From Lacibacter sp. H375 (GTDB lineage: Bacteria > Bacteroidota > Bacteroidia > Chitinophagales > Chitinophagaceae), in contig NZ_JBBKTT010000001.1 of assembly GCF_037892425.1 (NCBI RefSeq), positions 744,001 to 808,000 of the forward strand: DNA of 64,000 nucleotides, in the 5' to 3' direction. The notes beneath the pieces were generated by a model that was given only the letters and a program-made list of their open reading frames with translations, did no database searches and had not been told where the DNA came from. A program made the position numbers and the translations under genes. This document shows, piece by piece, positions 1 through 64,000 of the stretch (positions are counted from its first letter, which is position 1; each line of letters begins with the position of its first letter).

Positions 1-238
1 TTGGTACATTCGAGCTTTTTTCGATCATCCGGCCCGCTATATCCTTCACGCACATGTCATCGGGCGCCTTTCCTTTTAAGATGCGGAGTACATTGTACTG
101 TTCATGTGTTAAGCCAAAATTTTTTAATTCCCTGCTCATCAATGTCTTTAACCACCAGGCAGTGTACAGGATATTTAGGCCTGCCTTGTGGGTTTCGTCT
201 TTAAAATTCACACTTTGTATGGCTTGTTCTAATTTCAC
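1..238 (-). CDS. MarR-family transcriptional regulator, N-terminal part (cut by window edge)
   Basis: Reading leftwards from a GTG at 238, 79 codons stay open to the window edge. The product begins VKLEQAIQSV and contains LNILYTAWWLKTLMSREL followed by FGLTHEQYNVLRILKGK. This matches the dimerisation helix and the start of the winged helix of MarR proteins, which are usually about 150 residues long, so roughly half is present. No ATG was found in frame close upstream, so GTG is the likely start. A perfect 12-bp palindrome lies 12 bases upstream of the start, which fits autoregulation. The ligand and targets are unknown. The family call is firm; the start codon is less certain. Confidence 0.8.
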   Translation of the reverse strand, partial: MKLEQAIQSVNFKDETHKAGLNILYTAWWLKTLMSRELKNFGLTHEQYNVLRILKGKAPDDMCVKDIAGRMIEKSSNVP

Positions 239-249
239 TATGCAAATAT

Positions 250-261
250 ATGTACGTACAT
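250..261. promoter_or_regulatory. Perfect palindrome, probable MarR operator
   Basis: ATGTACGTACAT is a perfect 12-bp palindrome placed 12 bases before the GTG start of the MarR-family gene. Dimeric MarR proteins bind short palindromes near their own promoters, so autorepression is the simplest reading. This is inferred from position and symmetry only. Confidence 0.5.
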
Positions 262-270
262 GCAATTTTC

Positions 271-309
271 AAAACAAAAAGGCAATCGATTTTTTCAATT
301 GCCTTTTTT
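271..309 (-). terminator. Bidirectional intrinsic terminator after the parvulin gene
   Basis: The stem GGCAAT (281-286) pairs with ATTGCC (298-303). On the plus strand it is followed by six T. On the minus strand it is followed by a T-rich run complementary to the A-rich bases 271-280. It lies just past the stop of the minus-strand parvulin gene, so termination of that gene is the main expected role. Confidence 0.75.
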
Positions 310-319
310 CACAATTTCT

Positions 320-1675
320 TTAGTTTTTTACAGTGCTCCCGAGAATGGCTTTTATGGGTGCACAATCCTTGTATTCGTCCTCGATCTGCACATAAAATGT
401 GTTCGAATTCTTAATGAACCACTTTTGCAGTTCTTTTTCTTTCTTTTCTTCTAATGCACGACCAGCAATTTTGCTGTAATCATTTTCTATATTCTCTCTA
501 TGCGGAGCTGTACGGCTAACCAGGTAGATCAAACGAACACCTTTCTTACCTTGTGGATCAGTGAAAGCTGTTGGTTGTGCAAATTCACCTGGTTTTAATT
601 TTTCCAGTAAAGGCACCATTTCTTTATCGAGGTCATCAATGTAAATAATTGATGTACCATCTTTTCCACGCATCATACCAGCCGTAAATTTTGAATTTTC
701 TTCATCAGAATACTTGCTAACCGCTTCACCAAACTTCAAGGTTCCGGCAATTAATTTAGAACGAACTGTATCAAGCTTATTGATGGCATCTTTAATATCA
801 GGCTCATTAATGCGTGGTATTTTCAGAATATGTCTTACAGTTACTTCTTCACCATTTTTTGATAAGCATTGAATGATGTGGTAACCGAATTTTGATTTAA
901 TGACTCTTGAAACCTGTCCTTCTTTTAAACTCATAGCCGTATTAAAGAAAGTTGGGTCCCATTGATTATCGTTTCTATTCAACACATACAACCCGGCATT
1001 TTCTTTTGCTGCAGGATCTTCACTGTATTGAGAAGCAAGGAATTCCATTTTCTTTGAACCACTTTCAACCTGGCGCTTGAATTCTTTTAATTCTTCCTGT
1101 GCATACTCTTCCATTTCACGACCGGCTTTTGGATATACCACGATTTCACCGATCTCTAATTCTGTTTCGTAAAATGCAAGACTGTCTTTTGGTATCTTAT
1201 TGAAGAATGCTCTTACTTCTGTTGGAGTGATCTTTACATTTTCAACGATCTTACCACGCATAGCTGTAGCCAGTTTGCTTTCCTTGATGGGTTCACGCAT
1301 TTCTTCACGGAACTGGTAAATGGTTTTACCGGTGATCTGTTCGATCACTTCTTTTGAACCATATTGCTGAATAAAATAGCGGATACGATTGTCAACATCT
1401 GCCTCTATCTCTTCATCACTCACAGGAAGTGAATCCTTTTCAGCCTGGATTGCCAGCATTTTATTAATGATGAGCTGTTGCATCAAATAACATGATGCAT
1501 CAGGAGGTAGGTCATAATCTTTGCTCTTCGCATCGTTGATCTGGTTGTCGATATCCGACTTCAACATAATACGATCCCCAACAACACCAATGATTTTATC
1601 AGCTACAATTTTCTTTGTTTGTGCCTGCACAAACAACACAGCTAATAACGCAATAACAGTAAATATTTTTTTCAT
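320..1675 (-). CDS. SurA-like periplasmic peptidyl-prolyl cis-trans isomerase (parvulin)
   Basis: A 451-residue exported chaperone of the SurA/PpiD type, expected to help outer-membrane proteins fold in the periplasm. The start was placed at 1675 because the product then opens with a clean signal peptide (MKKIFTVIALLAVLFVQAQ); an upstream in-frame start adds 19 unlikely residues. A SurA N-terminal helical region covers about residues 25-160. Two parvulin domains follow, at about 170-280 (with FGYHIIQCLS) and about 285-390 (VTVRHILKIP opens it). The gene lies downstream of infB with a hairpin between them, and a terminator follows it. The family assignment is firm; client proteins are not known. 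Confidence 0.9.
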   Translation of the reverse strand: MKKIFTVIALLAVLFVQAQTKKIVADKIIGVVGDRIMLKSDIDNQINDAKSKDYDLPPDASCYLMQQLIINKMLAIQAEKDSLPVSDEEIEADVDNRIRYFIQQYGSKEVIEQITGKTIYQFREEMREPIKESKLATAMRGKIVENVKITPTEVRAFFNKIPKDSLAFYETELEIGEIVVYPKAGREMEEYAQEELKEFKRQVESGSKKMEFLASQYSEDPAAKENAGLYVLNRNDNQWDPTFFNTAMSLKEGQVSRVIKSKFGYHIIQCLSKNGEEVTVRHILKIPRINEPDIKDAINKLDTVRSKLIAGTLKFGEAVSKYSDEENSKFTAGMMRGKDGTSIIYIDDLDKEMVPLLEKLKPGEFAQPTAFTDPQGKKGVRLIYLVSRTAPHRENIENDYSKIAGRALEEKKEKELQKWFIKNSNTFYVQIEDEYKDCAPIKAILGSTVKN

Positions 1676-1706
1676 TCTAAATATGATGAGCGTCAAAAGT
1701 AATAGA

Positions 1707-1733
1707 GATGGCCGTCTTTCCAGCACGGCCATC
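1707..1733 (-). terminator. Hairpin between infB and the parvulin gene
   Basis: A perfect 9-bp stem is formed by GATGGCCGT (1707-1715) and ACGGCCATC (1725-1733) with a 9-base loop. In the minus direction it follows infB and is succeeded by a weak T-rich stretch. On the plus strand a better T-run (TTTGTTTT) follows, but no plus-strand gene reads into it. It may partly terminate the infB transcript or mark a processing site. Confidence 0.55.
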
Positions 1734-1767
1734 TTTGTTTTAACATTCTGTTTCTATGCTTTGCAGC

Positions 1768-4656
1768 TTATAATGTTCGTTTCACTTCTTCTTCTTCAAA
1801 GGCAACAATGGTATCGCCTACGTTCAGATCTGCGAAATTTTTGATCGTTAAACCACATTCCATATTCGATGCTACTTCTTTCGCATCGTCTTTGAAACGT
1901 TTCAAGCTACCCAGTTCTGCAAAACCACCTTCTGTACGTGGGTATACCAATACACCATCACGGAACAAACGGATCTTCGCATCACGTTTCATTTTTCCTT
2001 CGAGCACATAACAACCTGCAACAGTTGCCTTATCAAACTTGTACACTTCACGTATTTCAACTGTAGCAACTTCTTTTTCTGTGATCTTCGGTTCCAGCAA
2101 GCCTTCCATCGCACTCTTCACTTCTTCGATAGCATTATAGATGATGGAGTAGTTCTTGATCTCTACACCTTCCTGCTCAGCCAGACGTGATGCCTGCAAT
2201 GATGGACGAACGTTAAAGCCAATCAGGATCGCATCAGATGCACTTGCCAATGTTACGTCAGCTTCAGAGATTTGACCAACTGCTTTGTGGACCACATTCA
2301 CTGCAATTTCTTCTGTTGACAATTTCTGCAATGAATCGGTTAAGGCTTCTACTGAACCATCCACGTCACCTTTGATGATGAGGTTAAGTTCTTTAAAGTT
2401 ACCCAATGCCAAACGGCGACCGATCTCATCGAGCGTAATATGTTTCTTGGTTCTGATACCTTGTTCACGCAGGATCTGTGCACGACGGCCGGCAATTTCT
2501 TTTGCTTCAGCTTCGTCTTCATACACTTTAAATTTCTCACCCGCCTGTGGTGCACCATTTAAACCAAGTATCTGAACCGGTGTTGAGGGACCTGCTTTTT
2601 CAATACGCTGGTTTCGTTCGTTGAACATGGCTTTGATACGTCCGTAGTATTGTCCGGAAACGATCAGATCACCTTGTTTAAGTGTTCCGTTCTGAACCAG
2701 AATTGTTGCAACATAACCACGTCCTTTATCCAACGATGCTTCAATGATTGATCCGGTACCTTCCTTATCAGGATTGGCTTTCAGATCAAGCAATTCAGCT
2801 TCCAGCAATATTTTTTCAAGGAGCTTATCTACATTCAATCCTTTCTTGGCAGAGAGTTCCTGGCTTTGGAATTTACCGCCCCACTCTTCAACAAGAATAT
2901 TCATTTGTGATAACTGTTCGTATATCTTTTGCGGATTAGCTCCGTCTTTATCGATCTTGTTTACTGCAAAGATCATTGGTACACCAGCTGCCTGCGCATG
3001 GCTGATGGCCTCTTTTGTTTGCGGCATTACGGCATCATCTGCTGCTACAACAATCACGGCAACATCCGTAACCTTGGCACCACGGGCACGCATAGCCGTA
3101 AACGCTTCGTGACCCGGTGTATCGAGGAAGGTGATCTTTTTACCTGCAGCATTGGTTACTTCATACGCACCAATGTGTTGGGTAATACCTCCCGCCTCGC
3201 CAGATACTACATTTGCATTTCGGATATAATCGAGCAATGATGTTTTACCATGATCAACGTGACCCATAATGGTAACAATCGGTGCACGTGGCTTCAGGCT
3301 GTCAACATCATCTTCATCATCTTCTTCCTCCATTTCTGCCTGCTTCTCCATATCAATGAACTCAACTTCAAAGCCGAATTCACCAGCCACCAATTCAATC
3401 AATTCCGCATCAAGACGCTGGTTGATTGAAACCATCATACCCAAACTAAAACATTTTGCCACAACATCAGTTGCTGATACATCCATCAAACTTGCCAATT
3501 CAGCAGCACTGATGAATTCTGTTACCTGCAGCTTGTTGTCTTCGCCACCCTCCGGCATATTATCAGCCATTTCATCACGCTTGAGTTTGCGGTATTTAGC
3601 CTTTAAGCTCTTACCACGACCACCCTGGCCTGAAAGTTTGGCTTGTGTTTCACGAAGTTTTTCCTGGATCTCTTTTGCATCGATCACTTTGTCTTCACGA
3701 CGGGTGATCGCCGGACGGTTACCTGCTCTTTGAGGAGGTCCGATCCTCGATCCGCCATCTCTACGCTGACCACCACCTTGTTGCTGGCCACCTCTGTTTT
3801 GGAAGCCACCCCCTTGCTGGCCACCCTGACCTTGTTGCTGACCACCACCTTGCGGAGGTTGACTGCCTTTCTTATCGATAGGGATACGTTTGCGTTTACG
3901 CTTTTCTTTATCCTTATCTGTAATAACAGGCTTAGGTCTTGTATCGGAATTAACAGGAAGTTCAATTTTACCGAGGATCTTAGGTCCCTCCAGTTTGTCG
4001 GCTTTAATGTTTTCAATTACTACTTCTTCATCTTCTTCTGCAACAGGTTCTTCTGTAACTGCTACCGGTGCCACAACTTCTTCTTTTACTTCAGGAACAA
4101 CCACTTCTTCTTTTGGTTCTTCTTTCTTTTTCTTTTCGATCTTCTTAGGTCTAGTAGATGAATCGATTTTATCAAGATCGATCTTGGTTATGATCTTTGG
4201 ACCTTCCACTTCCGGAGCTTCCACCTTTGTTACTTCTGGCTCTGGTTGTGGTTGAACTACTACCTCTTCAACTTTTGGTACTTCTGCCACCACTACCACT
4301 TGAGGTTGTTCTACCACTACCGGCGGCTCAACCGGTTTTACTTCTTCCACCTTTGGCTCTTCTTTTACAACCTTCTTTACTTCCTTCCTGATCGAAATGT
4401 CCTCTTCTTCTTTTTTCTTCTTCAAATCAGACATACCGCCCTTCGGAATTTCGATCTGATCACTTTTTGCTTTCGCCAGTTTATCAGATGAGAATTCTGC
4501 CTGCAACGCACGGTACATTCCTTCCGTAAGCTTTGCAGTGGGCTTAAGATCGTCTTTATTGAAGCCTTTGTTGGCCAAAAAATCAATAAGGGTGTCCTTA
4601 CCGATATTGAACTCCTTGGCTGCGGCCATTAAACGTGGTGTATTACTTTCTGACAT
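1768..4656 (-). CDS. infB: Translation initiation factor IF-2
   Basis: A 962-residue GTPase that brings initiator tRNA to the 30S ribosomal subunit. A first IF2_N module spans about residues 1-60. A long linker follows, with acidic/proline/valine-rich (80-240), Lys-rich and Gln/Gly-rich (265-300) parts. A second IF2_N module lies at about 378-435. The G domain carries GHVDHGKT (465-472), DTPGHE (512-517) and NKID (566-569). The C-terminal beta-barrel and initiator-tRNA-binding domains complete the protein. The long low-complexity linker is usual for this phylum. The gene follows nusA by 85 bp and belongs to the classic rimP-nusA-infB cluster. Confidence 0.98.
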
Positions 4657-4741
4657 AATGAACTTCCCTTGCCATACCTCAGTACGAGGGAATATCTTGT
4701 TTAATTGTTTATATAAATCTTATCTAAATAACTTTTTACAG

Positions 4742-5989
4742 TTACTCTTTTTCAAACTCTTCTTTCAATACACGGCGTACTTCTGCAATGGTTTCTTTCT
4801 CCAAATCTGTACGGCGCTCTAATTCTTCTGCTGTTAATTCCAATACACTGCGTGCAGTATCGCAACCAATACGCTTCAACTCATCAATCACCCACCCTTC
4901 GATCTCATCTGTAAATTCATCCAGATCAATATCAAATTCATTTACTTCTTCTTCCGTATCACGGTAAACATCAATTTCGAAACCAGTTAATTCACAGGCG
5001 AGTTTAATGTTTACACCACGCTTACCAATGGCTAATGAAACCTGGTCGGGTTTCAGATAAACTTCTGCATGTTTTCTATCCTGGTCAATATCCATGCTGG
5101 TGATCTTGGCAGGTGTCAATGAACGTTGAATAAGCAGGTTGATGTTCGCTGTGTAATTGATCACATCAATATTTTCATTTTTCAGTTCACGAACAATACC
5201 ATGGATACGGCTACCCTTCATACCAACACAGGCACCCACCGGATCAATACGATCATCGAAGCTTTCAACTGCAACTTTCGCTCTTTCTCCCGGTTCACGC
5301 ACAATTTTTCTGATAACGATCAAACCATCAAAGATCTCCGGCACTTCAATTTCGAGCAATTTAGCAAGGAACAATGGACTTGTTCTCGATAAAATGATCA
5401 CAGGTGCATTATTTTTCAGTTCCACTTTCTTGATCACTGCACGAATGTTCTCACCTTTTTTGAAATAATCCTGTGGTATCTGCTCACTTTTTGGTAACAA
5501 TAATTCGTTTCCCTCTTCATCGAGCAATAAAACTTCCTTCTTCCACACCTGGTAAACTTCTGCACTCAGAATTTCACCAATACGATCGGAATATTTTTTC
5601 ACTAACACATTCTTCTTGAGGTCGCCAATACGGCTTGCCAGTGTTTGCTTTGCCGCAAGGATTGCACGACGGCCGAAATCATGAATATCTACATCTTCAT
5701 ATAACTCTTCACCCACTTCATAATCAGGCTCGAGCTTAACAGCATCTGTATAGGCAATCTGCGCTAACGGATCTTCCACTTGTCCATCTTCTACTATGGT
5801 ACGACGACGCATGATCTCAAGATCACCCTTCTCCGTATTTACGATCACATCAAAGTTATCGTCACTGCCATATTTCTTACGAAGCAATGTTTTAAACACA
5901 TCTTCCAGCACTTTCATCATCGTGGGGCGGTCGATATTTTCCGCATCCTTAAACTCCTGGAAACTCTCAATAAGATTGATACTTGCCAT
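4742..5989 (-). CDS. nusA: Transcription termination/antitermination factor NusA
   Basis: A 415-residue RNA-polymerase-binding factor that modulates pausing, termination and antitermination. An N-terminal polymerase-binding domain covers about residues 1-125 and an S1 domain about 130-200. Two KH domains follow, with GMKGSRI at about 256-262 and LAIGKRGVNIKLA at about 319-331. The acidic C-terminal tail after residue 345 is short, ending in a helix-hairpin-helix-like segment. The gene sits between rimP and infB in the conserved order. Its start is preceded by an A-run rather than a Shine-Dalgarno sequence, as is common in Bacteroidota. Confidence 0.97.
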   Translation of the reverse strand: MASINLIESFQEFKDAENIDRPTMMKVLEDVFKTLLRKKYGSDDNFDVIVNTEKGDLEIMRRRTIVEDGQVEDPLAQIAYTDAVKLEPDYEVGEELYEDVDIHDFGRRAILAAKQTLASRIGDLKKNVLVKKYSDRIGEILSAEVYQVWKKEVLLLDEEGNELLLPKSEQIPQDYFKKGENIRAVIKKVELKNNAPVIILSRTSPLFLAKLLEIEVPEIFDGLIVIRKIVREPGERAKVAVESFDDRIDPVGACVGMKGSRIHGIVRELKNENIDVINYTANINLLIQRSLTPAKITSMDIDQDRKHAEVYLKPDQVSLAIGKRGVNIKLACELTGFEIDVYRDTEEEVNEFDIDLDEFTDEIEGWVIDELKRIGCDTARSVLELTAEELERRTDLEKETIAEVRRVLKEEFEKE

Positions 5990-6038
5990 AACACTTTTTT
6001 TTAAATAGTCCGGTTGTTTTCACTGTCAGCAACCGTAA

Positions 6039-6512
6039 TCAGTTAAATACAATTTGAATTTTAGTTGATTTAATATCTGCATAAACCAGGTTGTGTTGTA
6101 TCACTTCCTGTTTCTTACCTTTTCCTTTTGTTTCCTCCAGCGTTACTTCCAGTTCACCTGCTGCCAGTAATTTGCCTTCAAGTTTGCGGCCATCTTTCAT
6201 AATTATTTCCACTTGCCGGCCGATGTTTTTGAGGTACTGACGATGCAGTTTCAATGGTTCTTCTAGACCGGGTGATGAAACTTCGAGTGCAAAATCACCA
6301 TCATTAAAAAGAGCAGCCTCTTCAATCTTCTTGTAAAGAGCCCGGTTATACTGGATGCAGCGGCTGATAGGCAATCCGGCATCGGCATCTACAAATACCT
6401 GGATATTATTACCCGGTACCATTTTTATATCTACCAGGAAACAATCAGGATCGGTGCTGATCACTTCCTCCATCATTTGCCTGATGCTTTCTGTCTTTTG
6501 TTCTAAGTTCAT
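6039..6512 (-). CDS. rimP: Ribosome maturation factor RimP
   Basis: A 157-residue protein needed for maturation of the 30S subunit, in the usual place upstream of nusA and infB. The N-terminal RimP domain includes DCFLVDIKMVPGNNIQVFVD and the signature FALEVSSPGLEEPL at about residues 75-88. A small Sm-like C-terminal domain follows. I chose the ATG at 6512 (MNLEQKTES) because the upstream extension MEGNGKRSLLYFPY runs through a hairpin and looks non-coding. The 49-bp gap to nusA holds another small hairpin with CGGTTG/CAACCG arms (6011-6035). Confidence 0.95.
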   Translation of the reverse strand: MNLEQKTESIRQMMEEVISTDPDCFLVDIKMVPGNNIQVFVDADAGLPISRCIQYNRALYKKIEEAALFNDGDFALEVSSPGLEEPLKLHRQYLKNIGRQVEIIMKDGRKLEGKLLAAGELEVTLEETKGKGKKQEVIQHNLVYADIKSTKIQIVFN

Positions 6513-6529
6513 GTAAGGAAAATAAAGAA

Positions 6530-6548
6530 GGGAACGTTTTCCGTTCCC
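6530..6548 (-). promoter_or_regulatory. Hairpin in the leader of the rimP-nusA-infB unit
   Basis: GGGAACG (6530-6536) pairs perfectly with CGTTCCC (6542-6548) over a 5-base loop. On the minus strand the hairpin lies 17 bases before the rimP start and is followed by a T-rich run. It resembles a short terminator or attenuator. Control of this operon by it is an inference. Confidence 0.5.
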
Positions 6549-6672
6549 TTCCACTGTTTCTTTTATCCGACCGCAAATGTAAGAGAATACAGGGTAATGG
6601 AAAAATTTTTTTCAGCCTGTATTCAGCGGCAAGCTTTAGGGGAATCTTCACACAAAGCGAAGCGGTTTAATT

Positions 6673-6680
6673 TATCTTTG
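6673..6680 (+). promoter_or_regulatory. -7 promoter box (TATCTTTG) for the DUF4834 gene
   Basis: TATCTTTG fits the Bacteroidota -7 consensus TAnnTTTG and ends 7 bases before the ATG at 6688, giving a very short leader. No convincing -33 TTTG/TTG was seen at the usual spacing. Confidence 0.5.
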
Positions 6681-6687
6681 CAGCATC

Positions 6688-6924
6688 ATGTTACTACGTT
6701 ATTTACTCTACGGACTCCTGATCTATTTTGTGTTCCGTTTTATTTTCAGATTTGTTATTCCTGTAACAAGGGCTGCACGTGATATGAAAAGCAAGATGAA
6801 CGAATTTCAGGCACGTATGCAGGAACAACAACAGCAACAGGCTGCTGCACAACGCCCTCAACCTGTAAAGGAACCGCTCACTCCTAAAGAAGATGATTAT
6901 ATTGAGTTTGAAGAAGTCAAATGA
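6688..6924 (+). CDS. DUF4834 family small membrane protein
   Basis: A 78-residue protein with one N-terminal membrane segment (LLRYLLYGLLIYFVFRFIF, residues 2-20). A charged region follows, then a Gln/Ala-rich stretch (47-55) and an acidic end (EDDYIEFEEVK). This layout and the C-terminal YIEFEEVK-like motif match DUF4834, a family I know only from Bacteroidota and whose function is not known. It stands alone between rimP (divergent) and a HAD gene (convergent), with its own promoter-like box. Confidence 0.75.
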   Translation: MLLRYLLYGLLIYFVFRFIFRFVIPVTRAARDMKSKMNEFQARMQEQQQQQAAAQRPQPVKEPLTPKEDDYIEFEEVK

Positions 6925-6936
6925 TAAGTAAAAATC

Positions 6937-6971
6937 CAAGGCACAAGAGACAAGGAACAAGGTTCAAGAAT
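6937..6971. repeat. Five tandem 7-bp repeats (CAAGRNN)
   Basis: The stretch reads CAAGGCA, CAAGAGA, CAAGGAA, CAAGGTT, CAAGAAT without a break. It is a degenerate heptamer array between two convergent genes. No function can be assigned from this copy alone. Confidence 0.8.
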
Positions 6972-6988
6972 AAATCCTACGTCCTGCA

Positions 6989-7612
6989 TCATAAATCAGA
7001 CATCAGCCCCAGTTCTTCCACTTTCATCCCCGCCTGCAAATGAATTGTTTGTAAACCCAGCTGTTGAGCTGCTTCAATATTATTGATACTATCGTCGATA
7101 AATATTGTTTCTGCAGCAATTAACCCATGTTTCTGTAATACAAATTCAAAAGCGGAGGCATTTGGTTTGCGATGCCCGATGCGGTGCGAATAATAAGCCG
7201 CATCAAACAAATCATCAAACACCTGCCCGGGCCTCCATGCCTCATACCTTCGCTGAAATTCCTGCAAATGAATTTCATTGGTATTACTGAGTAAGTATAT
7301 TTCATACTTTTCTCTTAACTGAGGTAATACAGCAACACTTTCAGGTCTGAAATCGAGCAACAATGCATTCCATGCATCCCTTATCTGTTCGTCACTTAAT
7401 GATAAACCGGTTGCTGTACGCAGATCATCATAAAACAAATGATCCTCCATTCCTGTTTCTAATCGACGGAACAGATCATTACTGTGAAACTGGTTGAAAA
7501 AATCGGAAAAGTTGGTAACGCCCAGCTCAGCAAAGGCCTTTTCGCTCAATTTGAAATCGATATCGAGCAATACACCACCAAGATCGAATATGATCGCTTT
7601 TGTTTGTTGCAT
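6989..7612 (-). CDS. HAD-family hydrolase (YihX-like phosphatase)
   Basis: A 207-residue haloacid-dehalogenase-superfamily protein, probably a small-molecule phosphatase. Motif I is IIFDLGGVLLDIDF near residue 9, with Gly instead of the usual second Asp, as in YihX-like members. Motif II is LLSNTNE, the motif III lysine lies in HRKPNASAF, and motif IV is FIDDSINNIEAA. The helical cap sits between motifs I and II. I chose the ATG at 7612 (MQQTKAIIF), because the longer reading adds 34 residues with no family resemblance. The substrate is unknown. A -7-like TTTCTTTG lies just before the start. Confidence 0.88.
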   Translation of the reverse strand: MQQTKAIIFDLGGVLLDIDFKLSEKAFAELGVTNFSDFFNQFHSNDLFRRLETGMEDHLFYDDLRTATGLSLSDEQIRDAWNALLLDFRPESVAVLPQLREKYEIYLLSNTNEIHLQEFQRRYEAWRPGQVFDDLFDAAYYSHRIGHRKPNASAFEFVLQKHGLIAAETIFIDDSINNIEAAQQLGLQTIHLQAGMKVEELGLMSDL

Positions 7613-7723
7613 ACTGCAAAGAAACAAGACTGTTTCAAATGATGAATCAGCAGCGGAATTTCTTTCTTTTGATGGCCAAAAAATATCTCTTGAAATTATA
7701 GCAGCACGATACATCGATTTTTC

Positions 7724-7731
7724 TATCTTTG
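7724..7731 (+). promoter_or_regulatory. -7 promoter box (TATCTTTG) for tRNA-Met
   Basis: TATCTTTG fits TAnnTTTG and ends 17 bases before the mature tRNA 5' end. A -33 element at the usual spacing was not clear. Confidence 0.5.
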
Positions 7732-7748
7732 CCCCCGCCCAAAAGGCC

Positions 7749-7822
7749 GGATCCTTAGCTCAGTCGGTTAGAGCATCTGACTCATAATCAGAGGGTCGTA
7801 GGTTCAAATCCTACAGGATCCA
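7749..7822 (+). tRNA. tRNA-Met (anticodon CAT)
   Basis: A 74-base cloverleaf. The acceptor arms GGATCCT/AGGATCC pair perfectly, the D arm is GCTC/GAGC, the anticodon stem is TCTGA/TCAGA with loop CTCATAA (anticodon 7783-7785), and the T arm is GTAGG/CCTAC with TTCAAAT. CCA is not encoded. Elongator Met is the default call. A CAT anticodon could also be the lysidine-modified Ile2 tRNA, which I cannot exclude by eye. It is not an initiator type, since position 1 pairs normally (G-C). Confidence 0.93.
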
Positions 7823-7834
7823 CGAATAATAAAT

Positions 7835-7910
7835 GCCGGTAAGGCAGAAAGACGGGAAAAGAGTTGAACTTAAAGATACTTCTCGCCTTTCCGTCTTCCC
7901 GGCTTTATCT
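7835..7910 (+). terminator. Long imperfect inverted repeat after tRNA-Met
   Basis: GCCGG (7835-7839) pairs with CCGGC (7899-7903). The inner arms are imperfectly complementary (GACGGGAAAAG against CTTTCCGTC). A TTTATCTT stretch follows. It is probably the end of the tRNA transcript, but the stem is irregular. Confidence 0.45.
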
Positions 7911-7926
7911 TAAAATGGCTTTAACC

Positions 7927-7955
7927 TTTGCTTAACCGATAAGCAAATACATTTG
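7927..7955 (+). promoter_or_regulatory. Promoter (TTTG-N17-TACATTTG) for the barrel protein gene
   Basis: TTTG at 7927-7930 and TACATTTG at 7948-7955 are 17 bases apart, which matches the Bacteroidota sigma-ABfr consensus. The ATG follows at 7970. This is the best-matched promoter seen in the window. Confidence 0.75.
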
Positions 7956-7969
7956 CCTCTTTACAAATT

Positions 7970-8713
7970 ATGAAGAAACTAATACTGTTTACGCTCATCC
8001 TCGCCACCGGCTTTTCATTGTCGGCCCAGGAAACAGAAAAGAAGAAAAAGAAAGACTGGTCAAAAGTAAGTCTTGGCAACCGTCCGAAAGATCATCTCAT
8101 TTTTCAAATAGGTTATCTCACTTGGCTGCAAAAACCTGATAGCATTGCTACAAAAGGTTTGGCCAGAACAGTGAATGCATATTTCTCATTCGACTTCCCT
8201 TTTAAAACTGATCCACGTTTCAGCGTTGGTTTAGGTGCAGGTGTTGGTGCCGATAATATGTATTTCGACAAGAATGCAGGCCGCAACCTCAACATCATTA
8301 ACGGTAATTCATTCCAGTTTGCACCTCACCAGGGGAAAGACACTTTGAATAAATACAAATCAATGAAACTGGCTACAGTTTATCTTGAAGCACCGGTTGA
8401 ATTGCGTTTTATGGTTGATCCCACACAACCTAACAAGAGTTTAAAATTTGCATTGGGTGTGAAAGTGGGTACATTAATCAGTGCCAACGATAAAACAAGA
8501 TTTACATCTGATGCCAACGGTAATGTTGCATATGTATTAAAAGAAAAAGACAAAAAACATTTCAATACGTTGCGTTTGGCAGCTACTGCCAGAATCGGCA
8601 TGGGCAACTTCGCCATCTTTGGTCAGTACCAGTTGAATGATTTTATTAAAGAAGGACAAGGGCCTAACCAGATCCGTCCTGTAACTTTTGGTCTTACCTT
8701 AACAGGATTGTAA
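7970..8713 (+). CDS. Outer-membrane beta-barrel protein, PorT-like
   Basis: A 247-residue protein with a signal peptide (MKKLILFTLILATGFSLSAQ). A Lys-rich stretch (24-29) is followed by alternating hydrophobic/polar strands rich in Gly, Tyr and Phe, such as HLIFQIGYLTWL and FSVGLGAGVGAD. It ends in a strand (RPVTFGLTLTGL) with Leu as the final residue. This is the pattern of the small 8-10-stranded outer-membrane barrels of Bacteroidota. No specific function can be read. The gene is monocistronic, with a matched promoter before it and a strong terminator after it. Confidence 0.75.
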   Translation: MKKLILFTLILATGFSLSAQETEKKKKKDWSKVSLGNRPKDHLIFQIGYLTWLQKPDSIATKGLARTVNAYFSFDFPFKTDPRFSVGLGAGVGADNMYFDKNAGRNLNIINGNSFQFAPHQGKDTLNKYKSMKLATVYLEAPVELRFMVDPTQPNKSLKFALGVKVGTLISANDKTRFTSDANGNVAYVLKEKDKKHFNTLRLAATARIGMGNFAIFGQYQLNDFIKEGQGPNQIRPVTFGLTLTGL

Positions 8714-8734
8714 TTCAATCCTAAAAGAAATTTG

Positions 8735-8765
8735 AAAGCGTGGCGGACTCCGTCACGCTTTTTTC
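8735..8765 (+). terminator. Strong intrinsic terminator
   Basis: AAAGCGTG (8735-8742) pairs with CACGCTTT (8754-8761). The stem extends through a G-T pair and CGG/CCG to a 3-base loop, and a T-run follows. It lies 22 bases after the barrel-protein stop codon. Confidence 0.92.
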
Positions 8766-8790
8766 TTTACCCATGGCAGAGAAGTTCAAT

Positions 8791-8798
8791 TACCTTTG
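8791..8798 (+). promoter_or_regulatory. -7 promoter box (TACCTTTG) for hflX
   Basis: TACCTTTG fits TAnnTTTG and ends 19 bases before the GTG start of hflX, just after the preceding terminator. The -33 part is weak. Confidence 0.55.
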
Positions 8799-8817
8799 CC
8801 TTTGAATTTTTTATAAA

Positions 8818-10008
8818 GTGATTGAACGTAAACAGGAAATACAACAGGAAGAGCGGGCCATTATTGTTGGCGTAGTGCAAAAAGGACAAACAGAATTACA
8901 GGTGCAGGAGTACATGGACGAATTGGCATTTCTTGCCGAAACGGCCGGTGCTGTAACCATTAAGCGGTTTATGCAGAAACTGCCCCGTCCTGATAGTAAA
9001 ACATTTGTAGGGAAAGGAAAACTGGAAGAGATCAAAAACTATGTGCAGGGTCATGATATTACCTTGGTGATATTTGATGATGAACTTACCGGTGCCCAGA
9101 TCATGAATATTGAAAAAGAAGTAGGCATTTACACTATCGATCGAAGTGATCTCATCCTCGATATTTTTGCCCGCCGTGCAAAAACAGCACAAGCTAAAAC
9201 GCAAGTTGAGCTTGCACAATACCAATACATATTGCCCAGGTTGAAAGGCATGTGGAAACACCTTGAACGGCAAGGTGGTGGTGTGGGTACAAGAGGTCCG
9301 GGTGAAACAGAAATTGAAACCGATCGTCGTATAGTAAAAGATAAGATCTCCTTACTCCGCAAACGTTTAGCTGAAATAGATAAACAGGCATTCACACAAC
9401 GTAAAGACCGTGGTGAATTTATTCGTGTGGCATTAGTTGGTTATACCAACGTTGGTAAAAGCACACTCATGAACATTCTCAGTAAACGGGATGTGTTTGC
9501 AGAAAATAAATTGTTTGCAACACTTGATACAACTACAAGCAAAGTGGTGTTTGAAAACACTCCTTTTTTATTAAGTGATACAGTAGGATTCATTAGAAAA
9601 TTACCACACCATCTCGTTGAAAGTTTTAAAAGTACGCTTGATGAAGTGCGTGAAAGTGATGTGCTATTGCATGTAGTGGATATTTCGCATCCGCAATACG
9701 AAGAGCAAATGAATGTGGTGAACAAAACGCTCCAGGATTTGAAATGTCATGATAAACCTGTTATTACCATTTTCAACAAAATGGATCTGTACGAAGAAAA
9801 GCATTTCGATGAATGGCTCGGCGATGATATAAAAGAAACCATTCTAAAGGAATTGAAAGAACGTTGGGAAAACGAGACGCAGGGCAACTGTGTGTTTATT
9901 GCAGCAACAGAAAAAAGAAATATCCCTGAGCTTCGTGACCGGTTGCTTGACCAGGTTCGAACAAATTATAAAATACGTTATCCTTACAAAACAGAATTTC
10001 TGTATTAA
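8818..10008 (+). CDS. hflX: GTPase HflX
   Basis: A 396-residue ribosome-associated GTPase that splits or rescues stalled ribosomes under stress. The N-terminal HflX domain covers about residues 15-120. A linker with LKGMWKHLERQGGG and GTRGPGETEIETDRR follows, and is diagnostic for the family. The G domain carries GYTNVGKS (208-215), a DTVGFIR motif and NKMD. The start is a GTG at 8818, shortly after a -7-type box; no better in-frame ATG exists upstream. The stop codon overlaps the ATG of the next gene by one base, so the two are probably translationally coupled. Confidence 0.96.
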   Translation: MIERKQEIQQEERAIIVGVVQKGQTELQVQEYMDELAFLAETAGAVTIKRFMQKLPRPDSKTFVGKGKLEEIKNYVQGHDITLVIFDDELTGAQIMNIEKEVGIYTIDRSDLILDIFARRAKTAQAKTQVELAQYQYILPRLKGMWKHLERQGGGVGTRGPGETEIETDRRIVKDKISLLRKRLAEIDKQAFTQRKDRGEFIRVALVGYTNVGKSTLMNILSKRDVFAENKLFATLDTTTSKVVFENTPFLLSDTVGFIRKLPHHLVESFKSTLDEVRESDVLLHVVDISHPQYEEQMNVVNKTLQDLKCHDKPVITIFNKMDLYEEKHFDEWLGDDIKETILKELKERWENETQGNCVFIAATEKRNIPELRDRLLDQVRTNYKIRYPYKTEFLY

Positions 10009-10370
10009 TGGCTGCTGAAAAGAAATACAGTTGGGTGAAGATCGGGGAAGCAGTCAACGATTTTTTCTGGCAGGAAAATAATCTTTGTGAGATCAATGTA
10101 AAAGGCAAAACCATCTGCATTGCCAAACATGGGGAGCAGGTACTGGCATGTGCGCATAAATGTCCGCATGCGGGAGGCCATCTGGCAGATGGTTTTATTG
10201 ATGCGTTGGGTAATATTGTTTGTCCGCTCCACCGTTACAAATACAGTTTGCAGAATGGCCGCAATACAAGTGGTGAAGGATACTTTCTCAAAACCTATCC
10301 CATTGAAACAAGAAGCGACGGTATTTATATCGGGTTGGAAGAGAATTCGTTCTTCAGCTTTTTTAAGTAA
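10008..10370 (+). CDS. Rieske [2Fe-2S] domain protein
   Basis: A 120-residue soluble Rieske ferredoxin-like protein. Cluster ligands are visible in CPH (within CAHKCPHAGGHL, about residues 52-54) and CPLH (about 75-78), the Cys-X-His and Cys-X2-His pairs that bind the 2Fe-2S centre. There is no signal peptide or membrane segment, so it is likely a cytoplasmic electron carrier. Its partner oxygenase or reductase is not in the window. It overlaps the hflX stop by one base. A short gap with a promoter-like box separates it from tRNA-Asn. Confidence 0.88.
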   Translation: MAAEKKYSWVKIGEAVNDFFWQENNLCEINVKGKTICIAKHGEQVLACAHKCPHAGGHLADGFIDALGNIVCPLHRYKYSLQNGRNTSGEGYFLKTYPIETRSDGIYIGLEENSFFSFFK

Positions 10371-10412
10371 AAAAAGTTATACAGAAATAGAGTGTAAAAA
10401 ACCAAATTCCCC

Positions 10413-10420
10413 TATTTTTG
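10413..10420 (+). promoter_or_regulatory. -7 promoter box (TATTTTTG) for tRNA-Asn
   Basis: TATTTTTG fits TAnnTTTG and ends 21 bases before the mature tRNA. A small CCCC-GAAA-GGGG hairpin (10424-10435) lies in the leader between them. Confidence 0.5.
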
Positions 10421-10441
10421 CAACCCCGAAAGGGGAAGTAT

Positions 10442-10515
10442 TCCTCCTTAGCTCAGTTGGTTAGAGCATCTGACTGTTAATCAGAGGGTCTCAGGTTCAA
10501 GTCCTGAAGGGGGAG
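10442..10515 (+). tRNA. tRNA-Asn (anticodon GTT)
   Basis: A 74-base cloverleaf. The acceptor TCCTCCT pairs with AGGGGGA (one T-G pair). The D arm is GCTC/GAGC, the anticodon stem is TCTGA/TCAGA with loop CTGTTAA (anticodon 10476-10478), and the T arm is TCAGG/CCTGA. The discriminator is G and CCA is not encoded. Confidence 0.96.
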
Positions 10516-10520
10516 CAAAA

Positions 10521-10547
10521 GCCTCGCAGAAATGCGGGGCCTTTTTA
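10521..10547 (+). terminator. Intrinsic terminator after tRNA-Asn
   Basis: GCCTCGC (10521-10527) pairs with GCGGGGC (10534-10540) over a 6-base loop, and CTTTTTATTT follows. It lies 5 bases after the tRNA. Confidence 0.9.
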
Positions 10548-10568
10548 TTTGTATTATCACCAGAAAAC

Positions 10569-10775
10569 CTATTCATCTCTATACTCCAGTATATCTCCCG
10601 GCTGGCACTCAAGCACTTTACAAATGGTTTCCAGCGTACTAAAACGAATGGCTTTTGCTTTTCCTGTTTTGAGGATGGATAGATTGGCCAAGGTTAAACC
10701 AACTTTATCAGAAAGTTCGTTCAAACTCATTTTGCGTTTGGCCATCATCACATCAAGGTTTACAATTATTGCCAT
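10569..10775 (-). CDS. YozG-type helix-turn-helix regulator
   Basis: A 68-residue single-domain Cro/C1-type DNA-binding protein. The helix-turn-helix is visible in MSLNELSDKVGLTLANLSILKTGKAKAIRFSTLETI (about residues 16-51), and it ends LECQPGDILEYRDE as YozG-like proteins do. It starts 3 bases after the stop of the DUF2975 gene, so the two are co-transcribed. This HTH/DUF2975 pairing is common in bacteria. A long inverted repeat upstream of the pair is a likely binding site. Confidence 0.85.
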   Translation of the reverse strand: MAIIVNLDVMMAKRKMSLNELSDKVGLTLANLSILKTGKAKAIRFSTLETICKVLECQPGDILEYRDE

Positions 10776-10778
10776 AGG

Positions 10779-11327
10779 TTATACAGTTAATTCGTTTTCA
10801 TTTTGGATCTCTATCCCTTTTTTGAATATAAAGGCGATCACGAACAAAACAATTCCCATAAACCACCACACATCCGCACCAGCCAAACGCATGTAACGCA
10901 GGTCGGGTATGCTTACTCCCTTTTGCGTCAGCCCTTCAACAAATCCAGTTCCCCAAGATGAGAAGAAAGCGATCCCAAGCGACAGGTAGCCCAGGTTTAA
11001 CACAAATCGTTTTGTTGTTTCATTAAAAGGCTTCGACAAGTTGAAGTTCTTATGATAAAAGAACTTTATGATCACATAAAACATTAAGGCCTTTAATATT
11101 GTAGCAATAATGATGAGGGATGTAAGCGTAACAAAATAGCTCTCACTGTAATTGTACACGGCTGTCAGGTCAACCTCCTTCCACATTTTTGCCGCCTGTT
11201 CAGGTTCAAGCATAAGTTTAAGGACAGTGTAAACGATAAAGATGCCCGCATCAAGACAAAGGCCTATAAACACGATCCATGATAGCACGTTCAGCGCTTT
11301 TAAGATGTAATCTGTTTTAATTGACAT
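10779..11327 (-). CDS. DUF2975 membrane protein
   Basis: A 182-residue protein with four predicted membrane segments, at about residues 12-36, 66-90, 108-127 and 152-170. The spacing and the short charged C-terminal tail match DUF2975. The family almost always precedes a YozG-like HTH gene, as here (3-bp gap). By analogy it may sense or transmit a membrane signal to the regulator, but its function has not been established to my knowledge. A 33-bp inverted repeat lies about 32 bases upstream of its ATG. Confidence 0.82.
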   Translation of the reverse strand: MSIKTDYILKALNVLSWIVFIGLCLDAGIFIVYTVLKLMLEPEQAAKMWKEVDLTAVYNYSESYFVTLTSLIIIATILKALMFYVIIKFFYHKNFNLSKPFNETTKRFVLNLGYLSLGIAFFSSWGTGFVEGLTQKGVSIPDLRYMRLAGADVWWFMGIVLFVIAFIFKKGIEIQNENELTV

Positions 11328-11358
11328 AAAATTATTTTTTACTGAAGCACAAAAATAG

Positions 11359-11391
11359 ATAAATATTTATTGATAAACAATAAATATTTAT
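11359..11391. promoter_or_regulatory. 33-bp A/T-rich inverted repeat, probable operator of the DUF2975/HTH pair
   Basis: Two perfect 14-base arms (ATAAATATTTATTG and its complement) flank a 5-base centre, ATAAA. It lies 32 bases upstream of the DUF2975 ATG in a divergent intergenic region. A dimeric Cro/C1-type repressor encoded in the same operon is the natural candidate ligand. Confidence 0.6.
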
Positions 11392-11511
11392 AAAATATCA
11401 CAAAATTTATTCCGCTTGTTCCTTGACACTTGTGCCTGGTTTTCGTCTTTTTTTGCTCCGCAAATAGGCTGCAAAGTGAGTTTGTTCTTTTACAGTATTA
11501 AAGAACAGATT

Positions 11512-11949
11512 ATGCAACAGCTATCATTTCCATTCAGCAACAAATGTTACTTCAGTATTTGCGAAGGTCGCCAGCATTATTCGCCCATTGAGGCCGAAGA
11601 AGCAATAACCTCTGCTGAAATTTATCAATCGCTCAATTACCGTAACCAGTTCCAGTTTCGCAAACCGTTGGTATTACATTTTCCCGGAGTTGATCAGCAA
11701 ACTGCGGTATGGTTTGGATATAGTTTTGATGTAGAGGTGATCTTGGTTGATGCAACAGGAACCATCAGCAAAACATTCACCATGCCGAAACGTAGAGAAG
11801 GCGATGCGTTGTTTGTACAATTCTTTATTGATTGTTCTTATGCTATTCTTGTTCCGGTTGGTTTTTGTAAGAAGTGGAATATTCGTGAACAACAGCACTC
11901 AGTAAAACTTACTTCGTTTGCATTTCTGCAAAAACAAAAGATCAGTTAA
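11512..11949 (+). CDS. Hypothetical protein, weakly DUF192-like
   Basis: A 145-residue protein without signal peptide or membrane segment. I chose the ATG at 11512 (MQQLSFPFSNKCYF), since the upstream 32 in-frame residues cover a non-coding-looking region. The segment VWFGYSFDVEVILVDATGTISKTF followed by AILVPVGFCKKWNI recalls the DUF192 fold (a small secreted or cytoplasmic beta protein), but the match is faint and made by eye. It lies 17 bases before the nuclease gene and may be co-transcribed with it. No function is proposed. Confidence 0.6.
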   Translation: MQQLSFPFSNKCYFSICEGRQHYSPIEAEEAITSAEIYQSLNYRNQFQFRKPLVLHFPGVDQQTAVWFGYSFDVEVILVDATGTISKTFTMPKRREGDALFVQFFIDCSYAILVPVGFCKKWNIREQQHSVKLTSFAFLQKQKIS

Positions 11950-11966
11950 GTCGTTTAAGCAGTTGA

Positions 11967-12452
11967 ATGAATAATTATATGCTCCGTTTGGTTTTGCTTT
12001 CTTTTATGCTGTTGCCGTTGTTGGCCTCTGCACCCCCACCTGTTTACAAATTAAAAGGAAAAGCTGTTCGCATTATTGATGGAGATACTTTCGATCTTTT
12101 AGTTGGAACAACAACGCATCGTATTCGTTTGGCGGGTATTGATGCGCCTGAAAAGAAACAGGATTTTTCCAATGCATCAAAACATTTACTGGGTCAGTTA
12201 TGCAACGGTCAACAGTTAACGGTTGTGGTAACAGATACAGATCGTAACAAACGAAAGATCGCCGACATTTATACGCAGCAAAAATTGTGGATCAATAAAG
12301 AAATGATTGTAAGGGGAATGGCCTGGCATTTTCTAAAATATTCATCGAATAAAGAATTAGCCAATGCAGAGTTGCTTGCCCGAAAACAAAAAATTGGTTT
12401 GTGGAGTTTAGCAAATCCTGTTGCGCCTTGGGATTGGAGGAAGAAGATATAG
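11967..12452 (+). CDS. Exported thermonuclease-like protein (SNase fold)
   Basis: A 161-residue protein with an N-terminal signal sequence (residues 1-22, ending in LLASA) and one staphylococcal-nuclease domain. Catalytic and calcium-site residues are visible: DGDT (38-41), RLAGIDAPE with Arg54 and Glu62, and a later Arg in DRNKRKIADIY. It should cut DNA or RNA outside the cytoplasm, possibly for nutrient recovery. The C-terminus ENDs in NPVAPWDWRKK, which is typical of the family. It follows the hypothetical gene by 17 bp. Confidence 0.9.
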   Translation: MNNYMLRLVLLSFMLLPLLASAPPPVYKLKGKAVRIIDGDTFDLLVGTTTHRIRLAGIDAPEKKQDFSNASKHLLGQLCNGQQLTVVVTDTDRNKRKIADIYTQQKLWINKEMIVRGMAWHFLKYSSNKELANAELLARKQKIGLWSLANPVAPWDWRKKI

Positions 12453-12533
12453 AAACAACGATGACACAGATAAGACTGATGAAAACAGATAACCAAGTTT
12501 CTTCCCTGCATCCTCTACTCTTTATGAAAAAGC

Positions 12534-13550
12534 TTAATAATACCCCATCGCTTTCTGCAACTCTTCTTTCATACGCTTCTTCAGTGTTGCAGGCCTTATC
12601 ACTTTCATTTCATTACAGATACCAAGTAACTGGTGGATGAATTCTTCTGTTACTGTTACTTCAAGTTCAACAACTAATTTATCATTTGCTTCTTTGATGA
12701 TCTGTTGGGTATGATGCATAGGACTCACCTGCAACATACGTGAAGCGGGACCATATACTTCCAGCACTACTTTCTCTTTCGGTTTGGGCCCCTCCATAAT
12801 GCCGGTTGAATATTTAAAGAAATCATCCGGGTTAAAATCACGGCGATACTTGAATGCTTTTACTCCCTTTTCTAAACCTGTAATGCGGTCGAGAGCATAC
12901 GTGGTAAAGTTGTTATGCTTATTTGTCCAGCCAATGAGATACCATTTGTTACGAACCTCTTTCAACAGGTAAGGATCCAGTTCGTGTGTGCGTGTTTCAT
13001 TCTTATAAATATTGAAATAGGTAAACGTAACAGGTAAACGATTGACAATAGCTTCGTACAATGGTTTGATCCAATCTTTACCTTTTTGTATAACCGGTTT
13101 TTCAAACTGTACGTACTGATTAATGGAAGGATCTTCCAAATTTCCTGAAAGCGATAAACGTGTGTTGATCTTTTCAATGGCTTCCTTCAGGTTTTCAAAC
13201 AAAGGAACATCAGCGAATAAACTCAACGTATGTGCAGCACTTCGTAATGCTTCACTTTCATCTTCATTCAACGACATGCCATCAATACTGTACTCTTCAT
13301 CCGTATAAAAATAGCCTTTGTTTAAACGGTCATATTTGATTGGAGCAAAATAACCAAGCCCTGCATCTTCACGCATGGCAACAATATCTTTTTCAATAGT
13401 TGATACAGAAATATCATCTGCCATATCACCATACAATTCTTCCATGCATCGCTGACGGATATATTCTTTTGTGGGATATTTATGTTGCCGGTTACGCAAA
13501 CAACGATCGATGATGCGATAACGGATAGCGGCACTTTTATTAACAGGCAT
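12534..13550 (-). CDS. WYL-domain transcriptional regulator
   Basis: A 338-residue regulator. The N-terminal HTH region (residues 1-65) contains SVSTIEKDIVAMRED, the recognition-helix pattern of the DeoR/HTH_11 type. A WYL domain spans about residues 165-240, including NKWYLIGW and TTYALDRI, and may bind a ligand or nucleic acid. The C-terminal WCX extension ends in RMKEELQKAMGYY. Such proteins control DNA repair, defence or metabolism. No obvious target sits beside it. It lies alone between the nuclease gene and the uxuA gene. Confidence 0.88.
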   Translation of the reverse strand: MPVNKSAAIRYRIIDRCLRNRQHKYPTKEYIRQRCMEELYGDMADDISVSTIEKDIVAMREDAGLGYFAPIKYDRLNKGYFYTDEEYSIDGMSLNEDESEALRSAAHTLSLFADVPLFENLKEAIEKINTRLSLSGNLEDPSINQYVQFEKPVIQKGKDWIKPLYEAIVNRLPVTFTYFNIYKNETRTHELDPYLLKEVRNKWYLIGWTNKHNNFTTYALDRITGLEKGVKAFKYRRDFNPDDFFKYSTGIMEGPKPKEKVVLEVYGPASRMLQVSPMHHTQQIIKEANDKLVVELEVTVTEEFIHQLLGICNEMKVIRPATLKKRMKEELQKAMGYY

Positions 13551-13607
13551 ACTTCGCTGATTCTTTCACCGAAAGTAAGAAGCTTTTATTTGATGGGAGG
13601 GGTATAA

Positions 13608-13667
13608 ACCACAGAGACACAAAGACACAGCGGAATTATCTCTCTGTGTAATCTGTGTCTCAGTGGT
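13608..13667. repeat. Imperfect inverted repeat, REP-like (ACCACAGAGACACA arms)
   Basis: The left arm begins ACCACAGAGACACAAAG and the right arm ends TCTGTGTCTCAGTGGT. The two are near-complementary over about 25 bases. It lies between the start of the WYL gene and the end of uxuA. It could be an interspersed repeat or the uxuA terminator. Confidence 0.65.
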
Positions 13668-13672
13668 AATTA

Positions 13673-14836
13673 TTAAAGTGCTTTATCTAACGCATACTCT
13701 ACTCCTCTTAACTCAGCCAAGCCTTTCAGTCGACCAATAGCAGAATAGCCGGGATATGTTTTCTTTTTAAGATCGTCAAGCATCTGGTGCCCATGATCCG
13801 GGCGCATCGGGATAGAAATATTTCTTCTGCGTTGCAGCAACACAACTTCTTTGATTACCTCAAACATATCTGTATCACCACCTAAATGATCGGCTTCATA
13901 AAAATTTCCTTCCTCATCACGCTTGGTATTACGCAAATGAAGAAAGTGAATATGATCACCAAAGCGTTTCAACATCTCTGGAATATTATTATCCTTTCTT
14001 GCACCAAATGAACCAGTGCAGAAACATAATCCATTTGCAGGTGATGGAACAGCCGCCAACAGATCAGCAGCATCCTGTTCTGTACTCATAATACGTGGTA
14101 AGCCCAATACAGAATAGGGAGGGTCATCCGGGTGTATCGCCATCTTTAAACCACATTCCTCTGCTACCGGAACAACCTGTTCCAAAAAATAATATAAATG
14201 TTCTTTGAGTTTTGCAACATCAATGCCTTCGTATTTTTTTAACTCTGATAATACCTGTTCCGGAGTAAACGCATCATCACTGCCCGGTAGGCCCAACATC
14301 ATATTGCTGAAGAGCTTTGTACGTTGCTCTTTATCCATCGCACCAAAACGTTCATTCGCTCTTACAATTTCTTCCTCAGAATAATCCGCAATAGCATCGG
14401 GGCGTTGCAATAAAAATAAATCGAAGATCACATAATCAAGACGGTTGAAATAAAGAGCTGTACTGCCATCAACCATCGGGTATGCAATATCTGTACGCAA
14501 CCAATCAAGCACGGGCATAAAATTATAGGTCACCACTTTTAAACCACATGACGCTACATTACGCAGACTTATTTTATAATTCTCAATGTGGTACATGTAA
14601 TTGCCCGATTGCCTTTTTATATCATCACTCACCGGCAAACTTTCAATCACCGTCCAGGTCATTCCTGCTTCCTCGATCATTTGTTTGCGTAACAAAATCT
14701 CATCGGTTGTCCATATATCACCAACTGGTACATGATGAAGTGCAGTAACAACACCGGCACAACCGGCTTGCCTGATATCAGCTAAACTTACCGGATCATT
14801 TGGCCCGTACCAGCGCATGGTTTGATGCATCAACAT
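13673..14836 (-). CDS. uxuA: Mannonate dehydratase
   Basis: A 387-residue enzyme that converts D-mannonate to 2-keto-3-deoxy-D-gluconate in hexuronate catabolism, in the cytoplasm. The family opening RWYGPNDPVSLADIRQAG is at about residues 8-25, with TALHHVPVGDIWT next. Metal-site residues are present in AIHPDDPP and CTGSFG, and the sequence HFLHLRN is typical. The start could be 14836 or the second ATG at 14830. It has its own -7 box and lies downstream of xylA, after a strong terminator. The step links glucuronic acid released by GH67/GH115 to central metabolism. Confidence 0.96.
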   Translation of the reverse strand: MLMHQTMRWYGPNDPVSLADIRQAGCAGVVTALHHVPVGDIWTTDEILLRKQMIEEAGMTWTVIESLPVSDDIKRQSGNYMYHIENYKISLRNVASCGLKVVTYNFMPVLDWLRTDIAYPMVDGSTALYFNRLDYVIFDLFLLQRPDAIADYSEEEIVRANERFGAMDKEQRTKLFSNMMLGLPGSDDAFTPEQVLSELKKYEGIDVAKLKEHLYYFLEQVVPVAEECGLKMAIHPDDPPYSVLGLPRIMSTEQDAADLLAAVPSPANGLCFCTGSFGARKDNNIPEMLKRFGDHIHFLHLRNTKRDEEGNFYEADHLGGDTDMFEVIKEVVLLQRRRNISIPMRPDHGHQMLDDLKKKTYPGYSAIGRLKGLAELRGVEYALDKAL

Positions 14837-14852
14837 AATTCATTCGTTTGTG

Positions 14853-14886
14853 CAAATGTACTTTGCGGAAATAAAAATGCTTACAA
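14853..14886 (-). promoter_or_regulatory. Promoter for uxuA (TTG-N23-TACATTTG)
   Basis: On the minus strand TACATTTG covers 14860-14853 and a TTG lies at 14886-14884, 23 bases upstream. The -33 element falls inside the xylA terminator stem. The uxuA ATG is 16 bases downstream of the -7 box. Confidence 0.6.
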
Positions 14887-14913
14887 TAAAAATTTTACTT
14901 CTTATTGTAAGCA
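14870..14913 (-). terminator. Strong terminator after xylA
   Basis: TGCTTACAATAA (14878-14889) pairs perfectly with TTATTGTAAGCA (14902-14913), a 12-bp stem. On the minus strand it is followed by a T-run (TTTTTAT). It lies 19 bases after the xylA stop. Confidence 0.88.
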
Positions 14914-14932
14914 AGTTCCAAGCCATTTATTA

Positions 14933-16261
14933 TTAAATAAACCGGTTCACAATATTCTCCAGGTATTCCTGTTTGCCACTGCGAACAGCAGGCTCACCAC
15001 TCTCTAATGCATAAGCACGCAGATCTTCCAACGACAGCTTACCCTCTTCAAATTCTTTTCCTTTACCACTATCAAAAGAAGCATATCGATCTTTTCTTAT
15101 TTTTTTGTAATCGGATTTCTGTAGAATTTCATCCGCAATAATGAGTGAACGGGCAAATGTATCCATACCGCCGATATGTGCATGAAAAAGATCTTCAGCA
15201 TCGGTGCTGTTTCTGCGGATCTTCGCATCGAAGTTGATACCGCCACCTGCAAGACCACCAGCTTCAACAACAACCAACATGGCTTCCACCAATTCATTTA
15301 CATTATTCGGGAACTGATCTGTATCCCAACCGTTCTGGTAATCGCCACGGTTTGCATCCATTGAACCCAGCATACCTGCATCAGCAGCAACCTGTAATTC
15401 ATGCTGGAATGTATGACCGGCTAATGTTGCATGATTTACTTCAATATTAATTTTGAAATCGTTCAATAAATCATACTGACGAAGGAAGCCGATCACTGTT
15501 TCGCAATCATAATCGTACTGATGCTTGCTTGGCTCACAAGGTTTTGGTTCAATAAAGAACGTTCCTTTAAAACCATTTTTGCGTGCATAATCTTTTGCTG
15601 CATGAAGGAAACCTGCAAGATGTTCTTTTTCACGCTTCATGTTTGTGTTGAGCAAACTCATATACCCTTCACGTCCGCCCCAGAATACATAGTTCTCACC
15701 GCCCAATGCAATGGTTGCATCCAACGCTGCTTTCACCTGTGCTGCACCGTGAGTAAGCACATGAAAATCGGGATTGGTTGCAGCACCGTTCATATAACGC
15801 CTGTTTGAGAACAGGTTGGCTGTACCCCATAAAAGCTTTACACCACTTGCTGCCTGCTTCTCGCCTAGGTATTGGGTTAATGCCTGAAGTCTGCGATCAT
15901 TTTCATTGATGTCGTTGGTATAATCTACCACGTCCACATCATGAAAACAATAATAAGGCAGATTTAATTTGGTGATGAATTCAAATGCAGCATCTGCTTT
16001 ATCTTTTGCACGCTCAACTGCATCGCTCTTCGAGTCCCATGGGAAAATATGCGTGGGTTCGCCAAACGGATCGGCGCCACTACCTACAAAGCTGTGCCAA
16101 TAAGCACATGCAAATCGTAACCACTCTTTCATGCTCTTTCCTGCTACGATCCTGTTCTCATCGTACCAGCGAAATGCTAATGGGTTATCAGTTCCTGTTC
16201 CTTCAAATTTAATTTGAGGAATACCTTTGAAAAATTCGGTTTGTCCTGTTACTACTGTCAT
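14933..16261 (-). CDS. xylA: Xylose isomerase
   Basis: A 442-residue TIM-barrel enzyme that interconverts D-xylose and D-xylulose with divalent metals. It is of the longer class II type. Active-site motifs are FHDVDV (His107 and Asp110), VFWGGREGY, the metal-binding [16 protein letters not shown], and MDANRGD. It follows xylB by 54 bases on the same strand, with a terminator after it. It converts the xylose released by the GH43 and GH3 enzymes. The assignment is firm. Confidence 0.98.
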
Positions 16262-16315
16262 TGGTTGTTTTTTTATCTGCTGTTGTCAGCTCTGTTATTA
16301 AAATAGCTCTGTTAC

Positions 16316-17794
16316 TTACCCGAGTTGCTTTTGTAACAACTCATTCCATTTGTTATACAGAGCATCATATTGTTTTACTGTATCATCCGGCTCAATTACG
16401 GCCAGAGGTTTTGCATTTGTAAATGCTTCTTTTGCATTGGCGTAAATGCCTGCACCTATACCGGCGCCAAGAGCAGCGCCAACACTTCCATCACAATTAT
16501 GCAATTCCACCGGTATATTTAATGTGTTCACAAACGCTTTGGTAAATACATCACTCAAAAACATATTGGCTTTGCCTGCACGGATTACTGAAGGATTCAT
16601 TTTATTCTCCCGCATAATATCTAATCCATAGCGGAATGCAAATGCAATACCTTCTTGTGATGCCCTGTAAAGATGTGCATTGGTATGCATGTTCAGATCA
16701 AGTTGTTGTACATGTGCACCGGCAATTTTATTTTCCAGCATTCGTTCAGCACCATTACCGAAAGGAAGAATAAATAACCCATCACTGCCAATAGAAACAG
16801 ATGCTGCTGCTTCATTCATTTGTTGATATGATTGATTACCAGTTGTATTTTTTACCCAGCGATTTAAGATGCCTGTACCGTTGATGCAAAGCAATACGCC
16901 GATTCTTTTTTGTGCAGCGGTATGATTTACGTGTGCAAAACTGTTGATACGTGATTGGGGATCAAAGGTTAATTCATCACTAACGCCATAGATCACGCCA
17001 CTTGTTCCTGCTGTTGCAGCAACTTCGCCTGCTTCGAGTACGTTTAACGACAATGCATTGTTTGGTTGATCACCTGCCTTGTAAGTAACAGGGATGCCTG
17101 GTTTTAATCCAAGGGTTGATGCATTTACTGCTGATAGTTGACCATGTTCTGTAAACACATCCTTTACTTCCGGAATAACTGATTTACTAAATCCATAATA
17201 ACTGAACACATCTTCTGAAATTTCATTGTTTACAAAATCCCAGAACACTCCTTCTGATAAAGCAGATATACTTGTTGTTGATGAACCTGTTAATTGCAAA
17301 GCAATATAATCGCCCGGTAACATCACTTTATCGATCTGCTCATAAACAGCAGGTTCATGTTGTTTTACCCAGGCAAGTTTACTTGCTGTGAAATTACCCG
17401 GCGAGTTTAACAAATGTTGTAATGATTTTGACGGACCAATGGCATCAAATGCCTGGTTACCTATTTCCACTGCACGACTATCGCACCAGATAATACTGTC
17501 ACGTAGTAATTGATTGTTTTTATCAACTACAACTAGGCCATGCATCTGGTAAGAAATACCAATTGCCGAAATAACTGTTGGATCGTATTTCTTTGTTGCG
17601 TTTGCTTTCAAAATTGCCTGCTGTGTGTGTTCCCACCATGTGCCGGGGTTTTGTTCTGCCCAGCCCGCTTGTTTTGAAATGATTTCTGTTTCTGTTTCGG
17701 GGTAACTTACCGACACAATACGCTGTTGCGTTTGTGCATCAACAACTGAAACTTTAATAGACGAAGTACCGATATCAATTCCTAATAACAACAT
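16316..17794 (-). CDS. xylB: Xylulokinase
   Basis: A 492-residue FGGY-family kinase that phosphorylates D-xylulose to xylulose-5-phosphate for the pentose phosphate pathway. The N-terminal ATPase motif is LLLGIDIGTSSIK. The substrate motif SYQMHG lies at about residues 81-86. The catalytic Asp is probably Asp242, in KAGDQPNNA. The start at 17794 is preferred over an upstream ATG seven codons earlier, because the upstream codons overlap a TACATTTG box and the family opens directly with the LLGIDIG strand. It precedes xylA, a usual order. Confidence 0.96.
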   Translation of the reverse strand: MLLLGIDIGTSSIKVSVVDAQTQQRIVSVSYPETETEIISKQAGWAEQNPGTWWEHTQQAILKANATKKYDPTVISAIGISYQMHGLVVVDKNNQLLRDSIIWCDSRAVEIGNQAFDAIGPSKSLQHLLNSPGNFTASKLAWVKQHEPAVYEQIDKVMLPGDYIALQLTGSSTTSISALSEGVFWDFVNNEISEDVFSYYGFSKSVIPEVKDVFTEHGQLSAVNASTLGLKPGIPVTYKAGDQPNNALSLNVLEAGEVAATAGTSGVIYGVSDELTFDPQSRINSFAHVNHTAAQKRIGVLLCINGTGILNRWVKNTTGNQSYQQMNEAAASVSIGSDGLFILPFGNGAERMLENKIAGAHVQQLDLNMHTNAHLYRASQEGIAFAFRYGLDIMRENKMNPSVIRAGKANMFLSDVFTKAFVNTLNIPVELHNCDGSVGAALGAGIGAGIYANAKEAFTNAKPLAVIEPDDTVKQYDALYNKWNELLQKQLG

Positions 17795-17797
17795 ATT

Positions 17798-17805
17798 CAA
17801 ATGTA
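17798..17805 (-). promoter_or_regulatory. -7 promoter box (TACATTTG) immediately before xylB
   Basis: TACATTTG on the minus strand fits TAnnTTTG and ends only 3 bases before the chosen ATG. If active, transcription would start about at the ATG, giving a leaderless message. Confidence 0.45.
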
Positions 17806-17820
17806 CATTTTTCAATTTTT

Positions 17821-17851
17821 AAAAGAGGGGGGAATGAAGATACACTCCCCC
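17821..17851 (-). terminator. Terminator after the GH30 gene
   Basis: GGGGGA (17828-17833) pairs with TCCCCC (17846-17851) over a 12-base loop. On the minus strand it is followed by CTCTTTT. It separates GH30 from xylB. Confidence 0.7.
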
Positions 17852-17963
17852 GATTGTTGATTATGACCCTAAACAAACTAACATGATTATAATTTTGCTT
17901 TATTACTACCCTATCTCGATATTCGTTTACTCCAGATATATTTTTTCATTATTATCAAATATA

Positions 17964-19202
17964 TTATTGCTCAACCAAGGTCACCACACTGTTAGGCGGT
18001 AACGTAAATTCAAAACTATTACCGGTTGATGTTACAGCTGCACCTTGCTCAACGTTCTTAGTTGGGGTGGTTACATATGGAACAAATGAAGCCGCAGAAG
18101 CTCCTTCAAATGCAATTTTCTGTTTCACATTGTAAGAGCCTACATTGATGGCCACTATCACTTTTTTCGATCCGTTTTTATAGGCCGACAGCAATACATC
18201 CAATCTTGAATTTGCCGAAATGCCTACTCTTACTGCACCGGGTTTAATGAACCTTGCAAAATGCGAAATGATATACCCACGACGTGTAACAAGTCCATCC
18301 TGTCCGATGGGTCCGTAAAAACGTTTACCATACCACCAGATATAAGCGTTGAAATTTGCTTTTGTCAAACAATCATGTATTTCAACAGCGGTAGTAATAC
18401 CCGATGGATAGGTTGAAAGCGTATCCAGATGTTCTGTCATCCAGATCTCCTTGCCTTTACTTCTGATCTGCGGATTATCAATAATGCCACCGCCATAAAT
18501 ATGGGTGCCAAAAATATCAAGGTTGGCCACTGCAGCATTGTCGGATAAAATTGTGTTGATATAGGTTTGATTGTTATTCACCAGTTCGGGCGCCATTAAT
18601 TTTGTAGCAGTAACAGCAGCGCCGTGGTTCTTTAAAAAATCTCTCATTTCCGTTCCTGTCCATACACAACTTTCATAATTCGTATCCCAATCTGGTTCGT
18701 TTTGAACAGACACTGCATACAGAGGAGCACCATTGTTCGCCATATACAGCGCAAAATCATTCAGGTATTTTGCGTAAGCAGCCGCACTATCCGGAATCAG
18801 TTTGCCACTGATAATGCTGTTGTTTGTTTTCATACGGGCAGGCGGGCTCCACGGACTGGCAAGAATAATTGCTCCACGTTGTATGGCCGCTTTTGCGTAG
18901 TTCAGTTCGGTTGCTCTCCAGGCATCATCAGAAGCTATTCTTATTCTGAGAATATTCAATCCTACTTGTCCGTTTGCTGAACCGAACAATCGGTCAAACT
19001 CTTCTGACGTTAATGCACTCGTATTAGGCGGTGTAAAAACTGTTGCACAACCAAACCCCTGAATCACCTGCTTATTTTCATTGACAAGAACAGTAGCAGA
19101 AGCATCAAGTGTAGCGATAACTGGAGTTGTATTTTTATTCTCACCCTTCTTGCAGGAAAGCAGAACCAAAAACAGAAGTGGAAAAATTTTCTTGGTAGTC
19201 AT
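17964..19202 (-). CDS. GH30 glucuronoxylanase, lipoprotein
   Basis: A 412-residue endo-xylanase of glycoside hydrolase family 30, probably subfamily 8, which cuts xylan next to methylglucuronic-acid branches. The lipobox ends at Cys17 (LLSCKKG), so the protein is membrane-anchored and probably on the cell surface. The TIM barrel holds the acid/base Glu169 (QNEP) and the nucleophile Glu257 (WMTEH). The C-terminal beta side domain ends SVVTLVEQ. Upstream is a 662-bp region with two LacI-type operators. The subfamily assignment was made by eye. Confidence 0.9.
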   Translation of the reverse strand: MTTKKIFPLLFLVLLSCKKGENKNTTPVIATLDASATVLVNENKQVIQGFGCATVFTPPNTSALTSEEFDRLFGSANGQVGLNILRIRIASDDAWRATELNYAKAAIQRGAIILASPWSPPARMKTNNSIISGKLIPDSAAAYAKYLNDFALYMANNGAPLYAVSVQNEPDWDTNYESCVWTGTEMRDFLKNHGAAVTATKLMAPELVNNNQTYINTILSDNAAVANLDIFGTHIYGGGIIDNPQIRSKGKEIWMTEHLDTLSTYPSGITTAVEIHDCLTKANFNAYIWWYGKRFYGPIGQDGLVTRRGYIISHFARFIKPGAVRVGISANSRLDVLLSAYKNGSKKVIVAINVGSYNVKQKIAFEGASAASFVPYVTTPTKNVEQGAAVTSTGNSFEFTLPPNSVVTLVEQ

Positions 19203-19512
19203 GAAAAGTAAGTTTGTAAGCTGTGTTTTGGCGAATACCTATTTGAAGAAGTTGAAATAGTCAATTAAAATTTGTTGTGAGTGTTGTTATAAAAAAATCA
19301 TCAGGCAGAAGAAATGTGAAGGAGTTGCATTGCATGCGAATGTTTACTGTTCCATTCAGATAAAATATCCGTGAAACAGCAACAGCTTTTCTGAATACAC
19401 AAAGATTGCCGAGACGGTATGGCAAGTGGTGCTGGCAAAACAATCAATTCTATCATAAAACGCACTGATGTTGAGTAAAAGCCTAAATCCGTGAAATGAA
19501 GAAATTCAAAAA

Positions 19513-19526
19513 TGTAATCGATTGCA
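19513..19526. promoter_or_regulatory. LacI-type operator, proximal to GH30
   Basis: TGTAATCGATTGCA has a central CG and near-palindromic arms. It differs by one base from the TGCAAYCGRTTGCA form. It lies 311 bases upstream of the GH30 ATG. Confidence 0.6.
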
Positions 19527-19685
19527 CAATTCCCTACACAAAACAGATTACTTTTCCAATTGCTTACAATTTTTGCTACGTTGTTTTTAACATCATTCAA
19601 CCACTTATTCGTCGACAACATTTGGCGAAAATTCGCACCAGTAAAGGGTAAAAACAACCAACAGGGACATTTGGCAGGACCTATT

Positions 19686-19731
19686 TGAAAGCTAATGTAG
19701 GAAAATTTTCTTAAAATGCAACCGATTGCAT
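19686..19731. promoter_or_regulatory. 46-bp conserved block with LacI-type operator, distal to GH30
   Basis: The block opens TGAAAGCTAATGTAGGAAA and closes with the operator TGCAACCGATTGCA (19717-19730). The same arrangement, with the same length and few differences, recurs at 32412-32457. Conservation outside the operator suggests a second binding site or a promoter element. Confidence 0.75.
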
Positions 19732-19864
19732 TTTGTTTAAATTTTATTGAACTCTTCACCGTTGGGGCTTGGGCTGCCACCAATATTCCATAAGATTTAT
19801 GCAGGGCGGCTGGCCGCTTTGCGCAAAACAAAATACTACTGCTTTCGACTCCTGTTTATACTAC

Positions 19865-21991
19865 CTAATTTCGTTTGATCTGATTCCAGGCGTTCGCCAC
19901 ACTCTCCACCGGAAGTTTGCAGGTGGCATTGGTACATACATAGATCATCGTTTTATTGGCCTGTAGTTTATCTTGCAGCAAGGGGAGGTTCTCTTCGTTT
20001 ACTGAACCCATAAACAGGCAATCGGGTAAATATTTTTTCTGCAACTCACGATTCCGGGTTTGTGCTTCGCTGCCCATTACAGCTACTTCATATGTTCCGT
20101 AAGTCATCAACCCCGACAATGAACACCATTGAGCATGATAGGTGGGTTGCTCATTCATTTTTCCTGCGGCAACAGTTAGCATGCGTGTGCTTTTGTTCAG
20201 GTAGTTACTGTCAGATAAAAATGTAGCAAGCGAATGAAGAACGCCGGCCATTACTGCATTGGATGAAGGAATCACGTGATCCTGAATATCAATTTTCCGT
20301 ACAACCAGGTTTGTAGTATTTGCAGCTGTATAAAAAAACATGCCTGATGATGCGTCATAAAAATGATCCAACGAATAATCGGTGATCAATTTTGCCTGCA
20401 TGAGCCAATGTTTGTTAAACGTAACCTGATATAATTTTAAATAGGCAGATGCCAACCATGCATAGTCATCCAAAAAAGCATCGACCGAAGCTTTGCCATC
20501 TTTATAACTACGAAGCAAGCGTCCGTCTTTTGCCAACATATTTTTTTCGAGGAACTCAGCATTTGTAATTGCTTTCTGCAAATAGGTTTCGTTGCCTGTT
20601 GCTGCAAATGCATCGAGATATGCTTTGAGCATAATGGCATTCCAGGAGGTTAGAATTTTATCATCAACTGCAGGCTTCTTTCGTTTATTCCGTTCTGCAA
20701 ACAATGCCTGCCGGGTTTTAGTCAGCAGGGTAGTAAAATCAACCACATTGATGTTGTTGGCAATTGCAAATGCAGCCGGCCGGTGAGTTGTGTAAACTAT
20801 GTTTCGTTTCTTTTCCCAATTTCCCTGTGGCTGTACATGATAATAAGCAGCAATGGATGCGGCATTTTCTTTGCCGGTTGTTTTTACAAACGCATCATAG
20901 CTCCATGCATAAAATGCACCTTCGTCGCCATCTGTTTCTGCATTTAGCGAACTGTAAAAACCTCCGGCAGGCGATGTAAGTTCCCGGTCTATGAAGTCAA
21001 TCGTTTCTGTAAAAACAGTTTTATAAAATTCATCGTTGGTCAATTGATAGGCATGTGCATACAGGCTGATCAACTGGCCATTGTCGTACAACATTTTTTC
21101 AAAATGAGGAACACGCCATAAACTATCAGTACTGTAACGGGCAAACCCACCACCAAGATGATCATACAATCCACCCAATGCCATTTTTTCAAGTGTGGTC
21201 GTTGCAGTTTTTAATGCTGATGTATCACCCGTGAGATAATGGTATTGCAATAAGAATTCCCAAACAGAAGGAGTGGGGAATTTTTGCTTTCCTTGCAGAC
21301 CTCCGTTAACAAGATCAATTTGATCAATCGCTTTTTGAAACATCGCCTGGTAACCAGTATTGTTTCCCCGATCTGTTGTTGTTACATCTTTAAACAGAAG
21401 ACTATCGCTGTCAATAATACCATAGGTAAGCGAATTTGCCTGCAACACAACTTTGCTATTTTTATTCTTATAACTATCGCTGATTTGTTGGAGTAGTGTA
21501 AGCCAGGTATCTTTTGTATAATAGGTGCCTGCAAAAAAAGGTTTGCCGTCAGGAAGTGCAAATGCATTGAGTGGCCAACCTGCTTCTCCATTATTCAACA
21601 GTTGACAAGCATGCATGTAAATATTATCAAGATCGGGACGTTCTTCCCTGTCTACTTTGATGCACACAAACGACTCGTTCATTACTCTGGCAACTGCAGT
21701 ATCCATAAAGGTTTCACGTTCCATTACATGACACCAGTGGCAGGATGCATAGCCAATACTGATCAATAAAGGTTTGTTTTCCTGTTTTGCTTTGGCGAGT
21801 GCTTCATCGCCCCATTCATACCAGTCAACAGGATTGTCTGCATGCTCTTTCAGGTAAGGACTTGACGCATATTGCAAACGGTTTTGTGTTTGCTTCTTTT
21901 GCAGATCTGTACAACCTGATACAAACAATAACAAAAGCATGATCCCATAACACAAATTTCTACACAACTCTTTGTTTGTTTTTGCAAGCAT
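19865..21991 (-). CDS. DUF255 thioredoxin-like protein (YyaL/SSP411 type), lipoprotein
   Basis: A 708-residue protein. I start it at the ATG at 21991; the longer frame needs a TTG. A lipobox ends at about Cys27 (LLFVSGC), so it is exported and anchored. The thioredoxin-like DUF255 domain contains [14 protein letters not shown] at about residues 82-95. The rest forms an alpha/alpha-barrel like that of N-acylglucosamine 2-epimerase-type proteins, with [17 protein letters not shown]. The true role of this family is unknown. It is the last gene of a three-gene set and starts 12 bases after the FG-GAP gene ends. Confidence 0.88.
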
Positions 21992-22003
21992 GAAATAATT
22001 CAA

Positions 22004-25000
22004 TTAGTTGCGCTTTTCAAAAACACGCAGGCGGTCATTGTTTGAACTTACAAGAATGGCGGAGCGGTTTCCTGCATTGATCAACTGAATATCCTTTACA
22101 TTATAAGGTACAAAAAATCCACTTTGCATTGGCATGTAACTTTTGAATTCGTTGTTGCCTAAACCTTTCAGAAAAACACCGGGTGAAGCATCTGCAGGAG
22201 TAGTTTCCACTTCCACATCAAATTTATTTCCTGCCATCAGGATGTCTTTAATGCCATCGCCATCAAAATCTTTTACAATGATGCCGTTTACGGTTGATAG
22301 CTGTGCCTCCATCGGCAACTTCTTTGCTGTGAACTTTCCTTTTTCGTTCACAAATACAACTGTAGAAAAAAGATGAGCCTGGTGATGCAGAGCCGATTTT
22401 AAAGCTTCGTCACCTAAAATCCCTGTGAGATCACTTTCTGCAAATGATAAATAAGTTGGAAATTTTTCTGTGATCATCGGGCATTGTTGCGATGTACATT
22501 CTCTTCCACGTATCGGAACCATTTTATTGCTCAGATGCTTGGCAAGAAAAATATCGTTGGTACCATTGCCATCAAAATCTTTTGCATACACTTCAAATGG
22601 TTTTTCAATACTAGCCTGGAACTTATAATTTTCTCCAAGGTTACCCGCAATTAAATCAAGATCACCATCACCATCAATATCATCTGCTACCAGTTTGTTC
22701 CACCAACCTGCTGTTTGATCAACGCCGAAGTTGCCGGAAACATCTTTCATTTTTCCTTTTGTGTATTCAAATACTTTAACAGGCATCCATTCGCCGGCCA
22801 ATATTAATTCGGCTTTTTTATCGCCATTTAAATCGGCACCAATCGCTGATTTAACCATTCCGATATTCATCAGATCCGGTGCCACTTCGTTTGTCTTGTC
22901 AACAAACTTTCCTTTTTCGTTGATCAACAAATAACTTGTTGGCGGATAAGGATATTTATGTGCCATTACTTCTCCACCTCTGAACAAATCAAGATCGCTA
23001 TCACCATCAACATCAAAAGCAACTACACATGATCCGCTGCTGATAGTGGCAGGTAAAACTGATTTTGTGAAATTTCCTTTGCCATCATTGATATACAATC
23101 GATCCTGATACATGCCGGAACCTTCATTAAATTCACTGCCACCGCTTACAACATAAAGATCCAGATCTTTATCACCGTCTGCATCAAACAGTAAAGTACC
23201 CATGTCTTCATACTTCTTATCTGCTTCAAACGCAGCAACAGTTTGTTTTACGAACGCTCCATTTAACTGCAAATACAAACTGCCTGATTGATCTTTTGCT
23301 CCACCAATAAAAAAATCTTCTGTGCCATCAGCATTTACATCACCCTTTGCAACAAAGGGACCACTGCGGCTGAATTCATGCGGAAGTAATACCTGGTCAA
23401 CATATTCATCCAGTTTATTTTCTGTATGTAGAAATGGAGTTGAAAGAAATTGATTGGTTACTTCAGCAAATAAAGGATCGTACACATAACGATGATTACC
23501 TGATTGAACGGCCTGTTGATAATTTACTTTTACAACCTGATTCGTGGTAAGATTTTGCAAGCTGTTTGATTTTCCATCGGGCCATACAATTACTGCACTA
23601 TCAATCTTAGCAGTTTTGCCAACGCCAAAATGAACTACAGGATCGTTTGACGAAAGATATCCCCGCACTGTTTTTTGTTGAAAGAATTGTTGCAGCTTGC
23701 CTTCGTAATACAAAGATATTTTTGCTCCAATACCATCTCTGTTTTGTGCCGGACCTTCCAGCTTCAAACGCAGGTAATTATTTTTCTTATCAGTTACATT
23801 CTCGTACAGATCAGATTCTCCATCAAGATTATTGATCACAAGATCGAGATCACCATCATTATCAAAATCAGCAACTGCAGCTCCGTTTGAAAATGTACTG
23901 TCTTTGAAGCCCCATGCTTCGGATACATTTTCAAATTTTAGTCCGCCATTATTTTTGAAAAGATAGTTCCGCACTTTAATGGGATCATAGATCGACATAT
24001 ACTCTTTAAATCCTTTTGAGAACATTTCTTCGGAAGAGTTGTACTTGCTCATGTTTGCTCGGATATACATTTCCTGCTTTTGCTGAATGTCACCATCGAA
24101 CAAATCACGTCGGTAACCATTGGCAACAAAAATATCCCGGTATCCATCATTGTCAAAGTCAGATGCAAGTGTAGACCAGCTCCATTCTGTTTTAGAAATA
24201 CCAGCCATTTGCGATACATCACTGAAAAAGCCATTGCCATGATTCAGGTGAAGTACATTGTGCATGTATTGTTTATGAAAACCGCTGTCAACAATGGCCC
24301 AAAATCCCTGCACATCCATACGTGGCATGGAAACTTTGGAACGCTTATAATTTTCAGGCAACATTTCCATCACCAGAATATCTTCAAAACCATCGTTGTT
24401 GAGATCGGCAATATCGGCGCCCATGGAAAACAGCGAAAGATGATTGGTCATCGATTTCACTTCATCTTTAAACGTTCCGTTTTTTTGATTGATGTAGATA
24501 TAATCATTATCAGCATAATCGTTGGAAACAAAAATATCTTCCCATCCATCGTTATTGAGGTCGGCAGTAACTACCGACAATGCATATCCGAAATTATTTC
24601 TGATACCCGCCTGTTTCCCAATTTCAGTAAACTTGCCATTATCATTCCGGTACAATTTATCCCTGCAAAGATCCGGAGGGTTTCGTTTGCCGGATACCAT
24701 TCGTGAAAGACCTAAGTAGAATGAATCGGGACGATTGGTGAGATACATGTCCAGGTCATTATCATTATCCATATCAAAGAAAGCAGCATGGATCGAATAA
24801 CTCTTATCGTCCAGTCCGTATTTTTTTGCCTCTTCTTTAAATGTGAGATCACCGTTGTTGACGAACAACAGGTTTCTCCGTTCTTCATCAGTATCCTTAT
24901 AGCCACCTCTGCAAACATAGATGTCCATGAAACCATCGCTGTTGATATCAACGAAGGTTACACCGTTATCCCAACCCTTACCGCCATCCACATTTGCGGT

Positions 25001-25357
25001 AGTTGTAATGTCTTTAAACTTCATTCCACCTTGGTTGAGGTATAGTTTGTTGGGCACTTCATTTCCTGTAAAGTAAATATCCATCAATCCATCGTTGTTC
25101 ACATCTGCTGTGGCAACACCGGCACCATTGTACACATACGCAAACGTGTCGAAATAATTACGATGGTAATTTTCTTCTACCATGTTGGTAAAACTGATGC
25201 CGCTTTCCGATGTATTCACTTTATTGAAAACAGGATCAACAGAAGATGTAACAGTCGTATCTCCCGTAGTGTTTTTTTCTTTACATCCGGTTGAAAGGAC
25301 GAACATGCACATGCCGATGATAAAAGCAGTGCATGCGAGTACAGTTTTTTTTGCCAT
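22004..25357 (-). CDS. FG-GAP/VCBS repeat protein with ASPIC/UnbV domain (CRTAC1-like), lipoprotein
   Basis: A 1117-residue exported protein. I chose the ATG at 25357 (MAKKTVLACTAF), giving a signal with the lipobox STGC; the longer frame overlaps the previous gene. Many FG-GAP repeats carry calcium-binding signatures such as DVNNDGLMDIYFTGN and DFDNDGDLDLVINN, which should build one or two beta-propellers. An ASPIC/UnbV domain lies at about residues 525-610 (GIGAKISLYY, VHFGVGKTA). It probably binds a ligand or partner at the cell surface. It sits 22 bases after the haloperoxidase-like gene. The biological role is not known. Confidence 0.88.
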   Translation of the reverse strand: MAKKTVLACTAFIIGMCMFVLSTGCKEKNTTGDTTVTSSVDPVFNKVNTSESGISFTNMVEENYHRNYFDTFAYVYNGAGVATADVNNDGLMDIYFTGNEVPNKLYLNQGGMKFKDITTTANVDGGKGWDNGVTFVDINSDGFMDIYVCRGGYKDTDEERRNLLFVNNGDLTFKEEAKKYGLDDKSYSIHAAFFDMDNDNDLDMYLTNRPDSFYLGLSRMVSGKRNPPDLCRDKLYRNDNGKFTEIGKQAGIRNNFGYALSVVTADLNNDGWEDIFVSNDYADNDYIYINQKNGTFKDEVKSMTNHLSLFSMGADIADLNNDGFEDILVMEMLPENYKRSKVSMPRMDVQGFWAIVDSGFHKQYMHNVLHLNHGNGFFSDVSQMAGISKTEWSWSTLASDFDNDGYRDIFVANGYRRDLFDGDIQQKQEMYIRANMSKYNSSEEMFSKGFKEYMSIYDPIKVRNYLFKNNGGLKFENVSEAWGFKDSTFSNGAAVADFDNDGDLDLVINNLDGESDLYENVTDKKNNYLRLKLEGPAQNRDGIGAKISLYYEGKLQQFFQQKTVRGYLSSNDPVVHFGVGKTAKIDSAVIVWPDGKSNSLQNLTTNQVVKVNYQQAVQSGNHRYVYDPLFAEVTNQFLSTPFLHTENKLDEYVDQVLLPHEFSRSGPFVAKGDVNADGTEDFFIGGAKDQSGSLYLQLNGAFVKQTVAAFEADKKYEDMGTLLFDADGDKDLDLYVVSGGSEFNEGSGMYQDRLYINDGKGNFTKSVLPATISSGSCVVAFDVDGDSDLDLFRGGEVMAHKYPYPPTSYLLINEKGKFVDKTNEVAPDLMNIGMVKSAIGADLNGDKKAELILAGEWMPVKVFEYTKGKMKDVSGNFGVDQTAGWWNKLVADDIDGDGDLDLIAGNLGENYKFQASIEKPFEVYAKDFDGNGTNDIFLAKHLSNKMVPIRGRECTSQQCPMITEKFPTYLSFAESDLTGILGDEALKSALHHQAHLFSTVVFVNEKGKFTAKKLPMEAQLSTVNGIIVKDFDGDGIKDILMAGNKFDVEVETTPADASPGVFLKGLGNNEFKSYMPMQSGFFVPYNVKDIQLINAGNRSAILVSSNNDRLRVFEKRN

Positions 25358-25379
25358 CTTATTTCGTTTTTCTTCGTAT

Positions 25380-26843
25380 TCAGTTTTTTTCGCCGGTGTG
25401 GTATAAATATTTCTGCCACACCAGTGCTGCAACATTTCTTCCCAATTTCAATCCTTCTTCATTTTCACATTGAATATGATATCCACCCAACACTCTTGAA
25501 AGACCGGCCATATTCGCCGTTTCAGTAAATGTGGGAAATGACAAAGTTACTTCAGCTCCCACTCGATCCGGTTCAGTCATTTCGCCCGGCTTACGTTTTA
25601 CTTCCACTCCAAATTTATCGCTACCGGTAAAGAGCCGCAGAATTTCAGCACAAGCACCACTAATAGTACTATGACCTGAAATATAACTTGGGAAAGGCGG
25701 ACATAAAAATGTTTCGGGCGAATAGGGTCTCCATTCTTGCCCCGGTATTTCAATCATTCCTTTGTCTGGACCACCCCAACCTTTGATTGTTTTATCTTTA
25801 AAATAATAATGTACCAGCGTGTAAGGCCGTGCAAAATCGTATTCCATTTTTGTATCCCAGCAAGCAATGAATCCATCCATTGCTGCAGCTTCAACAGCAA
25901 AATACATTTTTACATCCTGATCTAATGTATGGTTATCACGTACCGAAACATCTTGTGCAAATATGAGCCAGTGCCCTGCCTGTTGAACTGATTTCGGTCC
26001 GTCACGCATAAATTCCACCAACGCTTTTTGCTCGTTGGTAAGTGCAGCCTGTAATTCCACTACTTCTTTCACCTCCTTTTCCAATTGCGCCGAACCGATA
26101 GCGGGTGGAGGCTGGCATCGGAACTGACTGCCCGAATCTAATAACAACGGCTTTACTTTACCCCAGTGGGGCGTTAAACAGGCGGGAGCAAATTTGCCAC
26201 CCTTACCATCTGCAAAATATTTTGGTTGCCAGCGTTTAATATCGATGAGTGTATCAGCACTGTTAACGGGCATATAACCTGTGTAGTCGGAGTAGACTTT
26301 TCCATTAGAGCCGGGCATAGTTCCTGTTTGGTTGGAGCCATCGTTCAATCTTGCTTCAATAACTGTTTTGGCAGCAAGGTTGCCAATACCTTCGGGTGTA
26401 GTTGGATCTGTCGAATTATTATCAGGATCTAAACCAAATTCTTTCATCTTGTTGCGAAGCATCACTGAATCGCTGTAAAAATATTGCAGCATAGCTCGGT
26501 AGGCTGCATAGCTGATCGCAATTTCCTTGTTCTTTATTGTCCGTTTTTCTTGTGGTACACGTTCCACTTGTTGCAGGTACAAAGGACGTGCCTTTTCATC
26601 ATACCTCGACCAAGCATCGAATACGGCCGTCCAAACAAGACCAAGCATACGTGAAGTAACAGTAGGACGTGGCCGAAATGTTTCGGTATCATTGGCAGTT
26701 GCTTCTAATGAGATTTTACCCCATTGGTAGGCTCTGTTATTGGCACCTCTTGGTTCTTCTGTAAGTTGTTTGTTATTGCCGCTGCAGGAACAGAGAGCAA
26801 CAACAAGAATAAAAAGTTGGATATAGCGACTCTTACCCTTCAT
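25380..26843 (-). CDS. Vanadium-dependent haloperoxidase / PAP2-like protein, exported
   Basis: A 487-residue all-helical protein with a lipoprotein-like signal (VVALCSCSG). The three vanadate/phosphate-binding motifs are complete: K332-X6-R339-P340, PSYISGH (385-391, with the catalytic His391), and SR-X3-G-X-H (449-456). The residue after the last motif is Glu460 (CEN) where Asp is common. It may be a haloperoxidase or a phosphatase, which sequence alone cannot decide. It is the first gene of the set with the FG-GAP and DUF255 proteins and lies downstream of susD, beyond a hairpin. Confidence 0.85.
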   Translation of the reverse strand: MKGKSRYIQLFILVVALCSCSGNNKQLTEEPRGANNRAYQWGKISLEATANDTETFRPRPTVTSRMLGLVWTAVFDAWSRYDEKARPLYLQQVERVPQEKRTIKNKEIAISYAAYRAMLQYFYSDSVMLRNKMKEFGLDPDNNSTDPTTPEGIGNLAAKTVIEARLNDGSNQTGTMPGSNGKVYSDYTGYMPVNSADTLIDIKRWQPKYFADGKGGKFAPACLTPHWGKVKPLLLDSGSQFRCQPPPAIGSAQLEKEVKEVVELQAALTNEQKALVEFMRDGPKSVQQAGHWLIFAQDVSVRDNHTLDQDVKMYFAVEAAAMDGFIACWDTKMEYDFARPYTLVHYYFKDKTIKGWGGPDKGMIEIPGQEWRPYSPETFLCPPFPSYISGHSTISGACAEILRLFTGSDKFGVEVKRKPGEMTEPDRVGAEVTLSFPTFTETANMAGLSRVLGGYHIQCENEEGLKLGRNVAALVWQKYLYHTGEKN

Positions 26844-26897
26844 AATAACAATACAATTAAAGTAAAATTTTTGGCAATAGGCTCTCTTTTTTAGAAC

Positions 26898-26930
26898 AAA
26901 CCGGGAACCAGAAGTACTGGTTCCCGGTTT
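26898..26930 (-). terminator. Strong hairpin between susD and the haloperoxidase-like gene
   Basis: AAACCGGGAACCAG (26898-26911) pairs perfectly with CTGGTTCCCGGTTT (26917-26930), a 14-bp stem with a 5-base loop. The following minus-strand sequence is only modestly T-rich (GTTTGTTCT). It should end or strongly reduce the susCD transcript. Confidence 0.75.
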
Positions 26931-26967
26931 GGAAGATTCTCACTTTATTGTTCTAATAGACTACTTC

Positions 26968-28752
26968 TTATTGATATCCGGGATTCTGTGGATATTTTGG
27001 TCCTTCCGATACGAGGTTGATCTGCGTTTGAGGGATAGGTCGCAGCATATTAAATGACTGGACGCCTGCAGCACCTTCCGGATTGTGTAGTTTAACCCGA
27101 TCAACAAGTTTCTGTGTTCGTGCAAGATCCCACCAGCGGGTATCTTCCGCATACAATTCCCTGCTTCGTTCATCCAGGATAAAATCAAGCGTTATCTGGC
27201 CGGCGGTAACCTGCTGTGCAATTACTGCGGCAGCATATTCGGCAGGCGTCTGATTTAATTTCAATGCAGCACGGGTACGCAATACATTGATCATGTCTGC
27301 TGCATCCTGTAAAGTAGCACCACCTTTCAATGCCGCTTCTGCGGCAATAAGGTACACTTCTGAGAAACGGAAGAGGATATATGGTCTGTCTGAATAGTCA
27401 TTCAGATTTCCTCTTGTTGAATCATCAAATTTCCGAACATTCGGATAGTAGCTCGCTGTAAAAGGAACTGTTGCGCCGGGTAAGTGATTTGGTTCAAACA
27501 TGATTCCTTTAAATGCCGCTCTTTCTGCAGGAGTAACCAAACGGTCACGCATCCAGATTGACGTATCAATTCCGTTGATAAGCTGACCTCTTGGTGTAAC
27601 AGCACCGTTTGTTCCTCTTACAGACATTTCGGTATTGTTTGAAAGCCATACTGTTTGGAAAGTTCCTTCGTATCGTGCATCTGTTGCACGGTTGGCAAAG
27701 GCAACATCCATGATATAACGGGTATTTGGGCGAATGCGTTGGAATGGACGTCCATTATTTATATCACGAACCGTAACATTGGCTCCACCACTAGCCGGAT
27801 AATTTGCATTAATAGTTGGATAGTTTGGACGCCAGAAGAAATTGGATTTGTTTTCTGCACCATTGGTAGCACCTGCACCTACTGCGGAGTTTTGGCCGAA
27901 TTTCAGATCTTTTGTATGATCAATGACCATTAGCACTTCAGAACTGTACTCCTGTCCTTCTCTGAAAACATTACCAAAATAAGGCAACAGGTTTAAGCCG
28001 TAGGTCGCTTTGTTATCGATCAGAGCTTTTGAAATAGTATATGCCTGTTGAAAATCAGTTGGCTGAGCTACTGTAGACCAACCTCTCCAGAGATGGGTTT
28101 TAGCCAGCAGAAACAAAGCTGTTGATTTAGTTGCAGGTTTGCCTAAACCAGCTGCGGGTGTATTGGGCAAATCAGCCGATGCCTCTGTCAGATCTTTTAT
28201 GATCTGTGCATACACATCTGCAATGGGAGATGGTGCATCGGCAGCAGAAGCGGAAGTATTGAATTTTGTCTTTAGCGGAACAGATCCAAAAGTGGTTACT
28301 AAATAATAGTAACAGAAGCCACGCAGGAATTTAGCCTGTGCTAATAACTGTGTTTTCTGAGCTGCAGGAATATTAGCAGCAGCACCATATTCCAATACGC
28401 CGTTCGCAGTATTGATATTGATGAACATACTGTTCCAGAAACCTAAATAGTTATCGGTGTTACTCTTAATTACCGCATTGTTATACTCAAACCAGTGTTG
28501 CACATCGGCAGCAGCTCCTTTTTGAGATTCATCTGTACCTGCGTTAAAAAGCTGTGTGAAAATTTGCGTACCCCAATGTCCACGGAAGCTGGAATAGATA
28601 CCTGCAATTGCTCCCTGGATACCATCAGAGGTAGAAAAAAATGATGGCGTAAATCCTGTTCGTGGCTGCTCCTCCAATAATTTCTTACAACCGGTAGCCG
28701 CAAGAAGAATGGAGCCCAGAAACAGACTAAATATTATTTTCTTATGTTTCAT
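26968..28752 (-). CDS. SusD/RagB-family glycan-binding lipoprotein
   Basis: A 594-residue surface lipoprotein that captures oligosaccharides and passes them to its SusC partner. The lipobox ends ATGCKK (Cys22). The N-terminal TPR-like helices and the C-terminal SusD fold are visible, with the typical RFSEVYLIAAEAALKGG and ARTQKLVDRVKLHNP. The last lines MLRPIPQTQINLV and YPQNPGYQ are the classic SusD ending. It follows susC by 18 bases. Xylan as the ligand is inferred from the neighbours. Confidence 0.95.
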   Translation of the reverse strand: MKHKKIIFSLFLGSILLAATGCKKLLEEQPRTGFTPSFFSTSDGIQGAIAGIYSSFRGHWGTQIFTQLFNAGTDESQKGAAADVQHWFEYNNAVIKSNTDNYLGFWNSMFININTANGVLEYGAAANIPAAQKTQLLAQAKFLRGFCYYYLVTTFGSVPLKTKFNTSASAADAPSPIADVYAQIIKDLTEASADLPNTPAAGLGKPATKSTALFLLAKTHLWRGWSTVAQPTDFQQAYTISKALIDNKATYGLNLLPYFGNVFREGQEYSSEVLMVIDHTKDLKFGQNSAVGAGATNGAENKSNFFWRPNYPTINANYPASGGANVTVRDINNGRPFQRIRPNTRYIMDVAFANRATDARYEGTFQTVWLSNNTEMSVRGTNGAVTPRGQLINGIDTSIWMRDRLVTPAERAAFKGIMFEPNHLPGATVPFTASYYPNVRKFDDSTRGNLNDYSDRPYILFRFSEVYLIAAEAALKGGATLQDAADMINVLRTRAALKLNQTPAEYAAAVIAQQVTAGQITLDFILDERSRELYAEDTRWWDLARTQKLVDRVKLHNPEGAAGVQSFNMLRPIPQTQINLVSEGPKYPQNPGYQ

Positions 28753-28770
28753 ACTATAAAATTTAGAAGA

Positions 28771-31700
28771 TTAAAATCGAACATTAACTCCAAAAATGAT
28801 TTGACGTGAAGGAGGAACACCCATGCCTACAGTAACAGCACGTCCCTGAACAGGGTTTAATCCACCGCCTTGTGAAGCCACAGCATTACCTGTACCATTA
28901 CCCTCCGGATCTAAACCTAAACCGTCTCTCACCAACGGAGCCCATAAAATGAATGGATTCTGTGCAGATACATACACTCTGAGTCCGCTGATTTTTGCTT
29001 TGCTCAAAAGTTTCTCTGGAATGTTATATCCGAAATCAATTGTTCTGAGTTTAATAAAAGAACCATCACGATACGTGAGTGTTGAAGTGAAGAGCAGGGC
29101 ATCCTTACTTGCATCCGGCTGAGGGAATGCATTAGTTGGATTGGTTGGAGTCCAGTAATCAACTTTCAACTGGTTTACACGGCTGTTCAGGAAGAAAGGA
29201 TAACCGGCGCCGCCACCATCAGCAGAAAGGTAGGTTGCAACTACAGTTTGTCCAAATCGACCAAACATCACGATGTTCAAATCAAAATTCTTGAATTCAA
29301 AACGGTTTGATAAACCTGCTACCAGGTCTGGCTGGAAGTTGCCAACCACCCCTCTGTCCGCATCATTGATCACATTATCTTTATTCACATCTTGAATCTT
29401 GATGTCGCCGGGAGCAACACCATACACAGCAGCCTGAGCAGCTTCCGATGTTTGCCAGATGCCTATTTTTTTGTAATCAAAAATGGTGGTGATAGGTTGA
29501 CCTACAAACCATCCGTTGCCACGATCCTGTTGAAGTCCTAATTGCAATGCAACAATTTTTTCCCGGTTGAAGAAACCGTTGAAATCGGTGGTCCATCTGA
29601 AACCGTTTTTGCTTTCGATATTTACACTGCTCACCGAGAATTCTAAACCGTAGTTTGAAGTTTCTCCAACATTTACAAGAATGCTGTTCACTCCATTACT
29701 GCGGGGCAACTCACGGTTCAGCAAGATATCGGTTGTGTTGTTTTTGTAAAAATCAACAGAACCTGTAATACGATTCTTCAGCAAACCGAAATCCAGACCG
29801 ATGTTGATACCTGTTGTTTTTTCCCAGGTAAGATTTGGATTAGGGCTCGTATTAATCAAATAACCATTTACATAATTTACACCAATGGCCGAACCTGATC
29901 CGAAGTTATAGAAGTTGTTACCAAGGCTGCCCAATGTGGTGTATGCGCCTATACCAGCATTTGAGCTGATACCCCAGCCTGCTCTTAATTTAAGAGATGA
30001 AATAGCTGCAACATTCTGCATGAACTTCTCATTAGCGATATTCCAACCCAAAGAAAGGGCAGGATAAGTTACCCACTGATTGCCGGGAGCCAATACAGAT
30101 GCACCATCTGTGCGCACAGTAGCAGTAAGAAGATATCTGTCATCAAACGAATACACGGCTCTGCCCATATAGCCGATTAAAGCAGACTCATTGAAATTGC
30201 CACCCTGGGGATTGATGGTGTTTACCTGTAGCCAGTTGTAATCCTGCAGAAAGTCGGCAGGTACACCTTGCCCGTTAAATTGCTGTGCACGGAAATGATT
30301 TTTTTGAACTTCCTGAAGCGCCAACACAGTCACTTTATGCTTTCCCGCAAAGGTTTTGTTGTACTCCAGTGAGTTGTTTATTGTGTATTGCCATCCTTCT
30401 GAATTATTCTGACTCAGATTAGAACCGGCAGGTGTTGCGTTAATATTAAATACAGTATTTGGTCCGGTATAATTGCTTGCAAGTGTTTGCGACCAACCAT
30501 AACCAAAGGTAGATTTGAATTTCAGATCTCTCAGGATCTTGATCTCTGCATAAAAATTATGCTGGAACTGATACCTCCTGCTAAATTCCTTGATCAGGTC
30601 GTTATTGCCGATGGAAGTAAGCGGATTGATCTGGGCGTTATCAACCCCTTGTAAAATAGCGGGTTTAAAGTTGATCGTACCGTCATCGTTGTAAGGTTTG
30701 TACAACGGTCCTAATCGTGTACCGGCACCGTATGCATTTGTACCAAGTCTGTTAGAACGCAATAAGGTATTAAAGCTGGTAAATCCTATTTTAATACGAT
30801 CTGAAACCTTATGATCAATATTTACATTAAAAGAATACCTATTCAGGTTTTGATCATGAATAATACCAGTCTCATTGTAATAACCAACACCAAAAGAGTA
30901 CTGTGTTCTTTCGGTACCGCCTCTCACACTCAAATCATGACTTGTGCGAATTCCTTGTGTCAATAACAGATCCTGCCAGTCAGTACTCACACCTGCTGCA
31001 AGGTTTGCCTGCTCCGTTGCATTTAATGCATAAGGATTGTTATTAGCAGGGTTCGGCTGCCCTTCCTTTGCATCTTGCTTAAATTTTGCATATTCTGCGC
31101 CGTTAAATAAACGGTACGTACCAATTGCATTCACCACGCCCACATAACCGTTGTACGTAGTAGTTGCTTTTTGAGAAGTACCACGTTTGGTTGTAATGAT
31201 GATGACACCATTTGATCCACGTGATCCATATATAGCAGTTGCAGATGCATCTTTTAATATATCCAGACTGGCTATATTATCGGGATTAATATCATTCACA
31301 CTACCGCCATACACCATTCCATCAACAACGATCAATGGGTTGTTATTTCCTGTAAGCGAACGGTTGCCTCGTATACGGATTTGGCCGCCAGCTCCAATCT
31401 GGTTGCTGTTATTCACAATATCCACTCCGGGTGCACGACCTTGTAATTGGTTGAAAATATTCGGTGCTTTAATCTCGTTCAGGGTTTCACCTTTAATAGT
31501 AACAGTAGATCCTGTTACGTCTTTTTTGCGTTGTGTACCATAACCAATCACAACTACTTCGCCGAGTGCTTCGCTGTCAACAACCAGATCAATCGTAATT
31601 GTTGCCTGGTCGCCAATGCGAACTTCTTTTTCAGCATACCCAACGGCTGAAACTACCAGGGTGCTTCCTCTGGAAGCACTGATCGTAAAGGAACCATTGT

Positions 31701-31917
31701 TATCGGTGGTGGTTCCTTGGTTGGTTCCTTTAAGAGTGATAGATGCACCTCTTAATGGAGTGCCATTTTCACCGTTCACTGTACCTTTTACAGTAATGTC
31801 TTGAGCTGATACCTGATTTGGTATTAGCAACACCTGTAACAGTATCGCAAATACAAAAGCAGGAAAATTTGCCACCAGTTGTTTTAATAGAGGCAAACTG
31901 ATTTTTTTCTTTGGCAT
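28771..31917 (-). CDS. SusC/RagA-family TonB-dependent outer-membrane transporter
   Basis: A 1048-residue importer that works with SusD using TonB energy. I use the ATG at 31917 (MPKKKISLP); a TTG two codons earlier is only a formal option. The signal peptide ends near NQVSAQ. A carboxypeptidase-regulatory-like domain covers about residues 40-112. A TonB box follows (ALGEVVVIGYGTQ). The plug carries the motif DILKDASATAIYGSRGSNGV. The 22-strand barrel ends in QIIFGVNVRF. Upstream are two LacI-type operators, so it is probably induced by xylan products. Confidence 0.95.
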   Translation of the reverse strand: MPKKKISLPLLKQLVANFPAFVFAILLQVLLIPNQVSAQDITVKGTVNGENGTPLRGASITLKGTNQGTTTDNNGSFTISASRGSTLVVSAVGYAEKEVRIGDQATITIDLVVDSEALGEVVVIGYGTQRKKDVTGSTVTIKGETLNEIKAPNIFNQLQGRAPGVDIVNNSNQIGAGGQIRIRGNRSLTGNNNPLIVVDGMVYGGSVNDINPDNIASLDILKDASATAIYGSRGSNGVIIITTKRGTSQKATTTYNGYVGVVNAIGTYRLFNGAEYAKFKQDAKEGQPNPANNNPYALNATEQANLAAGVSTDWQDLLLTQGIRTSHDLSVRGGTERTQYSFGVGYYNETGIIHDQNLNRYSFNVNIDHKVSDRIKIGFTSFNTLLRSNRLGTNAYGAGTRLGPLYKPYNDDGTINFKPAILQGVDNAQINPLTSIGNNDLIKEFSRRYQFQHNFYAEIKILRDLKFKSTFGYGWSQTLASNYTGPNTVFNINATPAGSNLSQNNSEGWQYTINNSLEYNKTFAGKHKVTVLALQEVQKNHFRAQQFNGQGVPADFLQDYNWLQVNTINPQGGNFNESALIGYMGRAVYSFDDRYLLTATVRTDGASVLAPGNQWVTYPALSLGWNIANEKFMQNVAAISSLKLRAGWGISSNAGIGAYTTLGSLGNNFYNFGSGSAIGVNYVNGYLINTSPNPNLTWEKTTGINIGLDFGLLKNRITGSVDFYKNNTTDILLNRELPRSNGVNSILVNVGETSNYGLEFSVSSVNIESKNGFRWTTDFNGFFNREKIVALQLGLQQDRGNGWFVGQPITTIFDYKKIGIWQTSEAAQAAVYGVAPGDIKIQDVNKDNVINDADRGVVGNFQPDLVAGLSNRFEFKNFDLNIVMFGRFGQTVVATYLSADGGGAGYPFFLNSRVNQLKVDYWTPTNPTNAFPQPDASKDALLFTSTLTYRDGSFIKLRTIDFGYNIPEKLLSKAKISGLRVYVSAQNPFILWAPLVRDGLGLDPEGNGTGNAVASQGGGLNPVQGRAVTVGMGVPPSRQIIFGVNVRF

Positions 31918-32212
31918 AGTCAATTCTAGTTTTGAGTTTAACAGTTAATTTATTAGCAGTGAGTGGAGAAACAATATTCTGTTCCTAGGGATCAGGAGGA
32001 GAAAAATGTAAGAAATAAATAAAGCGTTGATGTGGAAAGTTGTAAATAACAGGCGTAATAACTAACGAACAAGTAATTCCAGGACGCAAAGACTTCAGTT
32101 TGTCTTTGGCAAAGGCAATCGTGGAGTTTACACCCATAGCAATCAATCTTCTCATATCAGCAGTTATCGTTAAACTTCATTCTTTTCTCAGGAAAATGAA
32201 GTGATCTTATAT

Positions 32213-32226
32213 TGCAATCGGTTGCA
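32213..32226. promoter_or_regulatory. LacI-type operator upstream of susC
   Basis: TGCAATCGGTTGCA is the exact reverse complement of the other perfect copies. It lies 296 bases upstream of the susC ATG. Confidence 0.72.
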
Positions 32227-32411
32227 TATAAAGACCAAAAAAATAGCACTTTCCCACTCGGATGATCCGTTATAAAATGCTATGTTCAGGAGTTACATCA
32301 TCACTAGTTCACTATAAGTAATAATGACTTCACTTTCTGTATTTATCTACTGTATACTGTAAACAGTGCAGCAAATAAATAGCTTGTCTTTTATATACAA
32401 AGAAGCTAATC

Positions 32412-32457
32412 TGAAAGCTAATGTAGGAAATATTTTTAAAAATGCAACCGATTGCAT
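32412..32457. promoter_or_regulatory. 46-bp conserved block with LacI-type operator, upstream of lacI
   Basis: The block opens TGAAAGCTAATGTAGGAAA and contains TGCAACCGATTGCA (32443-32456). It lies 60 bases before the first lacI ATG and 495 bases before the susC ATG. It matches the block upstream of GH30 in length and order. Confidence 0.78.
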
Positions 32458-32516
32458 TATCTTTTTAAAATAATTTCTACCTTAGACCGATAAACGATGT
32501 TTGTCATACTCTTCTT

Positions 32517-33548
32517 ATGCAAAAAGATGTAACGATTTACGACCTGGCAAGGGAGCTTAACTTATCGCCTGCTACTATCAGCAGGGGCTTAAAGAAAAGC
32601 AGTGCCCTTAATAAGGATACCGTAAGCAGGATACTTACTAAAGCAGAAGAGATGGGCTATCGCCACAACAACTTCGCAAGTAGCCTTCGTAATAAACGAA
32701 CACAAACCATTGGCATCATCGTTCCCCGGTTGAACAGTTATTTTATGACTTCTGTATTATCAGGCATTGAAGACATTGCCAGCAAAGAAGGTTATAATAT
32801 TATCATCAGCCAGTCATTGGAAAAAAAGGAACTGGAGAGAAGCAATGCACATACCATGTTTAATAAAAGAGTGGATGGCTTACTGATATCACTCGCCTAT
32901 GATACAACAGACATTGAACATCTGCAGCCTTTTTTCGATAAACATATTCCTGTTGTTTTTTTCGACAGGGCCTTTCCAACTGAAGAAAGCACCTGTGTTG
33001 TTATCAATAACCAGGAAGCTGCTTATAAAGCTGTAAAACATTTGATAGAGCAGAGATGCAAAAGGATCATGCACCTGGGCGGCAACCTATTGAGAGATAT
33101 TTATGCCGATCGTTTGAAAGGCTACAAACAGGCGCTGGAAGAAAACAATATTACATACAATGAAAAATTAGTGCAGATTTCTAAGCTTGGAGAACAGGAT
33201 GGTTATGATGCTGCCAATTATATTCTTTCAATGAATCCTGAAGAAAGACCCGATGCCGTTTTTTGTGCCAATGATATGTCAGCAGTGTATTGCATGAGCG
33301 TGCTCAAAGAAAATGGAATTAAAATCCCTGAAGACATTGCATTTGTAGGTTTTAATAATGATGCAGTAAGCAGGGTAATTGAACCAAAACTCACAACAAT
33401 TGATTACCCCGGTTATAATATAGGCGAAGCAGCAGCTTCAGGATTAATTAATATTCTGAAAGGTGACGCTACTACAATGAAAACAACAAAAGTTGTTTTG
33501 CATGCTTCCCTTTTGGTGAGAGATTCTTCTATACGAACGAAAAATTAA
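32517..33548 (+). CDS. LacI-family transcriptional regulator 1
   Basis: A 343-residue sugar-responsive repressor. The HTH domain covers residues 4-50 (VTIYDLARELNLSPATISRGL), with the hinge helix NNFASSLRNKRT next. A periplasmic-binding-protein-like sensor domain follows at about 60-340, with FFDKHIPVVFFDRAF, FVGFNND and LTTIDYPGYNIG. Upstream operators of the TGCAAYCGRTTGCA type suggest self-control and control of susC. It is followed after 27 bases by a second, similar lacI gene, so they are probably a tandem duplication. The inducer is likely a xylan-derived sugar or uronate; this is inferred. Confidence 0.94.
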   Translation: MQKDVTIYDLARELNLSPATISRGLKKSSALNKDTVSRILTKAEEMGYRHNNFASSLRNKRTQTIGIIVPRLNSYFMTSVLSGIEDIASKEGYNIIISQSLEKKELERSNAHTMFNKRVDGLLISLAYDTTDIEHLQPFFDKHIPVVFFDRAFPTEESTCVVINNQEAAYKAVKHLIEQRCKRIMHLGGNLLRDIYADRLKGYKQALEENNITYNEKLVQISKLGEQDGYDAANYILSMNPEERPDAVFCANDMSAVYCMSVLKENGIKIPEDIAFVGFNNDAVSRVIEPKLTTIDYPGYNIGEAAASGLINILKGDATTMKTTKVVLHASLLVRDSSIRTKN

Positions 33549-33575
33549 CAGACGATTCAACTATAAACCAGAACC

Positions 33576-34604
33576 ATGAAGGAAAAAAAGGAAGTGACCA
33601 TTTACGATATTGCACAAGTACTGGAGCTTTCCACTGCAACTGTCAGTCGTGGTCTTCAGGATCATCCTGCCATTAGCAAAAATACCCGCAAGAAAATTCA
33701 GGATGCAGCTAAGGAGATGGGTTATCGTCATAATAATTTTGCGAGCAATCTCCGCAAACAAAAGACAAACACCATCGGTATAATCGTCCATGAATTGAAC
33801 AGTAACTTTATTACCTCTGTGCTGGCTGGTATTGAAAAGATCAGTACAGAATCAGGATACGATCTCATCATCACCCACTCATCTGAAAGTTTTACAAAAG
33901 AATCGGCTAACGTTCTCAATTTATTTCACAAACGTGTAGATGGTATTATTGCCTCACTTTCATTCGATACCAAAGGATTGGATCACTTTCAACCATTCTT
34001 CGATAAAAACATTCCGGTTATTTTCTTTGATCGTGTGGAAGAAAACTCTGACAATGCCAAAGTAGTAATTGATAACTACAAGAATGGTTACCAGGCAACA
34101 CAGCATTTGATTGAACAGGGAAGCAAACGCATTGTGATTGTTACTGCTAATCTCAGCCGTAACGTATATGCCCAACGTTTTAAGGGATATAAAGATGCGT
34201 TATTTGATAACGGAATTGAGTTTGATGAAAATCTTGTACTCATAAAAGATTTGAGTGAAAAGTGTGGCCGTGAAGCTGCTTTGCAGATCCTTGAAATGAA
34301 ACCCATGCCTGATGCTGCCTTTATCACCAATGATTTCTCAGCAGCTGTTTGTATGCAAACATTAAAAGAACATGGCGTTCGCATACCGGAAGACATTGCC
34401 ATTGTTGGTTTTAATAACGATGCCATTAGTAAAATAGTTGAACCACAGTTGACCACCGTCAACTATCCCGGTATTGATATTGGTGAAATTGCTGCACGTA
34501 ATTTAATTGCACACCTGAAAGGTGATAGCAAGATCACACAGACGAACACCATCATTGTAAAATCAGAATTAATTATCCGCAAATCATCTCTACGTAAAGG
34601 ATGA
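33576..34604 (+). CDS. LacI-family transcriptional regulator 2
   Basis: A 342-residue paralogue of the preceding protein, with the same domain order. The HTH (VTIYDIAQVLELSTATVSRGLQ) and hinge (NNFASNLRKQKT) are close to those of regulator 1, so the two may recognise the same or related operators. Many sensor-domain motifs are shared (FFDKNIPVIFFDR, AIVGFNNDAISK), but the ligand pocket regions differ enough to allow a different inducer, for example an aldouronic acid versus xylose. The GH67 gene follows after 19 bases, which suggests an operon. Confidence 0.94.
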   Translation: MKEKKEVTIYDIAQVLELSTATVSRGLQDHPAISKNTRKKIQDAAKEMGYRHNNFASNLRKQKTNTIGIIVHELNSNFITSVLAGIEKISTESGYDLIITHSSESFTKESANVLNLFHKRVDGIIASLSFDTKGLDHFQPFFDKNIPVIFFDRVEENSDNAKVVIDNYKNGYQATQHLIEQGSKRIVIVTANLSRNVYAQRFKGYKDALFDNGIEFDENLVLIKDLSEKCGREAALQILEMKPMPDAAFITNDFSAAVCMQTLKEHGVRIPEDIAIVGFNNDAISKIVEPQLTTVNYPGIDIGEIAARNLIAHLKGDSKITQTNTIIVKSELIIRKSSLRKG

Positions 34605-34623
34605 TGCTGTAACGATTACTTAC

Positions 34624-36762
34624 ATGAAGAGAATAAACGTATTGCTGCTGTTATTGATTTGTTGTTCGCTTGTACGGGCAGAGAATGGTTATGATCTGTG
34701 GTTACGTTATGTGCGTATCAAAAACAAAACTCTTCTTGTTGAATACAAAAAACAAATTGCGTCACCTGTTGTGTTAGGCTCATCAGCTACGGCTGATATT
34801 GCACGGAAAGAATTAGCAACTGCACTAACAGGGTTAACAGGCAGCAGTTATTTAATAAACAGCAACATCAATACAACAAGTGTATTCATAGCGGGCACAG
34901 TAAAATCATCTCCTGTTTTAGCTACACTTGTTACAAAAGAAGAATTAAATCGTATTGACGATGAAGGCTTCATCATTAAAGCAAAACCCGGCAAAACATT
35001 TATTACCGGCAATACAGATGTTGCTGTACTCTACGGCATTTTTCATTACCTGCGCCTAATGCAAACCAATCAGCAGGTAACAAATCTCAATATTATTTCA
35101 GTACCCAGACTGAAATTACGCATGCTGAATCATTGGGATAATCTCGATCGTACAGTTGAGCGTGGCTATGCAGGCTTTTCTATCTGGGATTGGCATCGTC
35201 TTCCAACATTTATCGATCAACGCTATATTGATTATGCAAGAGCAAATGCATCGATTGGCATTAATGCAGTGGTGTTGACGAATGTAAATGCAAATGCGAT
35301 CATCCTCACTCCTGCTTATCTCGAAAAAGTAAAAAAGCTGGCTGATGTATTTCGTCCATATGGCATCAAAGTATTTTTAACTGCACGTTTCAGTGCACCA
35401 ATCGAACTGGGTAAATTAAAAACTGCCGATCCGTTAGATAATACAGTACAACAATGGTGGACTGCAAAAGCAAATGAGATCTATTCACTCATCCCCGACT
35501 TTGGTGGTTTTCTCGTGAAAGCAAACAGCGAAGGACAACCCGGTCCGCAGGATTATAAACGCACACATGCCGATGGTGCAAACATGCTGGCCACTGCAGT
35601 AGCACCACATAAAGGAATTGTGATCTGGCGTGCATTTGTGTATGCAGCAGAGAATCCTGTTGATCGTCATAAGCAAGCGTATGATGATTTTGTTCCGCTC
35701 GACGGAAAATTCAACAGCAATGTATTAGTGCAGGTGAAGAACGGTGCTATTGATTTTATGCCCCGTGAACCTTTTCATCCGTTGTTCGGCGCCATGCCCA
35801 AAACGCCGTTGATGATGGAGTTCCAGGTAACACAGGAATATCTAGGGCAGGCAACTAACTGGGTTTTTCTTGCTCCATTATTTAAAGAAGTACTGGATGC
35901 CGATACATATGCAAAAGGCAAAGGCAGCACTGTTGCCAAAGTAATTGATGGCAGTTTAGATGATCATTCACTCAATGGTATGACGGGTGTTGCAAACATC
36001 GGCAACGATATTAATTGGACAGGGCATCCAATGGCGCAGGCCAATTGGTATTCATTGGGACGCCTGGCATGGGATTACAATGTAACCAGTGATGTAATTG
36101 CAGATGAGTGGTTGCGTATGAGTTTTTCCAATGATGCTGCGTTTGTACAATCAACAAAGCAGATCATGTTGCGCAGCAGAGAAATTATGGTTGACTACAT
36201 GAACCCGATTGGTCTGCACCATATCATGGCAACAGGTCATCACTATGGTCCGGCTCCTTGGGTAAGTAATCTCAATCGTCCGGAATGGAATCCAGTTTAT
36301 TATCATAAAGCCGATAGTGTTGGGATTGGTTTTAATCGCACCGCTAGCGGCAGTAATGCAATTGGACAATATCATCCCGAAGCACGGAAACAATGGGAAA
36401 ACATTGCAACCTGCGATGAAAAATATCTGCTTTGGTTTCATCATGCAGCATGGAATCATAAAATGAAAAGCGGTCGCACACTTTGGAACGAACTTGTTTA
36501 CAAATATTACAACGGAGCAGATAGCGTAAAGTGGATGAAGAACGAATGGTTGAAACAACAACCAAAAATTGATGCACAACGATTCAGGGAAGTAAGCATG
36601 TTGCTCGATACACAAGCAGAAGAAGCAAAGTGGTGGCGCAATGCATGTGTATTGTATTTCCAGACTTTTTCAAAACAACCGATTCCTTCGAATTACGAAC
36701 AACCTGACAAAACTTTAGATTACTATAAAAGTTTACGTTTCCCATTTGCACCGGGCAACTAA
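34624..36762 (+). CDS. GH67 alpha-glucuronidase
   Basis: A 712-residue enzyme that removes (4-O-methyl-)glucuronic acid from the non-reducing-end xylose of aldouronic acids. A signal peptide is visible (MKRINVLLLLLICCSLVRA), so it acts in the periplasm. The GH67 N-terminal domain is at about residues 22-150, followed by the TIM barrel, with NHWDNLDRTVERGYAG as a family signature, and the C-terminal helical domain. By spacing to characterised members, the catalytic acids are Glu303 (KANSEGQPGP), Asp377 (NGAIDF) and Glu405 (QEYLG). It follows the lacI pair and precedes the short-chain dehydrogenase. Confidence 0.95.
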   Translation: MKRINVLLLLLICCSLVRAENGYDLWLRYVRIKNKTLLVEYKKQIASPVVLGSSATADIARKELATALTGLTGSSYLINSNINTTSVFIAGTVKSSPVLATLVTKEELNRIDDEGFIIKAKPGKTFITGNTDVAVLYGIFHYLRLMQTNQQVTNLNIISVPRLKLRMLNHWDNLDRTVERGYAGFSIWDWHRLPTFIDQRYIDYARANASIGINAVVLTNVNANAIILTPAYLEKVKKLADVFRPYGIKVFLTARFSAPIELGKLKTADPLDNTVQQWWTAKANEIYSLIPDFGGFLVKANSEGQPGPQDYKRTHADGANMLATAVAPHKGIVIWRAFVYAAENPVDRHKQAYDDFVPLDGKFNSNVLVQVKNGAIDFMPREPFHPLFGAMPKTPLMMEFQVTQEYLGQATNWVFLAPLFKEVLDADTYAKGKGSTVAKVIDGSLDDHSLNGMTGVANIGNDINWTGHPMAQANWYSLGRLAWDYNVTSDVIADEWLRMSFSNDAAFVQSTKQIMLRSREIMVDYMNPIGLHHIMATGHHYGPAPWVSNLNRPEWNPVYYHKADSVGIGFNRTASGSNAIGQYHPEARKQWENIATCDEKYLLWFHHAAWNHKMKSGRTLWNELVYKYYNGADSVKWMKNEWLKQQPKIDAQRFREVSMLLDTQAEEAKWWRNACVLYFQTFSKQPIPSNYEQPDKTLDYYKSLRFPFAPGN

Positions 36763-36788
36763 CTTGCAGTTAAACTAATATTTGCATT

Positions 36789-37535
36789 ATGAGTAACAAA
36801 CAAAAGTTAGCTATTGTAACCGGAGGTGGATCAGGATTAGGATTAGCCATTGCGAAAGCATTTACGTCAAACAACGTCAAAACAATTATTGTTGGACGTG
36901 ATGAAGAAAAATTAAAAGCAGCGAAAGCTGAGTTGGGTGAGAACGGTTTTTACAAAACCTGCGACCTGAGTGATCTTTCATCCATTCCTGCTTTGATTGA
37001 AAATATTGTTGCTGAGTTTGGACAAATTGATATTCTCGTTAACAATGCAGGCATTAATCAAAAGAAAGTATTTGAAGAAGTAACAGACGAAGAGTTTCAA
37101 CGCATTCTTACAACAAATGTAACAGCAGTGTTCAGCATCAGTCGTGAAGTAGTGAAAGATATGCTGAAAAGAAAAAGCGGATGCATCATCAACATCAGTT
37201 CAATGGCTGCACAATATGGCTTACCAAAAGTAATTGCTTACAGTGCAAGTAAAACAGCGATCGATGGAATGACAAGAGCAATGGCCGTTGAACTCAGTCC
37301 GAATGGTATTCGTGTAAACGCCATTGCACCGGGCTTTATATATAGTGCAATGACGGAGAAAGCATTGAACAGCGATCCTGAACGTAAAGCAAAAGTATTT
37401 AACCGCACACCAATGGGTCACATGGGACAACCTGAAGATATTGGCGCTGCAGCTTTATACTTGGCAAGTGATGCTGCTAAATATGTTACCGGTGTTGTGT
37501 TGCCTGTTGATGGTGGCAACAGTATAGGTTTTTGA
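36789..37535 (+). CDS. Short-chain dehydrogenase, candidate fructuronate reductase
   Basis: A 248-residue cytoplasmic SDR. The cofactor motif TGGGSGLGLAIA is at residues 11-22 and NNAG at 85-88. The catalytic Ser138, Tyr151 and Lys155 lie in ISS...YSASK, and the C-terminus ends in VDGGNSIGF. Placed between GH67 and GH115 and with uxuA in the same region, it may reduce D-fructuronate to D-mannonate, replacing classical UxuB. SDRs of the KduD/gluconate 5-dehydrogenase type are the alternative. The family is certain; the substrate is inferred. Confidence 0.88.
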   Translation: MSNKQKLAIVTGGGSGLGLAIAKAFTSNNVKTIIVGRDEEKLKAAKAELGENGFYKTCDLSDLSSIPALIENIVAEFGQIDILVNNAGINQKKVFEEVTDEEFQRILTTNVTAVFSISREVVKDMLKRKSGCIINISSMAAQYGLPKVIAYSASKTAIDGMTRAMAVELSPNGIRVNAIAPGFIYSAMTEKALNSDPERKAKVFNRTPMGHMGQPEDIGAAALYLASDAAKYVTGVVLPVDGGNSIGF

Positions 37536-37560
37536 TTTTTTGAACGAACGATTATAAACA

Positions 37561-37595
37561 AACCGGTCCTGTGTTTGCAAATGCAGAACCGGGTT
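37561..37595 (+). promoter_or_regulatory. Terminator-like hairpin directly upstream of GH115
   Basis: AACCGGT-C-CTG (37561-37571) pairs with CAG-A-ACC-G-GGTT (37584-37595), with a TTTGCAAA palindrome in the loop. A pyrimidine/T-rich run follows up to the GH115 ATG. It could reduce read-through from the upstream genes or be an RNA processing site. Confidence 0.5.
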
Positions 37596-37607
37596 GCTTC
37601 TTCTTTT

Positions 37608-40166
37608 ATGAAAAAAACGATTTTGCTTGTCGGTTTTTTTTGTGCATACATACAGTTATCGTATGCACAATTGATTGCTGAAACTGCAAGCCCTTCTTCT
37701 ATTGCATTATCCGGTGCAACAATTCTTGTAGATACCAACGATTATACTGTTGTAAAAAAGGCGGCGCATTTTTTTTCTTCCGATATGCAATCGGTTACAT
37801 TGAAAGAAAGCAGTGTAAAAAATGGAATAAGCAAATCGAATAAAACAGCTATTCTCATTGGCTCAGTTGACAGATCCTCTTTCATTAAACAACTCATCCA
37901 GCAAAAGAAAATCTCTGTTGCAGATATCAAAGGCAAATGGGAAGCTTATAAAATACTTACGGTAAAAAATCCATTCAAAGGAATTGACCAGGCGCTTGTG
38001 CTTGTGGGCAGCGACCGAAGGGGAACAGCATTTGCAGTATTTGAGTTGAGTAAACAAATTGGAGTATCGCCATGGTATTGGTGGGCAGATGTTGCTGTGC
38101 AAACAAAAAAAGAAATTTACATCAATGCAAATGCAACGATCAGCGATGCCCCAAAAGTAAAATACCGTGGCATCTTTATTAATGATGAAGCACCTGCACT
38201 CAGCAACTTGAGCAAAGAAAAATTTGGCGGCTTCAATTCGAAATTTTATGCCAAGGTGTTTGAATTAATGCTTCGATTAAAATCAAACTATATCTGGCCT
38301 GCAATGTGGGGCAATGCATTTTATGATGATGATTCACTCAATATTAAAGTAGCAGATGACTATGGCATTGTTATCGGCACATCACATCATGAACCGTTGA
38401 TGCGTGCACATGCCGAATGGGCCAGGTATGGTAAAAAACAAAAATGGAATTACGATAGTACAGAGGCAGGACTGAAAGAATTCTGGCGTGGCGGCATGCA
38501 GCGTGCATGGAACGAAAAAATTGTAAGCGTAGGTATGCGTGGCGATGGTGATGAACCGATGAGTCGTGAAACAGCAACAGCCTTACTGGAGCGTATTGTA
38601 AAAGATCAACGAAAAATTATTGCAGATGTAACCGGTAAGCCCGCAGAAAAAACTCCGCAACTCTGGGCATTGTATAAAGAAGTACAGGATTATTATGATA
38701 AAGGCATGCGTGTGCCCGATGATGTGACCTTGTTATTGTGTGATGACAACTGGGGCAATCTCCGCAAACTGCCAAAGCCAAATGAAAAACCACGCAAAGG
38801 TGGTTATGGTATTTATTATCACTTCGATTATGTGGGCGGTCCACGCAATTACAAATGGCTTAATACAAATCCGCTGCCTCGTATTTGGGAGCAGATGCAT
38901 TTGGCATACGAACACAATGTAAAAGATATCTGGATCGTGAATGTGGGCGACATCAAACCAATGGAACTTCCCATTTCGTTCTTTTTAGATTATGCATGGG
39001 ATCCAACAAAGATTGACGCTGCAGATATTCAAGCATACACAGTAAAATGGGCTGCACAGCAATTCGGAACAAAACATGCAAACACAATTGCTGAATTACT
39101 TGCGAAGTATGCAAAGTATAACAGCAGAAGAAAACCTGAAATGCTTGATGACAAAACCTACAGTTTATTCTCTGGTGAATGGGAAAATGTGGTAAATGAT
39201 TACAAGGATTTGCTGAACAAAGCGGAAGAGATCAACAACGATATACCAACCGAACAGAAAGATGCCTTCTTTCAACTGGTGCTGCATCCAATCAAAGCCT
39301 GCGCCAACCTCAATGAAATGTATTACAACGTTGCAATGAACAAAAATGCATTTAAGGAAAAGTATGAATCAACAGTTGAATATGCTGACAGAGTAAAAGA
39401 GTTGTATAAAAAAGATTCGTTGATCACCATTGAATATCATCAACTCAACAAAGGCAAATGGAACCATATGATGAGTCAAACGCATATTGGCTACACCTAT
39501 TGGCAACAACCTCCATTTAATAAGATGCCGGCAATTCAATACCTGCCTGACGGCACAACATTTAAAGATGAAATTATTTCAATTGGAAGGATACCGCAGG
39601 CAGAATATCCTGCAACTGCTAAGCCGAATAGTTTTATCGAACGCTTCGAAATAGTATCAATTGAAGCAGCGCATTTCACCAAAGCTATCAACAGTAAAAC
39701 CATTTCCTGGAAAGTATTGCCTGATCTTGGCAGAACAGGTGATGCTGTCACAACATTCCCTGTTACTGCACCAGAACAAAAACCGTCGCCTGCAACTCCG
39801 TTTCTGGAGTATGAAATTTATACTTACAGTAAAGACAGTTTTACCATTCATGCATACTTCTCTCCTTCTTTGAATTTCTTTAATACTGAGAATGGATTAC
39901 AGTATGCCATTTCAGTTGATGATGAAGCGCCGCAAATCATCAGCCTGAATAAAGAAGATAAAAACAGCATCAGCGGTATCTGGAATAAATGGGTGGGCGA
40001 AAATATCATCATCAAAACAAGTAAACACAAGATCAGCACCGCCGGTAAGCATGTAATCAAATACTGGATGGTGAACAGTGGCGTTGTGCTGCAAAAAATT
40101 GTTGCAGATTTCGGAAACATGAAACCGAGTTACCTGGGGCCGCCTGAAACAAGAATCAACAACTAA
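37608..40166 (+). CDS. GH115 alpha-1,2-glucuronidase
   Basis: An 852-residue enzyme that removes (methyl)glucuronic acid from internal xylose residues of polymeric xylan. I use the ATG at 37608, giving a clear signal peptide (MKKTILLVGFFCAYIQLSYA). The family core KYRGIFINDEAPAL, NYIWPAMWGNAF and GTSHHEPLMRAHAEW is followed by MRGDGDEPMS. A C-terminal beta-sandwich region starts about residue 640. It complements GH67, which works on oligosaccharide ends. A near-perfect LacI-type operator (37786-37799) lies inside its coding sequence near the 5' end. The next gene is GH10. Confidence 0.94.
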   Translation: MKKTILLVGFFCAYIQLSYAQLIAETASPSSIALSGATILVDTNDYTVVKKAAHFFSSDMQSVTLKESSVKNGISKSNKTAILIGSVDRSSFIKQLIQQKKISVADIKGKWEAYKILTVKNPFKGIDQALVLVGSDRRGTAFAVFELSKQIGVSPWYWWADVAVQTKKEIYINANATISDAPKVKYRGIFINDEAPALSNLSKEKFGGFNSKFYAKVFELMLRLKSNYIWPAMWGNAFYDDDSLNIKVADDYGIVIGTSHHEPLMRAHAEWARYGKKQKWNYDSTEAGLKEFWRGGMQRAWNEKIVSVGMRGDGDEPMSRETATALLERIVKDQRKIIADVTGKPAEKTPQLWALYKEVQDYYDKGMRVPDDVTLLLCDDNWGNLRKLPKPNEKPRKGGYGIYYHFDYVGGPRNYKWLNTNPLPRIWEQMHLAYEHNVKDIWIVNVGDIKPMELPISFFLDYAWDPTKIDAADIQAYTVKWAAQQFGTKHANTIAELLAKYAKYNSRRKPEMLDDKTYSLFSGEWENVVNDYKDLLNKAEEINNDIPTEQKDAFFQLVLHPIKACANLNEMYYNVAMNKNAFKEKYESTVEYADRVKELYKKDSLITIEYHQLNKGKWNHMMSQTHIGYTYWQQPPFNKMPAIQYLPDGTTFKDEIISIGRIPQAEYPATAKPNSFIERFEIVSIEAAHFTKAINSKTISWKVLPDLGRTGDAVTTFPVTAPEQKPSPATPFLEYEIYTYSKDSFTIHAYFSPSLNFFNTENGLQYAISVDDEAPQIISLNKEDKNSISGIWNKWVGENIIIKTSKHKISTAGKHVIKYWMVNSGVVLQKIVADFGNMKPSYLGPPETRINN

Positions 40167-40195
40167 ACTTTTAATTACTGATTAAAACGAGTAAT

Positions 40196-41308
40196 ATGAA
40201 ACAATTCATCTTAAAGATTACAGCAGCCGGGGCAATCCTTGCCTCCTTCTCTTATTGTGCTGGAACGAGAAACGTAACAACGAATGCTGCCTCTTTGAAG
40301 GATGCTTATAAAAATGATTTTCTTATTGGCACTGCATTGAGTTCAGGCCAGATCGAAGAGAGAGATCCAAAAGCCCATGCATTGATCGTTCAACAATTCA
40401 ATGCTATTACGCCTGAGAATATTATGAAGGCTGAGATCATTCATCCTGAATGGGACAGATATAATTTTGATCTGGCAGATAAAATTGTTGCTTACGGCAC
40501 AAAGCACAACATGAAAGTGAACGGTCATACGTTGATCTGGCACAGTCAGCTGCCACAGTTTGCAAGAAGAATAAAAGATGTTGATTCATTCAAAACATTT
40601 TTCACCAATCACATCAACACTGTTGCAAGCCGTTACAGTGGTAAGATATTTTCATGGGATGTGGTCAATGAAGCATTGAACGAAGATGGCACCATGCGCA
40701 AATCAATCTTCCTTGATAGAATGGGAGATGGTTTTGTAACCGAAGCTTTTCGACTTGCAGAAAAAGCATCACCCGGTACTGAACTTTATTACAACGATTA
40801 CAATAACGAACAACCAAAAAAACGTGAAGGCTGTCTTGCACTCGTGAAAAAAGTACAGGCTGCTGGTGTGCGCATTGATGGTGTAGGTATACAAGGTCAC
40901 TGGCATTTAGGTCGTATACCGTTCAAGGATATTGAAGAAAGCATTCTTGCTTATCATGCATTGGGTTTGAAAGTAATGATCACTGAGCTTGATATTGAAA
41001 TGCTGCCGAGAAATTTTCAGGGAGCAGATGTAGGTCAACGTCAGGCTTCTAATCCTGCATTGAATCCTTATGCCAATGGTATTCCTGATAGTTTGTTGCA
41101 ACAGCAGGCAACTGATTATGCCAACCTGTTCAAATTATTTTTAAAACACAAGGATAAAATTACACGTGTTACATTCTGGGGTGTAAACGATGGACAAAGC
41201 TGGTTAAATGGCTGGCCTGTTCCCGGTCGCACCAACTATCCACTACTGTTCGATCGTGCATTTAATCCAAAACCTGCTTTTCATTCTGTTATGGCCTTAA
41301 AGAAGTAA
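40196..41308 (+). CDS. GH10 endo-1,4-beta-xylanase
   Basis: A 370-residue xylanase with a single GH10 TIM barrel and no binding module. The signal ends in a lipobox-like FSYC with Cys21, so it is probably an anchored lipoprotein. Glu159 (WDVVNEAL) is the acid/base and Glu264 (MITELDIE) the nucleophile. HTLIWHSQLP is the family substrate-binding motif. It releases xylo-oligosaccharides and aldouronic acids for GH67. It lies 30 bases before the GPH transporter gene, in a run of xylan genes. Confidence 0.96.
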   Translation: MKQFILKITAAGAILASFSYCAGTRNVTTNAASLKDAYKNDFLIGTALSSGQIEERDPKAHALIVQQFNAITPENIMKAEIIHPEWDRYNFDLADKIVAYGTKHNMKVNGHTLIWHSQLPQFARRIKDVDSFKTFFTNHINTVASRYSGKIFSWDVVNEALNEDGTMRKSIFLDRMGDGFVTEAFRLAEKASPGTELYYNDYNNEQPKKREGCLALVKKVQAAGVRIDGVGIQGHWHLGRIPFKDIEESILAYHALGLKVMITELDIEMLPRNFQGADVGQRQASNPALNPYANGIPDSLLQQQATDYANLFKLFLKHKDKITRVTFWGVNDGQSWLNGWPVPGRTNYPLLFDRAFNPKPAFHSVMALKK

Positions 41309-41337
41309 ACTAATTGCTTGTTCATTAAAATCAAAAA

Positions 41338-42771
41338 ATGGAATCATCACAAAAATTATCAGTAAAAGAAAAAGTTGGGTATAGCTTGGGCGATCTCGCT
41401 GCCAACCTTGTATTTCAAACACTCGTAACCTACCTGGCTTATTTCTATACCGATATCTACGGGCTCGATACCAATCATGCATCGGCACTGATGTTAGTTG
41501 TAGGCTTGATTGCCGCTTTTGCATTTAATCCCATCATTGGTGCCATTGCAGACCGAACAGTTTCCAAGTGGGGAAAGTTTCGTCCATGGATCTTGTTTAC
41601 AGCTGTCCCTTTGGGTGTGATTGCATTACTTGCTTTCAGCACACCTGATTTTTCGTATAAAGGGAAAGTGATTTATGCAGTAGTTACTTACACGCTCTTG
41701 TTGTTATTGTATGCTGCCAACAATCTTCCTTACTCTGCATTGAGTGGTGTGATCACCGGCGATATGAAAGAACGCAACAGTTTATCAGCCTATCGATTTG
41801 TAGCGGTGATGTTTGCACAGTTTTTTGTGCAGGTCTTTATGCTGCCGATTATTGTAGCAGCTGGTGGAGGCGACAAAGCCATTGGTATTGAAAAAGTAAT
41901 GACGTGGCTAGCCATCATCGGAACCGTGATGCTGCTCATTACCTTCTTTACAACCAAAGAACGCATTGTGCCAAAGCCGGAACAGAAATCAAGTTTAAAA
42001 GAGGACCTGGCTGATCTGTTTAAAAATAAGCCTTGGGTCATCATGCTTGTCCTTACTATCCTGGTGTTTATTACGCTGGCAATGAAAGGCGGTTCCTATG
42101 TTTACTATTTTAAAAACTATGTTGATAAAGCAAGATTAACCGAATTTATTACACCCATCTTAAATGGCTTTTCGAATATTGGTATCAACTTTTTTGGAGA
42201 AGATCCGGTGTCAGCAGGTTTTGGTTTGTTTAATGCAGGCGGAATTATTTTCATGATTGTTGGCATTGGTTTTTCCAAACGTCTTGCAGATAAATATGGC
42301 AAACGGGATGTATTTGGTGTGGCACTGGTGATTTCAACCTTGTTTATCTTTCTATTTTATTTCTTCTCATCAACCTCAGTTGAGTTGATGTTTGGTTCAC
42401 AAATTTTGCATGGCTTTTTCTATGGCATCACGATTCCACTACTATGGGCCATGATCGCCGATGTGGCCGACTACAGCGAATGGAAAAACAACCGCCGTGC
42501 AACGGCCATTATTTTCTCTGCTATGATGGTTGGATTGAAAACAGGATTAAGTGTTGGCAATGCACTACTGACATGGATATTGGGACTCTTTGATTATGCT
42601 GCCAACAGTGAAACGGCGCAAACAGCAACAGCAATAGAAGGAACCAAACTTTTAGTGAGCGTATTCCCATCGATTCCTTTTTTGCTTGGAGCAGGCTTGC
42701 TATTTCTTTATGAGATCAACAAGAAGATGGAAACACAAATTGAAAACGATTTAAAACAGAGACGTTCATAG
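41338..42771 (+). CDS. GPH-family sugar:cation symporter (XynP/XynB-like)
   Basis: A 477-residue inner-membrane transporter of the glycoside-pentoside-hexuronide family, with about 12 membrane segments. Family features are SLGDLAANLVFQTLVTYLAYFYTD at the start, the loop IADRTVSKWGKFRPW at about residues 78-92, ITGDMKERNSLSAYR, and DVADYSEWKNNRR near the end. It likely imports xylo-oligosaccharides or xylosides from the periplasm. The next gene encodes a cytoplasmic GH43, which would then cut the imported sugars. The family is sure and the substrate is inferred. Confidence 0.92.
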   Translation: MESSQKLSVKEKVGYSLGDLAANLVFQTLVTYLAYFYTDIYGLDTNHASALMLVVGLIAAFAFNPIIGAIADRTVSKWGKFRPWILFTAVPLGVIALLAFSTPDFSYKGKVIYAVVTYTLLLLLYAANNLPYSALSGVITGDMKERNSLSAYRFVAVMFAQFFVQVFMLPIIVAAGGGDKAIGIEKVMTWLAIIGTVMLLITFFTTKERIVPKPEQKSSLKEDLADLFKNKPWVIMLVLTILVFITLAMKGGSYVYYFKNYVDKARLTEFITPILNGFSNIGINFFGEDPVSAGFGLFNAGGIIFMIVGIGFSKRLADKYGKRDVFGVALVISTLFIFLFYFFSSTSVELMFGSQILHGFFYGITIPLLWAMIADVADYSEWKNNRRATAIIFSAMMVGLKTGLSVGNALLTWILGLFDYAANSETAQTATAIEGTKLLVSVFPSIPFLLGAGLLFLYEINKKMETQIENDLKQRRS

Positions 42772-42783
42772 ATTTTAAAACAC

Positions 42784-42803
42784 GTCAGACGAGGGTGTCA
42801 GAC
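42784..42803. repeat. Short direct repeat GTCAGAC x2 between the symporter and GH43 genes
   Basis: GTCAGAC occurs at 42784-42790 and 42797-42803, with a 6-base spacer. It is short and may be chance, or part of a dispersed repeat. Confidence 0.4.
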
Positions 42804-42819
42804 AATCAAAAATTATTTT

Positions 42820-43857
42820 ATGCCTGAAGACAGTATAGCACATATCGACTTTGATGCATTAAACAGCAAAGCAATTTCGCAACCATTGGTGAAACATATT
42901 TACACAGCCGATCCATCGGCACATGTGTTCAATGGAAAAATTTATATCTATCCATCGCATGATGTTGATGCGGGTGATGCATTTGATGATCTCGGAAGCC
43001 ATTTCGCAATGGAAGATTATCATGTTCTTTCCATGGATTCACCAACAAGCGAAGCCGCTGATAACGGTGTTGCATTGCATGTAAACGATGTGCCTTGGGC
43101 TGCAAAACAAATGTGGGCACCGGATGCTGCAGAAAAAAATGGCAACTATTACCTCTTCTTTCCTGCAAAAGATCATGAGGGTATTTTCAAAATTGGTGTG
43201 GCTGTAAGTGATTCACCTGTTGGGCCGTTTACGCCACAACCGGAAGCAATCAAAAACAGTTTCTCCATTGACCCTGCTGTGTTTAAAGATGATGATGGAA
43301 GTTATTATATGTACTTCGGTGGTATCTGGGGTGGGCAGTTGCAGCGTTGGCGTACCGGAAAGTTTAATGCTGATCAACCGGAAAGCCCGGTTGCATTTTT
43401 ACCGCAAGCAAATGAACCTGCATTGTGTCCCAAGGTTGCAAAGCTTACTGATGATTTACTGGAGTTTGCTGAAGATGTAAAAGATATTTTGATCACCGAC
43501 GAAAACGGTCAACCGCTTTTACAAGGCGATACCGATCGACGTTTTTTTGAAGCAAGCTGGGTACATAAGTACAACGGCAAATATTATTTCTCTTATTCAA
43601 CAGGTGACACACATTACCTCTGTTATGCCATTGGCGATAATCCTTATGGTCCGTTCCAATATGCAGGACGGATATTAGAACCTGTTGTGGGCTGGACATC
43701 ACATCATTCGATCTGTGCATTTGAAAACAAATGGTATTTGTTTTATCACGACAGCAGTTTGAGTAAAGGCGTTACACATTTACGCAGTGTGAAAGTGACC
43801 GAGCTTATGCATGACGAAAATGGTTTCATCAAAACAATTAAGCCTTACAACGATTAA
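42820..43857 (+). CDS. GH43 beta-xylosidase, cytoplasmic
   Basis: A 345-residue five-bladed-propeller enzyme. No signal peptide is present, so it acts on imported xylo-oligosaccharides or arabinosylated ones. The three acidic catalytic residues are Asp31 (TADPSAHVF, base), Asp151 (SIDPAVF, pKa modulator) and Glu244 (RFFEASWVHK, acid). The protein is short, close to GH43 subfamily 1, which contains beta-xylosidases. It follows the GPH symporter by 48 bases and precedes another GH43 by 13 bases, so all are probably one transcript. Confidence 0.92.
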   Translation: MPEDSIAHIDFDALNSKAISQPLVKHIYTADPSAHVFNGKIYIYPSHDVDAGDAFDDLGSHFAMEDYHVLSMDSPTSEAADNGVALHVNDVPWAAKQMWAPDAAEKNGNYYLFFPAKDHEGIFKIGVAVSDSPVGPFTPQPEAIKNSFSIDPAVFKDDDGSYYMYFGGIWGGQLQRWRTGKFNADQPESPVAFLPQANEPALCPKVAKLTDDLLEFAEDVKDILITDENGQPLLQGDTDRRFFEASWVHKYNGKYYFSYSTGDTHYLCYAIGDNPYGPFQYAGRILEPVVGWTSHHSICAFENKWYLFYHDSSLSKGVTHLRSVKVTELMHDENGFIKTIKPYND

Positions 43858-43870
43858 ATAATAAAATCAG

Positions 43871-45538
43871 ATGACGAAATTTCTCTTAACCCTTTCTTTT
43901 GCAATTGTGATGTTTTTTACAAACGCACAAACCTTTAACAATCCCATACTCGCAGGGTTCTATCCTGATCCAAGTATTTGCAGAGTGGGAAATGATTATT
44001 ATGTAACCACTTCTACGTTTGCCTATTTTCCCGGTCTGCCGATTTTTCACAGCACAGATCTGGTGAACTGGAAACAGATCGGCAACGCCATGGATCGTGA
44101 AGAGCAATTGGATCAAACCAATGCAGGTGTATCAAGAGGTTTGTTTGCTCCAACCATTCGCTACCACAAAGGAACGTTTTACATTCTTTGTACATTGATC
44201 GATAAGAAAGGAAATTTCATCATCACTGCAAAAGATCCCAAAGGTCCATGGAGCAATCCTATCTGGTTACCGCAGGTACGTGGCATTGATCCATCGATTG
44301 ATTTTGTTGATGACAAAGCCTATGTTGTTTACAACAACGATGCACCTGATAACAAACCATTGTACAATGGTCATCGCACCATCCGTATGTATGAATTTGA
44401 TATTGATGCAATGAAGGTTGTGGGTGAAGAAATTTTATTGGTTAATGGCGGAACCGATCTTTCAAAAAAACCAATCTGGATCGAAGCGCCGCATATTTTC
44501 AAGAAAGATGATTGGTATTATTTGATTTGTGCAGAAGGCGGTACAGGATACAATCATACAGAAGTTGTATTCAGAAGTAAATCGGTGAAAGGGCCGTATG
44601 TTTCATATGAGAAGAATCCGATTCTTACACAAAAGCATTTAGATAAAAAACGACCTAATCCTATCACAACAACCGGTCATGCTGATTTTGTAGAAACACC
44701 CGATGGAAAATGGTTCGCTGTGTTTCTTGCCTGTCGTCCTTACGATGATGATTTTTATACAACCGGTCGTGAAACTTTTTTGTTACCTATTGAATGGAAA
44801 GACGGCTGGCCGCATATATTGGAAGGTGATGCAACAGTGCCCTATACCTTGCCTGTTCCCCTACCTGCCCTCACCAAAAAAGTAGATAACCCTTTCGGAG
44901 GTAACGTTACATTCAGAGACGATTTCAAGAATGATCAATTTGATTTCCGCTATCTCTTCTTACGAAATCCTGAAAAAGATGTATACAGTTTAACAGCAAA
45001 AAAAGGATCGCTGCAATTAGCTCTACGTCCGCAAACTGCTACAGAACGGAAAAGTCCTTCTTTCCTCGGCTACCGTCAGAATAATCTGAAAGGATCTGCT
45101 TCAACCTGCATCAATTTTACACCTGCATCAGAAAAAGAAAAAGCAGGCATGCTGATTTTCCAGAGTGAGAACTTCTATTACTTCCTCTGCAAATCTGTTG
45201 AAAACGGAGAGCCCGTTGTTCAGTTATTCAAATCGCCTGCAAGAGGTAAAACAGAAGCTGAACTGCTGGCATCACAAAAATTAACTTCATCAAAAGAACT
45301 GTTTTTAAAAATTGAAGCAAGATCTGACACTTACGCTTTCTTTTTTGGAGAAAAGAAAAACCAATGGAAACTGTTGAAAGAAGGAGTTGATGGATCGTTC
45401 CTTACAACAAAAGTTGCAGGTGGATTTGTGGGCAGTCTCTTTGCATTGTATGGGACTTCCAACGGTGCTCCCACATCATCTGTGGCCGTTTACGATTGGT
45501 TTGAGTATAAAGGAAACGATGACGCTTTTAAAAAATAA
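43871..45538 (+). CDS. GH43 beta-xylosidase/arabinofuranosidase with C-terminal beta-sandwich, exported
   Basis: A 555-residue exported enzyme with a signal peptide (MTKFLLTLSFAIVMFFTNA). The propeller holds Asp33 (YPDPSI), Asp140 (GIDPSIDF) and Glu205 (IEAPHIF). A C-terminal concanavalin-like domain (about 345-550, with FRDDFKNDQFDFRYLF) is of the GH43_C2 type that completes the active site in related xylosidases. It probably removes xylose or arabinose in the periplasm. It is 13 bases downstream of the cytoplasmic GH43. Confidence 0.92.
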   Translation: MTKFLLTLSFAIVMFFTNAQTFNNPILAGFYPDPSICRVGNDYYVTTSTFAYFPGLPIFHSTDLVNWKQIGNAMDREEQLDQTNAGVSRGLFAPTIRYHKGTFYILCTLIDKKGNFIITAKDPKGPWSNPIWLPQVRGIDPSIDFVDDKAYVVYNNDAPDNKPLYNGHRTIRMYEFDIDAMKVVGEEILLVNGGTDLSKKPIWIEAPHIFKKDDWYYLICAEGGTGYNHTEVVFRSKSVKGPYVSYEKNPILTQKHLDKKRPNPITTTGHADFVETPDGKWFAVFLACRPYDDDFYTTGRETFLLPIEWKDGWPHILEGDATVPYTLPVPLPALTKKVDNPFGGNVTFRDDFKNDQFDFRYLFLRNPEKDVYSLTAKKGSLQLALRPQTATERKSPSFLGYRQNNLKGSASTCINFTPASEKEKAGMLIFQSENFYYFLCKSVENGEPVVQLFKSPARGKTEAELLASQKLTSSKELFLKIEARSDTYAFFFGEKKNQWKLLKEGVDGSFLTTKVAGGFVGSLFALYGTSNGAPTSSVAVYDWFEYKGNDDAFKK

Positions 45539-45611
45539 AAAAGCATAATTTGTATAGATACGATATCATTTATCGCATAACGACATTAAATTAAGATCAA
45601 ACTATAATTCG

Positions 45612-48230
45612 ATGAAATCATTTCTCACCACCATTGCAATAGTTTTTGGCTTAACCGCAACAGCACAGGATTACAAATCGTTCCCGATGTGGAATACAAA
45701 ACTCTCCATTGAAAAACGGGTGAATGATGTGGTAAGCCGTTTAACACTGGAAGAAAAAGTAGCCCAGATGTTGAATGCAACTCCTGCTGTTCCACGTCTC
45801 GGCATTCCTGCTTATGATTGGTGGAATGAAGTATTGCATGGTGTTGCAAGAACACCATTCAAAACAACTGTATTTCCACAGGCGATCGGAATGGCCGCTA
45901 CCTGGGATACCAATTCATTGCACCGCATGGCCGATTATTCTGCATTGGAAGGTAGAGCGATTTACAGCAAAGCAGTTGAACAGGGACGAACTGCTGAACG
46001 ATATCTTGGACTTACTTACTGGACACCCAACATCAACATCTTTCGTGATCCACGCTGGGGCCGTGGACAGGAAACATACGGCGAAGATCCATTCCTAACG
46101 GCAATGCTTGGGCGCTCTTTTGTACGTGGCTTACAAGGTGAAGATCCGAAGTATTTAAAAGCGGCAGCGTGTGCAAAACATTATGCGGTACACAGCGGAC
46201 CTGAACCGAGTCGTCACTCCGATAATTTTAATCCAACGGCTTATGATCTGTGGGATACTTATCTGCCTGCATTCAAAGAATTGATCGTTGATGCAAATGT
46301 GGCGGGTGTAATGTGTGCTTACAATGCTGTTGATAAACAACCTTGCTGCGGTAATGACCAACTGATGAATGATATTCTCCGCAAACAATGGAAGTTCAAT
46401 GGTTATGTAACAAGCGATTGCTGGGCAGTAGATGATTTCTATAAATATCACAAAACACATAAAGATGCAACAACATCAGCTGTTGATGCCGTGATCCACG
46501 GAACTGACTTAGAGTGCGGCGTTACGGTTTATAAAACATTGGTGGATGCTGTGAAGACCGGATTGATCACAGAAGCACAACTCGATATTTCACTGAAGCG
46601 TTTGTTTACGATCCGTTACCGTTTGGGTATGTTCGATCCGGTATCAATGGTGAAATATGCACAAACACCTTCTTCAGTTTTAGAAAGTGCACAACATAAA
46701 GCGCATGCATTAAAAATGGCGCAGCAATCGATCGTGCTGTTGAAGAATGAAAAAAACACATTGCCACTTAGCAAAAAAATAAAAAAGATCGTTGTGCTGG
46801 GTCCGAATGCTGATAACAGCATTGCGGTTCTTGGAAACTACAATGGTACACCTTCTGAAATTATAACCATTCTGAAAGGAATTCAAAACAAGGTTGGCAG
46901 TAGCGTTGAGGTTGTGTATGAAAAGGCGATCAATTTTACCAACGATACATCTTTGGTGTATGCTGATGTGAGTAACCAGTATATGTATGAAGGCAAAAAA
47001 GGATTCAAAGCAGAATATTATTCGAATAAAGATCTGCAAGGAGAACCTGCTGTTGTACAAACTGAAGCAGGCGTTGATCATTTCTGGCAGGAAGGACAAC
47101 AGGTGCTGGGTAACATACGAGCAAATAATTTTTCAGTTCGCTATACAACCAACTTTACTGCTGCAACTGATGGATCCATTTTGTTTGAAATAGAAGCTGA
47201 TGACGGCTATAAACTTTCCATTGATGACAAAGAAGCGCTGAATGCATGGACAAGAAACCGTTGGGGTGCAAGAACCTATAAACTAAACACAGAAAAAGGG
47301 AAAACCTACAAACTGGTATTGGAATATTGGCAGGGTGAAGGAAAGGCCAATGTGAAATTAAAAGCAGGCAACTTGGCACAACTGAATTATGCTGACTTAC
47401 TCAAAAAAGTAAGCGACGCTGATGCGATTGTTTATGCCGGTGGCATCTCTCCACAATTGGAAGGTGAAGAAATGCGTGTGGATTATCCGGGCTTTAATGG
47501 TGGTGATCGTACAACCATTGCTTTACCAACTGTACAAACTGAATTGATGAAGAAACTACATGCAACCGGAAAGCCGGTTGTATTTGTAATGCTCACAGGT
47601 AGTGCTATTGCTACGCCATGGGAAAGTGAAAACATTCCCGCCATTGTAAATGCATGGTATGGCGGACAAAGTGCAGGCACTGCTGTTGCAGATGTTTTGT
47701 TTGGCGACTATAATCCGGCAGGTCGTTTACCTGTTACATTTTACAAGAGTGATAATGATCTTCCCGGTTTCAGTGATTATTCAATGGAAGGAAGAACCTA
47801 TCGTTATTTCAAAGGCGAAGCATTGTATCCGTTTGGTCATGGTTTGAGTTATACAACGTTTAACTACAGTGGTTTGCAGTTACCTAAAACCATTGCAGCA
47901 AACAAACCCGTTACTGTTACAGTAACCGTGAAAAATACAGGAAAGCGTGATGGAGATGAAGTAGTGCAGTTGTATGTATCACATCAACAAACAAAAAGCA
48001 AAGCACCAATTCGTGCATTGAAAGGATTTAAACGCATAGCATTGAAAGCAGGTGAAAGTAAAACCGTCAGTTTTAAACTTACTCCTGAAGAATTAGCATT
48101 GGTGAATGAAACAACAGGAAAGTATTATCAACCGAAAGGAAAAGTACAGATCAGTGTAGGTGGCGGGCAACCGGGTGTGAAAAATAAAACAACAAGCAAT
48201 GTAGTAAGCTCACAGCTTCTTATTCAATAA
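45612..48230 (+). CDS. GH3 beta-xylosidase with PA14 and fibronectin-III-like domains
   Basis: An 872-residue exported enzyme that removes terminal beta-linked sugars, most likely xylose. A signal peptide (residues 1-18) is followed by the GH3 N-terminal TIM barrel with the nucleophile Asp269 (TSDCWA). The GH3 C-terminal domain is interrupted by a PA14 module (about 460-600, GFKAEYYSNKDLQGE), and the FnIII-like domain ends the protein (GDEVVQLYVSH). The PA14 insert shapes the active site in related enzymes. It follows the GH43 gene by 73 bases. Confidence 0.94.
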   Translation: MKSFLTTIAIVFGLTATAQDYKSFPMWNTKLSIEKRVNDVVSRLTLEEKVAQMLNATPAVPRLGIPAYDWWNEVLHGVARTPFKTTVFPQAIGMAATWDTNSLHRMADYSALEGRAIYSKAVEQGRTAERYLGLTYWTPNINIFRDPRWGRGQETYGEDPFLTAMLGRSFVRGLQGEDPKYLKAAACAKHYAVHSGPEPSRHSDNFNPTAYDLWDTYLPAFKELIVDANVAGVMCAYNAVDKQPCCGNDQLMNDILRKQWKFNGYVTSDCWAVDDFYKYHKTHKDATTSAVDAVIHGTDLECGVTVYKTLVDAVKTGLITEAQLDISLKRLFTIRYRLGMFDPVSMVKYAQTPSSVLESAQHKAHALKMAQQSIVLLKNEKNTLPLSKKIKKIVVLGPNADNSIAVLGNYNGTPSEIITILKGIQNKVGSSVEVVYEKAINFTNDTSLVYADVSNQYMYEGKKGFKAEYYSNKDLQGEPAVVQTEAGVDHFWQEGQQVLGNIRANNFSVRYTTNFTAATDGSILFEIEADDGYKLSIDDKEALNAWTRNRWGARTYKLNTEKGKTYKLVLEYWQGEGKANVKLKAGNLAQLNYADLLKKVSDADAIVYAGGISPQLEGEEMRVDYPGFNGGDRTTIALPTVQTELMKKLHATGKPVVFVMLTGSAIATPWESENIPAIVNAWYGGQSAGTAVADVLFGDYNPAGRLPVTFYKSDNDLPGFSDYSMEGRTYRYFKGEALYPFGHGLSYTTFNYSGLQLPKTIAANKPVTVTVTVKNTGKRDGDEVVQLYVSHQQTKSKAPIRALKGFKRIALKAGESKTVSFKLTPEELALVNETTGKYYQPKGKVQISVGGGQPGVKNKTTSNVVSSQLLIQ

Positions 48231-48247
48231 CATTAACATCAAACATT

Positions 48248-49426
48248 ATGCGCAGCAATAAATCAGGCAGAAGAAAATTTTTGCAGGACGCTACAAAAGC
48301 GTCCGGCTTAATGCTGTTTGCACCAATGGCCGGCAAGTTTAAATCTATCCAATCTACAGAAAAGAAAAAGGAACTTGTTATTCCACCGGGCAAAATAAAA
48401 TTTGCAGTCATCAGTATCAATCATCCACATATTTATGGAATGACGGATGCAATCAAAAGAGGCGGTGGAGAATTAGTGGCTGTTTATGCAAAGGAAGCTG
48501 ATTTACTGGCTGCGTTTTCGAAAGCATATCCCGAAGCGAAACTGGCAAAAACTGAAAACGAAATTTTAGAAGATAATTCCATTCAGTTAGTGTTAAGCTC
48601 AGGTATTCCGGATGAAAGAGCTCCGCTCGGTATTCGTGTGATGAAACATGGTAAAGATTATTTAACCGATAAGCCCGGCATTATTACGCTACAACAATTA
48701 GCTGAAGTAAAGAAAGTGCAAAAAGAAACAAAGCGGATCTACTCGATCATGTACAGTGAAAGGCTTGAGAACAAAGGCACAGAAAAAGCAAGTCAATTGG
48801 TAAAGGCAGGTGCAATCGGCAACGTAATACAAACAATAAATTTAGCTCCGCACAGGATCAGTAACAAGTTTGGCACTTCGGGTTTGGCTGTTAGACCCGA
48901 TTGGTTCTGGGATAAAAAACGTTATGGTGGAATATTAACTGATATTGGTTCGCATCAATTTGATCAGTACTTACATTTTACAAATACAACTGAAGCAACT
49001 GTGTTGATGTCGCAGGTAGGGAATGTGCATTTCCCAGAAGCTCCCCTATTCGAAGATTTTGGAGATGTGATGCTGAGCGGAAATGGTGGCGTGGGTTATA
49101 TAAGGGTAGATTGGTTTACACCCAACGGGCTCGATAGCTGGGGCGATGGACGATTAACCATTTTAGGTACCGACGGATATATTGAGGTAAGAAAGAACAT
49201 CGACATTCTTTCCGGCAAAAAAGGTGGTAATCAATTATATCTCGTTAACCAAAAAGAAACGCTTCATATGGATTGTAACAATGAAGCACTTCCGTTTGGG
49301 CCATTATTTGTTGATGATGTTTTAAACCGGACTGAAACTGCCATGAGCCAGGCGCATTGTTTTTTAGCAACAGAGCTTGCTTTAATAGCACAGAAAAAAG
49401 CAAAGGTTCTGAATTTGAAGAAATAA
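48248..49426 (+). CDS. Tat-exported Gfo/Idh/MocA-family protein 1
   Basis: A 392-residue NAD(P)-dependent oxidoreductase-like protein. It opens with a twin-arginine signal (SGRRKFLQDATKASG), so it should be folded with its cofactor and then exported. The Rossmann domain (about 50-170) contains KFAVISINHPHIYGM and KDYLTDKPG with the conserved Lys. The C-terminal alpha/beta domain contains GGILTDIGSHQFDQ. It could be a periplasmic oxidoreductase, an epimerase, or an NAD-dependent glycosidase. It lies 17 bases after GH3 and 42 before a second Gfo/Idh gene. Confidence 0.85.
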   Translation: MRSNKSGRRKFLQDATKASGLMLFAPMAGKFKSIQSTEKKKELVIPPGKIKFAVISINHPHIYGMTDAIKRGGGELVAVYAKEADLLAAFSKAYPEAKLAKTENEILEDNSIQLVLSSGIPDERAPLGIRVMKHGKDYLTDKPGIITLQQLAEVKKVQKETKRIYSIMYSERLENKGTEKASQLVKAGAIGNVIQTINLAPHRISNKFGTSGLAVRPDWFWDKKRYGGILTDIGSHQFDQYLHFTNTTEATVLMSQVGNVHFPEAPLFEDFGDVMLSGNGGVGYIRVDWFTPNGLDSWGDGRLTILGTDGYIEVRKNIDILSGKKGGNQLYLVNQKETLHMDCNNEALPFGPLFVDDVLNRTETAMSQAHCFLATELALIAQKKAKVLNLKK

Positions 49427-49468
49427 ATTCCTGTCATACGATTGAAGTGGTCAACTAAACATATTGCC

Positions 49469-50866
49469 ATGCAAAACGAAAAAAGAAAAGGTATCGGAAG
49501 AAGAAAATTTCTAAAAGATACCATGAAAACAGCGGCAGGCACTGCAATTGCCTTGCATTTACCATCCATTGTACCTGCAAGTGTGTTTGGAAAAAATGCA
49601 CCAAGCAATCGTATTAATGTTGCAGCTATTGGTACGGGCCGAATCTCACGTGGTCATGATATGCCTGGTGTTTGGAAACATAATTACACACAGATCATGG
49701 CTGTTTGTGATCTTGATCTGAAGCGAGCAACAGAAGGCAAGCAATTAGTAAATGACTTTTACACAAAGAGAGATAACAAACCTTACGATGGTGTAAAAGT
49801 TTACACAGATTTTCGTGAACTCTTATTGAATAAAGATATTGATGCAGTATTGATCAGCACACCTGATCATACACATGCAATGATTGGTGCAGCAGCAGCA
49901 CGTGCAGGCAAACATATCTATATGCAAAAGCCTGCATCATTAACGATTGCTGAGGGAAGGATCATCAGTAACGTAGTACAGAAAAGTGGCGTGAAATTTC
50001 AAATAGGAAGTCAGCAACGAAGCAGTGATCAATTCCGTTATGCAGCAGAACTTGTCCGTAATGGACGCATTGGTGAATTGAAAACAGTTTATGTTGGTTT
50101 ACCCGGTGATCCTCCTGGTGGTAGAAAAGAGGAGATGCCGCTTCCTGCAAATTTCAATTATGACATGTGGCTTGCATCAACACCTGAAGTTTATTACACA
50201 GAAGACAGAGTGCATCCGCAAGTTGGTTATGGTCGGCCTGGTTGGTTACGTTGCGAACAGTTTGGTGCAGGTATGATCACAGGTTGGGGTGCGCATCATA
50301 TCGACAGTGCACATTGGGGCATGGGTATGGAAGCAAGTGGCCCTTTAGAAATATGGGCTCAACATGTTGAATTTGCAAAAGATGGTTTATGGGATGTACA
50401 CGGCATTTTTAAAACAGGTGCGAAATATGCAAGCGGTGTTACAATGATGGTGAGTAATGAATTTCCCAACGGGATAAAATTTGAAGGAACCAAAGGATGG
50501 ATCTTTGTTTCAAGAGGCGATTACCAGGCAACATCAAGCGACCCCAATGCAGGAACTGTGCAGGCCAAGAAAATTGATGCAAGCGATCCCAAACTACTTA
50601 CTTCTGTCATTGGCGAAAATGAATTTCATTTTACTGTAAGCAAAGATCATCATGGTAATTGGCTGGAAGCAATTCGTGATAACAAGAAAACAATTGCACC
50701 TGTTGAAGAAGCACATCGTGCATGCTCTGCATGTTTACTTCATCACATCTCCATGAAGCTGAAACGAAAATTGTATTGGGATCCTGCAAAAGAACAATTC
50801 AAAAATGATGCAGAAGCGAACAGCATGTTATCAAGACCACAGAGAAAAGCTTATGAGGTGAAATAA
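49469..50866 (+). CDS. Tat-exported Gfo/Idh/MocA-family protein 2 (GH109-like length)
   Basis: A 465-residue protein. I start it at the ATG at 49469; the longer frame needs a TTG. The twin-arginine motif is GRRKFLKDTMK (residues 10-20). The Rossmann motif is AAIGTGRISRGHDMPG and the catalytic-region motif HIYMQKPASLTIAEGR. WGAHHIDSAHWGMGME is like that of the Tat-exported Gfo/Idh proteins around GH109, which use NAD+ in a redox-neutral cycle. The true substrate is unknown. It precedes the cupin gene by 15 bases. Confidence 0.85.
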   Translation: MQNEKRKGIGRRKFLKDTMKTAAGTAIALHLPSIVPASVFGKNAPSNRINVAAIGTGRISRGHDMPGVWKHNYTQIMAVCDLDLKRATEGKQLVNDFYTKRDNKPYDGVKVYTDFRELLLNKDIDAVLISTPDHTHAMIGAAAARAGKHIYMQKPASLTIAEGRIISNVVQKSGVKFQIGSQQRSSDQFRYAAELVRNGRIGELKTVYVGLPGDPPGGRKEEMPLPANFNYDMWLASTPEVYYTEDRVHPQVGYGRPGWLRCEQFGAGMITGWGAHHIDSAHWGMGMEASGPLEIWAQHVEFAKDGLWDVHGIFKTGAKYASGVTMMVSNEFPNGIKFEGTKGWIFVSRGDYQATSSDPNAGTVQAKKIDASDPKLLTSVIGENEFHFTVSKDHHGNWLEAIRDNKKTIAPVEEAHRACSACLLHHISMKLKRKLYWDPAKEQFKNDAEANSMLSRPQRKAYEVK

Positions 50867-50881
50867 TTAAATATACTTTTC

Positions 50882-51634
50882 ATGAAACGATTACTTGCCA
50901 CCTTATGCTTCATTCCCTGTTTTGTATTTGCACAGAAGGATTCTGTTCAATCAGGTGCATATAGCTGGCAACAACCTGCTACACCTAAAAGCAATATTTC
51001 ATCTGTTGTTTTACTTGAAGGAAAAGTGCATGACTTTGAATGGATGCAATTCTCTGCAAACAGTATTGCAGGCAAAACAGAAATAAAACAAACCATCCCT
51101 GCAAATCAGGAGCAGCTACTGATTGTACGATCGGGTACTGTCACCATTCACTTTGGAGATTCCAGCTTTTTATTGACAGCGAATAGTGTGGCTGTGTTAA
51201 TGCCCGGCGAAAAATACAGCTTATCAAATGCAGCAACAACGGCCGCAGATTTTTTCACCATGAAATACCGCAGCAAAAAACCTGTGGATGCCCAACGTGG
51301 CGGAAGTTCTTTTGTGAAAATATGGGAGAACATCCCTTTTAAACCAAACAATAATGGTGGAGGTCGTCGTGATTTTTTTGAAAGACCTACTGCTATGCAG
51401 AAACGTTTTGAAATGCACGTAACCACTCTGAAAGAGGGATTGAAAAGTCATGAACCACATACGCATCGTGCAGAAGAAATTGTGTTCATCATTAATGGGG
51501 AAACAGAAATGCAGTTGGGGAATGATGTGGTGAAAACAACTGCAGGTTTCTATTATCTCGGCAGTAATGTGGCACACGCTATAAAAAATACCGGCACAAA
51601 ATCAAGTACCTATTTTGCTATTCAGTTTGAATAA
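50882..51634 (+). CDS. Exported bicupin
   Basis: A 250-residue protein with a signal peptide (MKRLLATLCFIPCFVFA) and two cupin domains. The first (about residues 55-135) has lost most metal ligands. The second (about 165-250) keeps SHEPHTHRAEEIVFIINGE, with His residues and a Glu suited to a metal site. Such proteins isomerise or bind uronates in some pathways (KdgF-like), but the assignment here is only by fold. It lies within a run of exported sugar-modifying proteins. Confidence 0.8.
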   Translation: MKRLLATLCFIPCFVFAQKDSVQSGAYSWQQPATPKSNISSVVLLEGKVHDFEWMQFSANSIAGKTEIKQTIPANQEQLLIVRSGTVTIHFGDSSFLLTANSVAVLMPGEKYSLSNAATTAADFFTMKYRSKKPVDAQRGGSSFVKIWENIPFKPNNNGGGRRDFFERPTAMQKRFEMHVTTLKEGLKSHEPHTHRAEEIVFIINGETEMQLGNDVVKTTAGFYYLGSNVAHAIKNTGTKSSTYFAIQFE

Positions 51635-51643
51635 CAATATGAT

Positions 51644-51696
51644 CCATACAGCATATGGAAAGCTTAGAAGAAGCTGTTCCCGCATGTCCTGTATGG
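51644..51696 (+). promoter_or_regulatory. Long hairpin between the bicupin and TolB-like genes
   Basis: The outer arms CCATACAG (51644-51651) and CTGTATGG (51689-51696) enclose further pairing segments: CAT/ATG, GGAA/TTCC and AGCTT/AAGCT with the loop AGAAG. The total is about 20 base pairs with small bulges. It starts 10 bases after the bicupin stop and ends 17 bases before the next ATG. A partial terminator, a processing site or a mobile-repeat remnant are all possible. Confidence 0.6.
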
Positions 51697-51712
51697 TTCA
51701 AAAAAAATAAAA

Positions 51713-53209
51713 ATGAAAAAAATAATATTAATGTCCTGTTCTCTCATGTGTTTCTATTCCACAAGTTCGCAAACCAGCCTGGGCATGTTTGATGAACATG
51801 CTGATGTAGGCAACCCGACATTAAAAGGAAATACAGTTTACAATAAAGAAGACCAGACCTACCTCATGTCTGGGGCAGGAAAAAACATCTGGTCAAAAGC
51901 GGACCAGTTCCAGTTTGTTTGGAAAAAAATAAAAGGGGATTTTATTATCAAAGCAACAGTACGTTTTATCGGCAAGGGGGTAGATGGCCATAGAAAACTC
52001 GGCGTAATGGCCAGGGATAAATTAACAACCGACTCCCGTTATATAGATGGCTCCTTTCACGGAGGTTTGCCCTTGCTCACTTCGTTACAATACAGGCAAT
52101 CGGATGGCGATACTACCGGCCAGCTGATTATTTCCTCTATTCATCCAACCGAAATAGAATTTGAACGCAGTGGAAATACGTTTACTTTTTCCGCTGCAAC
52201 TTATGGTGAAAATTATAAAACCGTAAGCAAAGAAATGGAGCTGAATGAAGAAGCCTTAGTTGGTCTTTATTTATGTTCTCATAATGAAACCGTAATGGAA
52301 CAGGCTGTGTTCAGCAATGTTCGGGTTATAATACCACCGGCTAAAAACTGGGTGCCGTACAGAGATTATATCGGCAGCCATTTAGAAGTAATGGATATTA
52401 CAACAGGTCATCGAAAAATTTTACACTCTGCTCCAAATTCTTTGCAGGCGCCCAACTGGACTCCGGATAATAAAAATCTTTTACTCAGTTCTGATGGTTT
52501 GCTGTATAAGTATGATTTGAAAACCGGTGCCATTGCAAAAATAAATACAGGAGCAATTAATGATCTCAACAACGACCATGTGCTGTCAATGGATGGTAAA
52601 ATGCTTGGCATCAGCAATCATTTAGGAAACAGGTCAACAATTTATACTTTACCAGCGGAAGGGTCAGATAACCCAACGCAAATAACCGCCGATAGCCTGG
52701 CTCCATCATACCTGCACGGCTGGAGCCCCGATAAGAAAACATTAATATTTACCGGGCTGCGCAATAATCAATGGGATATTGTTGCCATTGATATTGCCAG
52801 TAAAAAAGAAACACTTTTAACCAACACAACAACGCTGGATGATGGATCTGAATATTCTCCGGATGGCAAATGGATTTACTTTAATTCAGTGAGAACAGGT
52901 ACTATGAAAATATGGCGGATGAAACCGGATGGCAGCAACCAGGAGCAAGTAACCTTTGATGAATACAATGACTGGTTCCCTCATTTTTCACCTGATGGTA
53001 AATGGATCGTTTATATTTCTTTTCCAAAAGATATCGACCCCACCACGCATCCGTTTTATGAAAAAGTTTATTTAAGGTTGATGCCCGCAAGTGGTGGAGT
53101 ACCGAAAAATATTGCGTACCTGTTTGGCGGGCAGGGAACCATTAATGTGCCATCCTGGTCGCCGGATAGTAAAAAGATTGCCTTTATCAGCAATACAAAA
53201 TACCCCTAA
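51713..53209 (+). CDS. Exported DUF1349 / TolB-like PD40 propeller protein
   Basis: A 498-residue protein with a signal peptide (residues 1-19). A concanavalin-like DUF1349 domain is followed at about residue 220 by WD40-like PD40 repeats (such as PNWTPDNKNLLLSSDG and HFSPDGKWIVYISF), which build a beta-propeller. DUF1349 is known from glycan-active proteins. No catalytic residues are obvious, so a binding or scaffolding role is possible. It is preceded by a long hairpin and followed after 27 bases by the SASA esterase gene. Confidence 0.82.
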   Translation: MKKIILMSCSLMCFYSTSSQTSLGMFDEHADVGNPTLKGNTVYNKEDQTYLMSGAGKNIWSKADQFQFVWKKIKGDFIIKATVRFIGKGVDGHRKLGVMARDKLTTDSRYIDGSFHGGLPLLTSLQYRQSDGDTTGQLIISSIHPTEIEFERSGNTFTFSAATYGENYKTVSKEMELNEEALVGLYLCSHNETVMEQAVFSNVRVIIPPAKNWVPYRDYIGSHLEVMDITTGHRKILHSAPNSLQAPNWTPDNKNLLLSSDGLLYKYDLKTGAIAKINTGAINDLNNDHVLSMDGKMLGISNHLGNRSTIYTLPAEGSDNPTQITADSLAPSYLHGWSPDKKTLIFTGLRNNQWDIVAIDIASKKETLLTNTTTLDDGSEYSPDGKWIYFNSVRTGTMKIWRMKPDGSNQEQVTFDEYNDWFPHFSPDGKWIVYISFPKDIDPTTHPFYEKVYLRLMPASGGVPKNIAYLFGGQGTINVPSWSPDSKKIAFISNTKYP

Positions 53210-53236
53210 CCCAAAGAGAAATTAATACATCCATAC

Positions 53237-55177
53237 ATGAACTACAAAAAAATAAATATTGCTTTTGTTTTGCTCCTGTCAATGAGTTTACACTCTCTTT
53301 TTGCACAGGTAAAACTTCCCCAGATCGTAAGGGACAGTATGATCCTGCAAAGAGATGTTCCGGTAAACATCTGGGGATGGAGTGCAGTGAATGAAAAAGT
53401 AACTGTAATGTTTAATGGCAAAACATACAAGACAAAAGGTAATGCTGAAGGTAAATGGATAATAAAACTACCGGCAACAAAAGCAGGTGGACCTTATACC
53501 ATTGATATAAACGCCAGCAATAAGATCAGCCTCAAAGAAATTTTATTTGGTGATGTATGGTTTTGCAGCGGTCAATCAAATATGGTGCATCAACTCAATA
53601 TTCACGATGTAACCTATGCAAAAGAAATAGCGGAAGCAAATGATCCGCAGATCCGCCAGTTCTGGGTACCAACACTCACCAGTTTGCAAGGCCCGCAACA
53701 AAATTTACCAAGTGGTTACTGGAAAGCAGCCGTGGGTGAAGACATTCGACCCTTCTCTGCAGTAGCTTATTTCTTTGCCAAACATTTACACGAAAAATAC
53801 AAAGTACCCATCGGCATTATCAATGCAAGTGTTGGAGGCACACCGATAGAAGCATGGACGAGCGAAGAAGGATTGAAAGATTTTGCAGCATTGCAAACCA
53901 CCATCACAAAAAATAAAGACACGGCTTATATCAACAGTTTAAATCGTCGTCCAACAAATATGCCCCGTATCGCTCCTCCCGTTGATGCAGGTTTAAACGG
54001 AACAACAAAATGGTTTGACCTAAACTATATTCCCAAAGGTTGGCGCAACATCAACATACCCGGTTATTGGGAAGACCAGGGTATTAAAGATCTCAACGGT
54101 GTTGTTTGGTATAGAAAAGAAATTGACATCCCTGCATCTATGATTGGTAAAGCTGCCAAAGTTTTTCTTGGACGGATCATTGATGCAGATGAATTATACA
54201 TCAATGGTGTGCGTGTGGGCAACACAACCTATCAATATCCGCAACGCAGATACACTGTTCCTGCAACTGTTTTAAAAGCAGGTAAAAATGTTTTCGTTAT
54301 TCGTGTAACTAACAATGCAGGTAAAGGTGGTTTTGTAACTGATAAACCGTATTGTATTTTCTCCGGAACAGATACAGTTGATCTCAAGGGAACATGGCAG
54401 TACAAAGTGGGTCTTGTAAACCGGCCATTTGCCGGAGGTGGTTTTGGTGGTGGCGGTATCAATGCACAAAATCAACCGGCGGCATTGTACAATGCAATGG
54501 TTGCTCCTGAAATAAATTATACCATCAAAGGCTTTTGTTGGTACCAGGGCGAAAGCAATGCAGGCAGGCCACAGGAATACGGGGCTTTGCAATCTGCACA
54601 AATTCGTGACTGGCGCAACAAATGGAACCAAGGTGAATTACCTTTTCTGTATGTGCAATTGCCGGGCTTTATGGATTATAATTATCTCCCTTCCGAAAGT
54701 GGATGGGCCACGCTTCGTCAACAGCAATTACAAACACTCGCTGTTCCAAATACAGCAATGGCAGTTGCCATTGATCTGGGTGAGTGGAACGATATTCATC
54801 CGGATAATAAAAAAGATGTGGGTATTCGTTTGGCATTGGCAGCACGCAAACTTGCTTATAATGAAAATCTCGTTTACTCAGGTCCGTTATTTCAATCGGC
54901 AAAAATTGACGGCAATAAGATCGTTGTTTCATTTCAACATACCGGCAGCGGTTTAATTACAAATGATGGGGAAGAGTTGAGTGAGTTCGCTATTGCAGGG
55001 GCTGATAAAAAATTTGTATGGGCAAAAGCAAAAATTGATGGCGATAAAGTAATTGTGTGGAGTGATGAAGTGAAAGAGCCAATGTATGTGCGCTATGCCT
55101 GGGCCGATAACCCGGTGCAACCAAACCTCTATAATAAACAAGGATTACCTGCGTCGCCTTTTACAAATGAAAAATAA
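53237..55177 (+). CDS. SASA-family carbohydrate acetylesterase
   Basis: A 646-residue exported esterase of the sialate O-acetylesterase type. The signal peptide ends SLFAQ. The SGNH-like core holds the nucleophile Ser114 (FCSGQSNM) and a later block YQGESNAG at about residue 436. The two halves are separated by a jelly-roll domain (about 250-390, GYWEDQGIKDLNGVVWYRKEI). In this cluster it probably removes acetyl groups from xylan, as related CE20 members do on other hemicelluloses. The substrate is inferred from context. Confidence 0.9.
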   Translation: MNYKKINIAFVLLLSMSLHSLFAQVKLPQIVRDSMILQRDVPVNIWGWSAVNEKVTVMFNGKTYKTKGNAEGKWIIKLPATKAGGPYTIDINASNKISLKEILFGDVWFCSGQSNMVHQLNIHDVTYAKEIAEANDPQIRQFWVPTLTSLQGPQQNLPSGYWKAAVGEDIRPFSAVAYFFAKHLHEKYKVPIGIINASVGGTPIEAWTSEEGLKDFAALQTTITKNKDTAYINSLNRRPTNMPRIAPPVDAGLNGTTKWFDLNYIPKGWRNINIPGYWEDQGIKDLNGVVWYRKEIDIPASMIGKAAKVFLGRIIDADELYINGVRVGNTTYQYPQRRYTVPATVLKAGKNVFVIRVTNNAGKGGFVTDKPYCIFSGTDTVDLKGTWQYKVGLVNRPFAGGGFGGGGINAQNQPAALYNAMVAPEINYTIKGFCWYQGESNAGRPQEYGALQSAQIRDWRNKWNQGELPFLYVQLPGFMDYNYLPSESGWATLRQQQLQTLAVPNTAMAVAIDLGEWNDIHPDNKKDVGIRLALAARKLAYNENLVYSGPLFQSAKIDGNKIVVSFQHTGSGLITNDGEELSEFAIAGADKKFVWAKAKIDGDKVIVWSDEVKEPMYVRYAWADNPVQPNLYNKQGLPASPFTNEK

Positions 55178-55185
55178 ATCATCAT

Positions 55186-56742
55186 ATGAACTTGAATAAG
55201 CTTGTATTCCTGTTAGTGACAATGTTCGGAGTTAACTCGATTGCAACGGCACAGGTAACTACAATTGACAGCAGTAAATATCCAAAGCTCACTGTATTCA
55301 ATGTACAACAGGATCAGGCAAACATGATGCAGCAATTGGGTATTAAAAAATTACGACCTGGAAAAAGCGGTAATGAGAAAGATCCGAATCATGCGAATTA
55401 TGATGAGGCGTTGGCGAATCCTTGTCCGCAGTTGCCCGATGTACTTACATTAAAGAATGGAAAGAAAGTGACAACTGCTGATATGTGGTGGAAGCAACGC
55501 AGGCCTGAGTTGATTGAAGAGTTTGAACGGGAAGTGTATGGACGTATTCCAAACAATGTTCCAAAAGTAACTTGGACCGTTAAGATACTCGACAGAGAAG
55601 TAGTGAATCGCATTCCTGTTATTGCAAAAGAAATCGTTGGGCATGCAGATAACAGTGCCTACCCATTGATCAATGTTGATATAAAAATGGTGTTGGTTGT
55701 TCCAACAAATGTAAAAGGACCTGTACCTGTATTGATCATGTTTGGCAGACCAGTATTACCAGCACCTGCACAACCATCGCCTGATGATCTGGAGAAAATA
55801 AATGCAGCATACAAAGAAATGATGATCAAGTCTGATCCTGCAATGAAAGAAATTTTTGAAAAGTATCCCGCTTATCAACCCATTACACGTCTCCCCGCTC
55901 CTAACTTTTTTGCACCTGCAAAACCCGATGAAGAGTTAACACCACAGGAAAAATTATTGGCTGCGGGCTGGGGTTATCTAACTATCGATCCCGGAACAAT
56001 ACAACCGGATAACGGTGCAGGATTAACAAGAGGAATCATTGGCTTAACCAATATGGGTCAACCACGCAAGCCGGAAGATTGGGGTGCATTGCGAGCATGG
56101 GGATGGGGTGCAAGTCGTGCATTGGATTATTTGGAAACAGAACCATTAGTGAATGCAAAGCAAGTTGGCATTGAAGGTGTATCAAGATATGGTAAAGCAG
56201 CATTGGTAACAATGGCATTTGATCAACGTTTTGCAGTTGGATTAATTGGTTCATCAGGAAAAGGTGGTGCAACATTGCATCGTCGTGTGTTTGGTGAGTC
56301 AGTGGAAAATTTAACCGGAGGTGGCGGTTATCATTGGATGGCCGGTAACTATTTAAAATACGGAGCCGAAGAATCAACCTTTGGCAAAAAAACAGGTTGT
56401 GATCTTCCTGTTGATTCGCATGAACTGATTGCATTATGTGCACCACGTCTAACATTCATCAGTTATGGCATTCCGGAAAAAGGTGATGCTAACTGGCTCG
56501 ATCAAAAAGGAAGTTACCAGGCAACCATTGCTGCAGGCACAGCATTCAAACTATTAGGTGCAAAAGATCTTGGTGTAAGTAATGATTACATGAATGAAAA
56601 AATGCCACCGATGCTTACCGATATGTTGAATGGACATTTGGCATGGCGTCAACATGATGGAGGACACACTGATGCGCCCAACTTTAAATTCTTTATTCCA
56701 TGGGCAAGCAAGTGGTTGAACTATGAAAAGAAAACCCAATAA
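55186..56742 (+). CDS. CE15 glucuronoyl esterase
   Basis: A 518-residue serine esterase that cuts the ester bond between xylan-linked methylglucuronate and lignin alcohols. A signal peptide covers residues 1-22. The family motif GVSRYGKAAL contains the nucleophile Ser333, and GCDLPVDSHELIALCAPR and HDGGHTDAP supply the His and binding residues (His494). An insert with many prolines lies at about 185-255, as in bacterial members. It is the last gene of the plus-strand run, 8 bases after the acetylesterase, and is followed by a strong bidirectional terminator. Confidence 0.95.
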   Translation: MNLNKLVFLLVTMFGVNSIATAQVTTIDSSKYPKLTVFNVQQDQANMMQQLGIKKLRPGKSGNEKDPNHANYDEALANPCPQLPDVLTLKNGKKVTTADMWWKQRRPELIEEFEREVYGRIPNNVPKVTWTVKILDREVVNRIPVIAKEIVGHADNSAYPLINVDIKMVLVVPTNVKGPVPVLIMFGRPVLPAPAQPSPDDLEKINAAYKEMMIKSDPAMKEIFEKYPAYQPITRLPAPNFFAPAKPDEELTPQEKLLAAGWGYLTIDPGTIQPDNGAGLTRGIIGLTNMGQPRKPEDWGALRAWGWGASRALDYLETEPLVNAKQVGIEGVSRYGKAALVTMAFDQRFAVGLIGSSGKGGATLHRRVFGESVENLTGGGGYHWMAGNYLKYGAEESTFGKKTGCDLPVDSHELIALCAPRLTFISYGIPEKGDANWLDQKGSYQATIAAGTAFKLLGAKDLGVSNDYMNEKMPPMLTDMLNGHLAWRQHDGGHTDAPNFKFFIPWASKWLNYEKKTQ

Positions 56743-56751
56743 CAACTAATT

Positions 56752-56790
56752 AAAAAATCCTGCAGTCTTCAAATGCTGCAGGATTTTTTT
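56752..56790. terminator. Bidirectional terminator between convergent operons
   Basis: AAAAAATCCTGCAG (56752-56765) pairs perfectly with CTGCAGGATTTTTT (56776-56789), leaving a 10-base loop. The A and T runs serve both strands. It lies between CE15 (plus) and the Gfo/Idh gene (minus). Confidence 0.95.
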
Positions 56791-56805
56791 GTTCAATATG
56801 CGATG

Positions 56806-57933
56806 TTAGTGAATTTTTATTTTCTTACCGGTTGCCATTGCCTCATAAACTGCTGTAATTAATTTCACATCTCTTCTTCCCATCTCGCCGGGAACAATAG
56901 ACGGTTGATTTTTCATCATAGATAGTGCAATACCATCCATCTGTTTTGCCTGCTGATTAATATTTGCAAAACTCATTGGGCCTTCAGATGTTTTTCCTCT
57001 CAACCCTCCGTAGTTATAAGCCGGCGATAATTCAAACGTGCCTTTCTCCGCTTCTGCTCTCAGGAAATTCATGTTACCTCCGTAGCTTGCTTCACCTTCT
57101 GCAATTAAACCGTTAGGCATTTCAAATTGCCATTTCAGCGATTGTTCTACTTCTTTAAATTTATCTGCTATTGTTTTAGGTCCTTCCTGTGCGGTAACTG
57201 CAATCGGTACCATACCAGTTGTATAACAAATACCCTGTACACAATAAATACCGAGATCCTGCATAGGGCCTCCGCCGGCCAAATCTTTTTTCAATCGCCA
57301 CTGGTTTGGATCACCTATTATAAAACCAAATCCTGCTGTCATTTTCTTTATATCGCCATAAACTTTTGTTGTACCCAACCGCATCATTTCTAAATTATGC
57401 GGTTCAAATTGTAACCGATAGCCAATAGATAATTGCTTACCGGCTTTTTTTGACGCAGCAATCATTTTATCACAATCCTCAACAGTAAGCGCCATGGGTT
57501 TTTCGCAGATCACATGTTTACCTGCTGCAAAACCACGGACTGTATATTCTGCATGCATACTGTTCGGTAGAACGACGTAGATAATGTCGATATCAGGATT
57601 GTCTTTTATAGAGTCATAATTTTCGTAGTTGTAAATATTCTTATCAGGAATATTATATTTCTCTTTCCATACTGGAATTTTCGACGGCGTTCCTGTAACG
57701 ATACCTGCGAGATAACAATGTTCAGTTTGCTGCAATGCAGGTGCTAATTGTCCGCCTGCATATCCGCCAAGTCCCACTAAGGCGATGCCAAGCTTTCCTT
57801 CCTTTTTCTGTTGCATGAAACGTTGTTTTGATTGTTGTTCATTACAGGAATTATTGGCAGAGAGTAATGGAAGACTCAAGCCTGCCAATCCGATCTGTTG
57901 TAAAAACTTCCTTCGTGAATGTTGCTGACCCAT
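56806..57933 (-). CDS. Tat-exported Gfo/Idh/MocA-family protein 3
   Basis: A 375-residue oxidoreductase-like protein with a twin-arginine signal (SRRKFLQQIG, residues 6-15). The Rossmann motif is GIALVGLGGYAGGQLAPAL, and VICEKPMALTVEDCDKMI contains the conserved Lys. The C-terminal domain carries GGPMQDLGIYC, with a match to glucose-fructose oxidoreductase-like proteins, which are periplasmic, bind NADP tightly and transfer hydride between two sugars. It is the last gene of the minus-strand sugar-acid operon. Substrate unknown. Confidence 0.87.
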   Translation of the reverse strand: MGQQHSRRKFLQQIGLAGLSLPLLSANNSCNEQQSKQRFMQQKKEGKLGIALVGLGGYAGGQLAPALQQTEHCYLAGIVTGTPSKIPVWKEKYNIPDKNIYNYENYDSIKDNPDIDIIYVVLPNSMHAEYTVRGFAAGKHVICEKPMALTVEDCDKMIAASKKAGKQLSIGYRLQFEPHNLEMMRLGTTKVYGDIKKMTAGFGFIIGDPNQWRLKKDLAGGGPMQDLGIYCVQGICYTTGMVPIAVTAQEGPKTIADKFKEVEQSLKWQFEMPNGLIAEGEASYGGNMNFLRAEAEKGTFELSPAYNYGGLRGKTSEGPMSFANINQQAKQMDGIALSMMKNQPSIVPGEMGRRDVKLITAVYEAMATGKKIKIH

Positions 57934-57978
57934 ACGAATTGATTTTATAGTGATGCTTTATTGCAATCATTTAATTGA

Positions 57979-58782
57979 TCATTGTTTGTTCCCCTTTCGT
58001 CTTTGATTGATATAGTCTGCTACTTCCAACATTGGTGCCACATAAATGTCCTTCTCTTTTTGTTTGATATAGCGAAGTATTTTCCGATGATTCTCTATGG
58101 ATACATCAAGTCCGTTGCCACCACCAACCCCATGAAACAAAATTACCAGCAGCGAACTAGTTTGTATAGCTTGGTCGACCCATGCTTTCATTTCGTCAAA
58201 GCTGTGATTATTCACCACGTAGCAATCTACGTTGTAGAGATCAATTTCGTTCATCTTATGCATTTCATTACGCACAGCTCTTGCTGCAACAAAATCTTTT
58301 TTCATGCCATTGATGAAAGATGAATCAGCGATTTTCATATCGCCACATGTGAAAGCAAAGGTTCGTTTTGTTTTTCCATCCAGTGATTGCAGAAAGAGAT
58401 TTGTCATGCGCATTTCGTTTTCCATGCGTTTAACAGAATAGTTGTTCATATCGTTTTCCTTGCTCACCCATTCACGGCCCGGCATATTACCAATACAGGG
58501 ATGAAACAACGTATGATTACCAAGTTCATGACCTTTCGCAGGAAGTTTTTTCCACTCCTTCAATCTTGTTTGAACCGATTGTGAAAACGCAGTTATATAA
58601 AATGTTGCTTTTAATCCTAACGAATCTAATACCGGTGCAGCATTATCTAAATGCTGATCAATAGCATCATCGTAAGTAAGAACAACTGCACATTTCTTTC
58701 CCTTCCATACATTATTGGTTTGTGCATATACACAAGCAAACAAACTGAAAACGCAACAGACTGCAAAAATTATCTTGTTCAT
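57979..58782 (-). CDS. Exported polysaccharide deacetylase (NodB fold)
   Basis: A 267-residue protein with a signal peptide (MNKIIFAVCCVFSLFACVYA). NodB-homology motifs are visible: TYDDA (Asp38, Asp39) and H90-X3-H94 (GNHTLFHPC), a metal-binding triad. ILFHGVGG near the end is the last motif. It is probably a carbohydrate deacetylase, perhaps on acetylated xylan or chito-oligosaccharides. It lies between the dehydratase and the Gfo/Idh genes. The usual second-position Phe and terminal Gly of TFDDG are changed here. Confidence 0.85.
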   Translation of the reverse strand: MNKIIFAVCCVFSLFACVYAQTNNVWKGKKCAVVLTYDDAIDQHLDNAAPVLDSLGLKATFYITAFSQSVQTRLKEWKKLPAKGHELGNHTLFHPCIGNMPGREWVSKENDMNNYSVKRMENEMRMTNLFLQSLDGKTKRTFAFTCGDMKIADSSFINGMKKDFVAARAVRNEMHKMNEIDLYNVDCYVVNNHSFDEMKAWVDQAIQTSSLLVILFHGVGGGNGLDVSIENHRKILRYIKQKEKDIYVAPMLEVADYINQRRKGNKQ

Positions 58783-58801
58783 TAATTAACCATTAGTATG
58801 A

Positions 58802-60082
58802 TCATTCAAAAAAAGGAACACCCGGCACTGCATATTTTTTCATAGCAGTTTCATTGATATCAACCCCTATCCCGGGTTTCTCCGACAAGGTAATGTAACT
58901 ATCTTTCACCCACTCTCCATCATACGTTACAATTTCCTTGAACATCGGGTTTGTATGAAAATAAGATTGCCATTCCAATATTAAAAAATTAGGAACAGAA
59001 GCACATACATGTGCCGATGCCATTGCGCCGAGGAACGACGCAACCATATGTGGAGCAAACGGCGTGTAGTATAAATTTGCAAGGTTAGCAATACGCTGGC
59101 CTTCACCAAGTCCACCTGCTTTTTGCAGATCGGGCATCACAATATCAACGGCTCCTATTTCAAGTAATCGCCTAAAACCATAAGCCAGGTAATGATTCTC
59201 CCCTGCGCAAATAGGTGTGCTTGTGCTTTCTGTAATTAGTTTATATGCTTCTACATTTTCTGCAGGTATTGGTTCTTCCAGCCACATTAAATTCAGGGGC
59301 TCTAAACGTTTGGCTACCGCTTGTCCTGTTACTGCATCATAACGGCCATGCATATCCACACATATATCAATGTTTGGGCCAACTGCTTCTCTTGCTGCTG
59401 CCATTTGATCGTACATACGTTGCAGCTCCATGGGACTTGCAGTCCAGTTATACGCATCATATTTATTGGGATCGTTTGCCTGATCAAGATCAAATTTAAT
59501 TGCATTGAAACCCATCTTCTTTGACGTCAATGCTGCTTCTGCAAAATCTTTCGGTGTTGGTAAATTGCGTTGATACAAAGCCGTATCGCAATACACTCTT
59601 ATTTTATCACGAAATTTTCCACCCAATAATTGATACACCGGAATGTTCAATGATTTTCCCGCAAGATCCCATAATGCTGTTTCAATGGCTGATAACACAG
59701 CAATATACATTCCTCCCTGAGCTCCCTGGAAAAAACCACCTTTGCGGATATCTTCAAACAACCGATGTACATTCAACGGACTTTTGCCTTTTAACCTGGC
59801 CCCGAAGTTTTTCACCAAATGATATGTACCGGGAACTGCATCTACTCCTTCTCCCACACCATAAATATCCTGGTTGGTATAAATTTTTACAAACAGGCTT
59901 CCACGTATGTAACCACACTTAATGTCTGTAATTTTCAGATCAGATGGTGCAGATGATTTAGGTGTGCGTTCAACTGCTTCTTTGTATCCTTCTCCAAAAA
60001 CCTGCATTGAAGCGATTGGCATGAGAGCTGTTGCAAGAGCAGCTTTTGATAAAAAAGATCTTCGTGAGTTATTGTTGCTCAT
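58802..60082 (-). CDS. Tat-exported enolase-superfamily sugar-acid dehydratase
   Basis: A 426-residue mandelate-racemase/muconate-lactonizing-type protein. It opens with a twin-arginine motif (SRRSFLSKAA), which is unusual for enzymes normally found in the cytoplasm. The capping domain is at about 50-165. Metal ligands are Asp243 (DMHGRYD, with His245 as in galactonate/mannonate dehydratases), Glu269 or Glu270 (EEPIP) and Glu295 (GENHY). His345 lies in PHMVAS. It likely dehydrates an aldonic or uronic acid to a 2-keto-3-deoxy acid. The substrate is unknown. It follows the RraA-like gene by 44 bases. Confidence 0.87.
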   Translation of the reverse strand: MSNNNSRRSFLSKAALATALMPIASMQVFGEGYKEAVERTPKSSAPSDLKITDIKCGYIRGSLFVKIYTNQDIYGVGEGVDAVPGTYHLVKNFGARLKGKSPLNVHRLFEDIRKGGFFQGAQGGMYIAVLSAIETALWDLAGKSLNIPVYQLLGGKFRDKIRVYCDTALYQRNLPTPKDFAEAALTSKKMGFNAIKFDLDQANDPNKYDAYNWTASPMELQRMYDQMAAAREAVGPNIDICVDMHGRYDAVTGQAVAKRLEPLNLMWLEEPIPAENVEAYKLITESTSTPICAGENHYLAYGFRRLLEIGAVDIVMPDLQKAGGLGEGQRIANLANLYYTPFAPHMVASFLGAMASAHVCASVPNFLILEWQSYFHTNPMFKEIVTYDGEWVKDSYITLSEKPGIGVDINETAMKKYAVPGVPFFE

Positions 60083-60126
60083 ATAAAATGTTGATTGGAT
60101 GAAATATAATGTTTACATGATCTGCG

Positions 60127-61071
60127 TTACCATGTTCTGTCTTTTAAATATTGTTGTATCAATTCCTTCGGCACGGGTAATTCACTAATATGATCGTTGA
60201 GCCACTTTGAAAAATCACGTTCAATTTCGTCGCTCCATCTTGCATCAATTTGTCCGGCAGTATATTTTCCTTCACGCAAACGTTGATGACCAAACATATC
60301 TCTTAGCCTGACGATCTCTGATGTAGTAACAACCTTTTCTGCAAGATGCGGCGGAACAAATACAACAACTCCAAGTTTACCGAGTACAACATCACCAGGC
60401 ATTACTGTAACTCTTCGAATGCGTGTGGGATGATTAATGCCTACGATCATTGTTGTTAGATCACCGGGAGGATTATGAAATGATGGATCGTAACTGGTAT
60501 AATAAGAAGTGAAGCCGGGAATATCTTTTAATCCTTCCACATCACGCAATGCTCCATCGTACACAATTCCGTTTCCTGTTTTTGCATAGATGGCATTGCC
60601 AACATTATCTCCAATAGTTGGCCCGTTCTTTTGTGCACCAAACTGATCGGCCACATATACATCGCCTTTTACAAGTATATCAACAGCCCATGTATTTTGT
60701 CCACGCTTCCCCGCTTTTTTCCCAACTGAATCGATAGCTTTCCAAACATCAGGTCGGCCAGGCATAAACGTTGCGGTTACAGCACGACCAACTAATACAC
60801 TGTCGGGATGAATCATTTGCCAGCCTTCAGCAATCTGATATGCATAGCCTGCATTTTTCATCACTGCCCATGCTTCTTCAACACTTACATTTTTCATTCG
60901 TTTTAAAATCTGATCGGGAACTTTTGGTCGTCCGTCGGGGAACCGTTCACCTGTCCAAAGTGGTGTTAATGAGATCAGATGCTCTTTGCTGATCTGTACT
61001 TCCTGTCCTCGCAGTTGTTGAAGCAATACAAGAAACAACAACAGTAGCAATCCGTTTTTAATTTTTATCAT
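60127..61071 (-). CDS. Exported RraA-family protein (aldolase-like)
   Basis: A 314-residue member of the RraA/HMG-aldolase family with a signal peptide (LLLLLFLVLLQQLRG). The family active-site segment is GDNVGNAIYAKTGNGIVYDGALRD, with Arg176 and Asp177 matching the Arg-Asp pair of 4-hydroxy-4-methyl-2-oxoglutarate aldolase. True RraA proteins are about 160 residues and cytoplasmic, so the export signal and the 120 extra residues set this one apart. It may cleave a keto-acid produced by the neighbouring dehydratase. Confidence 0.82.
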   Translation of the reverse strand: MIKIKNGLLLLLFLVLLQQLRGQEVQISKEHLISLTPLWTGERFPDGRPKVPDQILKRMKNVSVEEAWAVMKNAGYAYQIAEGWQMIHPDSVLVGRAVTATFMPGRPDVWKAIDSVGKKAGKRGQNTWAVDILVKGDVYVADQFGAQKNGPTIGDNVGNAIYAKTGNGIVYDGALRDVEGLKDIPGFTSYYTSYDPSFHNPPGDLTTMIVGINHPTRIRRVTVMPGDVVLGKLGVVVFVPPHLAEKVVTTSEIVRLRDMFGHQRLREGKYTAGQIDARWSDEIERDFSKWLNDHISELPVPKELIQQYLKDRTW

Positions 61072-61108
61072 GGCGATTGTTTTTATTGAATGATCTTTTT
61101 TGATTGTT

Positions 61109-62197
61109 TTATTTTTTTTCCACAGGTGGACGGTTATGCCACCAGCTTGCCAATGCCGAACCTGTAATATTCATTAATGGACCAAACACAGCAGCGGCTA
61201 ACCCAATGGTTGAAATTTTTCCAAGCTCTTTTGCAATGCCCGATGCTAGCCCTGCATTCTGCATGCCTACTTCAATGGCAATGGTTCGGCAATCTCTTTC
61301 ACTCATTTTAAATAAGCGACCGCTCCAATAGCCCAACAGGTATCCAAACGTATTATGTGCCAATGCAACAACAGTTAACAGTAATCCAATTTTGAGCAGG
61401 TTATCTCTTCCGGAAGCAACAATGATTGTAACAATGCAGGTAATGGCAAACATCGAAACAAATGGCATAGCACTATCAAGCCACTTAATTTTTCCTTTTA
61501 ATAATTTATTGAATAACAAACCTGCGCCAATAGGAATGATGATCATTTTAAAGATATCCCACATCATTTTCAATACATCTATTTCAATTAAAGCACCGGC
61601 AAATAACTTCATCAATAACGGTGTAACAAACGGGGCTATCAACGTAGTGATGGATGTAATGGTAATTGATAATGCAAGATTTGCTTTTGACAAGTAGGCC
61701 ATTACGTTTGAAGCCAGGCCGCTTGGTGAACAACCGATCAAGATAATCCCTGCTGCTATTTCGGAAGGGAAATTTGTTGCTGAAGCCAGTATAAAACCAA
61801 GCGACGGCATAATAATAAACTGACTTGCAACACCTATCATTACTCCTTTTGGCGATTTCACAACAGCAGCAAAATCGTTTACACTCATAGACGAACCCAT
61901 TCCAAACATGAGCAGCTGAATGAAGGGAATAATTGTACTGCTTAACTGAAAATTACCCCAGGTGGTAAAATATTCAGGATGCCACATAGCTAACACAACT
62001 GAAGCTAAAATAATGGCAGTGAAGGAGAGACCCTTTAACAATGCAATACCTCTGAAAGCAAATGCAAGACTTAAAAAAAATAAAACCAGGAACCATCCTG
62101 ACATGTTTATATTTTCTGTTAGCCAAAATACCGTAGCCAATGATGCAAATAATACAGCAAGTGCAGAAAAAAGAACCGGTTTTACTTTACGCTCCAT
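61109..62197 (-). CDS. Bile-acid:sodium symporter (BASS)-family transporter
   Basis: A 362-residue inner-membrane protein with about 9-10 membrane segments. I start it at the ATG at 62197 (MERKVKPVLF); the longer frame needs a TTG. The family signature GCSPSGLASNVMAYLSKANLALS is at about residues 170-192, and QNAGLASGIAKELG near the end is the conserved sodium-site region. BASS proteins import organic acids such as pyruvate or pantoate with sodium. Here an organic acid released in the periplasm is a reasonable substrate, inferred from the neighbours. Confidence 0.88.
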   Translation of the reverse strand: MERKVKPVLFSALAVLFASLATVFWLTENINMSGWFLVLFFLSLAFAFRGIALLKGLSFTAIILASVVLAMWHPEYFTTWGNFQLSSTIIPFIQLLMFGMGSSMSVNDFAAVVKSPKGVMIGVASQFIIMPSLGFILASATNFPSEIAAGIILIGCSPSGLASNVMAYLSKANLALSITITSITTLIAPFVTPLLMKLFAGALIEIDVLKMMWDIFKMIIIPIGAGLLFNKLLKGKIKWLDSAMPFVSMFAITCIVTIIVASGRDNLLKIGLLLTVVALAHNTFGYLLGYWSGRLFKMSERDCRTIAIEVGMQNAGLASGIAKELGKISTIGLAAAVFGPLMNITGSALASWWHNRPPVEKK

Positions 62198-62289
62198 TTT
62201 TATTTTGGTCTTAATTAGTGATTGTGAAATTTGGAATTTCTTTTCGATATGGATTTTTTTCAAATAAAAATCAACTTATGCTGATGTTA

Positions 62290-63807
62290 CTACTGCTGTT
62301 GCAACGCAGCAATATCTGCAAACTCACTCGCCAGCTTGGTACTTAACCGTTCAAATATTTTGTAATACTTCAAATACATTTTATTGTTCTGTTTATCCGG
62401 TGTAGCAAGGTCGGGAAGCACCACTGTTTTCGCTGCTTCATCAAGAGATTTGTAAATACCCATTTCAGTTGCGCTTAATAAGTACGCTCCATAACTTACG
62501 CTATGATAATTCTGTCTTAAGCGAACTGGTTTGTTATAAATGTCTGCTACCATTTGTGTAAAGAATGGCAACGTACCGAAACTTCCGTTTATTGACAGGC
62601 TGTTGATGCTCCTGTGTTCTTCAAGTGTTTTTCCAATACTGTATAGTTCATAAATAATACCTTCAATAGCAGCTCTTACAAAATGTGCTTTCTCATGTTT
62701 AATATTTATTCCGAAGAATACACCTCTTGCATTGGCGTTCCATATTGGTGCACGTTCGCCCAGTAAATAAGGAAGAAAGATCAATCCGTCGGAACCTGCA
62801 GGTACTTTCGATGCATCCTGAATTAGTTCAAGCATTGTATGTTCTAAGTCAAATGGATTTTTAAAATCACCAAACTGTCGGGTGAACCATTCAAAGATGA
62901 CGCCACCATTATTCGTGGGTCCACCTGATATGTATTTATTCTCAGTAAGCAGGTAATTAAAGAATCGTTGTTTATCATCCTGCATGACCTTATCACTCAC
63001 TACTCTCACTGCTCCACTGTCTTCAACTGTAATTGTTGCTACACCTTCTTCATTTACACCATCGCCAAGAACGGCCATACAGCCATCACTTGAACCAACC
63101 AGTATTTTTGTATCTGCCGATAAACCCAGCGATGCCTGGTAAGCTTTATTTAATTTTCCCACTTTTGTATCTACAGGTACTAACTCTGGCAACATCGCAG
63201 CAGTAATGCCAGCAAACTTGAGTGACTCTGTTTCCCATTTAATTTTATGAATATTCAACAAACCTGTAGCGGAAGCAATACTGTAATCAATAACATATTC
63301 TCCTGTTAGCTGCTGCAGAATATATGCCTTGAGAGATAAAAATTTACTTACCTGTTTAAACTTTTCCTTTTCATTGTTTTTGATCCACGCAATTTTTGTA
63401 AGCGGCGACATGGGATGTAATGGTGTGCCGGTAGCACTGTAGATTTTTTTACCAAGGGGTGAATTCTTAAGTTCAGCTGCTTCTTTGTTTGCCCTGTTAT
63501 CGGCCCATGTAATTGCATGGCCCATTGGATTACCTCTTTTATCTACGGCAAGTACACTATGCATCGATGAACTGAAACAAATGCATCTTACTTTATACTT
63601 TCTTGGATGCAGTACATCATTCAACAGGTTCTTCAATACATAAAGCATCGTAATGAATATCTGATCGGCATCCTGTTCACTGTAATCAGGCTCACTATGA
63701 AAAGTAGGACAGTACCCCTTCAATGAGCCAATGATGTTCCCATCAAGATCAAATGCGTAAACTCTTACTGCATTGGTGCCGAGTTCTATAGTGATGATAC
63801 ATTCCAT
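62290..63807 (-). CDS. FGGY-family carbohydrate kinase, gluconokinase-like
   Basis: A 505-residue cytoplasmic kinase. The N-terminal ATPase segment is IELGTNAVRVYAFDLDG. SSSMHSVLAVDKRGNPMGHAITWADNRA is the gluconokinase signature, and the catalytic Asp is probably in VGSSDGCMAVLGDG. LPYLLGERAPIWN is the family C-terminal motif. It probably phosphorylates gluconate or a related sugar acid. It begins 11 bases after the AraC-type gene ends and precedes the BASS symporter, so the operon joins regulator, kinase, transporter and exported enzymes. Confidence 0.9.
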   Translation of the reverse strand: MECIITIELGTNAVRVYAFDLDGNIIGSLKGYCPTFHSEPDYSEQDADQIFITMLYVLKNLLNDVLHPRKYKVRCICFSSSMHSVLAVDKRGNPMGHAITWADNRANKEAAELKNSPLGKKIYSATGTPLHPMSPLTKIAWIKNNEKEKFKQVSKFLSLKAYILQQLTGEYVIDYSIASATGLLNIHKIKWETESLKFAGITAAMLPELVPVDTKVGKLNKAYQASLGLSADTKILVGSSDGCMAVLGDGVNEEGVATITVEDSGAVRVVSDKVMQDDKQRFFNYLLTENKYISGGPTNNGGVIFEWFTRQFGDFKNPFDLEHTMLELIQDASKVPAGSDGLIFLPYLLGERAPIWNANARGVFFGINIKHEKAHFVRAAIEGIIYELYSIGKTLEEHRSINSLSINGSFGTLPFFTQMVADIYNKPVRLRQNYHSVSYGAYLLSATEMGIYKSLDEAAKTVVLPDLATPDKQNNKMYLKYYKIFERLSTKLASEFADIAALQQQ

Positions 63808-63818
63808 TTGATTATTAA

Positions 63819-64000
63819 TTAATTTGTTCCAATATGATTTTTTCTGAATTCACTGGGTGTATAGCCGGTGAGTTTCTTAAATGTTGTAGAAAAATGTTGC
63901 GATGAATAAAAGCCGGTATCAAGTGCAATATCAGTTAAGCTTATACCCGGTGTTTTCAATAATTTGATTGCTTCTGAAATACGGATATTGATCAAATAGT
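63819..64000 (-). CDS. AraC-family transcriptional regulator, C-terminal part (cut by window edge)
   Basis: The minus strand carries 59 codons and a TAA stop, with the frame open to the window edge. The residues include ISEAIKLLKTPGISLTDIA, then TGFYSSQHFSTTFKKLTGY and TPSEFRKNH, which is the second helix-turn-helix of AraC/XylS proteins. The stop is 11 bases from the ATG of the kinase, so it is probably the first gene or regulator of that operon. The ligand-binding part lies beyond the window. Confidence 0.9.
   Translation of the reverse strand, partial: YLINIRISEAIKLLKTPGISLTDIALDTGFYSSQHFSTTFKKLTGYTPSEFRKNHIGTN

Follow-up and report, generated by a model that had tools for sequence, protein, structure and literature searches.

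Sugar breakdown that splits the carbon chain is taken to be cytoplasmic; outside that compartment, the known bacterial reactions on sugars are hydrolysis and oxidation. In the non-phosphorylative Entner-Doudoroff and Dahms pathways, an aldonate dehydratase and a 2-keto-3-deoxy acid aldolase of the HpaI or DHDPS type act in the cytoplasm. A fungal pathway that also uses a sugar-acid dehydratase is taken to be cytoplasmic as well; its aldolase belongs to a family other than RraA, and we know of no dedicated keto-acid importer for it. In periplasmic direct oxidation of the PQQ glucose dehydrogenase type, sugar oxidation takes place outside the inner membrane and is followed by import of the acid. 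RraA-like and MR/MLE proteins are normally cytoplasmic; HMG/CHA aldolase, an enzyme of aromatic breakdown, is cytoplasmic and has no signal peptide. Searches of one open-access library found no description of an exported dehydratase/RraA system of the kind reported below.

Gene organization and export signals

The window, i.e., the whole stretch of 64,000 nucleotides of Lacibacter sp. H375 DNA that was analysed, contains the four open genes that the sequence-only reading had placed in one operon, all on the minus strand. They encode an FGGY sugar kinase, gluconokinase-like and without an export signal (62290–63807), a BASS transporter of the ASBT-NM/PanS type (61109–62197), an RraA-like protein with a Sec signal at about residues 1–22 (60127–61071), and an enolase-superfamily (MR/MLE) acid-sugar dehydratase with the twin-arginine signal SRRSFL (58802–60082), separated by 92, 37, and 44 bases, in that order. 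The BASS start was set at the ATG at 62197 instead of the TTG at 62263 in the ORF list because the resulting protein is closer to its relatives in length. The gene set is longer than had been noticed. Upstream lies a gene named by eye from its sequence as an AraC-type regulator (63819–64000, minus strand, running on past the window to about 64721; 7819–8721 of locus L002), and downstream lie genes for a polysaccharide-deacetylase-like protein (57979–58782, minus strand; Pfam-type profile match, Sec-type start by eye) and a Gfo/Idh/MocA dehydrogenase with a Tat-type signal (56806–57933, minus strand). These genes probably form one operon, of which the AraC gene is the probable first. The AraC cluster is present in 37 of 80 related loci; the deacetylase-like gene is assigned to the operon by spacing and is seldom conserved there, its cluster having 6 members. 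The Gfo/Idh protein, whose nearest NCBIfam model is xylose dehydrogenase Gfo6 (154.7 bits, below the cut-off of 350), is a candidate for producing a sugar lactone in the periplasm.

The N-terminus of the dehydratase, MSNNNSRRSFLSKAALATALMPIASMQVFG, is of the Tat type and that of the RraA-like protein, MIKIKNGLLLLLFLVLLQQLRGQ, of the Sec type. Both signals, which the sequence-only reading had pointed out, are conserved. When N-termini were scored by a rule combining hydrophobicity and motif, a Tat-like start was present in 119 of 125 dehydratases and a hydrophobic N-terminus in 132 of 141 RraA proteins; in the alignment, the twin arginines were found in all 123 dehydratases. Such starts were nearly absent from the cytoplasmic neighbours (FGGY 0/48, FAH 0/19, IlvD 0/16, Eda 0/6), the same rule scoring 1/16 for aldehyde dehydrogenase and 2/43 for AraC. 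The dehydratase has the sequence features of a Tat substrate, a twin-arginine motif and a hydrophobic stretch, and TatC is encoded in the host genome. The host has four other matches to the MR_MLE_C profile, one of them below the cut-off and by eye enolase itself; read from the first Met, none showed a signal peptide by eye, and in two of them hydrophobic in-frame codons 5′ of that Met were taken as untranslated.

Active-site residues, transporter and kinase

The RraA-like protein matched the RraA-like Pfam domain with 54.8 bits (cut-off 24.5). It has 314 residues against 152 positions in the domain, so the earlier description of about 120 extra residues is fair; the solved long relatives HMG/CHA aldolase and RraAS2 likewise exceed the domain length. 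It contains the D-x20-R-D site (D155 to R176-D177) that we take to be the metal and enolate site motif of RraA-fold class II pyruvate aldolases. These three residues are kept in 84/84 type-A RraA sequences, and the R-D pair in all 141 RraA proteins, the first Asp being absent from 26 of 57 of types B and C. R176-D177 aligns with Arg-123 and Asp-124 of HMG/CHA aldolase, which are described as essential and metal-binding in an excerpt of PMC5065237. The AlphaFold2 model (pLDDT 90.6) gave 26 PDB matches in Foldseek at E ≤0.001, including RraAS2 and HMG/CHA aldolase (3noj), and the score against the ligK_PcmE (HMG/CHA aldolase) model was 31.7 bits, far under the cut-off of 304.5. By its sequence and modelled fold, the protein is a candidate exported class II pyruvate aldolase.

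In Pfam, the dehydratase scored 194.1 bits for the MR_MLE C domain, against a cut-off of 29.4, and 38.1 bits for the N domain, against a cut-off of 22. Residues D243, H245, E269, E295, D318, H345, and E370, presumably the metal ligands and the D-x-H and His-Asp catalytic residues, are invariant in 83/83 type-A dehydratases; in type B, the His of D-x-H is replaced by Tyr in 38 of 40. The D-galactonate dehydratase model gave 244.6 bits, under its NCBIfam cut-off of 311, and the dehydratase and the RraA-like protein each scored below every other NCBIfam cut-off that they matched.

The BASS protein, a candidate 2-oxo acid importer, matched Pfam SBF with 134.6 bits (cut-off 24.3); it fell below the cut-offs of the PanS equivalog model (236.1 bits against 400) and the bass model. 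A bacterial transporter of this type has been shown to bind pantoate, a small 2-hydroxy acid, at Thr112, Ala113, Asn265, Gly267, His294, and Asn295 (excerpt of PMC10645422). Alignment to 3zuy/8oyf showed that Ala113, Asn265, Gly267, and Asn295 are kept in the window's BASS and in all 74 aligned BASS proteins. Leu replaces Thr112 in the window, and Thr is retained in 1 of the 74; Met replaces His294 in the window and in all 74. Import of an organic acid, as proposed from the sequence, is in keeping with the pantoate-binding type and with four of the six site residues, while the other two count against it. With flanks of up to 9 kb, 21 of the 80 loci yielded no BASS gene.

The kinase scored 437.4 bits against the curated gluconokinase model TIGR01314 (cut-off 648.55), and its best solved relative is the gluconate kinase 3gbt. 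The FGGY gene is present as proposed; its suggested action on sugar acids is weakened by this sub-cut-off score and by its distribution, the gene being found in 37 and not found in 43 of the 80 loci (flanks up to 9 kb).

Co-occurrence and glucuronoxylan context

Of 195 genomes of the host family, 28 encode type-A RraA, and it is precisely these 28 that encode the type-A dehydratase (Fisher p = 1.8e-34, genomes counted as independent). A lack of co-occurrence had been set beforehand as grounds for abandoning the idea, and the shared distribution removes those grounds. In the 80 loci, 73 of 79 type-A RraA genes have a type-A dehydratase directly adjacent on the same strand; adjacent same-strand pairs joined A with A in 73/73 cases and B with B in 26/27, a count in which the script favoured the same-type dehydratase where RraA was flanked by two. 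The identical genome distribution and direct adjacency indicate pairing beyond chance. RraA and dehydratase distances, however, were only weakly correlated (0.28 over 62 loci).

A PQQ dehydrogenase is encoded in 13 of the 80 loci, an SMP-30/cupin protein in 12, and a Gfo/Idh protein in 8. Within these clusters, hydrophobic N-termini were found for 14 of 16 PQQ dehydrogenases and 12 of 13 SMP-30/cupin proteins, and all 13 Gfo/Idh proteins had Tat-like starts. A KDG-kinase-like gene was present in 3 of the 80 loci, directly after BASS and together with Eda (L131, L132, and L135, the latter two by cluster); in L131 the best model of the kinase-like gene gave 491.5 bits (cut-off 700), and Eda scored 376.1 bits, above its cut-off of 275. 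FAH was seen in 15 loci; by cluster, L043, L097, and L115 also encode aldehyde dehydrogenase, and the L115 operon holds IlvD and GntP as well. In a paralogous setting, met in 7 of 20 hand-picked loci, RraA has an amidohydrolase and an exported, SelA-like PLP enzyme as neighbours; 5 of the 7 also have an exported RidA, and 5 have BASS. This set occurs without any MR/MLE dehydratase nearby and is plausibly another exported route to 2-keto-3-deoxy acid.

Elsewhere in the window, the plus strand carries a glucuronoxylan locus with genes for GH67 alpha-glucuronidase (34624–36762), GH115 alpha-glucuronidase (37575–40166), and GH10 xylanase (40196–41308), and a CE15-type glucuronoyl esterase (55186–56742; PF22244, 99.8 bits, cut-off 27). 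With genomes counted as independent, GH67 was found in 27/28 pair-bearing genomes vs 38/167 others (p = 3.4e-14), and cytoplasmic Weimberg-type genes in 27/28 (p = 3.5e-16); GH115 was found in 24/28. IlvD and FAH relatives are present in 28/28 and 27/28 type-A genomes, respectively. In L002, IlvD-type, FAH-type, and semialdehyde dehydrogenase domains, which may have Weimberg-pathway specificities, lie beyond the AraC gene (the FAH gene is truncated by the locus end), and the exported pair stands outside this set. Because the pair tracks GH67 and Weimberg-type genes, its sugar acid probably derives from glucuronoxylan, as an aldonate or a (4-O-methyl)glucuronate-derived acid.

Narrowing the substrate to a side-chain-derived acid, i.e., one from (4-O-methyl)glucuronate and not a backbone-sugar aldonate, would suit the preferred pathway equally and is a tentative choice. 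The GH67 association persists (p = 3.2e-5) among genomes with both Weimberg-type genes, and GH10 is uninformative once GH67 is given (p = 1); the same holds, to the disadvantage of this choice, for GH115 (p = 0.24), and the Weimberg-type association is equally strong. These p values again count related genomes as independent. An alpha-glucuronidase lies on the pair's contig in 12/28 type-A genomes, within 100 kb in 10, and in 7/9 when only contigs above 600 kb are considered; a CE15 relative in 4 of the 80 loci also speaks for this choice. Within the 9-kb flanks, however, GH67 relatives occur in only 1 and GH115 in none of the 80 loci. In L147 (Spirosoma arboris), RraA, dehydratase, MFS, CE15, UxuA, GH67, and SDR genes are co-directional, but its dehydratase forms a separate branch, and UxaC, the usual glucuronate route, is present in 28/28 genomes.

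Proposed pathway and comparison with known systems

We propose, with a probability of about 0.58, an exported sugar-acid module in which dehydration and pyruvate release take place in the periplasm. Exported dehydrogenases (the Tat-type Gfo/Idh protein here, PQQ dehydrogenase or SMP-30 proteins beside some relatives) would make a sugar acid, most likely from glucuronoxylan sugars. The Tat-exported metal-dependent dehydratase would remove water, or an equivalent leaving group, to give a 2-keto-3-deoxy acid; the Sec-exported RraA-fold aldolase, of the class II metal-enolate type, would cleave this to pyruvate and a short aldehyde; and the neighbouring BASS protein would take up a 2-oxo acid such as pyruvate. 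The sequence-only reading is thus supported in part: the sequences establish the gene unit, its signals, the catalytic residues, the co-occurrence, and the predicted fold of the RraA protein, and from these we infer export itself, the substrate, the cleavage, and the transport. Many Bacteroidota have the pair with its two signals, in most cases close to the putative keto-acid importer, and this suggests that some of their sugar-acid breakdown takes place beyond the inner membrane.

Where a KDG-kinase-like gene and Eda, or FAH and aldehyde dehydrogenase, lie near BASS, the imported compound may be the uncleaved 2-keto-3-deoxy acid, since a KDG-kinase-like gene and Eda after BASS would be unneeded were all of it cleaved outside. 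An alternative retains export and dehydration, but has RraA act on this pathway not as an aldolase but, for example, as a keto-acid decarboxylase, tautomerase, or epimerase. BASS would import the intact acid, and the remaining steps would be cytoplasmic, catalysed by KDG kinase and Eda for hexonates or by FAH dehydratase and aldehyde dehydrogenase for pentonates. The three loci of each kind listed above and the near-universal IlvD and FAH relatives of type-A genomes speak for it, but KDG-kinase-like genes and FAH are confined to 3 and 15 of the 80 loci, the aldolase residues are invariant in type A, and RraA also accompanies the exported PLP-enzyme set; we regard it as rather unlikely. That the signals do not export, or do so incidentally, within an ordinary cytoplasmic sugar-acid pathway would agree with the usual location of both families. 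It is very improbable in view of the invariant twin arginines, the hydrophobic N-termini of RraA and their near absence from neighbours, the presence of TatC, and the signal-free MR_MLE_C matches elsewhere in the host.

A more specific version of the exported module, which we hold to be improbable, makes the pair a route for removing the 4-O-methyl group of xylan glucuronic acid, extracytoplasmic carbon-carbon cleavage included. GH67 and GH115 would release periplasmic 4-O-methylglucuronate, whose C1 an exported dehydrogenase would oxidise or reduce to give an open-chain acid. The dehydratase would abstract the proton beside the carboxylate and, in place of water, expel the adjacent 4-O-methyl group as methanol; RraA would then cleave the resulting keto-deoxy acid, with import of pyruvate by BASS. 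If true, a complete sugar-acid pathway with carbon-carbon cleavage would operate outside the cytoplasm and explain removal of the methyl ether, a possible answer to the fate of 4-O-methylglucuronic acid from hardwood xylan. Should the general proposal of an exported sugar-acid module hold, some Bacteroidota would conduct some steps of sugar-acid catabolism in the periplasm; sugar-acid uptake systems could be spared, sugar oxidation could couple to the respiratory chain, and short aldehydes could stay out of the cytosol. It would also offer testable functions for RraA-like, MR/MLE, BASS, and DUF4440 proteins, usually annotated by family name only.

Among individual proteins, HMG/CHA aldolase of Pseudomonas putida (3NOJ) shares with the RraA-like protein the fold, the Arg-Asp site, and the preceding Gly-Asp; when their folds are aligned, the two are 17 percent identical. 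The window's dehydratase has the domains, metal ligands, D-x-H, and His-Asp of D-galactonate and D-mannonate dehydratases (roles as generally understood), but differs from them in its sub-cut-off scores and Tat signal. PanS/ASBT-NM resemble the window's BASS in sequence and in four of the six pantoate-site residues (excerpt of PMC10645422), whereas the latter has the Thr112 and His294 replacements, scores below the cut-offs, and is linked to exported sugar-acid enzymes. Among pathways, the fungal one, as far as excerpted from PMC6353982, likewise uses a sugar-acid dehydratase and then an aldolase to give pyruvate and an aldehyde from unphosphorylated intermediates. The gene pair fits the Entner-Doudoroff/Dahms scheme by homology; here, however, both proteins are export-signalled, their signals predicting a location outside the cytoplasm, and the candidate aldolase is RraA-fold. 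Compared with periplasmic direct oxidation, in which only oxidation is periplasmic, the system described here would also place dehydration, and probably carbon-carbon cleavage, outside the inner membrane.

Gene set and predicted export signals

The window sits in a 4,809,142-base contig of a genome of 5,079,137 bases (3 contigs). Its minus strand carries, in order, an AraC-type regulator (63819 to past the window end), an FGGY kinase, a BASS transporter, an RraA-like protein (60127-61071), an MR/MLE dehydratase (58802-60082), a polysaccharide-deacetylase-like gene and a Gfo/Idh dehydrogenase. Since the intergenic gaps are just 11 to 92 bases, the arrangement suggests that these genes form one operon. 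The closest named relatives of the RraA-like protein were from Lacibacter luteus (93 percent) and L. cauensis (90 percent), and two of the searched family genomes are assigned to the same genus, which places the host in or near Lacibacter.

Past the window end, in the divergent direction (locus L002), lie SusC- and SusD-like genes recognised by eye, together with genes encoding aldehyde dehydrogenase, a dehydratase of IlvD/EDD type, an SMP-30 protein that reads by eye as a lipoprotein, an esterase and a member of the FAH family. Judged by family, this set would supply the components of a pentose pathway of the Weimberg type. The plus strand of the window carries a glucuronoxylan locus with GH67, SDR, GH115, GH10, MFS transporter, GH43 and CE15-type esterase genes. 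RRKFL-type starts were seen on three genes of one xylan locus, of which 49442-50866 and 56806-57933 are Gfo/Idh/MocA proteins by Pfam and 48248-49426 by eye only; 49442-50866 scored 141.6 bits (cut-off 750) against the BT_2158 family of glycoside 3-dehydrogenases, a weak likeness.

The sequence-only reading had assigned a twin-arginine signal to the dehydratase and an export signal to the RraA-like protein. Signals were judged by conservation and by a simple rule of hydrophobicity and motif, with control families, and both predictions held. The dehydratase begins with SRRSFL followed by a hydrophobic stretch, and both arginines were kept in 123/123 aligned dehydratases (at least 380 aa, identical sequences removed); by the rule, 119/125 were Tat-like. 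In the RraA-like protein, a brief basic segment leads into a stretch rich in leucine, with a probable cleavage near QEVQ, and a hydrophobic N-terminus was scored in 132/141 RraA proteins versus 0/48 FGGY kinases. The same rule scored FAH 0/19, IlvD 0/16, Eda 0/6, KDG-kinase-like 0/3, aldehyde dehydrogenase 1/16 and AraC 2/43. When looked for from the first Met, no signal was seen in the host's four other MR_MLE_C profile matches, one of which is below the cut-off and is an enolase by eye. TatC is encoded in the host genome.

Every function assignment, including those for the pair (the RraA-like protein and the dehydratase) and for BASS, rests on sequence inference. Residues D243, H245, E269, E295, D318, H345 and E370 were kept in 83/83 type-A dehydratases, type A being the close relatives of the window proteins; in enzymes like galactonate dehydratase, these positions bind the metal or act as acid and base. 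The dehydratase scored below the cut-off of every NCBIfam model that it matched; therefore, no named activity was assigned to it. R176-D177 was kept in 141/141 RraA proteins, and D155 in 84/84 of type A and 31/57 of the others. An AlphaFold2 model of the RraA-like protein (pLDDT 90.6, 41 sequences) gave RraAS2 as the best structure match and HMG/CHA aldolase at rank 8. The window BASS aligns to ASBT-NM, the pantoate complex of which is described in PMC10645422; pantoate-site residues Ala113, Asn265, Gly267 and Asn295 were kept in 74/74 aligned BASS proteins, with Thr112 replaced by Leu in the window and His294 by Met in 74/74. Carriers of pyruvate, glycolate and 2-keto acids are named among plant BASS proteins (PMC10645422).

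Co-occurrence and locus architecture

RraA relatives, counted at E 1e-20 or better, were found in 47/195 family genomes. Type-A RraA (66 percent identity or more) was present in 28/195, and the type-A dehydratase in exactly those 28 (Fisher p 1.8e-34, related genomes treated as independent), one extra dehydratase match (G127, 37 percent) being excluded from type A. The co-occurrence of the two genes, which had been proposed as a check, was thus observed. In the phylum sample, 24/395 genomes had a relative, whatever its type, at E 1e-40. Spread of the pair by plasmids was not supported, the plasmid collection giving no match.

Gene neighbourhoods were compared in 80 loci, the best-matching of 226 in the named genome collection and so a non-random sample with many close relatives. 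Genes were called by a purpose-written ORF script in which the longest ORF wins, and some genes were masked. Cluster c36 reads as an ORF antisense to RraA that would mask it in some loci, which would explain why 79 type-A RraA genes were recognised in the 80 loci, the missing one being in L099. A dehydratase of the cluster was present in 77 of the best 80 loci; of the others, L091 and L140 lie at contig ends, no more than 240 bases from the match, whereas L145 shows no dehydratase nearby. The type-A dehydratase directly adjoined RraA on the same strand for 73/79 type-A RraA genes; BASS lies between the two in L078, and the dehydratase adjoins on the opposite strand in L146 and L148. A paralogous type-B pair (RraA mostly 44 to 51 percent; dehydratase 31 to 34 percent, length about 498 aa) often shares the locus, and 27/35 non-type-A RraA genes had an adjoining dehydratase, 26 of these of type B. 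BASS was found in 59/80 loci, SusC in 48/80, and FGGY and AraC in 37/80 each.

Pairwise distances were weakly correlated between RraA and dehydratase (0.28, 62 loci), RraA and BASS (0.24, 47 loci), and dehydratase and BASS (0.31, 47 loci), and some pairs are near-identical in RraA yet divergent in dehydratase, as in Lacibacter luteus (L074) versus the window (93 versus 70 percent). Because of this weak correlation and of a constant RraA beside differing dehydratases, the distance comparison does not support tight co-evolution of the two. Judging from L074 and window 58802-60082, it seems that the dehydratase can be swapped while its RraA neighbour stays the same.

Likely substrate source and proposed route

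GH67 was found in 65/195 family genomes and in 27/28 with the pair, GH115 in 67/195 and 24/28, GH10 in 90/195 and 26/28, and FAH in 68/195 and 27/28. In Fisher tests, which treat related genomes as independent, GH67 still separated genomes with and without the pair among those with both Weimberg-type genes (IlvD and FAH relatives; p 3.2e-5), and Weimberg-type genes did so among GH67 genomes (p 4.4e-7). The 19 genomes with only a distant RraA type showed a link to Weimberg-type genes (p 3.1e-5) and none to GH67 (p 0.38). An alpha-glucuronidase was on the pair's contig in 12/28 genomes, some contigs being short, and within 100 kb in 10 of the 12; on contigs over 600 kb, it accompanied the pair on 7/9. 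Within the 9 kb flanks, a GH67 relative was found in only 1/80 loci and GH115 in none; the family-wide GH67 association is thus without matching close linkage in the 80 loci. In the one locus with a GH67 relative, from Spirosoma arboris (L147:8986-18788), RraA, dehydratase, MFS, CE15, UxuA, GH67 and SDR genes run in one direction, the dehydratase forming a separate branch of its own. Taken together, these observations make glucuronoxylan the likely source of the pair's substrate; candidate acids are a backbone-sugar aldonate or a (4-O-methyl)glucuronate side-chain derivative.

Several other roles were considered. A substitute for the IlvD-type aldonate dehydratase was rejected, since an IlvD relative is kept in 28/28 type-A genomes (72/195 overall), as was a glucuronate route of genomes lacking UxaC, which is present in 28/28 (130/195 overall). 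That the pair simply tracks xylanase is not favoured: among GH67 genomes, GH10 gave no separation by pair (p 1) and thus adds nothing given GH67, with genome kinship uncorrected. GH115 gave no separation among GH67 genomes either (p 0.24). A hexarate (glucarate or galactarate) as direct substrate is also not favoured, the dehydratase active site being of the D-x-H type, which we take as a subgroup mark against such substrates.

The most likely working order is periplasmic oxidation, dehydration, pyruvate release and uptake. Periplasmic oxidation of a polysaccharide-derived sugar would give the sugar acid, which the exported dehydratase would convert to a 2-keto-3-deoxy acid. From this, pyruvate would be freed by the exported RraA protein, and BASS would import the 2-oxo acid. 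The oxidation step is supported by the operon's Tat-type Gfo/Idh protein (nearest model xylose dehydrogenase, 154.7 bits, cut-off 350) and by neighbouring PQQ dehydrogenases with a cytochrome domain (13/80 loci) and SMP-30/cupin proteins (12/80), with hydrophobic N-termini in 14/16 and 12/13 cluster members, respectively. In Flavobacteriia-type loci L107, L109, L116, L118-L120 and L125, the pair adjoins an exported PQQ dehydrogenase (cytochrome c domain), an exported cupin protein and, except in L116, an SMP-30/cupin fusion protein; this set is a candidate periplasmic oxidation unit. In L104 (4617-9705), from a MAG, and L110, from a Maribacter, the pair precedes genes for a same-cluster Gfo/Idh protein, a dehydrogenase of zinc type (recognised by eye), an L-fuconolactonase-like protein that scored under its cut-off, an L-fucose dehydrogenase that exceeded its own, and a permease (likewise by eye).

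RraA action on keto-deoxy acids is supported by a paralogous setting, for which 20 loci were hand-picked. In 7/20 (L058, L061, L067-L071), the RraA paralogue is grouped with a SelA-like PLP enzyme and an amidohydrolase, both predicted to be exported, with exported RidA in 5 of the 7 and BASS in 5; Tat-like starts were scored in 8/8 SelA-like enzymes and 5/5 RidA. This set looks like an exported module deaminating amino-sugar acids, plausibly a route to a keto-deoxy acid. A small exported DUF4440 protein (16/80 loci) often adjoins BASS or RraA in both settings (L131:8470-8928, L107:6061-6522, L071:11721-12146).

Alternatively, the keto-deoxy acid may not be wholly cleaved outside the inner membrane. 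A KDG-kinase-like gene and Eda follow BASS in L131 (by family search) and in L132 and L135 (by cluster), and FAH, aldehyde dehydrogenase, IlvD and GntP stand in line in L115 (by cluster); these loci count against full cleavage outside. L131 (812-14209), L132 and L135 share one gene line: SusD, type-B dehydratase and RraA, DUF4440, type-A RraA and dehydratase, BASS, KDG-kinase-like and Eda, headed by SusC in L131 and L135.

Comparison with known pathways

In bacteria, the Dahms pathway and the non-phosphorylative Entner-Doudoroff pathway follow a logic comparable to that of the pair. In the fungal galacturonate pathway, a dehydratase is followed by an aldolase (PMC6353982). The listings and passages covered from an open-access library gave neither an RraA-like aldolase and an MR/MLE dehydratase that are exported together nor a route for 4-O-methylglucuronate. 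The pair system was not found in the passages covered of PMC11036162, PMC7953866 and PMC10963439; in the last, RraA labels a gene in the legend of a figure showing archaeal clusters. By homology, the chemistry of the proposed route is of a known kind, and its predicted place in the cell is unreported in the literature covered. The fungal galacturonate, Dahms and non-phosphorylative Entner-Doudoroff pathways are the closest known logic to the exported pair, which is predicted to differ from them in cellular place and aldolase family.
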